From: Bidens hawaiensis
Taxonomy: Eukaryota; Streptophyta; Magnoliopsida; Asterales; Asteraceae
Assembly (NCBI GenBank): GCA_021521415.1
Contig: JAIQDT010005491.1
Coordinates: forward strand, 1 to 64,000
Reading direction: 5' to 3'
DNA length: 64,000 nucleotides
A program made the translations under genes and the position numbers. Position 1 is the stretch's first letter. Each line of letters starts with the position of its first letter. Shown one piece after another: positions 1-64,000 of the stretch. Under the pieces are notes generated by a model. The model saw nothing but the letters and a program-made list of their open reading frames with translations. It was not told where the DNA came from and searched no databases.

Positions 1-1157
1 CCAAAACAGGGGCGGGGGGAACTCAATGAATCTTCTATCTGTTTATAATGAAAATATTTGGATTATGAGAAAATTGATGACATTACAGAAGAAGAAAATA
101 ATCAAGTTAATGAAAGAATGAAGCTCAAAGTAAAAGGGATTGCTCTAAAAGCTGATCAATTGCAAAAGATAAATTCTCCTAAAGGAAATAAAGAGATTCT
201 GCATATTGATGAATCTAAATTAAAAGCCAAAATAATCTTTGAGCAAAGAATGACCGAAATTCAAGACAGAGAGTTTCTGAATCAAATGTTGTCTAACAAG
301 GAAATTGAAGAACAAAGAACAATGATGAAATGGTTTGAAGCAGAGAAGAGATCAAGAGATAAATCAAACCATGAAGATCCAAAGGATATTCCACAAGATG
401 TAATTGAAAAATGTTTAAATGATGAAGAAATTCCAAAGGGAGTGCTTGTATCACTTCTCAAGCTGATTCAAAAGGAAGAACCAAAAATTGCTGCAAAAGA
501 AAAACTAGACATTGTGATTGACAAGATTTCAGAGGTCTTAAATGATGAATTGACTGTCAAGAGTAATGATTCAGCAAAAGAAAATTTGAGAAAGCAAGAT
601 GAACATGCATGAAAGATAGAAATTGAAAAATTTATGTGCAAATATGGTGGAAAACCAAAATTTCTTGTGAAGAATGGGATTTCCTTCGACTCTGTGAAAA
701 TCATGACAAAGAAAGAGATCTTGAGTAACTTCAAGGTGATGAAAGGAAAACACATGAAACAGGAAAAAGCAACTGCTCAACATTTTTAATGTTAAGAACA
801 AGGGAATGCCCAAAAATATGACTCGTCCATCAAAGATTGAGGAATATGAAGTGAAGGTACCTTGTGAAAAGTCAAAGTTTTTAGTCTTTAAACTGAACAA
901 TGCAAAGAAGATGAAAAAGACAGGATATAACTCAAAGAAATCAAAACAAACATGCTTCAAGTTGCCTGAACAGACATTTGAAGCAGCAGCCACGGACTAA
1001 TGTCCTCCAGTCAATAGTAATATCATACCAGATGGACTCTTTTATGACTCTAGAGTTGAATGTCTGAATGTTCAAAAAGATGACTTTGACAACTTCATTC
1101 TAGAGCAATTAACTATGATAACAGCACTGCACTTATCCGACTATCAGAAAAGACATA
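1..1157 (+). pseudogene. Left copy of element A: C-terminal part of post-pol ORF3, first half
   Basis: This is the 3' part of the post-pol gene of a Copia element whose 5' portion lies outside the window. An open stretch at 58-612 encodes a charged, Lys/Glu-rich, probably coiled-coil protein; it ends at a TGA, but the same frame continues to about 790 with a segment resembling the right-hand A copy near 58630-58720 (KYG-KPKFLV-NGIS versus KYGRKCKFLIDHGIS). The opening bases resemble 56991 onward. A second open piece at 806-1000 and the coding-like stretch 1030-1157 (LFYDSRVECLNV, compare LYFDARTESLKV near 59500) continue the similarity. The sequence is cut at 1157 by insertion of E1 and resumes at 39301. 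Several stops and frame changes show it is dead. Function unknown. Confidence 0.7.
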
Positions 1158-1668
1158 TGTTAGTACACGGTTTTGCGTCTCGAGTCTTTGTAATTATCGT
1201 TTAATTTAACGTAAAATATATTATTAATTAAGATAGTTCGTTAGAGGATTAGTCTAGTTCGTTAAGGATGTTTAATGAACTAGACAATAAGTTAAGTTAT
1301 CTCCTGATTCGTTAAGGATGTTTAACGAATCAGGGGGATTTTCGTTATGTTTGTTTATTTAATGTATTGTAACGAAGTGGGAGGCTAGTTCGTTATGGAA
1401 TGTGTAACGAACTAGACCCATCTTCCTTTATATAGAGGTTCATCCTCTGCTTACTTTAAGTTTGGAGATTAACGTATTGAACTTCTGCCCAAGTTTCCTC
1501 TCAATCAAACTTCATCTAATTAATGTATTATATTCTATATACACCTATATACAACTAATACTAATATATATATATATATATATACGTATAATCTAAAAGA
1601 GCAACAATGAACTAGATCCGTTTATTGTTAAATAAAACCTTAGACCTGAGATCAAAAGGGGTTTCTCA
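1158..1668 (+). repeat. E1 5' LTR
   Basis: 511 bp, TG...CA ends, matching 38743-39300. It contains inverted pairs of TTCGTTA/TAACGAA: CTAGTTCGTTAAGG followed by TTTAATGAACTAG, CTGATTCGTTAAGG followed by TTTAACGAATCAG (about 1303-1333), and CTAGTTCGTTATGG followed by TGTAACGAACTAG (about 1384-1414). The last hairpin ends 15 bp before a TATA box. A TA microsatellite lies near 1566-1586. Confidence 0.95.
1429..1434 (+). promoter_or_regulatory. TATA box of E1 5' LTR
   Basis: TTTATATAGAGG, 272 bp into the LTR and directly downstream of the third TTCGTTA/TAACGAA hairpin. The 3' LTR has the same box as CTATATATAG at about 39027-39035. This is the likely start region for genomic RNA. Confidence 0.7.
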
Positions 1669-1670
1669 AG

Positions 1671-1682
1671 TGGTATCAGAGC
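1671..1682 (+). other. E1 primer binding site (initiator tRNA-Met)
   Basis: TGGTATCAGAGC lies 2 nt after the end of the 5' LTR. It is the standard Copia primer binding site, complementary to the 3' end of initiator methionine tRNA. Confidence 0.95.
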
Positions 1683-2711
1683 TTTCGGGGATTCGATTGC
1701 TCTTGATTTATAGTTTAGTTTGTTAATTAAGGACTGTTTAGCATAATTTTGGTATTATTGTGTTTTCGGTTTGGTTTTGATCAAATTCATTGTTGAATTG
1801 ATCGGATATGGATTGATTTGGATTGGATCTATGATTGGTAAGGTATTTGGAAGGATTGGTGATTTGGAATTGAAAATTGGATTGGTTTGAATCTGGATTT
1901 GGCCGAAACAGAGTATGGTTGTGGTTAAATTGGTTACAAGTTAAGGTTAATTGGTTACGGAATGGATTGATTTGGTTTCGTATTGAGATTCCGAGTAATT
2001 TGATAGTTTATTTGGAAGATTTGGTGTATTAACGAGTGATTATTACGGATTTGTGAATTGGTTTGGTATTCTTATTTTTCCAGAAATCTGGAAATTTAAG
2101 ATGAAGATTTGAAGATCTTCATTTGTGCTTGAAGAGTCGTTAAATCCTCAGCTAGTTCGTTAGTGTAATTCGCTAATTCGTGATCTAGTTTGTTACATAT
2201 TCTCATTCGTGTCTTCTAATTCGTGAGACACGTGTCCACTTCGTTAACTTTAATTCTAACAAGTTTTTGCCATGTGGCAATAGTTGTCAGAGTTTGTTAC
2301 AACCGTTTTAACAAACTGATTCGTTATCAACTATAGTTGATTCATCACCCTGATTCGTTAATCTTGCCTTAGTGATTCGTTAAGGGAACTCAACAATTTG
2401 TTACCTTAATTCGCTAAGATTTCACTTATTTGATTCGTTACTTGATTCATTAAGGGAACCACCTGATTCGTTAACCTATTTCGTCAACCTAATTCGTTAA
2501 TTTGACTTAATTCGTTGACCCAGTTCGTTATAACCTATTTCGTGTGACACTGTTCCAGATTCATTAAAACTATTCCTGATTCAATACTGTCAGCTGGTTA
2601 TCTTAATTCATTTCAAATAATGTTCACAATTCGATAGAATTACTGTTCACAGTTCGTTAAAATATTTTCAAGTTTAACCCTTGAAGTTTGATTATCTTGT
2701 TATTTTTCAAA
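1683..2711 (+). promoter_or_regulatory. E1 untranslated leader with TTCGTTA repeats
   Basis: About 1 kb without a credible ORF. The first half is T/G-rich (many GGATTGG and TTTGGAT stretches). From about 2150 to 2665 there are roughly ten copies of the E1 motif, mostly as GATTCGTTAA or AGTTCGTTA, in direct orientation, unlike the inverted pairs in the LTR. It ends at the gag ATG at 2712. Confidence 0.65.
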
Positions 2712-3632
2712 ATGGTTGGTATGTACGCATTAGCTTCCCAAAATATGCTGATGCAGCAAATGTTACAACTGGACACCGAGATCGGATCATATTCCAAGTG
2801 TCCACGTTTAATGAAATTTAGCGATTTTGCTAAGTGGGAACCCCATTTCCGTGCTCATCTAGGGCCGGTTCATCCTGATTGTTCGTATTACTTTGATGAG
2901 GTATATACCGTTACGATGATGGGAGATGAGACTATCGGCTTCACACCTAAAGCCATCTCACAATACTCTCAAGAAGAAAAGAAAGCCTTGGAAATTGAAA
3001 CGAAAGCATAATCTACTCTTACAATGGTGTTACCTGAAAACTTTCATCAAGTTGGTAGCATCAAGATTTGTGCTTCGTTATTCCAACATATTCGTATGAG
3101 TATTGGTAACACCGCTGAAAGCAAGAAAGTGATGTTAAAGTTTCAGTTTAGAAACTTTAATTTACTTAAAGGTGAGGCTATCGAAGAAATGACCACAAGG
3201 TTTAATGATCTGATAGCCGAAATGGACAAGATGAAGTTGGAACCTACTGAGATTGATAAGATTGATACACTCAAGAGTGCATTACCGAGTTCTTATTCCA
3301 CTTTTTAATGGTATTGAAGGAAAACAACTACTTCAGTAATGAAGATCTGACGGCAACTGAATTCATACAAAAGATCGAAGCTCGTGAATACGATCTTAGA
3401 TGTCAGAAATCATCCAAGGATTGCCAAGATCCGGCTTTTTATGGTGGGAGTATGCCCTTGAGTTCAACCATCTCTCTAATCACCGCACTTCTTACACAAC
3501 ATTCAAGTGATAATGCAACAACTATCTATAGTGATCCTCGAGCATGTTTCTACACTGCTGGAAGTTCTAGATCACCTGGTGCTTCTCGATCTACTAGTGG
3601 ATCTGGTAATTCATCCACTGCAAATCCAAATC
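2712..3632 (+). pseudogene. gag: E1 gag, N-terminal part (broken)
   Basis: Capsid-type Gag of a Copia element. The frame from ATG 2712 (MVGMYALASQ) has the usual start of this family, with PRLMKFSDFAKWEPHF matching [16 protein letters not shown] in the intact B Gag. An in-frame TAA is at 3009-3011; the frame resumes (LPENFHQVG, then a segment with FNLLKGEAIEEMTTRFNDL) and shifts near 3306 into a third piece ending SGSGNSSTANPN at about 3632, where the Gypsy LTR begins. The first zinc knuckle and the segment before it, present in B, are missing from both sides of the insertion, so part of gag was deleted. The other half starts at 27671. Confidence 0.85.
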
Positions 3633-4516
3633 TGCTAAGGATCAAGTATCCAAATCTGTTATGTGAGGTAAGGTGCTAACTTGATAATGATAAGTGCGTA
3701 ATCGTAACATTGGAGAACACAAAGGTTTGATCATGAGGGAAAAAGCCCTTAATCAAAATAGTCTTACTTCGGTCAAAACTTATCAAGGCAATCTTTGGTA
3801 AAGTAACTTCGGTCAAGGATTAATAAGATAATCTTTGGTCAAATTACTTTAGTCAATGATCAACAAGGTAACCTTTGGTCGATGAGTATATGATTATCGT
3901 GACCTCCGGCACAAAAATCCCCCGAACGGTAAAAACTATCACCCTCAAGTTTATTAATGGTAAAAGTCAGGTTACAAATGCGGTGGAGCTTATGATCGAG
4001 ATTACAAAGTATGCTAGTGTAGAGAGAATGCTTGTTTTTGCTCTAGTGTGTGTGATATTACATGTGTTTTTCTACTCGATCATAGCTCGTTTAAATAAGA
4101 TAACAATAATAACAACATTTCCTATCTATCCTGAAGTCTCCCACCTAGCCGCTCCATGTCCTTTGACCACGTGCCAATAGCCACCCAGTAGCGAGATAAG
4201 TGGAAGAATGAGTCTCATAGCCGTTGTTAATATTTGCACGTTCATCTTCACATGAGTTCGTCCATTAATAGCTTCATTAAGGTAGGATCCTGGATCCATG
4301 TTCCACCTATAGGATGTTCTGTGAGGATAGTTGATGCAAGTCCGTCTTAAAGTTGTCACACCTGTCTAACACATCACCATACTAAACGCAATCATTAGTA
4401 AACAAGTAATACCGAGGATCGTCGATCCTTTATATCCTGATATATATTTCAAGGATAAACTATCCATAAGACAGTTAAGGATAAAGGATCCTCAGTATAA
4501 AATTCATGGCCTAACA
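3633..4516 (-). repeat. G 3' LTR (outer end truncated)
   Basis: 884 bp copy of 26789-27670. On the minus strand it starts TGTTAGGCC at 4516. The right LTR extends about 17 bp further outward to 26772 (its minus-strand end reads CCAAAACA next to the primer binding site); those bases are absent here, replaced by E1 gag sequence. Contains aggatcctggatcc-type palindromes and a TATCCTGATATATA stretch. Short ORFs inside it have no coding signal. Confidence 0.9.
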
Positions 4517-4530
4517 ATTTCCCTCAAAAT
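4517..4530 (-). other. G polypurine tract
   Basis: On the minus strand TTTGAGGGAAAT lies immediately before the LTR start TGTTAGG; this is the expected plus-strand primer position. Confidence 0.7.
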
Positions 4531-4644
4531 GGCGGGTGACAGTGGAATACAGCTGTCATTTTGAAATTCAAAATCCTGCAAAACAGAAGGTGATTAGACT
4601 TGTGTCAGGCGGTTTAATATCTACAAACCATAATTACGCGTCGC

Positions 4645-4653
4645 CTATATATG
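4645..4653 (+). promoter_or_regulatory. TATA box of the antisense gene in G
   Basis: CTATATATG, about 80-90 bp upstream of the ATG at 4735 and just outside the LTR. It points opposite to the element's own gag-pol transcription. Confidence 0.5.
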
Positions 4654-4734
4654 TGATAACTATAATATTCTTATAATCACAGATCCAAGCGTCGTTCAGG
4701 TATCCTTCTCTCTTATCGTTAATCTTCCTTCGAT

Positions 4735-6237
4735 ATGTCAACTGCTTCTACATCTTCTTCCTCTTCTTTTTTCCATCATGATGACCTTTACTCAAAAAAT
4801 ATCCTTCAGTCACCTTCTTCCGAAATCTGTAAATTCACAGATTCAGATATTGATGAAATCCGATCATACTTTCCAGCCGATACAGTTTTCCAACCCTTCG
4901 ATTCCGCAGCTCGTAGCGACAACATTTCAAAAAACTGGGTTTGCTTTCCGGCTCAACCGTTTCTCATAGGTTATAAGTATCCTTTCCCCAATTTTACTCA
5001 AAGGTTCTTCAATTTGGCGGGAATTTTTTATATCTAGGCCACGCCAATGTTGTGGAGAGTCCTTCATACTATAGAAAGGATAATCGTAGAGGAAGGAGTC
5101 GAGTTTGGCCTAGCAGAATTAGCATATCTGTATAATCTTGTTAGCCACGGTTCCCAACGCTTTATCTTTAAATCGAAACCTCACCAAGAAAATCCCAAAA
5201 AGTGGATACCAAAGGGTAGGATCCAGGATCCTTAGGTTACCAAGATAGGATATTCTATTCTTCTGCTAATAACTTTTATCACTTGTGCAGTTGAAAATTT
5301 CGAATTGTTGGCTGATCTTCCGGGAGTTGAAGATAGAGTGAAGAGGTTTCTGTCACTGGATCCTGCAATTAGGACCTTTCAAGCAAAGTTTGTTGAAGCT
5401 TTTCAAAGATCAAACTCAGAATCAGTCATGTCAAGTAAGAATAATAACTCTCAGTATAAAAAGTATTAATAATTGAAAACTTATCTGTCAATTGCTGTTT
5501 ATAGGTGCTCCGAAATCAGGAAAATCTGCTTCCAAATTTTCCCTCAAGGATATCGATTGCATGCTCACTAAGAAAAAGATCCCGAAATCAACCCCTACAT
5601 CCGAGGATCGCCTGATCACAACTCGAACAAAGTCCGGATCCAAGAGAAAGAGGAGTTCAGATACGGAGAATCCCTTTGATGCCGAAAAGCAGATTCTGGA
5701 CATGCTTTCTACTGTAAGGATCCTTTATCTTTGTCAATTTATACTATTCCAAGCATCTTCCCAATCTTATTCCGCTTTCATTTATAGGCCATCAATTTTT
5801 CCCGACACCACTATGAGAAGACTGTCGAAGAGCACGAAAAGACCCTCACTGCGCTGAGATCAACGACTCCTACTAAGGAGAAGGCCCTCTCGAAGATAAC
5901 CAAAAAGAAAAGAGAGATAGAGGCACATGCTGCTGCCTTGGCCGTCCAGATGCAGGACGAAATCAACCGGGTTGCCGAAGAAGCAAAAGTATGGGCAGCC
6001 AAGTCAGTCCTCGAGGCCAGAATCAAAATGTTTACCGAAGCCAATGATCCATCTTTTGATAAGTCTTCATGGGAAATCAAAGAATGGAAGCAAGCTTTGA
6101 TAGAGTTGGATGGAGGCGAGGATGAGACTGAAGCTATGAAGGTTGAAGCGGGCGAAGTAGGAACAAGCGGTGTGAAGGGTCTGGATGAAGCTGAAGGTGG
6201 GAACGAGGCACCGGTGGAGGCGGAAACAAACGTATGA
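4735..6237 (+). pseudogene. Antisense four-exon gene carried by Gypsy element G
   Basis: Proposed exons 4735-5215, 5291-5434, 5505-5713 and 5788-6237. Introns of 75, 70 and 74 bp all begin GT and end AG: donors GGTAGGA, AGTAAGA, TGTAAGG; acceptors GTGCAG, TTATAG, TTATAG. The reading frame is kept across all three although exons 1-2, 3 and 4 lie in different genomic frames, which is strong support. The product starts Ser-rich, then has WVCFPAQPFLIGYKYPFPNF and PMLWRVLHTIERI, reminiscent of the plant putative gypsy-type transposase domain (Pfam Transposase_28), then a Lys-rich part and a C-terminal coiled coil with an acidic tail. One in-frame TAG at 5035-5037 breaks exon 1. Such antisense genes are known in some Tat elements such as Grande; the domain match is from memory. 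Role unknown. Confidence 0.72.
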
Positions 6238-6324
6238 TCGGGCGATGAAGAATACAAAAGACAAGGCCCAAGCCCGTTTTACTTTGTTTTAATTGTGTTT
6301 TTATGAACAATTACTATGGTCTGT

Positions 6325-6330
6325 AATAAA
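6325..6330 (+). terminator. Poly(A) signal of the antisense gene
   Basis: AATAAA 88 bp after the stop codon, in a T-rich stretch (TTTTACTTTGTTTTAATTG) typical of a plant 3' end. Confidence 0.5.
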
Positions 6331-7019
6331 CAATAGTTTCTAGGATAAAGGATCCATGATCCTTAAGACAATTTGCGGGGGCGACAAAGGTGGAGGGATC
6401 CTCTGTTTGTGGGGATGAAGCCTTTGTTGCCCCTGTTTTTTTTTTAATTTCCCTGCACTTTATGAACTATTAGTAACTTTCACTTAACCTGGATGGATGG
6501 TCCATCTTTTCGTATGGTGAAGTCCGGGTTAAGAATTTTGGATAAGTCCTTGGGGCTTATTCTAATTAATATATAAATCTTTTGACTTTTTACTTGTTAT
6601 TTATTTTCAAAAATTTTATTAGATATAATCTTAACATTGTTGATAGTTTTGCAAAATAATCTTAAGTAAAAGATTTTTAGGATAAAAGATCCTTATTAAG
6701 ATCGCTTAGGATAGAATATCCTTAAAAGTTGATAAAAGTTTTAGGATAGAGTATCCTTAAAACAGGGTAAAAGTTTTTAGGATATAGTATCCTTAAAATA
6801 GGGTAAAATATCTTTAGTAGTAAAACAACTTTAAGGGAATAACCTTCTAAACTGAAATATTCAAAATTATTGCAACAAATATGATACATAAATTCATTAA
6901 TAGAGATCATACCAGAAGGTCTAGATAGACCTAAGTTACCAGAAGATCCTTGAAGGAATAGCTTTAGGATCCGGGATCCTTAGATTTTTGATCTTCACAA
7001 AGAACTTAGTAAGTTTGTT
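6331..7019. other. G spacer with AGGATA/TATCCT palindromes
   Basis: AT-rich, no coding signal. It holds several copies of the G motif as inverted pairs, for example TTAGGATAGAGTATCCTTAA and TTAGGATATAGTATCCTTAA (both within about 6735-6795), and an AGGATCCGGGATCCT palindrome near 6963-6977. Confidence 0.6.
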
Positions 7020-7330
7020 GCAAATAATTCATAAGGTTAACTGGGATCAAACCCATTAAGCTGGGGACAAGCCCAAATAATATACTGGGGACAAGCCCGT
7101 GAAACTGGGGACAAGCCCGTGTAATCTGGGGACAAGCTTGTGTAATCTGGGGACAAGCCCGTGCAACTGGTGTTATACTGGGGACAAGCCCAAATACTGG
7201 GGACAAGCCCGTGTAATCTGGGGACAAGCTTGTGTAATCTGGGGACAAGCCCGTGCAACTGGTGTTATACTGGGGACAAGCCCAAATACTGGGACAAGCC
7301 CAATCTGGGGACTGGCCCAAAGATACGGAT
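7020..7330. repeat. Minisatellite of CTGGGGACAAGCCC units
   Basis: About a dozen copies of CTGGGGACAAGC followed by 5-10 variable bases (CCGTGTAAT, TTGTGTAAT, CCAAATA, CCGTGCAACTGGTGTTATA). A compound block of about 90 bp (7108-7197) is repeated almost exactly at 7198-7288, so there is a higher-order repeat. Open frames through it are repeat artefacts. Minisatellites between pol and the 3' LTR are common in Tat/Ogre elements. Confidence 0.9.
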
Positions 7331-7803
7331 GTTAACTGGTGACATGGCCCTTGAGAAGAGGTGAAAACCCCTTAAACCTTAGGAAATGGTACGTCTACCA
7401 TTATTCGTAGGATCCTCCATATAGCCGGAGACAACGAAATTGTTAGCCACTAAGCGTGTACTGGTCCCGCTGCCCCGAACTATACGTCGGAAAGCGTGCG
7501 CAACTGGCGATCGTGAGAAAGGTGAAAACCTTTAAACCTTAGGGGATATGACCATCGGGGGTCATACCCAATCGTGGGCAAGGCCAAGGGAAATAGTAAA
7601 GTACCTTATATGTAAAGGAGAGGTGGCCAACCTCTTAGACATTGAACCTCTTATTGAAATCTGCATTGTTACTTAAAACTTGGAAAAGATAAATGTTAAG
7701 AATATATTATCCTTAGAATAACAAGAATATAAAATAGATAAGTAATCAGATAGATATTACCGATTTTAGTATCCTTGATTCTTTAAGGATAATATATCCT
7801 CTC
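7331..7803. other. G spacer downstream of the minisatellite
   Basis: No gene. A segment with GGTGAAAACC...TTAAACCTTAGG occurs twice (about 7360-7385 and 7521-7545), so this is a decayed extension of the repeat region. AT-rich after 7660, with TATCCTT/AAGGATA pairs near the end of integrase. Confidence 0.55.
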
Positions 7804-8950
7804 AGGATACTGGATCCTGATTAGAAAAAAGTACTTCTTTAGGTGGATAGCATTCCATGCTCTTGGTAGTCTATTGCCTTCCATTGTGAGCAAATGATAT
7901 GCCCCCTTTCCTGCTTCCGACTCAATCTGATAAGGTCCTTCCCATTTGGGCGCTAGCTTCCCATCAGCCGGATTTGTTGTGTTTTGGAAGGCTTTCCTTA
8001 ACACTAGATCTCCTTCTTGAAATCTTCTGATTCTGATATTTTTGTTGTATGCCCCAGCTACCCTTTGTTGATAAGCTGCCATTCTGATCTTTGCTAGGTC
8101 TCTGAGTTCTTCTATAGTATCCAAGTCTTCAATAAGTATTTCTTCATTGGCTTCAGGATCACGGATGCTCGTTCTCGCAGTAGGAACCACCATTTCTGTG
8201 GGAATTACTGCTTCGGATCCAAACACCAATGAAAAATGTGTTTGGCCTGTTGCATTCTTTGGAGTTGTCCTGTCTGCCAAAAGAACATAAGGAAGTTCTT
8301 TAGCCCATTTTCCCTTCTTGGATCCCAGCTTATTCTTTTGATTGTTGATGATGATCTTGTTGCTAGACTCGGGTTGACCATTGGCTTGGGGATGAACCGG
8401 AGTGGAAGTAATAATTTTGATGTCCCAACTATCACAAAAGTTAGTGGTTCTATTCCCGATAAACTGGGAACCATTGTCACAAACAATTTCATCAGGAATA
8501 CCAAATCTAGTTATAATATTTCGTTTAATAAAAGATATTACTTCCCTTTCTCGGACTTGTACAAATGCTTCTGCCTCAATCTATTTGGAGAAGTAGTCAG
8601 TCATAGCAAGCATAAAGACTTTTCCACTGGGTGCTTTTGGTAGCTTGTCTACAATATCCATACCCCATTTCATGAAAGGCCATGAAGAGGATATAGGATA
8701 TAAAGGCTCCGCTGGCTGATGAAGGATGTTTGCATGTCTTTGACAAGCATCACATTTTCTTGAATACTCCACTGCATCCTTCTTCATTGTAGGCCAGAAG
8801 TATCCAGTTCTAAGTATTCTAGAAAATAATGCTCTTCCACCTGTGTGATTGCCGCAGTCTCCTTCATGAAAATCCTTGAGTACTTCTTTGATCTCAGGAT
8901 CCTCGATGCACCTCAAGTATGGACCTGCAAGAGATTTTCTATATAGTATA
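7804..8950 (-). pseudogene. pol: G integrase
   Basis: Integrase that would insert the element's DNA. The N-terminal zinc-binding part is at 8916-8770 (HEGDCGNHTGGRAL ... CDACQRH, an HHCC arrangement). The core shows the first Asp within MDIVDKL/MTDYFSK, the second in CDNGSQF, and Glu in NGQPESSNK. The C-terminal part (8280-7804) has the basic RRFQEGDLVLRKAF and KWEGPYQIESEAGKGAYHL segments of Gypsy integrases. The frame is broken by a stop at about 8580 and shifts near 8280. It ends before an AGGATA-rich stretch. Confidence 0.85.
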
Positions 8951-8954
8951 TCAT

Positions 8955-9734
8955 CTAATAAAATGTACTGTGATACCTTGAGTTTGAAGGATCTGGGATT
9001 CTCTGTTGTCGGAATTTCTCCTGTTTGGATGTACTTTTTGATCGGGAGGATCCAGGATCCTTGATTGTCCGAAGATAATGGATCCCAAAGTACAATCTGC
9101 TTATCATTGTTATTTCCCCAACTTCTTGTTCTCCTATTGCTGGCGAGAGTATGTGAATAATTGGGATCTTCGTATCTTCTAGAATTTTCAAAGATGAGGC
9201 TAGATATGCCAAAGCGTCTGCCCGGACATTTTCTTCTATTGGTACCTGTACAATGCTAAATAATTCGAAGGATTTTTCTAATTTCTTAACAACATCTAGG
9301 TATCTGATTAGTTTTTCTCCTTTAACAGCATATGAGACATTAAAGTGGTTAGTAATCAATAATGAATCTATATATACTTGAAAATACCTGATCCTCATGC
9401 ACTTAGCTAGTTGCAAACCTGCGATCAAAGCCTCATATTCAGCTTCATTGTTTGTTGCTTGAAACTCATAGGCTATAGACTGGGGTAATATGTCCCCCTG
9501 TGGCGATTTCAGTAGGATCCCTAATCCTGTTCCTCTTACGTTGGAAGCACCATCGGTGAATAGTATCCAAGGATCCTTGGTCTTTTCCAATTGTTGGACT
9601 TCCAAGTCAGCTTCTTTTTGTAGATCGCTAGTGAAATCAGCCACAAAGTCCGCTAGTGCTTGAGACTTGATTGATGTTCTTGGCTCATATTGGATATCAT
9701 ATGCACTTAACTTCACTGCCCATTTGCCATTCAA
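8955..9734 (-). pseudogene. pol: G second RNase H domain (Tat-type)
   Basis: Contains FTDGASNVRGTGLG, then ATNNEAEYEALIAGL and a later DALAYLAS, the pattern of the additional archaeal-like RNase H that plant Tat elements carry after the normal RT-RNase H. Catalytic acidic residues (Asp in FTDGAS, Glu in NNEAEYEA, Asp in YIDS, Asp in RADALA) are visible. Its N-terminal part (MNGKWAVKLSAYDIQYEPR) overlaps the end of the preceding RT frame. After LASSL the protein enters a lineage-specific spacer rich in IKDPGSS-like motifs that reflect GGATCC palindromes. Confidence 0.82.
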
Positions 9735-10897
9735 CCTGATAACTCTGGTTTTCTAAGAACATTCTTCACGGGATAATTAGTTCTCAAAATAATAGGATGA
9801 GTTTCAAAATAATGTCTTAATTTAGTGGATGCCATAATAAGTGCAAGAATTAACTTTTCTAGATGAGAATACCTGGCTTCCGCATCTAGAAGACTTTTAC
9901 TTACATAGTAAACATGATGCTGTTCACCTTCATGATCCTTCACCAAGACGGCACTTACTGCGTTTCCTGAGACGGCTAAATACAGGTATAAGGATTCTCC
10001 ATCCACAGGGTTCATTAGGGCTGGAGCTGAGGATAAGTAATCCTTCAAGGCTGTAAGCGCAGCCCCATGCCTTTCTGTCCATTCAAACTTTTTATTCTTC
10101 CTAAGAATGTCGTAGAAGTCCTTGCACTTCTCGGAGGATCTTGAGAAGAACCTATTGAGGGCAGATATTCTTCCTGTGAGCCTTTGGAAATCCTTTGTGT
10201 TTGTACGAGATTTAAAATTGAGGATGGCTTTAATCTGCTCGGGGCTTGCTTCAATTCCTCTCTTTGTCACCATATATTCCAGAAATTTTCCAGCCTTAAC
10301 ACGAAAGTGGCATTTTGATGGATTCAATTTCATGTTATATTGGTCGAGGATGTTGAATGCTTCCTCGAGGTCTCTAAGGTGATCCTCAACTTTCTTTGAT
10401 TTTACCACCATATCATCTATGTAGACCTCTATAGTCTTACCCAACTGATCCTTGAACATCATGTTGACTAATCTTTGGTATGTTGCCCCTACATTTCTTA
10501 GTCCAAACAGCATAGCAGTATAACAGTATATGCCGGTAGGAGTCATGAATACTATATCCTCTTGATCAGATGGTTCCATCTGAATTTGTTGAAATCAGAG
10601 GAAGCATCCATAAAGGTAAGCATTTCATGTCATGCCGTTGCATCCACCATGGAGTCTATATGTGGTAAAGGGAAAGGATCCTTGGGACATGCTTTTTAAA
10701 TCTGTAAAATCAACGCATACCCTCCACCTTCCATTCTTTTTTGAAACTATAACCACATTAGCTAACCATCGAGGATACATAACCTCTCTGATCATACCGG
10801 CCTTAAGAAGTTTTTCGACTTCTTCTTGTATGATCTTGTTCCTCTCAAGAGCGAATTTCCTTCGCTTCTGATGGACGGGGTTCAACAGATAAATCAA
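9731..10897 (-). pseudogene. pol: G reverse transcriptase and first RNase H
   Basis: RT begins around 10897 (NPVHQKRRKFALERNKIIQEEV, then VKKNGRWRVCVDFTDLK) and continues after a stop and frameshift near 10580-10625 with TPTGIYCYTAMLFGLRNVGATYQR and the catalytic YIDD (10412-10423). KLNPSKCHF and the thumb/connection follow, and then a decayed first RNase H (LYLYLAVSGNAVSAVLV, YYVSKSLLDAEARYSHLEKL). In the usual motif GLKNAGATYQR the Lys and Ala are changed to Arg and Val. Not functional as it stands because of the break between fingers and palm. Confidence 0.86.
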
Positions 10898-11126
10898 GGC
10901 CGAGTTTATGAGTGATTACCTCTTTTGAAATACCTGTCATGTCCGAGTGCTTGAAGGCAAAAGTAGATCATCTTTGCCCTAAGAAGGATATCATATCCTC
11001 CTTAATCTTACTGGGGATATGGGATCCTAGGAACACCTTTATTTCTGGATCCTCGGGGTCCAATGTTACTTCTTTAAGGTCTTTCTCCCGAGCTTCCAGC
11101 ACGTCCCTAGGATGTTGTTGTAATTG

Positions 11127-12206
11127 CTATGCTATGGTTGGCTTGGCTGTTGGCTTCATTGATGATGAATAATAGTTCTTGGCCTCCGCTTGGTCACCTA
11201 CTATCTTTACAACTCCCCAAGGAGTAGGTAGCTTGATGCATTGGTGATAAGTCGAGGCTACAGCCTTCATTCCATGGAGCCACAGCCTACCTAGAATAAC
11301 ATTGCAACAGGAAAGGTTATCTATAACACAAAATTTTTGGTATGAATTTAACCCTTCGATGTAAATTGGGAGGTTGATGTCCCCCAGTGTCTTCTTGGTT
11401 TCGCCACTGAAACCAACTAGCGTCGAAGTTCTAGGAATGATTTCTAAATTCGGGATGTTCATTTTCTTAAGGACATCATGTTGGATAATGTTTACTGAGC
11501 TGCCACCGTCTACTAGGATCCTGCGGATATAATGGTTAGAGATAAATAAAGTAATAATCAAACCGTCATGATGAGGATCTTGTATGTTCATTTTGTCTTC
11601 CTCATCAAAGAAGATTCTCTTGTCTGTTTTTAGGGTGGTTGACACTATTGGTTGATCTCCGTTATCCATCTTTATCTCTTTGGCGAGTCTTTTTGCTGCA
11701 GAGAAAGAAGTTCCACATATGTCTGAACCACCTGAAATGAAATTGACCGTCTGCACATCCATCTTGTTCCGGTGAGGATCCTGGATCCCTGAATTGAAGA
11801 AGATTCTTTGATCAGTCACTCGAGTAGTGGGAATGAGCGGTCTTCTCTTGTCGTCCAGTTCGAATTCTACTACGGGATCTTCTCTTATGGCACAAGAATC
11901 TTGAAATAATTCGTAGTCTCTGAAGACAAAGTTGATCACACGAGCATCTGGTGGTGGCGGTGTTGCTTTCTGTGGAAGGTCTTCAGGATCCTGGATCTTG
12001 GATTTCTTCCTTCCCAAGAGTTCTTTAAAGTGACCCTTGCTCAGGAGGTAACCAATTTCCATTCTTAAGCCGATGCATTCGTTTGTTGCGTGGCCAAAAT
12101 CTTCGTGGAAAGCGCACCACTTAGACTTGTCCTTGAAGCCGACAACCTTCTCATTTTTTCGGGGCCACCTTGCTTTTTCTCCCAAATCCTTCATGGCACA
12201 GATCAA
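11127..12206 (-). pseudogene. G C-terminal Gag / protease region
   Basis: 359-codon open stretch. Near its N-terminus CAFHEDFGHATNEC is a Tat-type zinc-knuckle variant (C-x2-H-x5-H-x4-C). Aspartic protease follows: ILVDGGSSVNII, then LVGFSGE and VILGRLWLHGM, the arrangement seen in Tat elements where the active site reads DGGSS. Two copies of the tetrapeptide IQDP (GIQDPHRNK, NIQDPHHDG) and KIQDPED sit where the DNA has ATCCAGGATCC-like palindromes, suggesting in-frame palindrome insertions. It is separated from RT (10897) by a stop-ridden stretch that includes a start of RT-connecting sequence. Confidence 0.82.
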
Positions 12207-12230
12207 GCCATAGTCTTCATCGTCATCTCC

Positions 12231-13549
12231 TTATTCAACTGCCCGCACGTTGTGATTATTGGGCTTGGAGTACGGCTTTGAATTGTTGTTCCTATTCCAG
12301 GATCCTTTATTTTTCTCGGGAGTTTCTTGTTTCATTTGTCCTCCAAGACAATCCTTGATCCTTTTGTCTTTTTCCAATCGGATGTATCTTAAGGCCCTGT
12401 TTCTGACTTCGTCTAATGTCCTATATGGAGTCATCACTAAATCATCATAAAAGGGGGAGCTCTTCTGAATTCCCATCTTGAATGCTTCAACAGCAGTAGT
12501 CATGTCAAGGTTTGGGATTTATAGAGCGTCCTTGCCGAATCTGGTGACGAAATCCCTAAGGGATTCATCACTAGGTTGGATAACACGGTATTAATCACTG
12601 GTTAACCTCTCAAATTTCCGTCTACAGGAAAATTGAGTGTTAAACAAGTTAACTAAGTGAGAGAAAGAAGTAATTGAAAAGGGAGGAAGACTTAGAAGCC
12701 ATTTTAGAGCGGCTCCCGTTAGTGTGGATCCAAAGCCCTTACATAGGCAAGCTTCTTTGAGTGTCTCCGGAATAGGATTGATCTCCATCCTTTCCCTATA
12801 CTGTGCTACATGTTCTTCAGGATCAGTGGTCCCGTCGTAAGTCTTCATATTCGGAGTCTGGAACCGCTTAGGGGATTTCAGCATCATAGATAGGTGGAGC
12901 GAATCTGGATACTCTGTGGCTTCCCTCAGGTATCTCAGGAATTGGTCTTATGACCCCGGGAACACTGGAAATCATATCCTTGAGCTTCTGCAGCTCCTTG
13001 GCCATAGCTTGGTTGATACATGCATCCTGCATGGAACCACGGTTAGCCTCTAAGGATAAAGGATCGTACAAGTTACCTCTTTGCTGAGTGAGGGTTGGCG
13101 TCTCGGATGAGTAGATGGGATAGGAGGAGTCTGCGATAAGAGTTGGTCATCCAGAGGCTATAGTCTGCATGGGGATTATGTCCCCTTCATGGACTTCGGA
13201 GGTTCGTTGATGTTGGACGCCCGAGGATCCTTGATTCGTAAAGAAGGATTCTTGATTCGTGATGAAGGATCCTTGAGGTTGGGTACCATAGGATCCTTGT
13301 GGAAGGATGACCGATCCTTGCCGATAATATGAGGATCCTTGATTCTGCTGACCCATGGATCCCTGTTGAAGGATAGATGATCCTGGCTGAAATACGAGGA
13401 TCCTTGAGTCTGTTGACCCATGGACTCCTATTGAAGGATAGATGATCCTTTAGAGAACTGAGCCATGGATTCTGGACTGGTGAAATCCAGCATCCTTGGC
13501 ATCAGGGGGGTGAGATCCTCTGCTGGCCTCTTGTTTTTCTTGAGATCCT
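12231..13549 (-). pseudogene. gag: G gag, main part
   Basis: Reading on the minus strand from the B insertion site: a short Lys-rich stretch (DLKKNKRPAEDLTPLMPRM), a degenerate Gln-Gly-Ser repeat region (about 13450-13150; QGSS/PQGS units with frame changes), a segment MYDPLSLEANRGSMQ...RFAPPIYDAEIP, then the retrotransposon Gag core (12887-12591) with MKTYDGTTDPEEHVAQYRERM and AALKWLLSLPPFSITSFSHL, and the C-terminal part of the core (12503-12231) ending in Asn/Lys-rich NNNSKPYSKPNNH. Stops at about 13428 and 12590 and frame changes break it. The N-terminus is at 26406-26684 beyond B. Confidence 0.82.
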
Positions 13550-13979
13550 TGTAGGTTCCTGGACGGATCGTACACGGGATGTCGCTAACAACGCAGGTGC
13601 GGAATCCCTGCGTAGGTAGATACGAGTGTAGAGTATGTAGAGATCGAACACACAAGCAATAAACCAAACACGTTATATTGATAACAAACACGTGACCCGA
13701 GGTCACTATTACAGACAATGACACGTAACACACGAAGTGAACAGCTGAAACGAAAACCCTAAACGACCCACATTAACTGTTTCGGCTGAAACAGTATATA
13801 AACATGACAACTTCGCCATAGGCGAAGTTGTCAATAACTTCGCTGATTCAACAAGTTCGCCAGAGCGAACTTGTTGACAACTTCGCGTGTTACAAATATA
13901 AACATAATCAAAACATAATTGCATTACAGACTCGATTACAAATGCTAGACTATGAACTACTGACACACATGTACCAACA
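13550..13979 (-). repeat. B 3' LTR
   Basis: 430 bp, TGTAGG...CAACA on the plus strand. Contains the same hairpins as the right LTR: GACAACTTCGCC/GGCGAAGTTGTC with a 3-nt loop, and CAACAAGTTCGC/GCGAACTTGTTG with a 4-nt loop, next to a TATATAAA stretch. Confidence 0.97.
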
Positions 13980-13980
13980 G

Positions 13981-13991
13981 ACTCCCCCTTG
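13981..13991 (-). other. B polypurine tract
   Basis: Minus strand reads AAGGGGGAGTC immediately before the LTR start TGTTGGTAC. It is the plus-strand primer for reverse transcription. Confidence 0.85.
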
Positions 13992-14180
13992 GCAGTAGCT
14001 TCATATCTTGATCTTCAAATCTTGAGTCTTGTAATCTTGCATCTCTACGCGTTGTTGGTGCATGTTTTGTGGCCGTCGCTTGGCGAATAGTTTAGAATGT
14101 TTATGTTGTATGCTGTACACCTAGGTAGTGGTTCACGCTGAAAGTGATCCATTTGAAAGAGCATTTTCAAATGGATGCTC

Positions 14181-14253
14181 ATTCGATCGAATGAGTTTCT
14201 GATTCGATCGAATGAGTCTGCCATTCGATCGAATAGGACTCATTCGATCGAAT
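14181..14253. repeat. Four perfect ATTCGATCGAAT palindromes
   Basis: At 14181-14192, 14202-14213, 14223-14234 and 14242-14253, spaced 19-21 bp start to start, three of the four flanked by CTCATT/AATGAG extensions. They lie between the ORF3 stop codon and the polypurine tract, in what should be the 3' untranslated part of ORF3 RNA. The motif differs from B's GCGAAGTT motif. Confidence 0.9.
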
Positions 14254-14292
14254 GAGTCCTGACCGAATGGCAGCGGGTATAAATACCAGCTT

Positions 14293-17200
14293 TCAGGCGT
14301 GAACAGGAAAGAGTTTGAGGATTTTTCGTGCCCGGAGCCCAGGTGCTGTCCGGATGAGGGGGGAGGCCATGCTCGACCTCCCCCTGCCATAGATCGTGAT
14401 TTCAGTGTTTAAACAAGCATGTAATCTTTCGTTTTTTATCAATGAAATCGTTTGTTTCGTGTTTGTTTCTATCCGTCTTTGGTCTTCAAACCTTCCGTCT
14501 CGAACGCGCTCGGATCGTCTCGGTCCCGGGCTGAACCAACACGCGTGCGCCCCTTCTCTAACACATACCGACACCACCCGTTGATATTTCCTAGCTTGAT
14601 CCTTCCAAGCAGGAATGTAGAAGATCTTCTTCTCGTTGAGCACTTTCAGATCAGCCTGCGATAGATTAACAAGATGCATCGGGTCGTAAACCCTAAGCAC
14701 TTCTTGTTCATCCTCATCTTCCATAACCGCCTCAGCTGTCTCACAATCCACGTACCACCATTTTAGATCTTTGAGCACGTCCTTGGGCATGAACTTCATC
14801 GGTACTTCTTTAATGCACCGGATCGGTTTGTATTTCATGACCATCCAAGGTTTTCCATCAACTCTCAGACCTCTATCCTTGTCTTCGACAAGTTTCCCCT
14901 TTTGTGGTTTCAGTAGCTCAAACTTTTTCTCTTTAACGCACTCTTTCCACACGATCTTCGCAATGATTCTAGCCATGTTGTCTTCACTTCTGTTTATCAA
15001 TCCCAATCTGGCTAAATCTTTTACTTCACATTCTGGCAGTGTGTTTAGAGATATCAACTTTCTCTGGAAGTACTGAATGCCATCGTATCTCTTGATCACG
15101 AAGAGCCGCAGCTGCTCGTCGTATAACCAGCAGATAATACCTTTCTTGGCTTCCGCGTATCCCTTAATATTGTAACTTTTTCTGAACATCTTAGGGACCG
15201 ACGGCTTCTTCGTCTTTACGAACCAGTGGGCACAACCCTCCTTCCATTTCGGTTGTTCCTCCCACTCAGCATCTTCCTCCGCGTTCTCATCACCCAACTC
15301 TGGTCTCTCAACCTCCGGAATCTCGTGTTCCACGGAGTCATCAACAATCTCCCCTTCCTCTAACACGTTTTCAACCGTAATCTGCTCTCCAATCCTCTCG
15401 ATCTCATCAACTGGCAGCACATCATCTTCAATCATAAACTCATCATCCTCCTCATCCAACTCTTTCAATGCGTCGATAACATCTTCAACATCAGCATCAT
15501 CATCAACCGCTACCACGTCGTCACCAGCTGCATTTGTAGACTCCCCCTCAGCTGTGGAAGCCCCAAGAGCCTGAGAGGTTCTTGGCAGCTCACCACCTGC
15601 ACCTTCCGGTGCATTGGGATCATCGTCATGATCTTCTCTCCGTTTCGTCCTCAACTCATCTCCCCTACAAGTCTTCTCCCCCTGAGATGCCAAGAATGCC
15701 TTGAAGGCATCTATAACTTTACCGTGTTCAACCAGGAGGGCTGCTTGTAGTTGATTGGATTCCACTAGGCTTTGAATGGTCTTTGTCTGATCAGCAACAA
15801 TCCGCTCTAGTGATGTAATCCTCTCGGAATCTGAAGTAGGCGTTGGAGTTGGCGGGACATCAGCAGCAGAAGTGACCGCAGGTGGTACACTTGGTAACCC
15901 TGCAGTAGTAGTGATGGTCGACTCAACAAATCGTGCAACTACCACCGGTGGATTAAGCGGTTGGGGTGGTAGAGACACAATTGCTGGGGCCGACGTCTCG
16001 ACAGCAGTAACCTGTGCTGTGGAAGGAATAAGAGACATACCAGACAAGGCAGGTGGAGCAAAACGTACCAGCCTCGAAGATTCTCCAGCTCCGGAACCCA
16101 TACCTGTCCGTTCTCTTCGTGAACGTCTGAGCACAATCTGCACTGCCTCCTCTTCATCAACTTCGTCCTCATCCTCGTCTACAGTTCTCGGCCTCTTTCC
16201 CGTAGTTCTCTCCCGAGACACCATAAGTCGTCTCGCTTCAGCAAACGTTTCGTCTAGATCGGAGTCAGCTACCGAAGTAACTGCTCTAGTAACATCCATA
16301 AACTGAGGACCCGAGACATCCATATCAAACAAACCATGTCCGCCAAAGGCAGCATCAAGATCAACGTCTTCAGCAGTAGACACAGCAGGAGATACCGCAG
16401 CTGGCACAGCAGCAGAGGCAACAGTAGATACAACAGGCGCAGCTGATACAGCATGTGGTGCTGCCGCCTGATGTGGTTGCGGGTCTCTGAACTCGTCCCC
16501 TCCTGCAGGAACATACTCCGGGTTGATGAGATATCCGAATAATGGAGTATGCCTGGGACGCAGCTCAGGCTTGCTACGAGTGATCGAAGTGCGGCACTGA
16601 GCAAAGATACGTTTCGTCATGCATTCGACGTATCTAATCGGGCGTCTCTGCGGTAGCGACGGAGCGACATGATTCAAAATCATCTGTAAGAAACGAGGAT
16701 ACATAGTGAATCGCTCGCGCGCCACAGCCCTTCTCTGACGATCGATCTCGTAGAATATCAGCTGACTAAAAGAATATCGGCGGTTGTAAGTCAGCGCTAT
16801 CATGGCTGACTGCATCGTCGCGCCCATCCCATCTGTTCCTGCCTTCCTGCCGGACATGCATACAATCAATACATGCATCAGGAAGCGCCATTGATCCAGC
16901 AAAAACCCTTTCCTCCTCTGCGAGTCCCCCAGCGGACCCGAATAACCCATCCTCAAATAAGCTCCATCACGGAAAGGAGCTACGAACTCCGTTGGGTCAT
17001 TTCTTGTTTCTTCACCGAACTGCAGAGCCAACCGTATATCTTCCGAGGAAAACTGTATGTCATGACCATTTACGGTTGCTCGCATCACCGGAGGCTCAGG
17101 CCTGCAATCATAGTACACTGTCTGCCAAAAGTCTTCAATGTTAGGCAGAGAAATGGGCAGTGTATTTGTGATCGCATGAAAGACTCTTGATCGCTGGAAA

Positions 17201-17331
17201 AATGTGATTATCTCCCTGTAGTCTTCTATGCCTCTTGCGTCTGGATCTAAAATGATGTACTGGTTATGGGCCGGAAAGAATTGTCGTTGATCATCACCGT
17301 CATCACCACCAGCACCTCCAACAGCAGCCAT
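14293..17331 (-). CDS. B ORF3, post-pol protein of unknown function (intact, 1012 aa)
   Basis: Start taken at ATG 17331 (MAAVGGAGGD), since a 3' splice site ends 2 nt upstream. Residues about 20-275 form a domain shared with the E1 and A copies: DFWQT, ATVNGHDIQFSSEDI, LRMGYSGPL, RKGFLLDQWRFLMH, YNRRYSFSQLIF, FTMYPRFLQM and LFGYLINPEYV. Then come a Pro/Ala/Ser/Thr-rich linker, a short coiled coil (about 505-550), an acidic stretch (about 575-690), and a C-terminal domain (about 690-930: GIICWLYDEQL, VIKRYDGIQYF, KWWYVDCETAEAV, YDPMHLVNLSQADL) also present in E1. The last 80 residues are Arg-rich and absent from E1. No signal peptide or transmembrane segment is evident, so an envelope role is unlikely. 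The domain loosely recalls plant transposon-associated N-terminal domains; this is an inference. Confidence 0.85.
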   Translation of the reverse strand: MAAVGGAGGDDGDDQRQFFPAHNQYIILDPDARGIEDYREIITFFQRSRVFHAITNTLPISLPNIEDFWQTVYYDCRPEPPVMRATVNGHDIQFSSEDIRLALQFGEETRNDPTEFVAPFRDGAYLRMGYSGPLGDSQRRKGFLLDQWRFLMHVLIVCMSGRKAGTDGMGATMQSAMIALTYNRRYSFSQLIFYEIDRQRRAVARERFTMYPRFLQMILNHVAPSLPQRRPIRYVECMTKRIFAQCRTSITRSKPELRPRHTPLFGYLINPEYVPAGGDEFRDPQPHQAAAPHAVSAAPVVSTVASAAVPAAVSPAVSTAEDVDLDAAFGGHGLFDMDVSGPQFMDVTRAVTSVADSDLDETFAEARRLMVSRERTTGKRPRTVDEDEDEVDEEEAVQIVLRRSRRERTGMGSGAGESSRLVRFAPPALSGMSLIPSTAQVTAVETSAPAIVSLPPQPLNPPVVVARFVESTITTTAGLPSVPPAVTSAADVPPTPTPTSDSERITSLERIVADQTKTIQSLVESNQLQAALLVEHGKVIDAFKAFLASQGEKTCRGDELRTKRREDHDDDPNAPEGAGGELPRTSQALGASTAEGESTNAAGDDVVAVDDDADVEDVIDALKELDEEDDEFMIEDDVLPVDEIERIGEQITVENVLEEGEIVDDSVEHEIPEVERPELGDENAEEDAEWEEQPKWKEGCAHWFVKTKKPSVPKMFRKSYNIKGYAEAKKGIICWLYDEQLRLFVIKRYDGIQYFQRKLISLNTLPECEVKDLARLGLINRSEDNMARIIAKIVWKECVKEKKFELLKPQKGKLVEDKDRGLRVDGKPWMVMKYKPIRCIKEVPMKFMPKDVLKDLKWWYVDCETAEAVMEDEDEQEVLRVYDPMHLVNLSQADLKVLNEKKIFYIPAWKDQARKYQRVVSVCVREGAHACWFSPGPRRSERVRDGRFEDQRRIETNTKQTISLIKNERLHACLNTEITIYGRGRSSMASPLIRTAPGLRARKILKLFPVHA

Positions 17332-17333
17332 AT

Positions 17334-17889
17334 CTGTACAAAACAAAACAAGTTAGACAATGTGTAAGCAACTCACAAGTTCGCAATTTACCACGAGCGA
17401 AGTTGTGATTAAACCTGTACAGGCGAACTTATAGGTGAGGCGAAGTTGGGAACAACTTAGCTTTATCTGTAAGTTCGTCTAAAAACTGTTAAGTAAATTG
17501 GTATAGGCGAAGTTGATGATAACTTCGCCTTATCACAACATCGCCTTAGGCGAACTTGAGTTCAAGGCGAAGTTACGGATAACTTCGACACAGGCGAAAT
17601 TAAGCTTCAGGCGAAGTTGCGGATAACTTCGCCTTAACCATAACTTCGCCTGAATCTGAAACGGCGACTGTTCAGATTCAATCGGCCAAGATCCGATGTT
17701 TTCGAACAAATTTGACGATCCAGGAGTAACGAACAACACATAATAATGGTGTTAAGACGTAAAGCTCGTCAATGAACACGTAATACACGGTTGAAAAACT
17801 AGGTTTTGAAGGTTCGACGACCCGAGGTCTCGAACCGGGTAAAACTATAACGAACGAGTAAGTTTGGGAACGATATTGACCACACATAC
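17334..17889 (-). other. Candidate 5' UTR intron of B ORF3
   Basis: On the minus strand the donor GACG/GTATGTGTGG is at 17889 and the acceptor TTGTTTTGTTTTGTACAG ends at 17334, leaving AT then the ATG. Within it, 17380-17650 contains about ten GCGAAGTT/AACTTCGC-type motifs, many as inverted pairs such as GCGAAGTTGCGGATAACTTCGC. Confidence 0.6.
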
Positions 17890-18024
17890 CGTCAATAAAC
17901 ACTAGAAACTGGAAACAAAGATCGAAATCGAAAAGTAAACAAGATCGCTGGATAATTTGGTTTTTGATTATTATGTTCGCCGGAATTTTGAAATATATGG
18001 TACTGTTCCAGATTTAAAAGTCCT

Positions 18025-18030
18025 TATATA
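18025..18030 (-). promoter_or_regulatory. TATA box of B ORF3
   Basis: Minus strand CCCTATATAAGGAC. A start about 30 nt downstream would give a leader exon of roughly 110 nt up to the donor at 17889. It lies about 15 bp downstream of the hairpin cluster at 18045-18112, mirroring the LTR, where a hairpin lies 6 bp before the TATA box. Confidence 0.6.
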
Positions 18031-18044
18031 GGGCAGATTCTGTT

Positions 18045-18112
18045 CAGGCGAAGTTACGCTTAACTTCGCCTAGGCGAAGTTAAGCACAACTTCGCCGAAT
18101 TCAACAACTTCG
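18045..18112 (-). promoter_or_regulatory. B motif cluster upstream of the ORF3 TATA box
   Basis: Five GCGAAGTT/AACTTCGC cores in 68 bp: two adjacent hairpins (AGGCGAAGTTA...TAACTTCGCCT, then AGGCGAAGTTAAG...CAACTTCGCC) plus one further half-site. The same core is in both LTRs and in the leader. Confidence 0.8.
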
Positions 18113-18686
18113 CCCGTAATTTCAAAATCAACTCTTTAAGTTTGAAGAAACTAGCACTTAACATTAGAAGCTTCCAAAAAGAGTTAAACAAATATGATCA
18201 TGTCCAAGTAACCAGTTATACAATAATACAACTACAAAAATAGAAAAACTTATAAAAATTTAACGAAATAAGGGATCAAATTTCAGTCTAGTCAGGGACC
18301 ACTACGTTTTTAGAAAATATCCTAACAGGAATCATACTAACTACGTGACTGTCACTTGGATCCGTGTTTAGCTGTATTATGACATAGAGAAACAGGTTGT
18401 AAGCATGTAAATAACTTAAATGGTTTTCATCGTTTCTGTGATACGGATTAAGGTTCAGTTAAGCTCACAATTTTAAGTGGGCAACAACTCAGAGATAATG
18501 ATGTCTTCTATCTATTCTCAAAGCGTATTTGGCTATACCCAAGTCACCCCGAATTGACTTCGACCCATAGTGTCTGATTAACTTGTATATACTCGTTGTC
18601 TGCTTCCCGTTCTCTTCTTACTCCAGAATTGAGAAGTCTTGATTGTTACTATGTCTCATAAGTACTAAAAAAATATACATGTATAA

Positions 18687-18717
<31 letters not shown>

Positions 18718-19469
18718 CAAACATTCTTATTGACTTCGGAGTACTAAACCACTGCAAGTCCCGAATCTGGATCACTGCAGTGTCTTGAAATGCTTTCTTC
18801 ACGGGAATCAGAACACTCACGGGCTCGTGTATGACTGGGTAGTTGCTTTTCTGCCTATCCTTCGAAAAGATATGTATGAAGACATACAAAACTCTTAAAG
18901 AGTTTCCACGTAAATTCGAGTAGTTTAAGTTAGTATCACATACACTTTTACGCACCATAAAAATTACCATGACATACAATGACTGTTCTAAAGCCTTTTA
19001 AGCCTAATAACTTCACTAGTTAAGCAGACACAATCAGTATATATATCATTTTCCAAGGTTGGATCAATTTTCTGTTAAACACAGCAAAGAACTTCTTACG
19101 AAGTATTAGACTTGAAAAGTAATTTCATTTCCCAATAAAATTTTGATTTCAATCGCCCCGATCACGTCAAAGTCTTCAGGTAAACGGCAATCCTGAAGAT
19201 CCAATGGATCAACTGGACCGACCACATACAAGTATGTGTCCTTCTTACTAAGAATGACCGACTAATTTTCAGCAACTGAAGAACACACGTCATAACTGCC
19301 CCAGTCACTTTCAGTCTTCCGGTTAATGGCTAACCTCATTCTCTAAGTCGAAACGAGGACCAAAACATATCCGAGGATATGTCCATCAAACTGAGGTAAC
19401 CGACTAATTTTAAGCAATAATGACACAATTTTTTTTTTTTTTTTTTTTTAAATAAACACAAAGGCATGG
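18113..19469. other. B pol-ORF3 spacer
   Basis: 1.36 kb without a gene. On the plus strand there are two long T runs, about 18689-18713 and 19430-19450. No GCGAAGTT core is seen here. The stretch 19140-19400 contains several short segments ending in CTGAAGTT-like words but no recognizable structure. Confidence 0.6.
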
Positions 19470-22400
19470 TTACTCGGGATTGATCATCCCGTTCAGCTCA
19501 ATTAGGTTTTGAAATCTGGATTTATCAAACGCTTTTGTAAACAAGTCAGCAAAATTTTCAAGTGTATCAACTTTTTCGATCTTGATCAGTTTCTTCTCAG
19601 CACAATCCCGTATGAAGTGATGACGAATGTCAATATGCTTAGTTTTACTGTGCTTCACGGGATTGTTAATTACTGAGATGGCGGCAGTGTTATCAATTAA
19701 AATAGGAGTGAGTAAGAAATTCAGACCATAGTCGCGTAATTGTTGCTGAATCCACAAAACCTGAGAGCAGCAGTTGGATGCTGCCATGTATTCAGCTTCG
19801 CATGTTGAAATTGCAACTGATGTCTGTTTCTTGCACTGCCAGGAAACTAATCTTCCTACAAGAAACTGATAGCCTCCTGTTGTTGACTTCCGACTCTGAT
19901 TGCATCCCCCATAATCAGAATCTGTATATGCCACCAGTTCAACGTCTCCTCCCTTTGGGTACCACAACCCTAGTTTCGGCTTGCCTCTGAGATAACGCAA
20001 AATCCTCTTCACACCTTTCATGTGAGATTCCTTTGGGTTTGCCTGAAAACGAGCACAAAGACAAACAGCAAACATTATATCAGGCCTAGAAGCAGTTAAA
20101 TACATTAAAGAACCTATTATCGCCCGATACAGAGTTGGGTCCACATCTGCGTCACCATCTGATTCAGCACCCAATTTGTGATTGACGCAGATTGGAGTAT
20201 CATATGGAGAACTGTCCTCCATCTTGAATCTTTTCAGCACATCATGAACGTACTTCGTTTGATGAATGAACATCCCGTCCTTCTTCTGATCAACCTGCAA
20301 TCCTAGAAAGAAAGTTAGTTCACCCATAGCACTCATCTCGAATCGTTTCTTCATGACAGCCTCAAAATCCTGACACATGGATACTCTTGATGCAGCAAAA
20401 ATGATATCATCCACGTAGACTTGAACCAGTAGGAAGTCACATCCTTCTCTCTTCACAAACAACGTACTGTCAATCAATCCCCTTTCAAAACCATTTTCCA
20501 GCAAGTAGTCCGATAACGTTGAATACCAGGCACGAGGTGCCTGATGTAACCCATATAACGCCTTGCTCAACCTGTATACGTGATCAGGAAAGTCTGGGTC
20601 AGGAAAACCCGGAGGTTGCTCAACATACACAACCTCATCAACTTTCCCGTTTAGAAACGCGCTCTTCACATCCAACTGAAATACCTTCATCTTTTTAAAT
20701 GCAGCAAACGCCAAAAACAATTGAATCGCTTCTAACCGGGCAACAGGAGCGAACACCTCATTGTAATCAATACCCTCTTGCTGATTAAAACCTTTAACAA
20801 CCAGCCTCGCCTTATTTCTTACGATAATTCCCTTATCATCTCTCTTACACTTGAACACCCATTTTGTGCCTATAGCGTGCACATTCCTTGGTTTTTCAAC
20901 CAAAGTCCAAACTTCCATTTTCTCGAACTGAGCCAACTCTTCTTGCATGGCTTCGACCCACGAGCTGTCCTTTAAAGCCATTTGATAATTCTTTGGTTCA
21001 ATTTGGCTTATAAAGCAGGAGTACAAACATTCGTTCAGTATACCCGTTTCCTTAATGCTTGTATAAACACAGGTGTGCTCATTCAAGCTACTTCTGGTTT
21101 GTACACTGGAGGACACATCACCTATAATATTCTCCAATGGGTGATCTTTGTGAATTCTCGTGGTCGGAACAGCACCAACATGCAAATTATCTTCCAAATT
21201 TGAAGAGATCTCATCTATGGTTGTTTCTGGCTGAGAGTGAAAAGGATTAATAAATTCTTCTTCAGTTGAGGCCGCAGGGGTATCGATAGGGTTTGATGTG
21301 GAAGGTTGAGATTTCTCAAACATCTGATGTTGCAATAGATTCTCTTCCTCATCAAGTATCATCTTCGTCACAGCTCTTTCGTCTTCTTCAGAAATTTCCA
21401 AATCAGGTACGTTAAACGACTTAAAAAGTTTAACATAGTCGAAAAGCTCAGCAGGTCCATTGCTTGGTTTTGGCGGTTGGTAACTAGTAATGTCGGTGTT
21501 ACAAACCACCTCCACCTTGCAAGTCGACGTATTGAAGACCCGTCTGTTGGGAGTCCCAACAACATAACCGACTAGGATTCCCTCATCGGCTACTTCACCA
21601 AATTTCGAATTAGTCTTCAAAATCGAACAAGGAGACCCAAATGGTTCAAGACCGCACAAGTTGGGCTTCCTTCCTTGCATAAGCTCGTAACAAGTTTTTC
21701 CAAGTCTCTTAACGGTTAACACCCTATTCAGAACATAGCAGGCTGTAGCAACTGCTTCAGCCCAGAACATCACAGGAAGCTTCGAGTCTGCCAGCATAGT
21801 TCTGGCTCCTTCAATTAACGTTCGGTTCTTCCTTTCAGCCACTCCATTCTGTTGTGGAGTATACGGAGCGCTGTATTGATGTTCAATTCCCTTCTGAAGA
21901 CAGAAGATTTCCATTTCAAAGTTCTTGAACTCTGTCCCATTGTCGCTTCTGATGTATTTAACTGATTTACTCATGACGTTCTCAACTTTTGTAATTAGAT
22001 TCTTCACCATCTGAGTTGTCTCGTCTTTTGTTTTCAGAAAATATACCCACGAGTATCGCGAGTAGTCATCAGTTATCACCAAGCAGTAAGAAGTACCACC
22101 TAGACTTTTTACATTCACTGGACCGAAGAGATCCATATGAAGTAGTTCTAGAGTACCGGCAATAGAATTAATCTTCTTGGTGAGATGGGATTTCTTGTGT
22201 TGCTTTCCCTTCTTGCATGCTATACATTTGTCTTCAAAGTTAAAACTTTTTAAGGGAACGCCCATCACAAGCCCATTCTTGACAATGAAGTTCATCTTCC
22301 GAAGATGAATATGTCCCATTCTCCTGTGCCATAATTCTGATTCTGATTCGCTTGCTTTTGTCATTAAACAGGATTCTCCGGTGGCCATTTCAGTAGACCT

Positions 22401-22772
22401 CATGTCCATCACATATGTATTCGTTTCACGTGGAGCTTTCATTACTATCCATTCGTCTGGTATCTGAAAACCAGGCTTCAATACTATCGCTTCATTCTTC
22501 GTGAAATGGACAGTGTAATCTTTATCACAAATCTGCGACACACTCAGCAGATTGTGCTTTAACTCCTCCACAAAGTTTACATTCTCAAGTGTCATTATCC
22601 CATTCGACACTGTTCCTCTACCGGTAATCCTTCCTCCGCTCTCACCAGCAAAACTAACTCTTGCTCCCTGAACAGGTTTTAAGTCTTGCAACAAGTGTTT
22701 GTTGCCTGTCATGTGCCGGGAATAGCCGCTATCTACAATCCAAAGATTGTTGGCAGCCCTGTTCAACTGTTC
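19470..22772 (-). CDS. pol: B pol: protease, integrase, RT, RNase H (intact)
   Basis: Open frame 22817-19470; the first 15 codons precede a 3' splice site at 22773, so the protein probably begins at EQLNRAANN. Numbered from the frame's first Met: protease [10 protein letters not shown] with catalytic Asp 29; pre-integrase zinc site H164/H169, C198/C201; integrase D229 (HMDLFGP), D292 (RSDNGTEF), E328 (NGVAERKN), a D-x35-E spacing; RT from [10 protein letters not shown] with [17 protein letters not shown] and catalytic YVDD at 20406-20417; RNase H with [26 protein letters not shown] and [12 protein letters not shown]. It ends [12 protein letters not shown]. Integrase before RT is the Copia order. 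The frame differs from gag by -1 (or +2), so a frameshift or splicing is needed. Confidence 0.95.
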
Positions 22773-22795
22773 CTGCACAATAAAACAAAGAGTTA
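22773..22795 (-). promoter_or_regulatory. gag stop codon and 3' splice site at the B gag-pol junction
   Basis: Minus strand: gag ends RF-TAA at 22793, then CTCTTTGTTTTATTGTGCAG with the AG at 22774-22773, then GAACAG. It is a strong polypyrimidine-AG acceptor. E1 (29488-29510) and A (45377-45401) have the same arrangement. The donor was not identified. Confidence 0.6.
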
Positions 22796-25417
22796 GAATC
22801 TTGGGACCCAAGACCAATTGGTTTTGGATCGATACGTCCCGTACCCTGGCTTTCTCAAGTTAGCATCAGGATAATTTCTGTAAGTCCTGTTAGGGAATCT
22901 CCTTGCAGATTGAGTGTAATGCCTTCCAAACCTATGAGAGTTGAAAGTATTATATCTTGTGGTTTGGTTGAAAAACTGAGGTTTGTTTTTATAAAAACTT
23001 GAATTAGTTACATTTTGGCACTTTGAAAAGTTTTCATTTTTAGCAGTAACAAAATGACGCTTATCCTCAGTTGTATTTGGCCTCACACCTCTAAATCTCG
23101 GCTTCAGAGGGCAGTCTGCAACTAAATGCCCTAATTTGTTACATCTAAAGCAACACCGACTCTCCATTTTCTTGTCAAATGTTGGTTTGGATGTAGAGGC
23201 AGTGTTACCATCCGTTCGTCTCACATAAGGTGGGACGTACGGATTGAGTGGAGCACTCTTTTTAGAAATTTTATTTTTATCTCCACCGGTGGGTAACCCT
23301 ACCTTCTCTTTTGTCTGACCAGATTCGGACAACTTATCCGAATCCGATGAGACTGGACTCGAAACAGAAATATTCACACTAGAAACAGGCGAACTCGTTT
23401 CGCCACAGCTAACACTTGGTTCTATATTTGTAACCTTGATGGGAGTTGTCTGAGTAACCTCGAAATCAACAGATTTCTGAACACTCGGATTATAAGTATA
23501 GTTGTGGTTAAAGGGTGGTGGAACTTCGTGATAACCGATTCCTCCCCTCTTTGCAGAGGTACCTTGATCACTCACGAGGTGATCAAGGATGGCCGAGGAA
23601 TTCCTGAACTGCTCAAGTTTGCGGTTCAGTTCCACCACCTTCACCTGGTGGTCAGCAATCTGTTTATCCCGATCAGCAATCACTTTAGTTTTTTCTTCTA
23701 AAACTTCATAACTAAGATCAATTATTTCAATTTTCTCAGCAAGTTTAGTTTTTAAGCTTTGAATGTCTTTTTCACATGCTTTTATTTTAATTTTATAACT
23801 TGTTTCTCTTGCTTTCGTAAAATGGTGATCTTCTTTAATAGTTTTAAAATCAGCATCTAAACGGACGTACTGATCAGTCATTGTTGTTAGTTGCTCAGAC
23901 AAATTTTCACAATTAGTACAAATATTCTTATTACTTACCTCGGAGCGAGTGTCCTTGTCATCTGCCATGAAAGCTGTTTCTTCTTCAGTAGCTTTCTCAT
24001 TTCCATCAACCTTCTCACATTCTTTAACTTCAGCCTCAGCCATGTTCGCTTGCTCACCAGAACCACTTGAATGCGGGTTCCAGTTGTACTCACCTGCTTC
24101 TCTGGTCAACATGGCGTTAATCTCTCTGTTAACTCCAGAGTGTTGTGTAGGCCGACCTTGTCCTCGTTCAACCCTCTCATTTCTGCATTCCTTGGCAAAG
24201 TGCCCGTACTGTTGACAATTATAGCACCTTACCTTGGATTTGTCAAACCCGGGCCTACCACCAACAAACTTTCTCCCAGTTTTGTTCATAAACCGTTTTA
24301 CACGCCTCACAATCATTGCCATTTGCCATTGCAAATCCATCTCCTCCAGATCATCAGCATCGATCTGGTCGTAGTCCTCATCCAGTACAGCAGGGTCCAC
24401 AATCTTCCCCTGGATGTAGTTTTCGTAGGAAGCAATAAATGATGCATAGACTGCAAACTGCTCTTCAGCAGATTTTACACTCATAGGCATCTTGGAATAA
24501 TTATTGCTTGAGGCATTTGCAGAAAAACCACTTGAGGATGCATGAGGCTTTGAAGTACTTGATCCTCCAGCAACGAAACAGACATCACCGTTCATGTTCA
24601 CAGAAACGTTTCCTTCATGAGAAGAGTCAGGACCTGACTCCCCTTTCGAGTAAAAAGCAGCAGATTCAGGCCTCGAACTTGAGCCTGAGTTAACCTTTGC
24701 ACCATACATACCAGGGTCTTGTATCTGATCTGTTGGTGTTTCTTTTCGAACCATATTAAGCTCATAAGTTCTGAGCTTGTTTACTGCTGTTTCCAGATCA
24801 TAATTTGGAAAGTCTCTGTCTTCCCTCATAAGAACGGTGTACATTTCCCACTTCGGTGGGAGAGCATCGAGAAGCTTTTCAACAATCTCTTCTTCTCGAT
24901 AGGCAATCGAATAATTGCTAAGCTCTGTCATTAGATGATAGTATCTGGTGATAATATCATCCAGTGATTCGTTCTTCAAAAATTTGAAGACGGAGAACTG
25001 GGTCTTTAAGAGTTTGATCTTTGATGCACGGATACCCACATTCCCCTCGAATCTATTTTCAAGAGCATCCCAAAGCTCTCTCGCAGAAGTGTACTTTCTG
25101 AAAGTGTGGAGAACCTCTTGAGGAAGTGCCATTGTTATAGCTGCATGGGCCTTGCTCTCAGCCTCATACATTTTCTTTTCTTCGTCCTCCATTTTGCTGT
25201 ACTTCTTAACCACGTCACGGCCTTCGTATTGCATATTTGGAGGGATATATCCATCCTGGATGCACACCCACATTTTGGCATCCTGGTATTTAATGTATTG
25301 GATGAATCTGTCCTTCCATGCCACGAAGTCAGTTCCTTTCATCAACCTCGGGGCCTTAGTGGCTGACCCCGCTTCTACTTCCATCTTGACCAAATCGGAG
25401 ATGTTAATTGACGACAT
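22793..25417 (-). CDS. gag: B Gag (intact, 874 aa)
   Basis: Nucleocapsid/capsid precursor. Residues 20-220 form the Copia Gag core ([44 protein letters not shown]). A segment [17 protein letters not shown] (about 356-372) precedes a first CCHC zinc knuckle (C398, C401, H406, C411). Residues about 497-605 are a strong coiled coil, ended by [15 protein letters not shown] second CCHC knuckle is at C756, C759, H764, C769, and the C-terminus is Arg/Tyr-rich. Two knuckles separated by a coiled coil make this Gag unusually long for Copia; E1 and A share the plan. The start at 25417 ([11 protein letters not shown]) matches the family N-terminus. Confidence 0.94.
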
Positions 25418-25960
25418 CCTTGCGAAAACCTGAAAAACCTGAAAATAAAAAAAATATTAAAACAGCTCAGTAGGCGAAGTTAAGAATAACTTCGCTTGAA
25501 AGTTAACTTCGCTGAAAAGAGAACTTCGCTGGGTCTTAAATTCGCTTGACTTGGCGAAGTTAAAAATAACTTCGCTTAGAATGAGCGAACTTAGGAGGTA
25601 AGCGAACTTGGGTGGAAAGCGAAGTTGCGGATAACTTCGCTAAGGCGAACTTATGAGGTAAGCGAAGTTGTGGTTAACTTCGCTAATCCTTATATCTTCG
25701 CCGAAACCCTAATTCCAGTGACGGCAACTTCGCCTGAAGAATGGTAACTTCGCCCGAAGAACGGTAACTTCGCCCGATGAACAAGGAAACTGTTCAGATC
25801 TGATTTCGTCAATCCAGCAGTTTCCGATCAATGCAATGGCTTGAAAATGACTGTCAAGCACGAGCAAAACACAATCCCAACAAAAACACGTCACGCGAAT
25901 AGGTCAAACGAGACGTTTTCTACACCCGCGTGAAATCCCGAACCTCACAATCGAGCCGAT
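25418..25960 (-). promoter_or_regulatory. B leader with GCGAAGTT/AACTTCGC repeats
   Basis: Untranslated region between primer binding site and gag. From 25470 to 25775 there are about 16 copies of the core GCGAAGTT or AACTTCGC (including GCGAACTT variants), often as inverted pairs 4-6 bp apart. 25776-25960 has none. Confidence 0.8.
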
Positions 25961-25973
25961 GGCTCTGATACCA
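25961..25973 (-). other. B primer binding site (initiator tRNA-Met)
   Basis: Minus strand TGGTATCAGAGCC, 2 nt after the LTR end at 25976. Confidence 0.95.
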
Positions 25974-25975
25974 AT

Positions 25976-26405
25976 TGTAGGTTCCTGGACGGATCGTACA
26001 CGGGATGTCGCTAACAACGCAGGTGCGGAATCCCTGCGTAGGTAGATACGAGTGTAGAGTATGTAGAGATCGAACACACAAGCAATAAACCAAACACGTT
26101 ATATTGATAACAAACACGTGACCCGAGGTCACTATTACAGACAATGACACGTAACACACGAAGTGAACAGCTGAAACGAAAACCCTAAACGACCCACATT
26201 AACTGTTTCGGCTGAAACAGTATATAAACATGACAACTTCGCCATAGGCGAAGTTGTCAATAACTTCGCTGATTCAACAAGTTCGCCAGAGCGAACTTGT
26301 TGACAACTTCGCGTGTTACAAATATAAACATAATCAAAACATAATTGCATTACAAACTCGATTACAAATGCTAGACTATGAACTATTGACACACATGTAC
26401 CAACA
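25976..26405 (-). repeat. B 5' LTR
   Basis: 430 bp. Hairpin GACAACTTCGCC (26232-26243) / GGCGAAGTTGTC (26247-26258) lies 6 bp upstream (in minus orientation) of a TATA box, TATATA at 26221-26226. A second hairpin CAACAAGTTCGC/GCGAACTTGTTG is at 26275-26302, and a single AACTTCGC at about 26304-26312. Confidence 0.97.
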
Positions 26406-26684
26406 ATCCTCTATCTCACGGAGGATCCTCTGATTAGTCTTGTTCTGCTGCTCAATGTATGCTTTAACCTGCGAAAACATAGATGAAACATCACTGTTAG
26501 TATTAACCACTGGGGCACTAGCAGCGGTCTTTGAGCTCTGGAAGACTGGTAGTTGCGTCTTGCTCCCAGTAGCAGCAGGCCGTTGCGTTCCCGTGATTGG
26601 CGGAGGCATCGGTGACAAAGTCCTTGATGAGAGAGGAACCGTAGCCGGCATGGTTGATGAAGCAGAGGTTGATTGAGAGGCCAT
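26406..26684 (-). pseudogene. gag: G gag, N-terminal end
   Basis: ATG at 26684 (MASQSTSASSTMPATVPLSS) after a 67-nt leader. It encodes a Ser/Thr/Pro-rich N-terminus and then VSSMFSQVKAYIEQQNKTNQRILREIED, where B is inserted. The frame continues without loss at 13549. This N-terminal part is itself free of stops. Confidence 0.8.
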
Positions 26685-26750
26685 TGATAGTGATATGGGT
26701 ATGAAAAAGTTGAGAATTGATAGGAAATAATCTGGATTATAGCACCAATT

Positions 26751-26768
26751 GCCCCACGGTGGGCGCCA
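26751..26768 (-). other. G primer binding site
   Basis: Minus strand TGGCGCCCACCGTGGGGC, 3 nt after the LTR end at 26772. This sequence is the typical Tat/Ogre-group primer site, usually assigned to an arginine tRNA (family knowledge, not checked). Confidence 0.85.
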
Positions 26769-26771
26769 AAT

Positions 26772-27670
26772 TGTTTTGGATAAAAATCTGCTAAGGATCA
26801 AGTATCAAAATCTGTTATGTGAGGTAAGGTGCTAACTTGATAATGACAAGTGCGTAATTGTAATATTGGTGAACACAAAGGTTTGATCACGAGGGAAAAA
26901 GCCATTAATCAAGATAGTCTTACTTCGGTCAAAACTTATCAAGGCAATCTTTGGTAAAATAACTTCGGTCAAGGATTAATAAGATAATCTTTGGTCGAAT
27001 TACTTTAGCAATGATCAACAAAGTAACCTTTGGTCGATGAGTATATGATTATCATGATCTCCGGCACAAAAAACCCCCGGACGGTGAAAACTATCACCGT
27101 CGAGTTTATTAATGGTAAAAGTCGGGTTACAAATGCGATGGAGCTTATGATCGAGATTACAAAGTATGCTAGTGTAGAGAGAATGCTTGTTTCTGCTCTA
27201 GTGTGTGTGATATTACATGTGTTTTTCTACTCGATCATAGCTCGTTTAAATAAGTTAACAATAATAACAACATTTCCTATCTATCCGGAAGTCTCCCACC
27301 TAGCCGCTCCACGTCCTTTGACCACGAGCCAATAGCCACCCAGTAGCGAGATAAGTGGAAGAATGAGTCTCATAGCCTTTTTTAATATTTGCACGTTCAT
27401 CTTCACATGATTTCGTCCATTAATAGCTTCATTAAGGTAGGATCCTGGATCCTTGTTCCAGCTATAGGATGTTCTGTGAGGATAGTTGATGCAAGTCCGT
27501 CTTAAAGTTGTCACACCTGTCTAACACATCACCATACTAAACGCAATCATTAGTAAACAAGTAATACCGAGGATCGTCGATCCTTTATATCCTGATATAT
27601 ATTTCAAGGTAAACTATCCATAAGACAGTTAAGGATAAAGGATCCTCAGTATAAAATTCATGGCCTAACA
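26772..27670 (-). repeat. G 5' LTR
   Basis: 899 bp; minus-strand start TGTTAGG at 27670 and end CCAAAACA at 26772. It differs from 3633-4516 at about 32 sites. GTTAT follows at 27671-27675. Contains AGGATCCTGGATCCTTG near 27440-27455 and several AGGAT/ATCCT words. Confidence 0.92.
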
Positions 27671-29490
27671 GTTATGTTCAAGACAAATGAAGTTTTTCAA
27701 GATGCAAGTGGGAGTGAACTGTCCTCTGACAATGATTCTGAATCAAATTATGATGATTCATGTGAAAAGCTTCCAACAAATTTTTCTTGCATGGCTAAAA
27801 TGAATGAGGTTAGTTCTTCTGCTCCTATCTCTGCTAATTTATCTGCTAAAGTGTCTTGTGTTGAATGTGAGAAAATAAACCTAAGTTAGAGTCTTTGAAA
27901 AATCACAATGATACTTTAGTGAGAGAAATTACTTCACTAAAAGATACTTATCGACAATCTTTGGAATCTCAACTGAGATCTAGGGAGAAAATTGAAGCGT
28001 TGTCGACAAGTAATCATGATCACAAAGCTGAGTTATTTGTTAAAATGACAATCAACGATCAAAAGTTTCAAGAAATTTTGAAACATCATTCGAAGATAAC
28101 CGAGCTTGAGAATGAGGTTCTTGAGTTGAAGAACAAGTTGGGAAAATTTAGAAACTCTTCCTTTTTGCTAAATGAAATAATTGAAGTATCTGGTAAGCAA
28201 AAAGATTCAAAAAAGGGTATAGGTTTTGTTGAAATACCTCCACCATTTCAAAATGATTATCGAGCAAATCCTTTTGCTAAGAAAGAAGAAGATGTGATTG
28301 TGAATGTACTGATTATGGCTGACAAACCTAAACCACTAAAAACTGAAATTGTTAAAGCCCAACCACCAACTCAAAAACATCATGTCGAAAGAAATAAAGT
28401 ATTTGTAGAAAATGTTGAGAAGGTGATTAGTGAGGATGTGTTTGAACCTGAGGTTATACACAAAAACCAGAACATTCCAAGTTCTAATCACATTTTATGT
28501 GAACCTCATGAATTTGAGGAAGCTGTACATGGTTCACACATAACTCAAGTGAAAAAGGAAGAACGAGTTAAGGTGAAACAAGTGAAGGCTAAGAAATCAG
28601 AAAAACCCAAACTTTCTGATGAGGATTTGATGCATTTTATCAATCCTACTGTCTCTAAGTCATCAACTGGTCATGTGTTTAAGTTGAAAGGAATAGACAC
28701 GATGTTCATTGAGAAAGACATTCCGATTAGCATTATCAAACCAGAACTGATTGAAAGTCTCTTTAACAATGAAACTTCCAAGATACAAGATCTTGAACGT
28801 CAATATGTTTGTGCCAAAACATCAAACACATCAGACCCATTGATTAAAGCTAAGCAATTGTTAAAAGCTGCTAAAAGGGATCATTTTGTGAAATCAACTG
28901 GAACTGACACATTGCAAATTTTTTCCAACTGTTCTAATCTCGATTTCTATATGAAAAAGAAGTCTGTGTCGTCTGATGGTTTGGATAAGAGTTTTACTAA
29001 AAATGTGAGTCATCAACCTTCCGTGGCATCTGTTTTTGCCAAATCCCAACATGATCGTACGGACATGAGAGGTTGTTTTCTGTGTGGACAACAAGGTCAT
29101 GTGGTGAGAAACTGTGGACAGAAGAAATCTTAGGACTTCATCCGTTTGTCAAGGACCAATCGAAACCGGTTCCTGTGATAAGAGAGATTCTAACAACCTT
29201 TGGCGTGTGATGATGACACTCACATCATGTTTTTAAACGTGAACCCACGTAAGGTAATTCATGTGAATGAAACACATGGTCAAGTAAGACCAAAGTTTGT
29301 TCCAACTGAGCTGATTTGCAAAAATGTGAATGCACATATTGTTCAAGCTGCTTACTTAAGACGAAAGTCGAAAAGACCTGTGACATACTCATAAGTGGCC
29401 AAACAACATGCAGATTCACTTAATGTTAACATTCCAAGAGAGACTCAAAAGGTGCCCAAGACCGAGGCCTTGGCTGCCTTTTTGAACTAA
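27671..29490 (+). pseudogene. gag: E1 gag, C-terminal part (broken)
   Basis: Resumes E1 gag after G. It begins with a Ser/Asp/Glu-rich stretch (27674-27889), then after a stop a 412-codon piece (27895-29133) with a coiled coil (KITELENEVLELKNKLGKF), the conserved IGFVEIPPPFQNDY matching [14 protein letters not shown] of B, a Lys/Glu-rich linker and the second CCHC knuckle CFLCGQQGHVVRNC. The last third (29134-29490) is out of frame with stops and ends KTEALAAFLN-TAA. The first knuckle expected upstream of 27671 is missing. Confidence 0.85.
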
Positions 29491-29510
29491 TCATTTTCAT
29501 TTGTGTGTAG
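29488..29510 (+). promoter_or_regulatory. gag stop codon and 3' splice site at the E1 gag-pol junction
   Basis: TAA at 29488, then TCATTTTCATTTGTGTGTAG with AG at 29509-29510, then GGTACA and the protease frame. Same layout as in B and A. Confidence 0.55.
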
Positions 29511-32500
29511 GGTACATCCAAGACCGTGTCTGGTGAAAACTGGATAATGGACAGCGGATGTTCTCGTCATATTACTGGAAATCTCAACCTCTTAACAAAT
29601 GTGAGAAATATTCAAGGGGGTTATATGGCTTTTGCTGGGAACTCTGGGGGTATGATTACACAAGAAGGTGAAGTTTCAAATGGTCACATTACGTTTCAGA
29701 AAGTCAACTACTGTGTTAAAGTTGATCATAATTTATTGAGGGTGTCGCAAATCTGTGACCAGAAGTACATAACCATATTTACTGATAAAAAATGACCGAT
29801 TTTAAAACCGGGATACGTCATACCCGAGGACATGGTTGTCATGCGATCCCCTCGATCGAATGATATTTATGTCTTCAATATGTCTTCTAAGGCATCAACT
29901 TCCGTGGAAATGTGTTTCGTTTCTAAAGCAACTGAAAAGGACTCTATTATATGGCATCGTAGAATGGGTCATATTCATGTGAGGAAGATGAATTATTTAA
30001 TGGCGAATGACTTGGTCGAAGGTGTTTCTTTAAAGAACTTTAAATTATCCGACCACTGTGTTGCGTGCAAGAAAGGCAAACAGAAGAAAAAGTCCCATCC
30101 GTTTAAGTTAATGAATTCCATTGATACTCCTCTTGAACGACTTCATATGGATCTTTTCGGTCCAGTGAATCGTGCTAGTATCGCTGGAGATTGGTATTGT
30201 CTTGTAGTGGCCGATGACTATTCAAGATATTCATGGGTTTTATTTATGAGTTCAAAAGATCAAACACCTGTTCTGGTTCAAAACTTAATCACTAAGATCG
30301 AATCACTATACAAGAAAAAGGTGAGGAGAATTCGAAGTGATAATGGTACTGAATTTAAAAACACTGTATTGGATTTCTTTTGCGTTAAAAAATGAATTCA
30401 TCGAGAATATAGTGCCCCTTATGTACCACAACAGAACGGTATTGCTGAAAGGAAAAACAAAACTTTGATTGAAGCAGCAAGAACTATGCTAGCCGATTCT
30501 AAGCTTCCTGTCCAATTTTGGAACGAAGCCGTGAATACTGCTTGTTATACGCTTAATCGGGTTCTAAGACTAGTTATGAACTTTTGAACAAATGAAAGCC
30601 TAACTTAAAGTACTTGGAACCATTTGGGTGTCCCTGTACGATGTTGAAAAGAGATGTGGGTAAATTTGAAGAAAAATCCGCTGAGGTTTATTTCTTGGGT
30701 TATGCTTCTCCAAAGAAAAGGGTATTTAACGTTACATCTGGTTGTGTGGAGGAATGGTACCATGTGGATTGTCAAAAGTACACCACACCTCCTCAAGGGA
30801 AAGGTCCCGACTGGATGTTTGATTATGATGGTTTATTTAACTCGTTTACTCCATTAACTGAACAACCAGATGAAGAACTGGTTCGTGCATATTTTGAAGA
30901 TCAATTGGTAATTCCGAGGTTTTCAAGTTCTAATGATGTTGAAGCTCCAACTGTAGCTCCAACTAAAGATCCATGTGATGATCCTCCATCTTCTTCTGAT
31001 AATTTTTCTACCTCTTCTGATGATACTCCTGATGTTGCTGATGCAGTTGAAAGTGATGACTCATATCAGCTGGGAGAACACTACACTAATTTATTCGACA
31101 ATGTTGTTGTTCCTGAAAATCCCACTCTTAAGATTCATAATTATCATCCAAAGGAAAAAATCATTGGGGAACTTGATGTGGGAGTACAAATGCGTCATCA
31201 AGTTGCCTCTTCGAGTGAGAATAATGTATTGTGTGCTTATGCAGATTTACATTGTTCTGGAGTTGTAAATGTTGCCAAATTTACTTTCTTTCTATCTAAA
31301 GTTGCGCCAGCGACGCCTCGTATGGCACTTCAAGATCCCTCTCGGGTAGAAGCCATGCAAGAGGAATTGCAGCAGTTTGCACGTTTGGGTGTTTGGGATC
31401 TTATCGATAAACCTGCTTGAGTCAAGAAGGCTATTCCGACCAAGTGGGTATTTAAATGTAAAAAGGATAATCGTGGTGTGATCGTGAGAAACAAGGCACG
31501 ATTAGTGGTGCAAGGTTTCCATCAGCAAGAGGGTATAGACTACACTGAAGTATATGCTCCGGTTGCAAGATTGGAGTCTATACGAATCTTTCTGGTGTAT
31601 GCAGCTTAGAAGAATATAAAAGTCTATCAAATGGATGTGAAAGTGCTTTTCTCAATGGTAATTTACACGAGGAAGTGTTTGTTTTATAGCCTCCTGGCTT
31701 TGAAGACCCTGATTATTTGGACCAAGTTTAACGCTTAAACAAGGCCTTGTATGGTCTACATCAAGCCCCGAGAGCTTGGTATGGCACGCTTGCCGACCAT
31801 CTGACTTATAACGGCTTCAAGCGAGGGACTGTTGACTGCCCTTTATTTTATAAGAATATTGGTGATGATCTTCTCCTCGTTCAGATATATGTCGACGACA
31901 TTATATTTGGGTCAACAAACGACACGTTATGTAAGGATTTCGAGAAGTCAATGCAAACAAAGTTCGAGATGAGCTCGATGGGAGAGATGAACTTCTTTCT
32001 AGGGTTGCAAGTTCACCAATCTGCAAAAGGAATCTTTATTCACCAGACTACGTGAGCGATGTCTTAAACCGATTTAAGATATCTGCTGGAAAAATCCCTT
32101 CAAATCCTCTCCCCGTTGGTCATAATTTATCACCGGTTGAATTGGAGGACACCATTGATCCTACCCTCTATCGTGCTATGATCGGATCTTTAATGTATTT
32201 TACGGCTTCTCACCCCGACACTATGTTTGCAGTTTGTCTTTGTGCTAGGTATCAAGCTAGTCCCCGAGTGACTCACCTGGCAGCGGTCAAGCGTATTCTT
32301 CAATATCTGAGGGGCAATCCAGACATCGGGTTATGGTACCCCAAGGATGATAACTTTGAACTTACCGCCTTTTTAGACTCAGACTACGGAGGATGCAAGA
32401 TTAACTTCATATCGACTACGGCAGGGTGTCAATTCTTAGGAAACCGGCTTGTTTCCTGGCAGTGTAAGAAGCAGACGACAATCTCTACTTCAACCGCTGA

Positions 32501-32828
32501 GGCAGAATATGTTGCAGCCTCGAGTTGCTGTTCCCAGGTTTTGTGGATTCAACAACATCTGCGCGACTACGGTTTGAAGTTTGTTACTACTCCAATTTTA
32601 ATTGATAACTCTGCTGCCATTAGCATCACCAAAAATCCCGTACAACACTCTAAAATGAAACATATTGAAATTCGATATCATTTCATACGAGATTGTTTTG
32701 AAAAGAAATTAATCGACCTTGAGAAAGTACATACCGATTTTCAAAAAGCAGATCTATTTACCAAAGCCTTTGTCAAAACTCGATTTAAATCTTTTGCTTG
32801 GTTTAAATGGATTAAAGACGCTTTCTAA
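29511..32828 (+). pseudogene. pol: E1 pol (broken)
   Basis: Copia order. Protease NWIMDSGCSRHITGN (29540s) ends at TGA 29793. The pre-integrase zinc site ([22 protein letters not shown]) and integrase core ([17 protein letters not shown]) run 29832-30395 and stop at TGA 30393; the Glu motif NGIAERKN follows out of the open piece. A small deletion is near 30565. RT starts after TGA 31418, has further stops at about 31606 and 31687, and keeps YVDD (31888-31899) and SSMGEMNFFLGL. RNase H (32052-32828) has LTAFLDSDYGGC, AEAEYVAAS, DNSAAIS and KHIEIRYHFIRD and ends at 32828. A frameshift lies near 32052. At least six lesions; inactive. Confidence 0.92.
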
Positions 32829-34619
32829 TTTCCTAAAACAAGGATAACTATCTTTACTTTCGATTTAATTTTTCTTTTAAATTTTATTTTTTGGGTTTTA
32901 GGGGGTGAAAAATAGAAAATACCAAAATATTGTGCTTTCTTGTTTTTAATATCTTTAATATATTTTGAAAAACCAAAAATATTGTGTTTTCTGTTTGTAT
33001 AGAAAAATACGAAATTCAAAAAGATTGTGAAGTTTTTATGGTTATAAGAAAATTAAAAGAAAAGACAAAAGGATTGTGTTTTATGTATGTAAAGAGAAAA
33101 ACTAAAAAGATTTTTGCATATGTTCGCTGAAAAGTATGTCAATTACTCATATTTAAAGGACATATACTTGTATATGTTTGGTCCTGATATTTACTCGTAA
33201 ATGTTCGGGATAGCCATTTACCTGACAACGGAAAGTAGTTGGGGCGTTTGTTATGCGTTTTTACTTTATTTTCTCGCTGAAAATTATTTCGGTTATTTAA
33301 GTTTGTGGAGCATGCTTGCATGTCTTGGTCCCATTATTCACTTGTGAATTGATAGAATAGCCATTAATCTATAGACTGAATGTAATTGGGGCGATTAAAT
33401 TCATTTAGTTTTGTGCTCCTCAAAATTTTGAGTTTTTGAAGCAAAAAGAGAAAATGATAGTACATTGATCATTTGACTCTATATCCAGCAAGAAATAAGT
33501 TTAAAAGAATATGTGCTTAATTGTATTAGTAGGTCTTAAACAAGCTATTAGAGTAAAGTATGTGATATAAACTTAAAGAAATGCCAATTGAAAGAGGTGT
33601 TAGTCTCTAACAAAAATCTCGGTGAGGATGGCAGAAATGTAATAACCTGTCATACTCAAGCCTTATATCTGTTTGATCACCCAAAAATAAAATAAAGCAA
33701 ATAACAAGCATTGAGGTTCTGGACACTGTGAGTCTTTATGCGGCTTAATCACCTGGGTATTCAATGCATGAATATTTATTCGCTTTTAAAGCAAACCCAA
33801 AGTCATTAAACTTGATCACCGCTGTACCTCGTACAATCTAAATTACTGACTTGATCAAAATCCGCTGTTAGTCATACATTTGTCCCTCCCTTGCGCGCAT
33901 CTCAATACCATTAAGAAACGGACCCTAGGGGATACAGTGTACGTAAGCCGATAGATGGACTCGTGCATACTCACTCATAGTAAAGGAAACTCAATGCATT
34001 GCTCATAAATTTCTATAAAGTTCAAATTTTGATCAGCAATATAATGGTTTAAGTCAAGTTGGGGTGATATGGCAAAAATCAAATTAAGCTTGAACCGAGA
34101 ATAAAGGCTGATAGTTTATGATATTCTGTGCTTTAATTGAACCATTAATCATATCACAAAAATGCTTGCAAGTTTGTTATAAGATTTAAGTGGACAACAA
34201 TATCAATGACCTACTTAACGCCAGTCACAATGTCGCTGAAATATAAAAGGGCGATGGAAGGGCAATTTGATCAATATGATTCTCTGCTCAAACTTACCAA
34301 AAATCCAAAAATATGTACTGCTTTTGAAAACTCATACAAAACACAAAAATATTTTTCGGCTTTATGTTTCATTTTCGGATATTTTTCTGGTAAATATTTT
34401 TCATTAAAAGTTCAAAATACCAAAAATATTTTGCCTTTTCATTTACATATTATTTATTTAATTTTTTAAGTTAAGTGTTTCAATGTGTAAAACACTTTAA
34501 GGTATTCGATCATCGAGATATGGGTTCTCGTTGATTTACTTAAGTTAATTGGTATGAATATTTAATTATTATTTAATTTTAATGGATTTATTAATTTATT
34601 TAAATTTGTTTATTTAATT
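32829..34619. other. E1 pol-ORF3 spacer
   Basis: 1.8 kb, AT-rich, no gene. CCAAAAATATT-like words recur at 32920-33010 and 34290-34430. No TTCGTTA motif is seen until 34620. Confidence 0.6.
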
Positions 34620-34880
34620 TAAAATTACATAAAGTAATTCGTTAAATGTAATTCGTTAAATTTAAAGAATAAGGGCATTTATAACGAATTGAGTTCCTAT
34701 TCGTTACTTTTTAATTCGCTTCCGCCACTCTGTAACGAATGACTTCTAATTCGTTAAGATTTTAACGAATTACGTGTAATTCGTTATGACACGTGTTAAC
34801 ATAAGATAACGAATCACCTGATTCGTTATTTCACAATTCAAACAAATCCGATGATTGGTTACATTGAAAAATGTGCGTGT
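34620..34880 (+). promoter_or_regulatory. E1 motif cluster upstream of the ORF3 TATA box
   Basis: About nine TTCGTTA/TAACGAA words in 260 bp, including the hairpin ATAACGAATCA/TGATTCGTTAT (34806-34816 and 34819-34829, 2-nt loop), 57 bp before the TATA box. The same core fills the LTR and the leader of E1. Confidence 0.8.
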
Positions 34881-34885
34881 CAGAC

Positions 34886-34891
34886 TATATA
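34886..34891 (+). promoter_or_regulatory. TATA box of E1 ORF3
   Basis: GACTATATAGGGAG, followed by a C/T-rich leader (TTTCTTCTCCCCTACTCCC) that is typical of plant 5' UTRs. About 135 bp to the donor at 35023. Confidence 0.6.
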
Positions 34892-35022
34892 GGGAGTCGT
34901 GAAGGCGTTTCGTTTCACTATTCACTTTCTTCTCCCCTACTCCCACTGTTACTCTGACAGAATTTTTCAGAATCTTTGATCATCGTTATATCGTGTTTTG
35001 ATTATATATTCTTATTCACAAG

Positions 35023-35721
35023 GTAAACACGATCACAACGTGATGATATTCGTCACATTTGAAAACTGTTTGATGGGTTAATTGTTTGATTTTGTTATCG
35101 GGTTTTTGAGTGTTCGCCAAACCTTAATTTAATCAACTTTTTGCCATGTTTTGGGACCACAAGTCGATACCATTATAATCACAATATGATTCTGAGATCC
35201 TTGTGATCATTGATTTGGTCTTATGTTGTTGATTGTGGGTGTATTGATTTCCGATTGCAAATTTGACTTTTCATGTTCTTGGTAATTTTGACCTTGAGCA
35301 GTTTAATCAAACATTAAGCTTAATTAGCCATTCGTTATTGTTTAACGAATTGAAACTCTTTCATGTCCAATTCGTTATTCAAATCAATACATTATAACGA
35401 ATAAGATTTTCCTTTGTTATTAATAACGAATTAGACCATAATTCGTTAACTTTTATTAGTGATTCGTTAAACCTAATTCGTTAATTATTTACTTGATAGC
35501 GAAGCAGTAATTCGTCATAACGAATCACCAATTCGTTATAACGACTTAGAATTTTTAACGAATGACATATTAAATTAGATTAAATGACTAATTATTTTAA
35601 TTTTTAAATATTATTTTAAATTATAAGTTAATATACTAGTTAAATTCTATACTTTTTTAATTATATGATGGTTGTTATTATTATTATTCATTATCACTGA
35701 TTCTCGGGTTTGTTTATATAG
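35023..35721 (+). other. Candidate 5' UTR intron of E1 ORF3
   Basis: Donor CACAAG/GTAAACACG and acceptor GGGTTTGTTTATATAG ending at 35721, followed by TGCA and the ATG at 35726. About a dozen more TTCGTTA/TAACGAA motifs lie inside (35330-35560), again in inverted pairs. As in B, the motif occupies both promoter and intron. Confidence 0.6.
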
Positions 35722-35725
35722 TGCA

Positions 35726-38708
35726 ATGGCTGATAACATGGATCAAGATCCTCCCGTTGATGCACCACAACAACAACCGGCACAGGATATTCTCATGCTT
35801 CCATATAACAAACGACAAAACGTTTGTGTCTTCGTTGGTACAACTTTGCTGACGAGAACATTTTTGATGGGATGTTGGAGTTCTTACATCACTAACGTAT
35901 TCATTATTCTATCACTGCTAATCCTGATGTCCGATTCAGCATCGTTCGTCAATTTTGGAATACAACGAGATATGTGGAGGCTGAGAATCACATTGTGGCT
36001 GAGATGAATACGAGACCAGTTGTGGTATCAACTGAGTCTGTTTGAAGGGTGATGAGGTTTGATGATACGATTGATGACCCGAGTGAGTACCACAAAGAGC
36101 TGATCAAAGGGCTGTTTGGACGATTATTTTTTTCCGGTGAACTTGATGAGTCCATGTATAACAAGGCATACTTGTGTCCCACATACAAGTATCTATTACA
36201 CGTTCGTATACATTGCCTTGGTGGACGGAAAGGGGGTTTTGACGAATGCCAAATCGTGCTTCAATCGGGTTCGTTGCTTTGGTTCTAAATAAATACTTCA
36301 ACTTCTCTGAAATGATCTTCGATCATCTCAAAGAAAATTGTACTGTTGTGAAGCGACGTGCAAAGTTCTTGATGTATCCTCGCTTCATTCAATTGTTCGT
36401 TCAAGATGCTATACGTGATTTGGTGCTCGATCCAACACGTCTCGATGATAATCTGAGGTTGGAGAACATGACAGCCGATACTATACGTAGGATGAAGTCG
36501 TATCGTCAGACTCCTCATCCACGTACCAAAATATTGTTTGGGCATCTGGTGAATCCAGATTATGTATGTCCTCCCAATGATCGCTGGATCCACGATGACT
36601 CGGATTCTGAGGGTGAGGAAGGACCAGGTGGGAACGATGGTGATGATGATGATGATTATGATGGTGATGATGGTGGTAATCCAGTTCAACAACAACATGT
36701 TGAGGCTGAGGCAGCTGTTGTCGAAGCTGTTGAACGTAAAAGGAAAGGGAAAGCGGTGGCAAGTGAAGAGTCCTTGAAGCATCGAGTGACTGCTGGAGCG
36801 GGTATTTCATTGGGAGTTCAACCTATAAGGTCGTCTATTCCTCAAAGACCGGCGGTGCCGCTTACTACTAGCACCCCGGAACTTACTTTGACGACTACGC
36901 TCACATCTGATCCTAGGCTTGGTATGATTCCTCAATTTGTTCTATCTACTCTGCCAAGACCTACGACTGCTACTTCGATGGTTTCTCCTACACAGATGAT
37001 AATGCCTCCACCACCGATGGATTTTTCTTATCTGAGGCTTAACCAACCTCGAGGTCCTGTTCAACCAACCCCTTCTTCGTTTCTTGCAATGTCTCATGAT
37101 CAACAAATGAATATGGTTTTGAGTTTACTCCATTTGTATGAAAATCAAATGTCTGCTGACCGAATGACTCAAGAACGTATGATGGAGAACCAAAAGAAGC
37201 TGGTGAGTTATGTATCCTTTTGCCAAAAATAGATCAAAGCCCTCCATGATGAACTTATGAAGCTTAAAACGATGATGAAGAGGATCTTATCTTGCAACTA
37301 ACATGCAAGGATGATGAACTTAAGAAGCTTAAAACGATGATGAAGATCCAGTTGTTTCGGGTACTGGAGGAAGTGAGCCTAAGCAAACTCACGGCTCGTC
37401 TTCTGGTGCTGGTACAAGTGTAGTGGGTGATTCGGGAAAGCAGATAATTGCTTATCATGATTCTACAGCTGCAACACCCATTGAGATGATCAAGGCCAAT
37501 ACCGTTTTTATTGATGGTACGGGGGTGGTTAGAAGTATTGTTAATGCATATGAGATTGAAGTGGGACAGTTTGTTGAGAAGTCCCTAACACGAGAGCAGA
37601 TTTATATTCTGCTTGGTCTAAATGATGATGAGTTAACCGTGTTAGAGGCTGAGGACGATGTGGAGGTCGAGAACGATGAAGAGATCTTAAACGATCCAAA
37701 TATTCAGATGAATACTGAGTTATTTATGAAGATGAGGAGGTGGAGATTGAGGAGGTCACGGCTGAGGAGTATCCTGACTTATTTTAACACTCTAACGTTG
37801 ATCAGGGTGCTCCGGTATTTAATGAAGAAACTGTCAAAGCAGCCAGGGATCAGCTGGAAAAGGAATCAAAGGTCAAGAATTTTGTTGATACAATATTTGA
37901 TTCAAAGATTGATCCGTCTGTTGAAGATGTTCGAGGATGGTTTGCATTTAGAGACAAGAGGGCTCGTAAGATTATTGATGCACACAGATACGTAGATCAA
38001 GAATTGAAAGTGGAAGCCATTGCACGTGCCAAAGCCAATCAGATGACTTCTTTCAAGGCCGTGTCGAAAGTTAGAGGTGATATTATTTCATGGATTTTCG
38101 ATTCTGAATTAAAAGTTTGTATTATCAAATGGGGGAATGGTGTTCAGCATTACAAAAGGATGACTGACGTTCTCTCATTACCAAGATGGGACGTACGTAC
38201 TCTTTAGTATCATCCATTTACTAACCGTGGTGGGGATCACCGAGCAAGTTGGTTTCACCAACATCTGTTGTTCGAGGTGAACCACGGATTCAAATACTTT
38301 AAGCCGCAGATTCCAACCCGTAAGCGTATCGATGAGATTTATCCAAGGACAGGTTGGAGGAAGTTGGTACTTAAGGTAAAGCAGCCAAAAACTATGAAGC
38401 GTGTACCGGTGAAGACGCTGAACCAACATATGTATTTATCCTTTAACCGCTGGTATTACGATAACCGAACTGGAGAGGCCGTTATTGTGTTGGGTAAAGG
38501 CTTAAAGACCGAGCTAATAAAGATCATTGATCCTATGTGGCTCATGAACTTGACAGAGACCGACAATGACGTGCTATGCAAGAATAAGATATTGATAGAG
38601 CGTCGTGAAGACTATGACCGAGCAACGCAGTTTCAATGCGGTGTTCGTGTGTGTCATGAACATGGTATTCACAGCTGCAAAGATTGGCAGACAAGACGCT
38701 TCAAGTAA
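35726..38708 (+). pseudogene. E1 ORF3, post-pol protein (broken)
   Basis: Starts MADNMDQDPPVDAPQQQ at 35726. The N-terminal domain shared with B survives in pieces: VRQFWNT, FDDTIDDPSEY, LHVRIHCLGGRKGG, NKYFNFSEMIFDHL, KFLMYPRFIQL and LFGHLVNPDYV. An acidic tract (about 36590-36680) and a Pro/Thr-rich linker follow. The C-terminal domain is clear: GDIISWIFDSELKVCIIK, NGVQHYK, then (38268-38708) NRWYYDNRTGEAVI, IDPMWLMNLTETD, GVRVCHEHGIHS, each matching B. It ends DWQTRRFK, so B's Arg-rich tail is absent. Breaks: frameshift near 35815, TGA near 36041, frameshift near 36250, stops near 37230 and 37780-37990, stop 38205. Confidence 0.82.
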
Positions 38709-38728
38709 ACTAAAGACAAAGAGCTCAA

Positions 38729-38742
38729 GACGAGGGGGTGTC
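38729..38742 (+). other. E1 polypurine tract
   Basis: GACGAGGGGGTGTC directly before the LTR start TGTTAG. Confidence 0.75.
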
Positions 38743-39167
38743 TGTTAGTACACGGTTTTGCATCTCGAGTCTTTGTAATTATCGTTTTGTATGTATCATT
38801 TAAGTTAATGTAAAAGATATTATTAATTAAGCTAGTTCGTTAGAGGATTAGTCTAGTTCGTTAAGGATGTTTAACGAACTAGACCATACGTTAAGTTATC
38901 TCCTGATTCGTTAAGGATGTTTAATGGATCAGGGGGTGTTTCGTTATGTTTGTTTATTTAATGTATTGTAACGAAGTGGGAGGCTAGTTCGTTACGGAAT
39001 GTGTAACGAACTAGACCCATCTTCCTATATATAGAGGTTCATCCTCTGCTTAATTTAAGTTTGGAGATTAACGTATTGAACCTCTGCCCAAGTTTCCTCT
39101 CAATCAAAATTCATCTAATTAATCTATTAATCAATTCTATTCTATAAACACCTATATACAACTAATA

Positions 39168-39216
<49 letters not shown>

Positions 39217-39300
39217 CGTATAATCTATAAGAGCAACAATGAACTAAATCCGTTTATTGTTAATTAAAACCTTAGATCTGAGATCAAAAGGGGTTTCTCA
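38743..39300 (+). repeat. E1 3' LTR
   Basis: 558 bp. Longer than the 5' LTR because of an 18-bp insertion near 38790 and a longer TA microsatellite at about 39172-39214. It preserves the perfect 14-bp hairpin GTCTAGTTCGTTAA (38851-38864) / TTAACGAACTAGAC (38871-38884) with a 6-nt loop. ACATA target duplication follows. Confidence 0.95.
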
Positions 39301-39905
39301 ACATAGATATACCAGTGCACAACATTTTGAACTATTGAGATATTTAAGGGAACAAGCAAAATTAGGATTTCCTTGTCTGAACAAGAGGAATGTGAATAAA
39401 AATTTAGCAAGATCATCAAGCAAGTCATGTTCTGTTATCAAAGAATGCAACAACCTTAAAAAGGAAAAAAGGTATCCCACTCCCAGGAGTGAAAAGAAAT
39501 GAATAAATCGCAAACATACTAAATGACGACAGAAATGGAAAGTTCTTGTTGAGAAACACTGAAGAAATGATAAGCCATATAATATCAAATGACACTGATT
39601 TAGAGCTTCTTTATGTAGAGGATCTTGGGGAAATAATCAGATGGAATCTGTCTCCTCAACATCCACACCAAAGGGTATTTCTCTATTTCAGCAAAAGGCT
39701 GCTGAAATCAAATTCAACAGAAGAAATGAGGACGGAAGCTCTAGAAGATAAAATTCTTTTGTTTTTCAATTCTGAATTTGATTTGATATGTAATGTCGAG
39801 TGACAAACTTTATGATATGCAATTTTCCTTTTAAAATTTGATGTGTATTTTGGCTAAGTGTATGTAACCTAATAGGTGTTTTGGTACAATTGAGGTTGTT
39901 CCAAT
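39301..39905 (+). pseudogene. Left copy of element A: C-terminal part of ORF3, second half
   Basis: Continues 1-1157 after the E1 insertion. The frame SAQHFELLRYLREQAKLGFPCLNKRN matches RRQHNDLSKHLRDQAMKGFPMLKKKR of the right copy (59650-59740), and ISNDTDLELLYVEDLGEIIRW (39580-39650) matches IKHDTDLEFLHVEDLEDIIRW near 60000-60060. A frame change separates the two. After 39803 there is AT-rich sequence shared with the right copy up to the polypurine tract. Confidence 0.75.
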
Positions 39906-39917
39906 CTTGGGGGAGAT
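39906..39917 (+). other. Polypurine tract of left A
   Basis: CTTGGGGGAGAT immediately before the LTR start TGTTGGGATG. Confidence 0.8.
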
Positions 39918-41015
39918 TGTTGGGATGAGAAAACACTAAAGGAATATTGGAATATTCTCAACCTCCTTGAAAATGGCTAAGTATGGAAACCGAGCAAGCT
40001 TAGGCTTCCCGACAAGGTTTTACTTAATCTAGCAAGGTATTTTGCTTTCCCAGCAAGGTTATCTTCTAGAATTCCTCTTAAGTGATAAACCGAGCAAGGT
40101 TCACTTTGTCTAGCAAGTTTGTTCTTTAAAGTCAAGCAAGATTTATTTCATAGCAAAGTCTTGACTAAACCAAGCTAAAACCAAGTCTTTTGGAAGATCT
40201 AGCAAGGTTTATTCATAATAAATAGTGGTCCCAACAAGTTTGAAAGAAGTTAATAAAGAATTTACTCAAGGACTTCTGGCGAGAAAGGTTAAACTCAATG
40301 AAAGCTACATTGTTACCAGCACACTTAGGCATGTTTAATAAGTTAAGATTAACAAAAGGTAGAAGGGATCTCTAAAAAACAAGTTTGCTCGTAGGACTTT
40401 ATCGAGAAAAGTTTGATATGGTTAAGAGGATTGAAGTCTGCTAGTTGAATATTTTCTAAGGAAAATATTCTAAGTAAAGCTTGCCCGGAGAACTGCTCCC
40501 CATCACACTTAATGGTTACCAGGTCTGCTCGATAAAGACAAATGCTGCAAAGCTTGCCCAAAGACCTATTTTACACTTAGCATTTATTGTAATACTTTTG
40601 AATATGATTGTATCATTAGGTTTCTAAAAGGGAATGTCAGGTGTCAGACTAGGCCTATAAAAGGAATATTTTAGGGCATACAAGACACCTGCAACAGAAT
40701 AGAAAATATAGTGATTTGACGTCAGACTCACTCCTGTACTGAAATCTGTTGTAAATCCTGACATTCCACCTTTAAACCCTAATCGATTTTCATTGTATCC
40801 TTCATAATACTAATGGAAATCTTTTGAGTTAATTGTGTGTATTTGTTACTTTAGTGTCCAGTTTGCAACAATTGGAGTGTTATTGATTCCGCCTTTAATA
40901 CTCCAGTGTTCTTTACAAAATAATAGTGTCTTTAACCTTTTTGTCGACACATTGGTGCGGGTTACGATAGTGAATTAATGAGCTAATCTGAGAGAGAGAG
41001 AGAGAGGGACCGACA
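39918..41015 (+). repeat. LTR of element A (3' LTR of left copy)
   Basis: 1098 bp, from TGTTGGGATGAG to ...GAGGGACCGACA, aligned along its length with 60349-61453. About a dozen AGCAAG-type words (CGAGCAAGCTT, AGCAAGGTTATC, AAAGCTTGCCC) between 39985 and 40560. TATAAAA box at 40656-40662 in GGCCTATAAAAGG. It ends with a GA microsatellite. Because left A is cut by the window start, its partner LTR is not seen. Confidence 0.88.
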
Positions 41016-41315
41016 CTTGCACTATCGTTGGCCATCATTCTGTCCATGAGAAATGCACTAACTAGGATTTGTCATGCTTATTGTCTATCATTGGCCGTCG
41101 AGAGGGCAACATTGCGATGCTGCTGCTCACGTCATTTGCTCGAGACCGTAGTTTACAAGGTGTGTCATCACGTTTGTCCTTGGAGCCTTATATCACGCAG
41201 ATTACTGAGCGTTGGTGGATTACTTTACCCTGGGACCCACTATAGAGACATATACGATGGAGGATGCCTGGAGGGTTGGGATCTGCGAGCCACATGACCC
41301 TCCAGCGTTGGTCCC
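41016..41315. other. Spacer between the two A copies
   Basis: 300 bp with a higher GC content than its surroundings. An open frame through 41028-41297 has no recognized domain. It may be the sequence in which A inserted; the flank to the right of 61453 has similar composition. Confidence 0.4.
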
Positions 41316-41568
41316 TGTTGGTCCCTCTCTCTCTCTCTCTCTCTCAGGATAGCTTACTAACTCACTGTCGTAACTCACACCGAAGTTTCTACAAGAAGGT
41401 TAAAGACACTACTATTTTGTAAAGAACAATCAAGTATTAAAGGTGGAATAAATAACACTCTAATTGTTCTTTAAAAAATAGTAGTCCCGCTAACCTTCTT
41501 GTCGACACTTTGGTGTGGTTACGATAGTGAGTTAGTGAGATATATCGAGAGAGAGAGAGAGACCGACA
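41316..41568. repeat. Foldback made of two LTR-A tails
   Basis: Starts TGTTGGTCCCTCTCTC and ends GAGAGACCGACA. The first half (41316 to about 41455) is the reverse complement of the last ~140 bp of the A LTR, including the CT/GA microsatellite and the TTCTTTACAAAATAGTAG segment; the second half (about 41456-41568) is the same tail in direct orientation. The primer binding site of right A follows directly, so this replaces a full 5' LTR. Confidence 0.75.
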
Positions 41569-41570
41569 AG

Positions 41571-41582
41571 TGGTATCAAAGC
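41571..41582 (+). other. A primer binding site (initiator tRNA-Met)
   Basis: TGGTATCAAAGC, one mismatch to the E1 and B sites, 2 nt after GACCGACA. Confidence 0.88.
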
Positions 41583-41922
41583 TTGTTTATGCTATTTTTG
41601 TGTAGAACTGTTGCTGAATATTGCTGATTTTAAAGATGAAGATTGACGTCAGCTGACAACTGTTACATTGGTTTATGACGTCAGCTGCCCTGTTTTTCGT
41701 TTTTCACAGATCTACAATATTTTTGAGGTTTAAAAGTTTTCTCTTACTCAGATCTATTTTAAAGTTTGTTTCTTTGTTATAGATCTTGCCCTAATCCATC
41801 CAAATATATCAGATCTGAGGTTTGTGACCACAGATCTGATTATTTTTCAAAGAGTGTTTAAATTTTTAGTTTGTTAATTTTTTATTCCTTATTTTTCAAA
41901 ATATTTCAAAAATTCCAAAAGG
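41583..41922 (+). other. A leader
   Basis: 340 bp without a gene. It holds two copies of TGACGTCAGCTG or close to it (about 41645 and 41679) and three AGATCT words with similar surroundings. The AGCAAG motif of the LTR is absent here, unlike in E1 and B where the motif is present in the leader. Confidence 0.6.
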
Positions 41923-44900
41923 ATGTCTGGTTCCTTGGACGAGCAAGAAGTGTCTACTAACAAGATACCCAGATTGTATGGACAGGAAAACTACATCAAA
42001 TGGAATGTGTTGTTCGAAGCTGCCGTCTGTTACAATGATGTTGAGATGTGGAACTCTATTAAGAATGGGCCTTATGTGCCAGATGGAACAACAAACAATC
42101 AAACTCTTGAAAGTTGAACGAAAAAGAAAGATGACAGAGCATTAGCAATGTTGAAGCTGGGTCTGTCATTGAAAATCTTGACAAGTGTAGCTCATCACCC
42201 CATAACCAAAGCAATGTTTGATGCTATTGTTGAAATGTTCAAAGGCAACACCGAGTTGAAGAACATTAAGAATGATAGATTGAAGTCAGATCTTGACCGA
42301 TTCAAGTTTAGAGAAGGTGAAAAACTGAGCTCAGTGTTGCAAAGATTCGTGGCAGTTGTGAATGAAATCAGAACAACTGATCTAGCAATTACTGATTATG
42401 ATTTGACAAAGAAGTTATTATCATCTCTTTCGGGTGAATGGTACACTCCTAGTAAATTCAGCAAAGGGAAGGCAAATTTCCCTCAATTAAAGCTAGATTA
42501 TGTCATATGCTTTTTACAAGTAGCTGAACATGAGATAATAGAAAACAACATGATCAAATAAGACATACCAAGTTTTCAAGTGACAAATGTTCTTATAGCA
42601 CCCATGGGAAATCTGCCCACAAAAAATCAACAACAGATTCCTATCATAGAAGAGCCAAATGAATTGGGTGGTGAGACACCAAGGGGGTTTGTTGCTGGCA
42701 ATGCCCACAGTCAAGATGCACAATCCAGATTTAATGTCCAGATGATTGTTGACAATGATACATCCTCTATGGCCAGTGGACATGCTCCTTATGGTGGTGG
42801 CAATGTTAATCAGGGAAATGAATATCAAGATATATTTTCAATTTTACTGAATCCTACCATGCCTTTGTGGCTAAGAATCTGATTCATACTAGTATGGTTC
42901 AAGAGGAACTTGAACAAATTGATGCTAATGACTTAGAAGATATGGATCTAAAATGGCAAGCTGCTATGCTAGCCTTGAGAAGCAAGAGGTTGTTCAATAG
43001 AACTGGAAGGTCCTTTGTCTCTGGTCCAAATGATAGAATAGGATTTGACAATCAAAAGCAATATGCTACAACTGTCAACAACCATGACACTTTGCTAGGG
43101 AATGTAATCAACCTAGACAATTCTAGAACAACAATCCAAGAAATCAGTATCAGTACCAGAATCAAAATCAAGGCCAGCAGAGTAACTTCAATAACAATTA
43201 CAACAACCAACAACCACAGAATCATCAGCAAGTAGTTCCCCAACAACAGAACTTTAAAAGAAATAATTAGAACCCTCCATAAATTCCTGCAAATCCCAAC
43301 AGAAACAATGTCAATCAACCAAGAAACCAAGGGAATGTTGCATTAGCTTCACAACAAGAAGAGTGTGATTTTGATTGGAGTAATCATGCCAATGACATTG
43401 AAAAGGCAAATGTAGCATTCATGGCCAAGATTGAAGACGAAGCTAAAGGATCTTTATCTCAGGTAAATTCAAATCCCTCGAAACTTGAATTACTTGAAAT
43501 AAATGAATCATTAAAAATAAAAGTGGGAAAGTTACAAAGTGAGTGTTTTAAAAAACAAAGTATGATCAATGTCTATGAGGCAAGTGACTTGACCTATGAG
43601 GAAAGAATTAAAAGTTTGGAATAGGATTGTATGGATAGTTACATGGTTCAATCCAGACATGTCACTGAAATAGAAGGATTGAAGAAGATGTTTCTTGATG
43701 AAAATTTGAAGAACACTACAATTCAAGTTGAAAATGATTTCTTAAAAAATTTAGTTTCAATTGGAAATATTTGTGAGAAATTAAACAAGATCAAGGAGGA
43801 AGATAAGTATAAGGCTGTTCCTCCACCTTTCAATGACAACTTCTCATTGGAGGTTGATAAGGACAACATAAATGCGTACCTTGATCAGTTTAGAGAAGTA
43901 TTTAAGGAAAAGAAAGAATTTATTAAAAATTATAAGAGGGTTGAAGTTGATGAAAAGGGAGAGTTTGTGATTAAAGAATAATCAATTGATGAGAAGAATG
44001 TTGAAATTTCTGTTGGTGTGCAAGTGTCAGAAGATGACTTTGATGATGATTGCTTAAACAAAGATGACTTGAGTGATTCAAGCAATCAAAGTTCAAGTGA
44101 TGAAAGTTCAAAGGTTGGAAGAAAGGGAAAACCAAACTCAAAGAGCAAGATTCCTTTGTTACAAAAGATAACTCCCAAGATGAAGAAACATCATGAGCAA
44201 ATGAGATGGGAACAACAATCCTTTGACATATGTAGTGGTTTAAAGGTTAACTATAATTCAGTTAACTATAATTCAGTGAAGCCTCCAAGCTAAGAAGCAC
44301 TAAAAGAGAAAAAAAGTTAAAAACAAGAAGACTGAAGATACTGTAAACAATGATCAATTTATTCCTGTGTACCCTATTTTCTAAAGTCAAGAATTATTTG
44401 ATATTGGTGAAGTAGAAAGTGTAGAAGAGTATGACAGAAGGCAGTCAAGATATAGGGGAAGCATTGATGAAGAACCAATCAATATGGAGAGATAGTCTTT
44501 GTCAAGATTTTTGTGGAAAGACAAAACATAATAATTGAGGAGTTTGTACCTTTCTTAGTTGATTATGATGGTATGAAAACTCAAAATACATTTGGAGTTG
44601 ATCCCCCAAGACCAAGTGAAAGATTTAAAAAGGGGAAGTCAAGTTAAAGCTTCAAAGGAAGAGTGTGGTGTAAACATTGTGATGAGTATGGACATCACAC
44701 AGATTCTGGTCATGAAAGATTTACTTTCAAACCAGTTGATGTTCGAAAATTCAACAATGTTTGGACAAGACTTTGGGTTCTACATGAAGAAATATGATGA
44801 GTATTTGGGTAAAGGCAAGAGGTCACCTAATGTTATGGTGAAAAGGGCTGAAGTAAAGAGTGAAAATAAAAGTGAAGTGAGTGACTGGAAATAAAAATGA

Positions 44901-45379
44901 ATTGTTGAAGAGAAAAAGGCTCCAGTAATCAAACAACTTGTCAGAATAAAACCTGATAAGGCTGTTAGGAAAGTAAAACTTGTTGACCAAGGGAAGTCAA
45001 CAGATGGTGAGGAAAATGTTAAAAGGGAGATGTTTAGGAGAAAGAAATCAAGAGAGTTAAATGGTGATGAGAAATTTCTTCTAAAACATGGGTTTGAACC
45101 CCAAGGACTTTTTGGAAACCAAGAAATGAAATTTACGTGACTAAAGAAACACATGTGACATATGAAACACTTGAAACAAGTGTGAAGAGAGAGTTTGTCA
45201 TTGAGAAATGCAAGAGCATAGTTCCATATGTGGGAAAACCATATGAAACTGGCTATGACACAGATGATTATGATGAATCATGTGAAGTTGTGTATGAAGA
45301 CCCGAAACCCAATGCAACACTTGTTCATGTCACTGATGATTTTCAAGGTGATGTACCTTGTATTTCATCACTTAACTGA
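41923..45379 (+). pseudogene. gag: A gag (broken)
   Basis: ATG 41923; the core shows KIPRLYGQENYIKWNVLFE, then after TGA 42115 KKLLSSLSGEWYTPSKF. ELEQIDANDLEDMDLKWQAAML precedes the first CCHC knuckle at 43064-43105, whose Gly codon before His now reads TGA. A coiled coil follows (43421-43780), then YKAVPPPFNDNFS, the counterpart of VPPPFNHNY in B. The second knuckle (about 44660-44710, CKHCDEYGHHTDSG) has lost its last Cys to Gly. The C-terminal part (45137-45379) ends CISSLN-TGA. Stops near 42559, 42882, 43235, 43622, 43981, 44293 and 44894. Same two-knuckle, coiled-coil plan as B. Confidence 0.85.
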
Positions 45380-45401
45380 TTATTTTCTTTATTTCGTGCA
45401 G
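45377..45401 (+). promoter_or_regulatory. gag stop codon and 3' splice site at the A gag-pol junction
   Basis: TGA at 45377, then TTATTTTCTTTATTTCGTGCAG with AG at 45400-45401, then GAACAGTCC. The GTGCAG/GAACAG junction is identical to that of B. Confidence 0.6.
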
Positions 45402-48400
45402 GAACAGTCCACACCAATCAATGATGTATGGTATATGGACAGTGGATGTTCCAGGAACATGACATGTGATAAGAGGTCACTGTGAATTATGAAGAAAAGT
45501 TTGAAGAACCTGTTGCATTTGGAAGCGATGGGAATGAAGGGAAGATTGTGGGGGAAGGTATTCTAACCAATGGCAAAGTGTCATTTGACAATGTATTTTA
45601 TGTGGAAGGATTGCAATATAACCTTTTGAGCATCTCACAAGTGTGTGATAAAGGTTATAAGGTTGTATTTGATGATTCTCACTGTTTCTTCCAGAAACCT
45701 GAATTTGTGAATCCTCTAGATATGATTATGATGATGGCTCCTAGAAATGGAAACTTGTATAAATTGAAAATGAAAGATGCAATTTCTAGGGGTGGAACTT
45801 GTTTTGTGCCAAAGGCCACTGAAAATGAAACCAAATTGTGGCACATAATGCTTTGTCATGTTAATTTAAAGAACATGAACAAACTTGTTAAAGGTGAATA
45901 TGTAATTGGTTTACCTACAAGGGAGTTCAAGCTTGATGACAAATGCATTTCATGTCAGAAAGGTAAGCAACACAAGTCATCACACAAAGTAAAACTTATA
46001 AACTCAATTGAACATGTATTGGAAATGCTTCATATGGATCTCTTTGGTCCTGTGAGTGTTTATAGTATAGGGAAGAAAAGATATTTCTTAGCGATCATTG
46101 ATGATTATTCAAGATATACTTGGGTTTATTTACTAAATTCCAAGGATGAAGATGCTAAATTGATCAAGAGTTGTGTAACAAGGATTGAGAACCAACTGAA
46201 TGTGAGGCTGAAGGTCATGAGAAGTGACAATGTTACTCAGTTTAAGAATGGTGTGATGACTGAATTCTGTCTTGCAAAAGGAATTTTTCAACAATTTAGT
46301 GCACCTAGAACTCCTTAACAGAATGGGGTTGCAGAAAGAAAAAACAGAACACTCACTGAAGCTGCAAGAACCATGTTAGCAGATGCTTATCTGCCTGTCA
46401 CCTTTTGGGCAGAAGCTATCAATACTACTTGCTATGTTCAGAACATGGTACTTCTCAACAAAAGTCATGACAAGACTCCTTATGAGATTTTGTTCAAAAT
46501 GAAACCCTACATCAAGTTTCTCAAACCTTTTGGATGCAAGTGCTCATTGTTGAATACCAAAGACTATTTGAACAAGTTTCAATCAAAATCTTTAGATTGT
46601 TTCTTTGTTGGATACTCCACACACTCAAAGGCCTATAGAGTTTATGTGAAAGATCATTTAAGTGTAATTGAATCTTCTAATGTGATATTCAATGAAAACT
46701 ATTTTAATATAGTTAATGGAGCATCCTGGTTGTTTGATCTTGAGAAGTTAACCAAGTCTTTCAAGATTTATCCTGAAGACTTTGATGAAACTTTGTATAG
46801 AAGAAATGTCAAAGAAAAAAAAGTCAGAAAAGAAGGTTGATTTGGACAAATTGTGGTCAAAGGTTGCAGACAAAAAATGCTGAATACCCCTTTGTTAAAA
46901 TTACTCCTGATAATGAACCAAAGAATGATCAAAATGACAATCTTGAGCAACCACCCGTTCAAGAAAATTCTATTTTGGATAATGAACCAACTGAAAATCA
47001 AAATGATCAAGAGCAAGTTTTAACAATGATGTGCAATATGATGAACTGTTTGATCAAGAACAAGATGAAAGACAACCAAATTTTGAAGAGTTGTTTCAAA
47101 ATTTGAACTTTGGAAATAATGTTGCTTCAACTTCACAACAGTTTGCTGAAGAATCACTTGAAGTGAATGATGAAACAAAAGATACAATCATTAAGGAACT
47201 TGGTCTCAATGATACAAACCTTGATTCAAATATATCTATAGACCTGGTTGTGCAAACTTCCTTTGTTGAAAGAAATCATCCATCTGAAAACCTCATTCGA
47301 AATATTCATGAAAGAGTTACAAGAAGTGCATCTGAATCTGCAAATATTTGTTTGTACTCCTTCTTCCTATCCCAAATTGAACCCAAGGAACATTGTTCAA
47401 GCACTAAAGGACAACAGTTGGGTGGAAGTAATGCAAGTATGGGAGCTTGTAGATAAGCCAATAAACAAGTATGCCATTGGTACAAAATGGGTTTTAAGAA
47501 ATAAAAGGGATGAGAGAGGAATTGTTGTGAAAATAAAATCAAGACTAGTTACACTATGCTACTTACAAGAAGAAGGAATTTATTTTGAGGAAGTATTTGT
47601 ACTAGTGGCAAGGACAGAAGCTATTAGAATATTTCTAGCTTATGCTGCTTCAAATAATATAAGAGTGTTTCAACAGGATGTTAAATCTACTTCCTAAATG
47701 GAAAAATTGAAGAGGATGTGTATGTTACTCAACCTCCAGGATTTGAGGATCCTGAGTTTCCAAATAGATTCTACAAGTTAAACAAAGCTCTATATGGACT
47801 ACATCATGCTCCAAGAGCTTGGTATGATGAGTAATCAAACCACCTGCTTGTTAATGGCTTTAAAAGGGGAACAATTGACAAGACCCTTTTCTACAAGAAA
47901 AGAGGAAGATATTTAATCCTACTTCAAGTATATGTTGATAATATTATCTTTGGGTCTACAAATGAACGAACGTGTTTGGAGTTTGAGGAAGTAATGAAGT
48001 CAAATATTGCATGAGCTCTATGGAAGAAATGAATTTTTTCCTTAGATTGCAAGCTCAATAAAAGAAGGATGGAATTTTCATTTTTCAATCAAAGTATGTG
48101 CAAGACATGTTGAACAAGTTCAAATCTCAAGACTTGAAGGCTGCTTCTACTCCAATGGACACCCATGAGAAGATGATAGTTGATGAAAAGGGAGAGCCGG
48201 TTGATGAACATGAGTACAGAGCAAAGATTGGATCACGGATGTATCAAACTGCTTCAAGGCTAGACATTATGTTGCTGTTTTTGTTTGTGCAAGATTCCAA
48301 TCAAGTCCAAAAGTCTCTCACATGACAGCTGTCAAAAGGATATTTAGATACTTGAAAGGAAAACCTGATCTAGGGATTTAGTACCCAAAGAACAATGCCT

Positions 48401-48879
48401 TTGATTTAATTGCTTACACTGATAGTGACTATGATGGTTGCAACATGAGTAGGAAGTCAACATATGGTGGATGTTAATTTCTGGAAGACAGGCTGGTGTC
48501 ATGGAAATGTAAGAAGCAAACTACTGTGTCAATCTCAACTGTTGAAGCTGAGTACATTGTTGCATCTGCATGCTGTGCACAAGTTCTTTGGATTCAGAAT
48601 CAAATGCTAAACTATGGTTTGAATTACTTGAACACTCCTATCTTTATTGACAATACTGCTGCTTTGTTCATAGTTAAGAACCCATTCCAACACTCCATGA
48701 CCAAGCACATTGAAATCAGACATCATTTCATTAGAGACTGTAGTGAGAAAGGACTAATTAAAAATGAAAAGAGTTGATACTAGTGACAACTTGGCTGACT
48801 TATTCACCATGCCACTGAATAAAACTAAATTCCACTTTCTCCTGAAAGCTTTAGGAATGATCAACTCTGATGAGGTCTG
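45402..48879 (+). pseudogene. pol: A pol, first copy (broken)
   Basis: Protease VWYMDSGCSRNM then a frameshift at about 45480; pre-integrase site (LWHIMLCHVNLKNM, with one expected His/Gly position altered; CISCQKGK); integrase HMDLFGPVS and RSDNVTQF (normally DNGTEF) up to TAA 46316, then NGVAERKN and the integrase C-terminus to 46840. RT has a 10-codon deletion near 47437 relative to the second copy, a loss of frame near 47696, and the catalytic motif mutated to YVDN (47931-47942). RNase H pieces YTDSDYDGC, VEAEYIVAS and [12 protein letters not shown]; frameshift at 48772; end at TGA 48877. Dead. Confidence 0.88.
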
Positions 48880-49075
48880 ATTGATGATGTGTGCTTCATG
48901 TGCTAACTGACTATCTTTATAAAGGTCTTGATGAGTGAAGTCTTACTTGATGTGTGATTATGTGTGCATGTTTAATTGATGTGTGCTTTAACTGACCATT
49001 TGTGTGACTTAGTTGTGTATGATGCTTAGGTTGTTTGAATTCAGTGAATATGTGAAATATCAGGATTAGTGTGTT

Positions 49076-52000
49076 GGTCCTTTGAGTGTTCCTAGTATAA
49101 GGAAGAAAAGGTATTGCTTGGTGATCATTAATGTTTTTTCAAGATACACATGGGTTTATTTTTTGAATTCCTAGGATGAAGCGGCTGAATTGATCAAGAG
49201 TTGTGTTACAAGGATGGAGAACCAACTGGATGTGAGGGTGAAAGTGATGAGAAGTGACAATGGGACTGAGCTCAATAATGTAGTAATGACTGAATTTTGT
49301 CTTGCAAAAGGAATTCTACAACAATTCAGTGCTCCTAGAACCCCTGAAAAAAATGGTGTAGCTGAAAGAAGAAACAGAACACTCATTGAAGCTGCAAGAA
49401 CCATATTAGAAGATGCTTATTTGCCTGTTACATTTTGGGCAGAAGCTATCAACACTGCTTGTTATGTTCAGGACAGGGTTCTTGTCAACAAAAGCCAAGA
49501 CAAGACTCCTTATGAGATTTTGTTTAAAAGAAAACCCTACATCAAGTTTTTCAAGCCTTTTGGATGCAAGTGCTCATTATTGAATACTAAAGACTACTTG
49601 AAGAAGTTTCAATCAAAATCTTTAGATTGTTTCTTTTTTGGATACTCCACATACTCAAAGGCTTATAGAGTATACGTGAAGGATCACTTGAGTGTGATTG
49701 AATCTTCTGATGTGATATTCAATGAAAACTAGTTCAATACAGTTGATGGAGCATCCTGGTTATTTGATCTTGAGAAATTAATCAAGTCTTTCAAGATTTA
49801 TCCTGAAGACTTTGATGAAACTTTGTATAGAACAAGTATCCAAGAAGAAAAGTCAGAAAAGAAGAGTTGTTTGGACAAGTTGTGGTCAAAGGTTGGTGAC
49901 AATAATGCTGAATATTCCTTTGACAAGAATGCTTCTGATCATGAAGAAGAAGAAGTTAAGAAAAATGACAAAATTGAGCAACCACTTGTTCAAGAAGATC
50001 TTATCATGAATGATGAGCAAACTAATGATCAAAATGATCAAGAGCAAGTTGTCAACAATGAAGTGCAACCTAATGACCTGTTTGGTCAAGAACAAGATGA
50101 AAGACAACACGACTTTGAAACTTTTTTTAAAGTTTGAACATGGAAAAAATGTTGCTTCATCTTCACAACAGTTTGCTGAAGATTCATCTGAATTTCATGA
50201 TGCAACTAAAGATTTGATCATTGAGGAACCTGATCTCAATGATACAAATCTTGATTCTAATGTGTCTATTGATATAATTATGCAAACTTCCTTTGTTGAA
50301 AGAAATCATCCACCTGAAAACATCACTGGGGACATTAATGAAAGAGTTACAAGAAGTGAATATGAATATGAAAACATCTGTTTGTACTCCTACTTCCTAT
50401 CCCAAGTTGAACCCAAGAACATTGTTCAAGCCTTAAAATACAATAGTTGGGTGGAAGCAATGCCAGAGGAGTTGGCTCAATTCAAAGATCTGCAAGTGTG
50501 GGAACTTGTAGATAAGTCAAGAAATAAGTATGCCATTGGAACCAAATGGGTTTTCAGGAACAAGAGGGACGAAAGAGGTATTGTTATAAAGAACAAGGCA
50601 AGACTAGTTATACTAGGCTGCTTACAAGTGGAAGGAATTGATTTTCAGGAAGTGTTTGCACCAGTGGTAGTGCTAGAAGCTATCAGAATCTTTCTAGCCT
50701 ATGCTGCTTCAAATAATAAAAGAGTGTTTCAACTGGATGTTAAATCAGCCTCTCTAAATGAAAAACTTGAAGCGGAGGTGTATGTTACTCAACCTCCAGG
50801 ATTTGAGGATCCTGAGTTTCCAAATAGAGTCTACAAATTGAACAAAGCTCTATAAGGACTACATCAAGCTCCAAGAGCTTGGTATATGAGTTATCAACCA
50901 CCTACTTGTTAATGGCTTTCAAAGAGGAGAAATTGACAATACCCTCTTCTACAAGAAAAGAGGAAGATATTTAATCCTGCTTCAAGTATATGTTGATGAT
51001 ATCATCTTTGGGTCTACAAATGAACAAATGTGTTTGAAGTTTGAGGAAGTAATGAAGTCAAAATATTGCATGAGCTCTATGGGAGAAATGAATTTCTTTC
51101 TTGGATTGCAAGTTCAACAAAAGAAGGATGGAATTTTCATTTGTCAATTAAAGTATGTGCAAGACATGTTGAACAATTTCAAATTTCAAGACTTAAAGAC
51201 TGCTTCTACTCCAATGGACACCCATGAGAAGATGATAGTTGATGAAAAGGGGGAGTCGGTTGATGAACATGAGTATAGAGCAAAGATTGGATCACTGATT
51301 TATCTAACTGCTTCAAGGCCAAATATTATGTTACTGATTTTGTTTGTGCAAGATTCCAATCAAGTCCAAAAGTATCTCACATGACTACTGTCAAGAGGAT
51401 TTTTAGATACTTGAAAGGAAAACCTGATCTACGGATTTGGTACCCAAAGAACAATGCCTTTGATTTAATTGCTTACACTGATAGTGACTATAATGGTTGC
51501 AACATGAGTAGGAAGTCTACATCTGGTGGATCTCAATTTCTGGGAGACAGGCTGGTGTCATGGCAATGCAAGAAGCAAACTACTGTGTCAATCTCAACTG
51601 TTGAAGTTGAGTACATTGCTGCATCTGTATGCTGTTCACAAGTTCTTTGGATTCAGAATCAACTGCTAAACTGTGATTTGAATTACTTGAACACTCCTAT
51701 ATTTATTGACAATATTGCTGCTTTGTTCATAGTTAAGAACCCATTCCAACACTCCAAGACCAAGCACATTGAAATCAGACATCATTTTCATTAGAGACTG
51801 TAGTGAGAAAGGACTAATTAAAATGAAAAGAGTTGATACTAGTGACAACTTGGCTGACTTATTCACCATGCCACTGGATAAAACTAAATTCCACTTTCAC
51901 CTGAAAGCTTTAGGAATGATCAACTCTGATGAGGTCTGATTGATGATGTGTGCTTCATGTGCTAACTGACTACCTTTAGAGAGGTCTTGATGAGTGAAGT

Positions 52001-52134
52001 CTTACTTGATGTGTGATTATGTGTGCATGTTTAACTGATGTATGCTTTAATTGACCATTTGTGTGACTTAGGTGTGTATGATGCTTAGGTTGTTTGAATT
52101 CAGTGAATATGTGAAATATCAGGATAAGTGTGTT
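49076..52134 (+). pseudogene. pol: A pol, second partial copy (tandem duplication)
   Basis: A repeat of 46046-49075 (integrase core from the GPVS region through RNase H and the following noncoding 250 bp) placed directly after it. It has its own lesions (stops near 49174, 49730, 50135 and 50853, frameshifts near 50890, 51350 and 51786) but keeps some features the first copy lost: DNGTEL, EELAQFKDLQ and catalytic YVDD (50989-51000). Pol frame ends at TGA 51937. It lacks protease and the pre-integrase site, so it cannot be an independent element. Confidence 0.88.
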
Positions 52135-53440
52135 TGAATGTGTTTTGAAATAATAAATCTGTGTGCTTATCTGAAATTTCTTAATATGTGGATAATCTGA
52201 TATGATGATGTGTTTAGATAGAATAGGGTTTGCATAATCAGTCTTGAATATACGTTATGTTGAATCTGCTTGTGTTGATGCATGTCATTAATATTATGAT
52301 TGTTCTTGAATATGTTACTTTCTGTTGGTATCAAAGTATGTCTTTGTGTTAAAATTGCATGCTCAATTGAATACTTTTCAAGAAAATTTTCTCAAAACAT
52401 TTTTAACAAAACAGAACAAGATAACGGTGTAGAAATATGATAAGATTATTCAGTTAAAAGCTTTATAGAAGCTTAAAAGGTTTTTAAATTGAAATTCATC
52501 CAACCTTATGGGAAATAATAGTACACTGATAATTTATACTAATCATATGGATTTAATAGGCTAAATAGAAAGACTATTAGTGCAGTTATTAATATGTATG
52601 GTTGCTTTCCATTATGTGTTATAACTGAGGTGATATAAACATAATGAAAATGCTAATCTTAATGTAGAGATACCTTGTTGAATATGCATGCCTCAAGATA
52701 TATATCTCCGAAAGATAAGCTGAAAAGTGACTACCTAGTCATACACGAGCCTATTGGTATTTGGTCACCGAAAAATGAAACATCTTATACATATGACAAA
52801 GAACAAATGTGAGCAATATTTTATTATCAACCAAAAGTTGAAATGTTCACAAATTTTGAAAGAAAATGCAAACATGAGGGTTACTATAGAACTACAGAGG
52901 TGGGGCATCACTATAAGTCCTAAACACCTTCAATGGATGGCTAGTAAGTCCGTATTGCGTGGAATGTAAGTCCAACGTTCAACCTCAATATATTTGGAAT
53001 CTTTGAAAAGAAAAATCTTAAAGAAAATTTATATGTTCTTTCGTAAAAATATCTTGACCAGATATCAGGGGGTTGAAGTCAAATTGGGGTGATCTGGGGA
53101 AAGCCAAATAAGCTTTGAGAAGAGATATGGGACATCATAGCACAATAAGTGTGATCCATTTTTGAATTATGCAAATTAATTGAACCTCAATCGTATCACC
53201 AATATGTAATGAAATTCATGCTAACTCTAGACCTGCTATTAACCTGCCTAATCTGTAATAAAAATGCTGAGAATGAAGTATTGAGAGGTGACTTAATCAA
53301 TATGATCCCATATTGAGATCTTTTCATAAAAGGAAAAAGATTTGGAAGGAAATAACTGAAATTTGATCTCTTAATGCACCATTTTCTCTTAAACTTTGAT
53401 CTTTAATGATAAAACTTTGTTTGAAATTTTGTTTAAGACA
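52135..53440. other. A pol-ORF3 spacer, first part
   Basis: 1.3 kb AT-rich, no gene. It resembles the corresponding spacer of E1 in a few words only (GTTGAAGTCAAATTGGGGTGAT near 53073, compare 34045-34070). Nothing else recognized. Confidence 0.55.
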
Positions 53441-54860
53441 AAAAGAGTTGCATATAAAACTTCTAGCAAGCTTTAATGATTTTTAAACTTTCTAGCAAAC
53501 TTAGATGTTTTGATAAGATGTTTAACTCATTCGAGCAAGCTTAATCTTGGATATGAATGAATATCTTATTTCTAGCAAACTTTGATGTTTTTGAACTTTC
53601 TAGCAAACTTAGTTGTTTTGATATGATTTTTAACTCATTCGAGAAAGCTTGATGATTATCTGTACTTAAAATGTAATTTCATGTATTATCGGGTAGACTT
53701 TGATAATTTTATACTTTCGAGTAAATTTGATATCTTAATGCACCATTTGCTCTTAGACCTTTAAATTCAATGATAAAGCTGTTTGAAATATGGTTTAAGA
53801 CTAAAAGAGTTGCATTTTAACCTTGAATATGTTACTTCTAGCAAGCTTTAACGATTTTTTAAACTTTCTAGAAAACTTAGATGTTTTTATAGGATGCTTA
53901 ACTCATTCGAGCAAGCTTAATACTTGAATATGTCATTTCCAGCAAGCTTTGATGTTTTTGAACTTTCTAGCAAACTTAGGTGATTTGATAGGAATTTTAA
54001 CTCATTCGAGCAAGCTTGATGATTATCTGTACTTAAATGAATTATTCATGTATTATCAGGTAGACTTTGATATATTTATGCTTTCGAGTAAACTTGAATG
54101 TTCAGAAAGTTGTTCTTGTCAAGCACACTTGATAATTATGTGATACATGTATGAATATGCTTTACATATCTGTTTGGAGTAAACTTAAGTGTTTTAGTTG
54201 AAAATTGTATTTGTCTAGCATACTTCATAGTATTGGTGTTATTTTCTGAAATCACAAGGGTTTTCAAGTAAACTTTGTTTACCGAACAAACTTCATGCTT
54301 AGAGAATACTTGTCAAATGGTGAATCATTCCAAGTGTTCTCCCAGCATACTTTTTAATTTCAGAAAATTCCTAGCAAACTTTACTTTTCGGGTACACTTT
54401 GTGTTTAAAGAATACTTGTATATCAAAGGATAAGTACTCTCTAGCACACTTTGCACTCTTTGAGTATTTTCGGGCATAATTTTACTTTAAAGTATACTTG
54501 AATGAATATTCGTTAACTTTTTCATATCTAAAGTAATATCGGCTAAGGTTTGTGAAATTCAGATATTCGAGCAAGGTTGACAATTAGAAATATCTCTAAG
54601 TTATTATTTTTGGATTCTTTATTGATTCCTAGCAAGGTTGCCTATTTGATAAACTATACTTGATTATTTGTCTTGTGATTTATTTCTCGAGAAATCTTGT
54701 ATATTCGAGTAAGCCTCCTTTATCTTATCCACTTAGTTTTATCCACTTAGTGTTATTTTTAATTTACTTTAAATATCTGAACAAAATCTGGAACGAGCAA
54801 GCTTTGAAAATGAACTTTACCTAGCAAACTTTGTGAATAAACTTTAACGAGTAAGGTTTA
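53441..54860 (+). promoter_or_regulatory. A motif region: AGCAAACTT / GAGCAAGCTT repeats
   Basis: More than twenty copies of TAGCAA(G/A)CTT and CGAGCAAGCTT-like words, at irregular spacing, with a partly repeated longer unit (TTTCTAGCAAACTTAGATGTTTTGATA and variants at about 53490, 53600, 53870 and 53965). The same words fill the A LTR. It lies just upstream of the ORF3 TATA box. Confidence 0.8.
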
Positions 54861-54941
54861 TGCTAACATATTTAAAAATGAATTTTTGGCACTATTCATG
54901 AACAAAACGACAAATGCATTTAAAACCCACTTTAAAAAAGG

Positions 54942-54950
54942 TATATAATA
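54942..54950 (+). promoter_or_regulatory. TATA box of A ORF3
   Basis: GGTATATAATAGGG, followed by a C/T-rich leader (CGCACTTCTCTCTCTTTCC). Confidence 0.6.
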
Positions 54951-55086
54951 GGGACTTAGAGAAAATTAACATTTCGCACTTCTCTCTCTTTCCACTATTG
55001 CATTATTGCTAGTTCACTCGCTCCAGAATCTCAGACGATGAATCAAATTCCTAACAAAAATTTGTCAGCCCACTAATTCCGACTCG

Positions 55087-55311
55087 GTAAGCATCAATTG
55101 ATTGTTTTTGGACACTCATTATACAGAATTAGGGCTTTAATTTCATCTTAACTAACATCTCTGTTTTTCTATGTAGGTTAAAAATTTGTCGAAGAATAGG
55201 TTCTTAAAGAAAATCTTTTATTTCTTCTTTAAATTATGACTTAAAACATGTCAAAGTTGTGAACTTTATGACTACTTCACTTTGAATATGTTTTTGTTTA
55301 TGTTTGTGCAG
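55087..55311 (+). other. Candidate intron before A ORF3
   Basis: Donor GACTCG/GTAAGCATC at 55087; two good acceptors, TTTTTCTATGTAG (ends 55176) and TTTATGTTTGTGCAG (ends 55311). The reading frame of ORF3 is open upstream of its first ATG (55344) back to the second acceptor, so in A the start codon may once have been in the leader exon, where an ATG at 55038 now runs into a stop. Confidence 0.5.
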
Positions 55312-55343
55312 ATATAAATTATCCTTTAGAGAAGAAGCATAAT

Positions 55344-58300
55344 ATGTGCGCTCTTCTGCAGGTCACTAATGACAATCGACCAGTTGAACTCATGATAAGA
55401 TGGCTACAGCGGTTAAATCTCCGATTTTCATTAACAGAAAGTCCAGTCATCTATAGAAATCATCAATTAGATTTCTGGCATTCGGCACAACTCATAGACG
55501 ATGAAATTGGTAGGCATATTGAGGCTACAATATCAAGGCAAGAAGTTGTGATTACTGAACAATTAATAAGGGCCGGTCTACAGTTGCTAGATAATGTGGA
55601 GGCCCCAATTCATTTTTCAACCAATCTTTTGTTAAGAATATTTCAAGAAATGATGGGATATCAAGGGGATGTCCATGAGGGGAAATTCAAGAAAGGAATG
55701 TTCCCAAACCTATACAAATTTTTAATTCACCACATTGTACAATGTTTTACACTGAGGAAGGGTTCTTGGACTCTAATGAGCAGATAGATTGCCAATGCCA
55801 CGGTGGCTGTTTTCTACAACCAGCCGTTTAACTTTTCACGAATGATATTTGAAGGCTTGGATTCAAACTTGAGAAAGGCAGATAAAGATAAATTCTTGGT
55901 TTACCCAAGATTCTTACAAATTATTTTCAACAGGGTGATTCCTGAGCTACCAACCCTGGGAACAACTCATGCATTGCAAGATCCTAACGTTTACAAAGGG
56001 ATAGCAAGGTTGGCAGCAACAGGCAACTACAACCTGGATGTTGAATTTGATATAATTCCATGGTTAATCAATCTTGATTTGGAGATTATGCTTGTTCCAG
56101 AGTCACCTAGGGTGACTTCTGAGGAGGAAGTGAGTGACGATGAAGATGATACTGATTTTGATGATGATGGAGATGATGGTGTTGATAGAGGCAATGATGA
56201 TGATGCTGATGATGGAGGTGAAGGTGATAATTTGGAAGAGATTGTTGAGGAAGATGTTGTTGCGGCTTAGGAGGAGATTCAAAACCAATCCATTCCTACA
56301 CCACCTATCTCACCTAAAAACCTAAACCAAGACCAATCCACGCCCCAACACCAAGACCATGAACCATATATCCCATCCCCACCAACATCACCAAACCATA
56401 CCCAAACACCAATCCATGCCCAAACACCAATCCAATCCCAAATCCTTACTCGAACACCTATCCAAACACATACCAAAAGCCTAAACCAAAACCTTCAGAA
56501 AACCCACACACAAACCCAAACCATAACCCAAAGGCTAACCCAAACCCAAGACTAGACTATCCATGAATCGTACATACCAGAATATATCCCAGCACACCTC
56601 ATATACCAGCCCAACACACCATATCAATCCCCAATCCAATCTCAAACAACCGATCAACCAACTTTTTAAATCATCCACACCCGCATACCCACCATTAGAA
56701 CCTTAAACCCATTACCCTCAACAAGCACAAATATTTTTGAAAGCCCAACCCATGAACCCATCCAACCCCAAACCAATATCCCTGACCCATCCACAACTTC
56801 AACTATCTGTTCCCCTTACCTTGGTGCCTATTTGTTTGGAAGACACCTGGGTGTTTTGGTTGAGAATGTTGATTTAAGAATGGAGAATGAAGTGCTGAAG
56901 AAGAGAAACACAGATCTAGAATCCTTGTTGGCACATGGACAACAACGGATTCAGTCCCTGGTAACTGAGGTTGAAAAGACCTTAGCTGTACCAAAACAGG
57001 GGGAGAATCCACCTGTGGTCAACGTGAGAAGGGATGATATCAATGTGTTGAAGAATGATACTTTGAAAACTCTGTGTGATTTGTATTGAAGTAGTGGCGA
57101 TGAAGATGATGAGGATGAGGATGAGGAAAAGAGGAATGAGGAGGGTGGATATGAGGCTGATGAGTCTGATGGAGGTGAATAATATTATGATGTGAATGAT
57201 GTGGTAGTGGAGGAGGAGGTGAGATATCAGGTGAGAAAGTGGTGGATAATGAAACTGCTGAAAATATGGCTGATATTGACAATATTTTAACTGAGCCCTT
57301 AGTAACTGAGGCTATATTGACTGAGCCAGACTGATGTGATTATTGAAGATGGAGGTGATACTAAGGAGATTGTGATATCTGGAGAAGATAATGTTGAAAC
57401 AACTTCTGAGCTCAAGAAGGTGGATGAGGAGCTAGAAGACTTGTTTGATCAAATTGATAATTTTTCTAGTGAACCAACTCTGGTAAGGGAAATTGGTACA
57501 TCTAGGCCTGTTACTTTAGAAGAAGAAAGGGAAAATCTAAAGGAAACGCCATTTCTGAAACTGAAGATCAGTTACAACCTCTTGAAACAAACAAAGTAAA
57601 GTCAAGTGATGAGGTATTGATGACTGATGAAAATGCTGTAAAAGCTGCCAGAAGGCATGATGAAATAGTAACTGAATGGATGCAGAGGGAAATGATCTCA
57701 AGATTCCCGTCTGACAAGGAACTTGAGGATCAGAGGATTTTGTTGGAGGAGGCTGAACTGAGGAAAAATCTGAATGAAGATCAGGGGGAGCTAGAGCAAG
57801 AAGTAATTAAGAGGCTAATTAAACTTAAACAGATTGAAGAGATTGACAACTCCTTGGCCGTGGTCATTGTTAATTTTAAACAAGATGAATCAAGTAAGTC
57901 TGAACCAGAAGGAACTCCCGACCACTGCTGAACCTAAGGATGATGATTTGAATAAGCATTTGGCCACTGAAACTGTTGGTCAGACTATAACACAAATTTT
58001 GAGTCAAAAATGGGTTAAACAAGCCTAGGAAAATTTAAATACGAAGGATAGCTGGGTTCGTGAAGATGAACAGAAGTTTGAAAAGAAAGACCAAAGGAAG
58101 AGAAAGAGGGAGAATAAAACTGACAAGCCTGATGAACCTATTGATACAATTCCCCTTCAAATAATTAAGCCTGTTGATGTTGTGATTGAACCTGAAGTGA
58201 ATGAGCCAAGAATTGATTCTATTGAAGATCTTTCTGATGAAGATAATGATGATACTTTTGATTCTCCAAATGTTGATATGACTGATGAACATAGAGAAAA

Positions 58301-60190
58301 CATTCGGAATATGTTGAATGAGCCAAGAAGGAATGATCCAAAAATATTGGGCTTGATAAATCATGGTTACAAGTTTGAAACCCTGTCTCTGATGACTGAT
58401 GAGGAGTTGCAGGTACTTTTAGATGAAGAAGTTGAGGACCTGAAAAAGAAACAAGCAAAACGAAACAGGGAATATCAAAAGTTCGTGGGTTATCTGAAAA
58501 TTCATGGCTTCTCAGGGAAACAACTGAGTAACATGAAATTTGAAGAGCTGGAGAATTTCTACAAGGTCACTGTTGATGTTGTGAAGAAAGATGAATTGGA
58601 GAGGATGATGAAGAAGGCAGCAGATCAAAAAGATAAACTGGAAAAACATTATAACAAGTATGGGAGAAAATGTAAGTTTTTGATCGATCATGGCATATCT
58701 ATGAAGTTGTGGACTGTCTAAGAAAGCAACAATTCGTAACACACTTCAAAAGAATATCAAGGAAAGTACAATTTGAAGCAACAACAAAGAAGTCAATATT
58801 GATGACTTTGGCAGAAAAAGAAAAGATGCAGTGGGAGGATGAACAAATTAAATTGTTTGATAGGTTGATGGAGTCGAGAAGTAAGGGAGGAGAAACTAAA
58901 GGCTTAAGCAGATTAGAAAAATTATCTATGTATGAGTTTGAAAAGGCCAAATTTGATCATGAAAAATCTGAATCATCTAAGGCTCCTCCCTTGGTGATTG
59001 TGAAGGAAGATCCGGTAGAGCATGTTGAGCCGTGGGAAGACAAGAATAAGATCAAAACCTTGAAGGGATTGATGCTAAGAAAAGGCATGGCTGGGGTAGT
59101 TTTTGATAACTTGGGCAAAGGAAAATTGAAAGAATTCTATTCTGAAAAGGAAGAATGGGAGAAGTTGGAAGCTGAACAGAGGAAATTGCTAGAATTCCAG
59201 TGTGGACCCAGGGGTGAACCTATTCAAGCCCGAAGATCTGTCCCTGCGGGTCCAACTGATGAGGAGATAATGGGCATGATCACTACTATGGCTACAGAAG
59301 GAGCAAACTACTTACAGTTGGTCATGTTGCCCAAGGATAAAGTTATTGAAATGTATGACAAGTCCGGGCATGTGAGAAGGCCAATTCCTAAAAGGAAGTA
59401 CTCTTCTAGGCCTTCTACTGTAAGTGTCCCAATCCCAACCACCAGAGCTTCACAATAAAGAGAAAAAAAGCCACCAACCGATGTGTGCCTACCAAAGCAG
59501 CTATACTTCGATGCAAGAACCGAATCTTTGAAAGTCATAATGACTAGTGGTGAGTTGAAGTAAATAATATTCAAAGATGATTTCATGGACTTTAAAAAGG
59601 AGCAATTGGAAGAATGGATAGAATGAGCCTACTTGATTATCAAGACGGGAATATCTTTGCCAGACGACAACACAATGATCTCTCCAAACATTTGAGAGAT
59701 CAGGCAATGAAGGGGTTTCCTATGCTAAAGAAGAAGAGGAAGTGGGAGCTGTCTAATTTTGAAAGGAGGAAAAGGCAAAGAAGGATATTGGACATCAAGC
59801 TGACTGAAGCTTCTTATAAGCAGAAGGCTAAATAAACCAATCCTTTTGCCAACGTGAAGGAATGCTTAAGCATGAGGCGGCAGATGACAAGGCATAATCA
59901 TGAAGTCCAGAAGAATGGAAGGATCACAAAAATTGTCTATGAAAAACATGATCAACCTTCATTCTTAGAAACTCAGATGGACTGGCTTTGAGCATCATAA
60001 AGCATGACACAGATCTTGAATTTCTCCACGTGGAGGATCTGGAGGATATAATCAGATGGACTCTGCCCTGCCAGCATCCCTTCCACGGGGATATTTTAAT
60101 ATTTCAAGAGAAGGTCGCCTCAGTATGATTGGATAGAAGAAGAGATGCTTCAAGCTCCAGAAGATGAAGATACAACTGGTAGAATAGGCT
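55344..60190 (+). pseudogene. A ORF3, post-pol protein (broken)
   Basis: N-terminal domain shared with B and E1: LDFWHSAQLIDDEI, EATISRQEVVITEQLI, MGYQGDVHEGKFKKG, LYKFLIHHIVQCF, then after TAG 55785 NQPFNFSRMIFEGL and KFLVYPRFLQII. An acidic tract (SDDEDDTDFDDDGDDG) ends at TAG 56268, a Pro/Gln/Thr-rich stretch runs 56276-56660, then a long, mostly coiled-coil part in pieces (56832-57089, 57336-57599, 57617-57931, 58182-58721, 58709-59458) and a tail (59614-60190) shared with left A. The C-terminal part does not obviously match the B/E1 C-terminal domain and is much longer. Stops or frameshifts at nearly every junction. Function unknown. Confidence 0.78.
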
Positions 60191-60339
60191 TGATTTTTAA
60201 TGTCCATGGGACAGAATTCTAACTTGTAGTATTGTGGATTATGTTATGTAATTTTCATTTTTAAAAAATTTGATGTGTATTTTGGCTAAGTGTATGTAAC
60301 AAAATAGGTGTTTTGATACAGTTGAGGTTGTTCCAATCT

Positions 60340-60348
60340 ATGGGAGAT
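60340..60348 (+). other. A polypurine tract
   Basis: ATGGGAGAT immediately before TGTTGGGATGGG; a decayed version of the CTTGGGGGAGAT at 39906. Confidence 0.7.
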
Positions 60349-61413
60349 TGTTGGGATGGGAAAAGACTGAAGGAAGATGGGAATCTTCTCAACATCCCTG
60401 AAAATGGCTATGTATGGAAACCGAGCAAACTTACGCCTCCCAGCAAGCTTTTACTTGTCTAGTAAGGTATTTTGCATTCCCAGCAAGGTTATCTTTTAGA
60501 ATTCATCTTAAGTGATAAACCGAGCAAGGTTCACTTTGTCTTTCAAGGTTGTTCTTTAAAGTCAAGAAGGTTTGTTTCATAGAAAACTCTTGACTAAGCC
60601 AAGCTAAAACTAAGTCTTTTGGTAAATCTAGCAAGGTTTATTCATAATAAATAGTGGTCCCAGCAAGCTTGAAGGAAATTGATAAAGAAATTGCTTAAAG
60701 GCTTCTAACGAGCAAGGTTCAACTCAGAGCAAGCTACAGTGTTACCAGCACACTTAGGTTTGTTAAATAAGTTAAGTTAACAAAAGGTTGAAGGGATCTC
60801 TGAAGAACAATTTTGTTCCTAGGACTTTATCGAGCAAAGTTTGATATAGTCAAGAGGATTAAAGTTTGCTAGATGAATATTTTCTAAAGAAAATATTCTA
60901 AGTAAAGCTTGCCCGAAGAACTGTTCCCCTGCACATTTAATGGTTACCATGTCTGCTCAATTAAGACAAATGTTGCAAAGCTTGCCCGAAGACCTGTTTT
61001 AAACTTAGAATTTATTGTAATACGTTTGAATATTATTGTATTAATAATAAGGGTTTCTAAAAAAGGAATGACAGATGTCAGGCTAGGCCTATAAAAGGAA
61101 TATTTCAGGTCACGCCTAAACGAGACCGGCAGACTGGCGAATATTGTGATTTGACGGTAGACTCACTCCTGTACGGAAATCTGCTATAGATCCTGACATT
61201 CTACCTTTATACCCTAATCGATTTTCATTTTATCTTTCGTAATATTAATGAAAATCTTTTGATTTATTGTGTGTGTTTGTTACTTTAGTGTCTGTGATGC
61301 AATAATTGGAGTGTTATTGATTCCTCCTTTAATACTCTATTGTTCTTTACAAAATAGTAGTGTCGTTAACCTTCTTGTAGACACTTCGGTGTGGTTTACG
61401 ACAGTGAGTTATC

Positions 61414-61447
<34 letters not shown>

Positions 61448-61453
61448 CCGACA
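60349..61453 (+). repeat. A 3' LTR
   Basis: 1105 bp, TGTTGGGATGGG...GCGACCGACA. AGCAAG-type words from about 60420 to 60980; TATAAAA at 61090-61096; GA microsatellite about 61416-61443. Aligned along its length with 39918-41015. Confidence 0.9.
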
Positions 61454-62650
61454 ACTCTGGTCATACAGGGTTCACAGGCTCCGCCACCTTTAGAGACAGA
61501 TGCCGTTGTTGCATTGCAGATGGGGTTCCGACTCACAGGCAACACATTATGCTTCCATGCATGATGCGGCCTCAGCAACAGTTCCCGCTAAAGACAACAA
61601 CCACCACCACAACCACAACAGTAGGTAACGCTTGATATGATTTTTCAGCATCAGCTCACCATCATCGCCGAGCATGAGGAGATGCGGGCCCACTTGGCCT
61701 TCCACGACGATTATATTCGTGTTTTAGTCAGTCATATGCAGGTACCGATCCCCGCTTCTCTTCAGAATCCTGATCCCCAAGCTAGTGGTTAGGCTAAGGG
61801 AGAGGGTTGTGATGCAGCTCAGATGGAGGAGCCGTAATTAGAGGTTTTGGCAGGCTTCCAGTTACATTTTGTTTTGTTTTCCCTTTATTTTGTTTTTCAT
61901 GATCATGGTCTATATAAAATAATATTATAGTGGGGAAAGCGGTATGGGTAACCGGTTGGGTAATATATGTATATATATATCTTTTGTTTGATGTATGTTG
62001 TATCTGATTGATCGTATATTTTTTGGTATTTGGAATTTTTGTGGTTGTTGTTCGCTATAAACCCTCACGAGACCTCACTCGTCCACTCGGGCTACCGGGG
62101 GGGGGGGGTTAAAGGGCTTGCTGCATATGCTAAATGCAATCGTGATTCCTACGAAAGTGAGTTAGGTCTTTTAACATTTTTAACCCGATTAACAAAATGT
62201 ATAATGAAACTAATTAATTCTGCTCGGTAATCGTCTTTTAAAATTAATAAATATCATTTTTTTGCAAAATTTTGAAAAGACCTATGTCTTACAATTGTGA
62301 GAAGCTTGCTTCTATACGTTTCGAGATTTTGCAGATCCGGTTATGGTATCTAGGGAGACGAGTGTTCACGAGTGTCCACGAGAGTTTACTAGCCACATTG
62401 AGCATGGATTATCATTCATATCAGGTGATTTCGGTTTCATAATTTAGTTTGTTATTTTAGTTTAACTGTTGGAATGTAATTGTATATTTTATTGTCAGAA
62501 CCATCACATTAGAGTCCCGGTTTTAAAATTGCTAAACAGTCAATCTCAACCCCGTCCTCCAAATTTTCTTTAAACAATTCATATTTTTAACATTGAGGAC
62601 AATATTAACCTCATGTGTGCGGATGGGGAAAAATTGAAATTTTTAGCCCG
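61454..62650 (+). other. Degenerate, possibly Athila-like Gypsy remnant
   Basis: Broken coding-like sequence at 61600-61800 (a stretch with EHEEMRAHLAFHDDYI) and, near 62590, ACATTGAGGACAATATTAAC, which resembles the conserved noncoding segment found after pol in plant Athila-group elements. A G run at 62096-62108. No complete domain; assignment is weak. Confidence 0.35.
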
Positions 62651-64000
62651 ATAGTACCTCGAAGAGTCTTCGGAAACTAAAGTTGTTAACTGTTAATTAT
62701 TGTCATTAATGCCAAGTTACAGGTTTCTGGTAATGGTTGTTTTTTCAAAAAGAGAAGTTGAAAATAGGGTCATTTAATCGGGGATAATGAGTCTATGGGA
62801 CGGGTATACATGTTTCATATCGGCAACCCATATTTCCAGACATATTGTGAGATAGCCCATATACTTAATACACATATTATATAATATATATAAAACATGT
62901 CTTATCATTTATTGAGGGTAACCGGTATGTTTCACAGAATTAGAACTTGCTTTTCTTATGCTTATCGAGATCTTAATACTACCACCTGTATGGAGGTTAG
63001 GACTTTAGAAAATGTCACACCCCAACCTAAGGCGGAAGCTGTTGATGGCAAACTGATTGTTCACAGATCACAAGGTACTATCATACAATATTAAAATGTG
63101 ACAATATCTGTTAGTTTAAACTAAATAATTCAAATAATCCAAAAACAAACATAGTACATAATCATAAAAGTAAAAGCAAAATAATTTCAAATTTAAATGT
63201 CTTAATTTCTTCTAACTTAATCATCTCTAAGTTCTTCACCAACTTGAAATTAATTCAAACAAAAACCTGCATATGCGTATAAAATAAAGTATATTTGTCA
63301 ACACAATGTTGGGTGAGTAAAACATCATCAATTTAAATATAATATAATATGAAAATGCAAAATTGCCCTTTGTGAGATAAACAATTAAAGCCAATGAGCA
63401 AATAATGAGTGTCGATAAAACCATTGCCTTGCGATGTGGGCTTTGACTACTACGACGGTCGTATGATCATACTATTAATGTGATTATGATGGACTTATCC
63501 GAATGTGATCAAGTAAACAATTAAACATATATCAAATTAGGAAAATAATTGATAAGCACACAAGGTTAACAGTTTGCTAATGTGAATACTAAATAATATG
63601 TAAATAAGACATGGTACGCATATGTCCCCAAAACAATTGAAAGTAAGTAAAAATGGGGAATGAGTTACTCACCTTATCAAATAAGCAAATGAGAACGATT
63701 TGATAAAAATTAAGATAAGTCACACTCTTTTGGGAATACCAACGAGAAATCTTAATTAAGAGTGATAGAGGTGAAAATAGATATAGATCAAAACAGATGC
63801 TACATTTGATAGGGATTGGGGGTTGAATGGTGATCGAGGTATTTGTGGAAAAAAATATGTTATTTAATTTATTATTTATAAAAAAGAATCACCTTTAGTT
63901 GATTATATATAATCTAAATACTATATAAAATATATTCATTCATAAAATACTTAGACCAATATTTATATTTTACTATATTATATAATAATATTTGTGTTAA
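62651..64000. other. Unassigned AT-rich sequence to the window end
   Basis: No gene seen. From 63013 the sequence starts TGTCACACCCCAACC, a beginning common in plant LTRs, followed by AAGGCGGAA; no matching second copy or ending is in the window. The open stretch 62897-63094 has no coding character. Confidence 0.4.

What the first reader, a model, noticed from the sequence alone, without database searches (positions are those of the whole stretch)
18045..18112. B: same hairpin motif directly upstream of both LTR and ORF3 TATA boxes
GCGAAGTT/AACTTCGC inverted pairs lie 6 bp before the LTR TATA (26232-26258, 26221-26226) and about 15 bp before the ORF3 TATA, and about 16 more lie in the leader (25470-25775) and about 10 in the ORF3 intron. 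I see essentially none in gag, pol or ORF3 coding sequence. This is the pattern expected if one DNA-binding factor, perhaps ORF3 itself or a host activator, controls both RNAs.
Basis: partly seen in the sequence, partly recalled or inferred. Interest (0 to 1): 0.9.

Follow-up and report, generated by a model that had tools for sequence, protein, structure and literature searches.

The report
Jumping gene's self-matching control motif
A plant jumping gene carries dozens of copies of one short DNA motif in its gene-control regions and none in its genes, and two related jumping genes beside it carry their own versions, which suggests that each may recognise and switch on its own kind with a protein that it encodes.

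The parts
25976..26405 (-). 5' LTR of element B (430 bp, TGTTGG...CCTACA; TSD ATCCT at 26406-26410)
13550..13979 (-). 3' LTR of element B (2 differences from the 5' LTR; TSD ATCCT at 13545-13549); holds 6 half-sites
26235..26312 (.). U3 array: 6 half-sites GCGAASTT, last one 6 bp before the LTR TATA (26221-26228)
25474..25773 (.). leader array: 16 half-sites (13 GCGAAGTT, 3 GCGAACTT)
18048..18113 (.). ORF3 promoter array: 5 half-sites, 16 bp before the TATA
18022..18031 (-). TATA box of the ORF3 gene (CTATATAAGG in element sense)
17334..17889 (-). predicted 5'UTR intron of ORF3 (donor ACG|GTATGT, acceptor TTTTGTACAG just before the ATG); scored with a recalled plant consensus
17377..17649 (.). 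ORF3 intron array: 11 half-sites
14573..17331 (-). ORF3 coding region up to the solo-LTR insertion region (919 codons, no stop; N-domain about residues 15-235)
19470..22859 (-). pol reading frame (Copia: integrase, RVT_2)
22793..25419 (-). gag (Retrotran_gag_2, two zinc knuckles)
25962..25977 (-). 5'LTR/PBS junction CA/ATTGG/TATCAGAGC
13982..13989 (-). terminal PPT AGGGGGAG, starting 10 bp upstream of the 3' LTR
1158..1668 (+). element C 5' LTR with 6 half-sites TAACGAAY upstream of its TATA
2155..2660 (.). element C leader array, 9 half-sites TAACGAAY
34637..34829 (.). element C ORF3 upstream array, 10 half-sites, 56 bp before the TATA (about 34885)
35330..35563. element C ORF3 5'UTR/intron array, 11 half-sites (intron ends read by eye)
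35863..38693 (+). element C ORF3 (decayed), 28-31% identical to B ORF3 in the pieces that match
39993..40389 (.). element D U3 array, 5 half-sites AGCAARSTT; the last is 266 bp before the TATA (about 40655)
53465..54831 (.). element D ORF3 upstream array, 15 half-sites, all in one direction, the last 110 bp before the TATA
55335..55958 (+). element D ORF3 N-domain (decayed)

Best explanation
Element B is a young Sirevirus-like Copia LTR retrotransposon (minus strand, 13550-26405). It carries four arrays of one 10-bp binding half-site, RGCGAASTTR: upstream of the LTR TATA, in the leader, upstream of the TATA of a separate ORF3 transcription unit, and in the predicted 5'UTR intron of ORF3. The arrays are bound as DNA by one sequence-specific protein. 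Most likely that protein is ORF3, through its N-terminal domain, whose model resembles the DNA-bound part of the Arabidopsis VANC21 anti-silencing factor. ORF3 would recognise only copies with its own motif and keep or make both promoters accessible, most likely by countering DNA methylation as VANC does, so that ORF3 and the genomic RNA are switched on together. Shown here: anatomy, enrichment, spacing, element-specific motifs shared by the control regions of an element, purifying selection on ORF3, and a structural resemblance of low confidence. Inferred: that ORF3 binds the motif, that the ORF3 TATA and intron are used, and that the outcome is anti-silencing rather than plain activation or repression.
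Against: The model is weak (mean pLDDT 55, pTM 0.55), 0 of the 96 Foldseek matches reach E 0.001, and a better model could not be made. Profile searches of PDB sequences list no VANC chain and the Pfam scans list no DUF1985. The motif tracks the whole element lineage, so it is not tied to ORF3 alone. Element D lacks leader and intron arrays and its U3 sites lie 266 bp or more from the TATA. Spacing is not fixed in C. One C-clade ORF3 locus (L034) has no array upstream; one D-clade locus (L027) has only 1 site by the first D pattern, 5 by the widened one, and 6 B sites of which 5 fall at a neighbouring B-type LTR. The widened pattern mD2 was made after seeing L042. One locus with B sites (L021) has only an ORF3-like hit of 31% identity, not resolved. 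Two of the four ORF3 copies used for dN/dS have stops, and dS is saturated in most pairs. No binding, expression or methylation data.
Confidence: 0.5

Rival explanations
1. A host transcription factor family (for example a stress factor) binds the motif at both promoters; the element merely multiplies its sites, and different elements use different host factors.
For: Bousios 2010 found mainly stress-related sites in a database comparison of the Sirevirus boxes (PMC2829016 section 9). TATA-proximal placement in B and C.
Against: Related elements in the same genome carry another motif at several arrays together; a fixed set of host factors gives no reason for leader, intron and both promoters to switch in concert. 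Motif versions were not compared with a plant motif database here.
Confidence: 0.22
2. The units act as RNA hairpins (packaging, translation control or small-RNA precursors).
For: A single unit and the leader array fold well. Palindromes in maize Sirevirus LTRs are small-RNA hotspots (PMC5311732 and PMC10760457, passages).
Against: Two arrays lie upstream of TATA boxes; the intron array would be spliced out of ORF3 mRNA if the predicted intron is used; position 9 is A opposite C in 18 of 41 unique palindromes, with little excess of Watson-Crick pairs (0.54 against 0.44 expected); unpaired half-sites are equally conserved; D sites run one way in 15 of 15 upstream of ORF3 and 4 of 5 in U3.
Confidence: 0.07
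3. The arrays are functionless repeats homogenised by duplication and gene conversion; agreement within an element reflects copying only.
For: Leader and intron arrays share spacer letters beyond chance (score 154, shuffled maximum 118, 0 of 1000), and so, barely, do the ORF3 promoter and intron (71 against maximum 70).
Against: U3 shares no spacer letters with the leader or ORF3-intron array beyond chance (860 and 116 of 1000 shuffles) and few with the promoter (32 of 1000), nor does the promoter with the leader (536), yet all have the same half-site; spacers diverge while half-site and spacing do not; 15-23 sites persist upstream of nine ORF3 copies, eight of them only 73-84% identical in the N-domain.
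Confidence: 0.12
4. ORF3 binds the arrays but as an ordinary autoregulator (activator or repressor) without any effect on DNA methylation. This shares the first half of the best explanation, so the odds overlap.
For: Same anatomy and same ORF3 evidence as the best explanation; sites 6 and 16 bp from TATA boxes could also block transcription.
Against: High CpG observed/expected around the promoters and the VANC21 resemblance lean to anti-silencing, weakly.
Confidence: 0.25

Closest known systems
Sirevirus repeated-motif (RM) boxes, Bousios et al. 2010 (PMC2829016; sections 6, 8, 9, 12, 20 and passages read)
   Same: Multi-copy palindromic box upstream of the LTR TATA, the same box clustered upstream of the ENV-position gene, CpG-rich, element-specific sequence; PBS junction and terminal PPT as in B.
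   Different: B has no CGG-CCG core; B and C also have arrays in the gag leader and in the predicted ORF3 5'UTR intron; a candidate TATA and 5'UTR intron are named for ORF3 (the paper says it could not conclusively identify the internal promoter); attachment dinucleotide TC instead of AT.
VANC/VANDAL sequence-specific anti-silencing (Hosaka et al. 2017, PMC5735166, passages read)
   Same: Element-specific short motif at high density in non-coding regions including introns and upstream regions, rare elsewhere; fast-evolving element-encoded protein; VANC21 is the best fold match of the ORF3 N-domain model.
   Different: VANDAL is a Mutator-like DNA transposon and VANC carries DUF1985; its motifs are arrayed in one orientation, as in D but not in B; here an LTR retrotransposon with no DUF1985 match, and no binding or hypomethylation data.
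Palindrome-rich cis-regions of maize Sirevirus LTRs (Bousios et al. 2016, not read; known here only through passages of citing papers PMC5311732 and PMC10760457)
   Same: Palindromes in the LTR regulatory region.
   Different: Studied there as small-RNA hotspots; no self-encoded binding factor is mentioned in the passages read.
Additional ORFs of sunflower Athila/Tekay elements, one with Transposase_32 (PF20167) (PMC11728184, passages read)
   Same: 3' additional ORF with a PF20167-like domain and a predicted nuclear signal.
   Different: Gypsy elements; the passages read describe no matched motif arrays.

Membership tests
Sirevirus (SIRE lineage of Copia) | 5'LTR/PBS junction CA/ATTGG followed by TATCAGAGC | tested here: met
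   B reads CAATTGGTATCAGAGC at 25977-25962 (definition); C has the listed variant with G at the second position
Sirevirus (SIRE lineage of Copia) | PPT octamer AGGGGGAG starting 10 bp upstream of the 3' LTR | tested here: met
   13982-13989 followed by TC and the LTR; C has AGGGGGTG instead
Sirevirus (SIRE lineage of Copia) | AT/TG attachment site after the terminal PPT | tested here: not met
   B has TC/TG
Sirevirus (SIRE lineage of Copia) | Several identical PPTs after the ENV gene | tested here: inconclusive
   Four octamers in B: one terminal, one inside the inserted solo LTR, two inside ORF3
Sirevirus (SIRE lineage of Copia) | Inverted repeat bordering the terminal PPT | tested here: inconclusive
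   Only an 8-nt exact complement found with an ungapped search; absent also in 3 published members
Sirevirus (SIRE lineage of Copia) | Palindromic RM boxes upstream of the LTR TATA and of the ENV gene | tested here: met
   (RMs are listed for 13 published elements)
Sirevirus (SIRE lineage of Copia) | CGG-CCG core of the RM (12 of 13 published RMs) | tested here: not met
   Half-site is GCGAASTT; Tnd-1 also lacks the core
Sirevirus (SIRE lineage of Copia) | Placement by reverse-transcriptase phylogeny | not tested
   No labelled reference set was at hand
VANC/VANDAL anti-silencing system | Element-specific motif arrays in non-coding regions, rare elsewhere | tested here: met
VANC/VANDAL anti-silencing system | Motif changes together with the encoded protein between families | tested here: inconclusive
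   Motif follows ORF3 clade in 6 of 7 loci with 1 empty, but ORF3 and the rest of the element are inherited together
VANC/VANDAL anti-silencing system | DUF1985 domain in the factor | tested here: not met
   Not among the Pfam matches listed
VANC/VANDAL anti-silencing system | VANC DNA-binding fold | tested here: inconclusive
VANC/VANDAL anti-silencing system | Mutator-like DNA transposon | tested here: not met
   LTRs, PBS, PPT, gag, pol
VANC/VANDAL anti-silencing system | Specific DNA binding and loss of methylation at targets | not testable with these tools
   needs bench work
Pfam PF20167 Transposase_32 | Score above the family cut-off (45 bits) | tested here: inconclusive
   B N-domain 14.3 bits, E 0.039, below cut-off; 3 of 8 members of alignment A2 match at E up to 1, best 3.4e-5

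The most novel reading that the evidence does not exclude
The puzzling 'envelope-like' third gene of Sirevirus-like retrotransposons is not an envelope but a VANC-fold, sequence-specific DNA-binding factor that recognises boxes carried only by its own family and lifts silencing there; boxes and protein co-evolve, so that each family in one genome has a private self-recognition code.
Probability: 0.4. Interest if true: 0.95.

Novelty: new variant of a known kind. Interest (0 to 1): 0.83.

Why it matters
The role of the envelope-like third gene of Sireviruses was called not experimentally proven and highly controversial in 2010 (PMC2829016 section 20); Sireviruses make up 21% of the maize genome (passage of PMC10760457). 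The anatomy here gives one concrete, cheap test: does the ORF3 N-domain bind its own element's motif and not its neighbour's? A yes would extend transposon-encoded, sequence-specific anti-silencing from Mutator-like DNA transposons to abundant retrotransposons, explain why each family has its own boxes, and give a reason for coexistence of many families in one genome. One palindrome version alone occurs at 101,455 places in this 3.47-Gb genome.

Tried and rejected
RNA hairpin: rejected as main function because pairing positions do not clearly co-vary. Duplication of the whole LTR-leader module to make the ORF3 promoter: similarity outside the half-sites was not significant for LTR+leader or U3 (41 and 76 of 300 shuffles) and borderline for the leader alone (13 of 300); only array spacers of leader and intron, and barely of promoter and intron, are alike beyond all shuffles. 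A splice donor for the gag leader: a strong acceptor at 25439 but no convincing donor, left open. Viral contigs: one stretch with the palindrome in IMG/VR (L001), not examined. VANC by sequence: not listed. The first sequence was cut out of register and folds at only -3.1. The gag query was out of frame and matched only itself over 14 residues, so gag was not compared. Literature searches for a retrotransposon-borne VANC-like system or leader/intron RM arrays: listings showed none that I recognised; PMC11728184, PMC12844716, PMC13317346 and PMC10398659 were read in passages only. A genome-wide protein search for ORF3 relatives did not complete, so the co-evolution test rests on 7 loci from 200 kb plus the window. 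That stretch (C1:500001-700000) was chosen by round coordinates on the one contig that one search had listed, and I knew that it held B-motif places; it is not blind to the B motif. A better ORF3 model (alignment A4) was prepared but not folded.

Full report
What is there. Element B lies on the minus strand between TSDs ATCCT; its 430-bp LTRs (25976-26405 and 13550-13979) differ at 2 positions, about 0.18 My at a recalled rate of 1.3e-8. It has the Sirevirus PBS junction CA/ATTGG/TATCAGAGC, a terminal PPT AGGGGGAG 10 bp before the 3' LTR, gag with two zinc knuckles and Copia pol in another, overlapping frame, and after pol a third gene, ORF3, open for 919 codons up to the area where a solo LTR (14053-14541, TSD CGCGT) has inserted near its end.

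The motif. GCGAAGTT: 34 exact sites, expected 1.14, 0 of 100 shuffles reach it; none in gag-pol or ORF3 coding, none elsewhere in the window; with one mismatch there are 2 in gag-pol, 2 in ORF3 coding and 23 outside B. With the variant GCGAACTT there are 44, all in the control regions and LTRs of B. Counting one LTR only, 38 half-sites remain; position 0 is purine in 36 of 38 and position 9 in 37 of 38, also in 17 of 18 unpaired sites each. Adjacent convergent pairs are 14 bp apart in 10 of 10 cases; 9 of 14 adjacent same-direction pairs within 45 bp are 17 bp apart. GCGAACTT accounts for 7 of 18 unpaired but 1 of 20 paired half-sites. In 41 unique palindromes from the 14 genome loci, position 9 pairs Watson-Crick in 54% against 44% expected, and 18 of 41 have A opposite C; position 0 pairs in 56% against 49%. 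This is how a protein half-site behaves rather than a stem.

Where it sits. The four arrays are upstream of the LTR TATA (last site 6 bp away), in the leader, upstream of the ORF3 TATA (16 bp away) and inside a predicted 5'UTR intron of ORF3 (17334-17889; consensus recalled). Leader and intron arrays share spacer letters beyond 1000 spacer shuffles; the promoter-intron pair just does; U3-leader (860 of 1000), promoter-leader (536) and U3-intron (116) do not, and U3-promoter is weak (32). So some arrays were copied from each other, but that does not explain the whole.

Replication in the window. Scanning for other locally repeated 8-mers showed two more Copia elements with an ORF3. C (plus strand, LTRs 1158-1668 and from 38743, interrupted by a Gypsy-like stretch that holds B) has TAACGAAY: U3 6, leader 9, ORF3 upstream 10, ORF3 5'UTR/intron 11, none in the parts of its gag, pol and ORF3 tabulated, 6 in its 3' LTR. 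D (LTRs near 39919 and 60348) has AGCAARSTT: U3 5, ORF3 upstream 15, leader 0, intron 0, 1 in its ORF3 region, 9 at 60424-60862 in its right LTR area. Elsewhere: B's motif in C or D 0; C's motif twice in B's 5'UTR/intron and once in D's ORF3 upstream region; D's motif once in C's ORF3 region and three times outside all these elements' tabulated parts, at 5382, 6089 and 62302. Spacing in C is not fixed, and D's sites stand 266 bp (LTR) and 110 bp (ORF3) from the TATA, against 6-56 bp in B and C. B against C and D: pol mostly 43-69% identical (one weak 35% piece), ORF3 28-31%, so ORF3 evolves faster, as reported for VANC against the VANDAL transposase (PMC5735166 figure legend).

Replication in the genome. 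The window's genome (3.47 Gb) holds 101,455 places of GCGAAGTT-N6-AACTTCGC; the reversed control pattern has 0. Of 14 loci fetched around listed places (chosen by the motif), 9 have an ORF3 with its upstream region: best tblastn piece 64-97% identical to B, weakest piece 44%, N-domain 73-84% in eight and 98% in one. These have 15-23 sites upstream and 0 in the ORF3 stretch examined (311 bp in one, about 2.8-2.9 kb in eight) and an acceptor-ATG in 9 of 9; a TATA starts exactly 17 bp after the end of a site in 9 of 9 (from the lists). Of the other 5, three are LTR/leader pieces with a PBS and 11, 15 and 22 sites, one (L021, 15 sites) has only a 31% ORF3-like hit, one (L023) has 14 sites and no ORF3 hit. 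In a contiguous 200 kb in round coordinates (20 tiles; I knew that it held B-motif places) I found 7 ORF3 N-domain loci: two B-clade with 20 and 16 B sites upstream (one, L028, is the same copy as L010); three C-clade with 12, 9 and 0 C sites; two D-clade with 15 and 5 sites of a D pattern widened after seeing the first (5 and 1 by the original pattern). The second D-clade locus (L027) also has 6 B sites, 5 of them at the place of a neighbouring B-type LTR. The C assignment of L035 rests on 50-55% identity to two C pieces against 32% to B and 25% to D. Motif clusters on the leader side of a PBS: 2 of 10 B-motif and 2 of 10 C-motif clusters in these tiles, so leader arrays recur.

Reading. A common DNA-binding factor for both transcription units is well supported. 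ORF3 as that factor is the most economical account of element-specific motifs, but lineage-wide divergence cannot be separated from ORF3 divergence here. That the outcome is anti-silencing rests on the VANC analogy, the CpG-rich promoters (observed/expected 1.3-1.8 in B against 0.64 in gag-pol; C mostly 1.2-2.7 but 0.66 in R-U5, against 0.69 in gag-pol; D 0.33-0.67 against 0.10; B and C motifs themselves hold a CpG) and, more loosely, on a reported drop of CG methylation in the interior of sunflower SIRE elements (PMC12844716, passage; the same passage says that CHG methylation stays high).

Known and new. Palindromic, element-specific boxes upstream of the LTR TATA and of the ENV gene are published for Sireviruses, whose authors suspected but could not conclusively identify an internal ENV promoter (PMC2829016, sections 9, 20). 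I did not see leader or intron arrays, a named ENV TATA and intron, motif concordance among co-resident elements, or a VANC link in the parts read or in the listings.

Noticed in passing
14053-14541: Solo LTR (TSD CGCGT) inserted near the 3' end of B ORF3, with four copies of another palindrome, ATTCGATCGAAT, just before a TATA at 14278: a fourth motif version.
   Followed up: partly
3628-4519 and 26784-27673: Direct repeats (96% identical) that look like LTRs of a Gypsy-like element nested in C and itself holding B (reading frames at 7783-12230).
   Followed up: no
46044-49075 and 49074-52134: 3-kb tandem duplication inside the pol region of element D, 88% identical.
   Followed up: no
39810-39918: The left LTR of D is preceded by sequence like that before its right LTR, including a PPT-like stretch, as if D were part of a tandem of copies sharing LTRs.
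   Followed up: no
7057-7312: Short tandem array of a CTGGGGACAAGC unit in one direction inside the Gypsy-like stretch.
   Followed up: no
25430-25439: Strong splice-acceptor-like sequence just before gag, after the leader array, parallel to the ORF3 intron end; no convincing donor found.
   Followed up: partly
L034:8705-9037: C-clade ORF3 copy with no motif array in 2.96 kb upstream, but four C sites at 6326-6430, on its 3' side.
   Followed up: partly
element D 39919-59458: CpG observed/expected is very low in the D body (0.10 in gag-pol) compared with its control regions (0.33-0.67).
   Followed up: no
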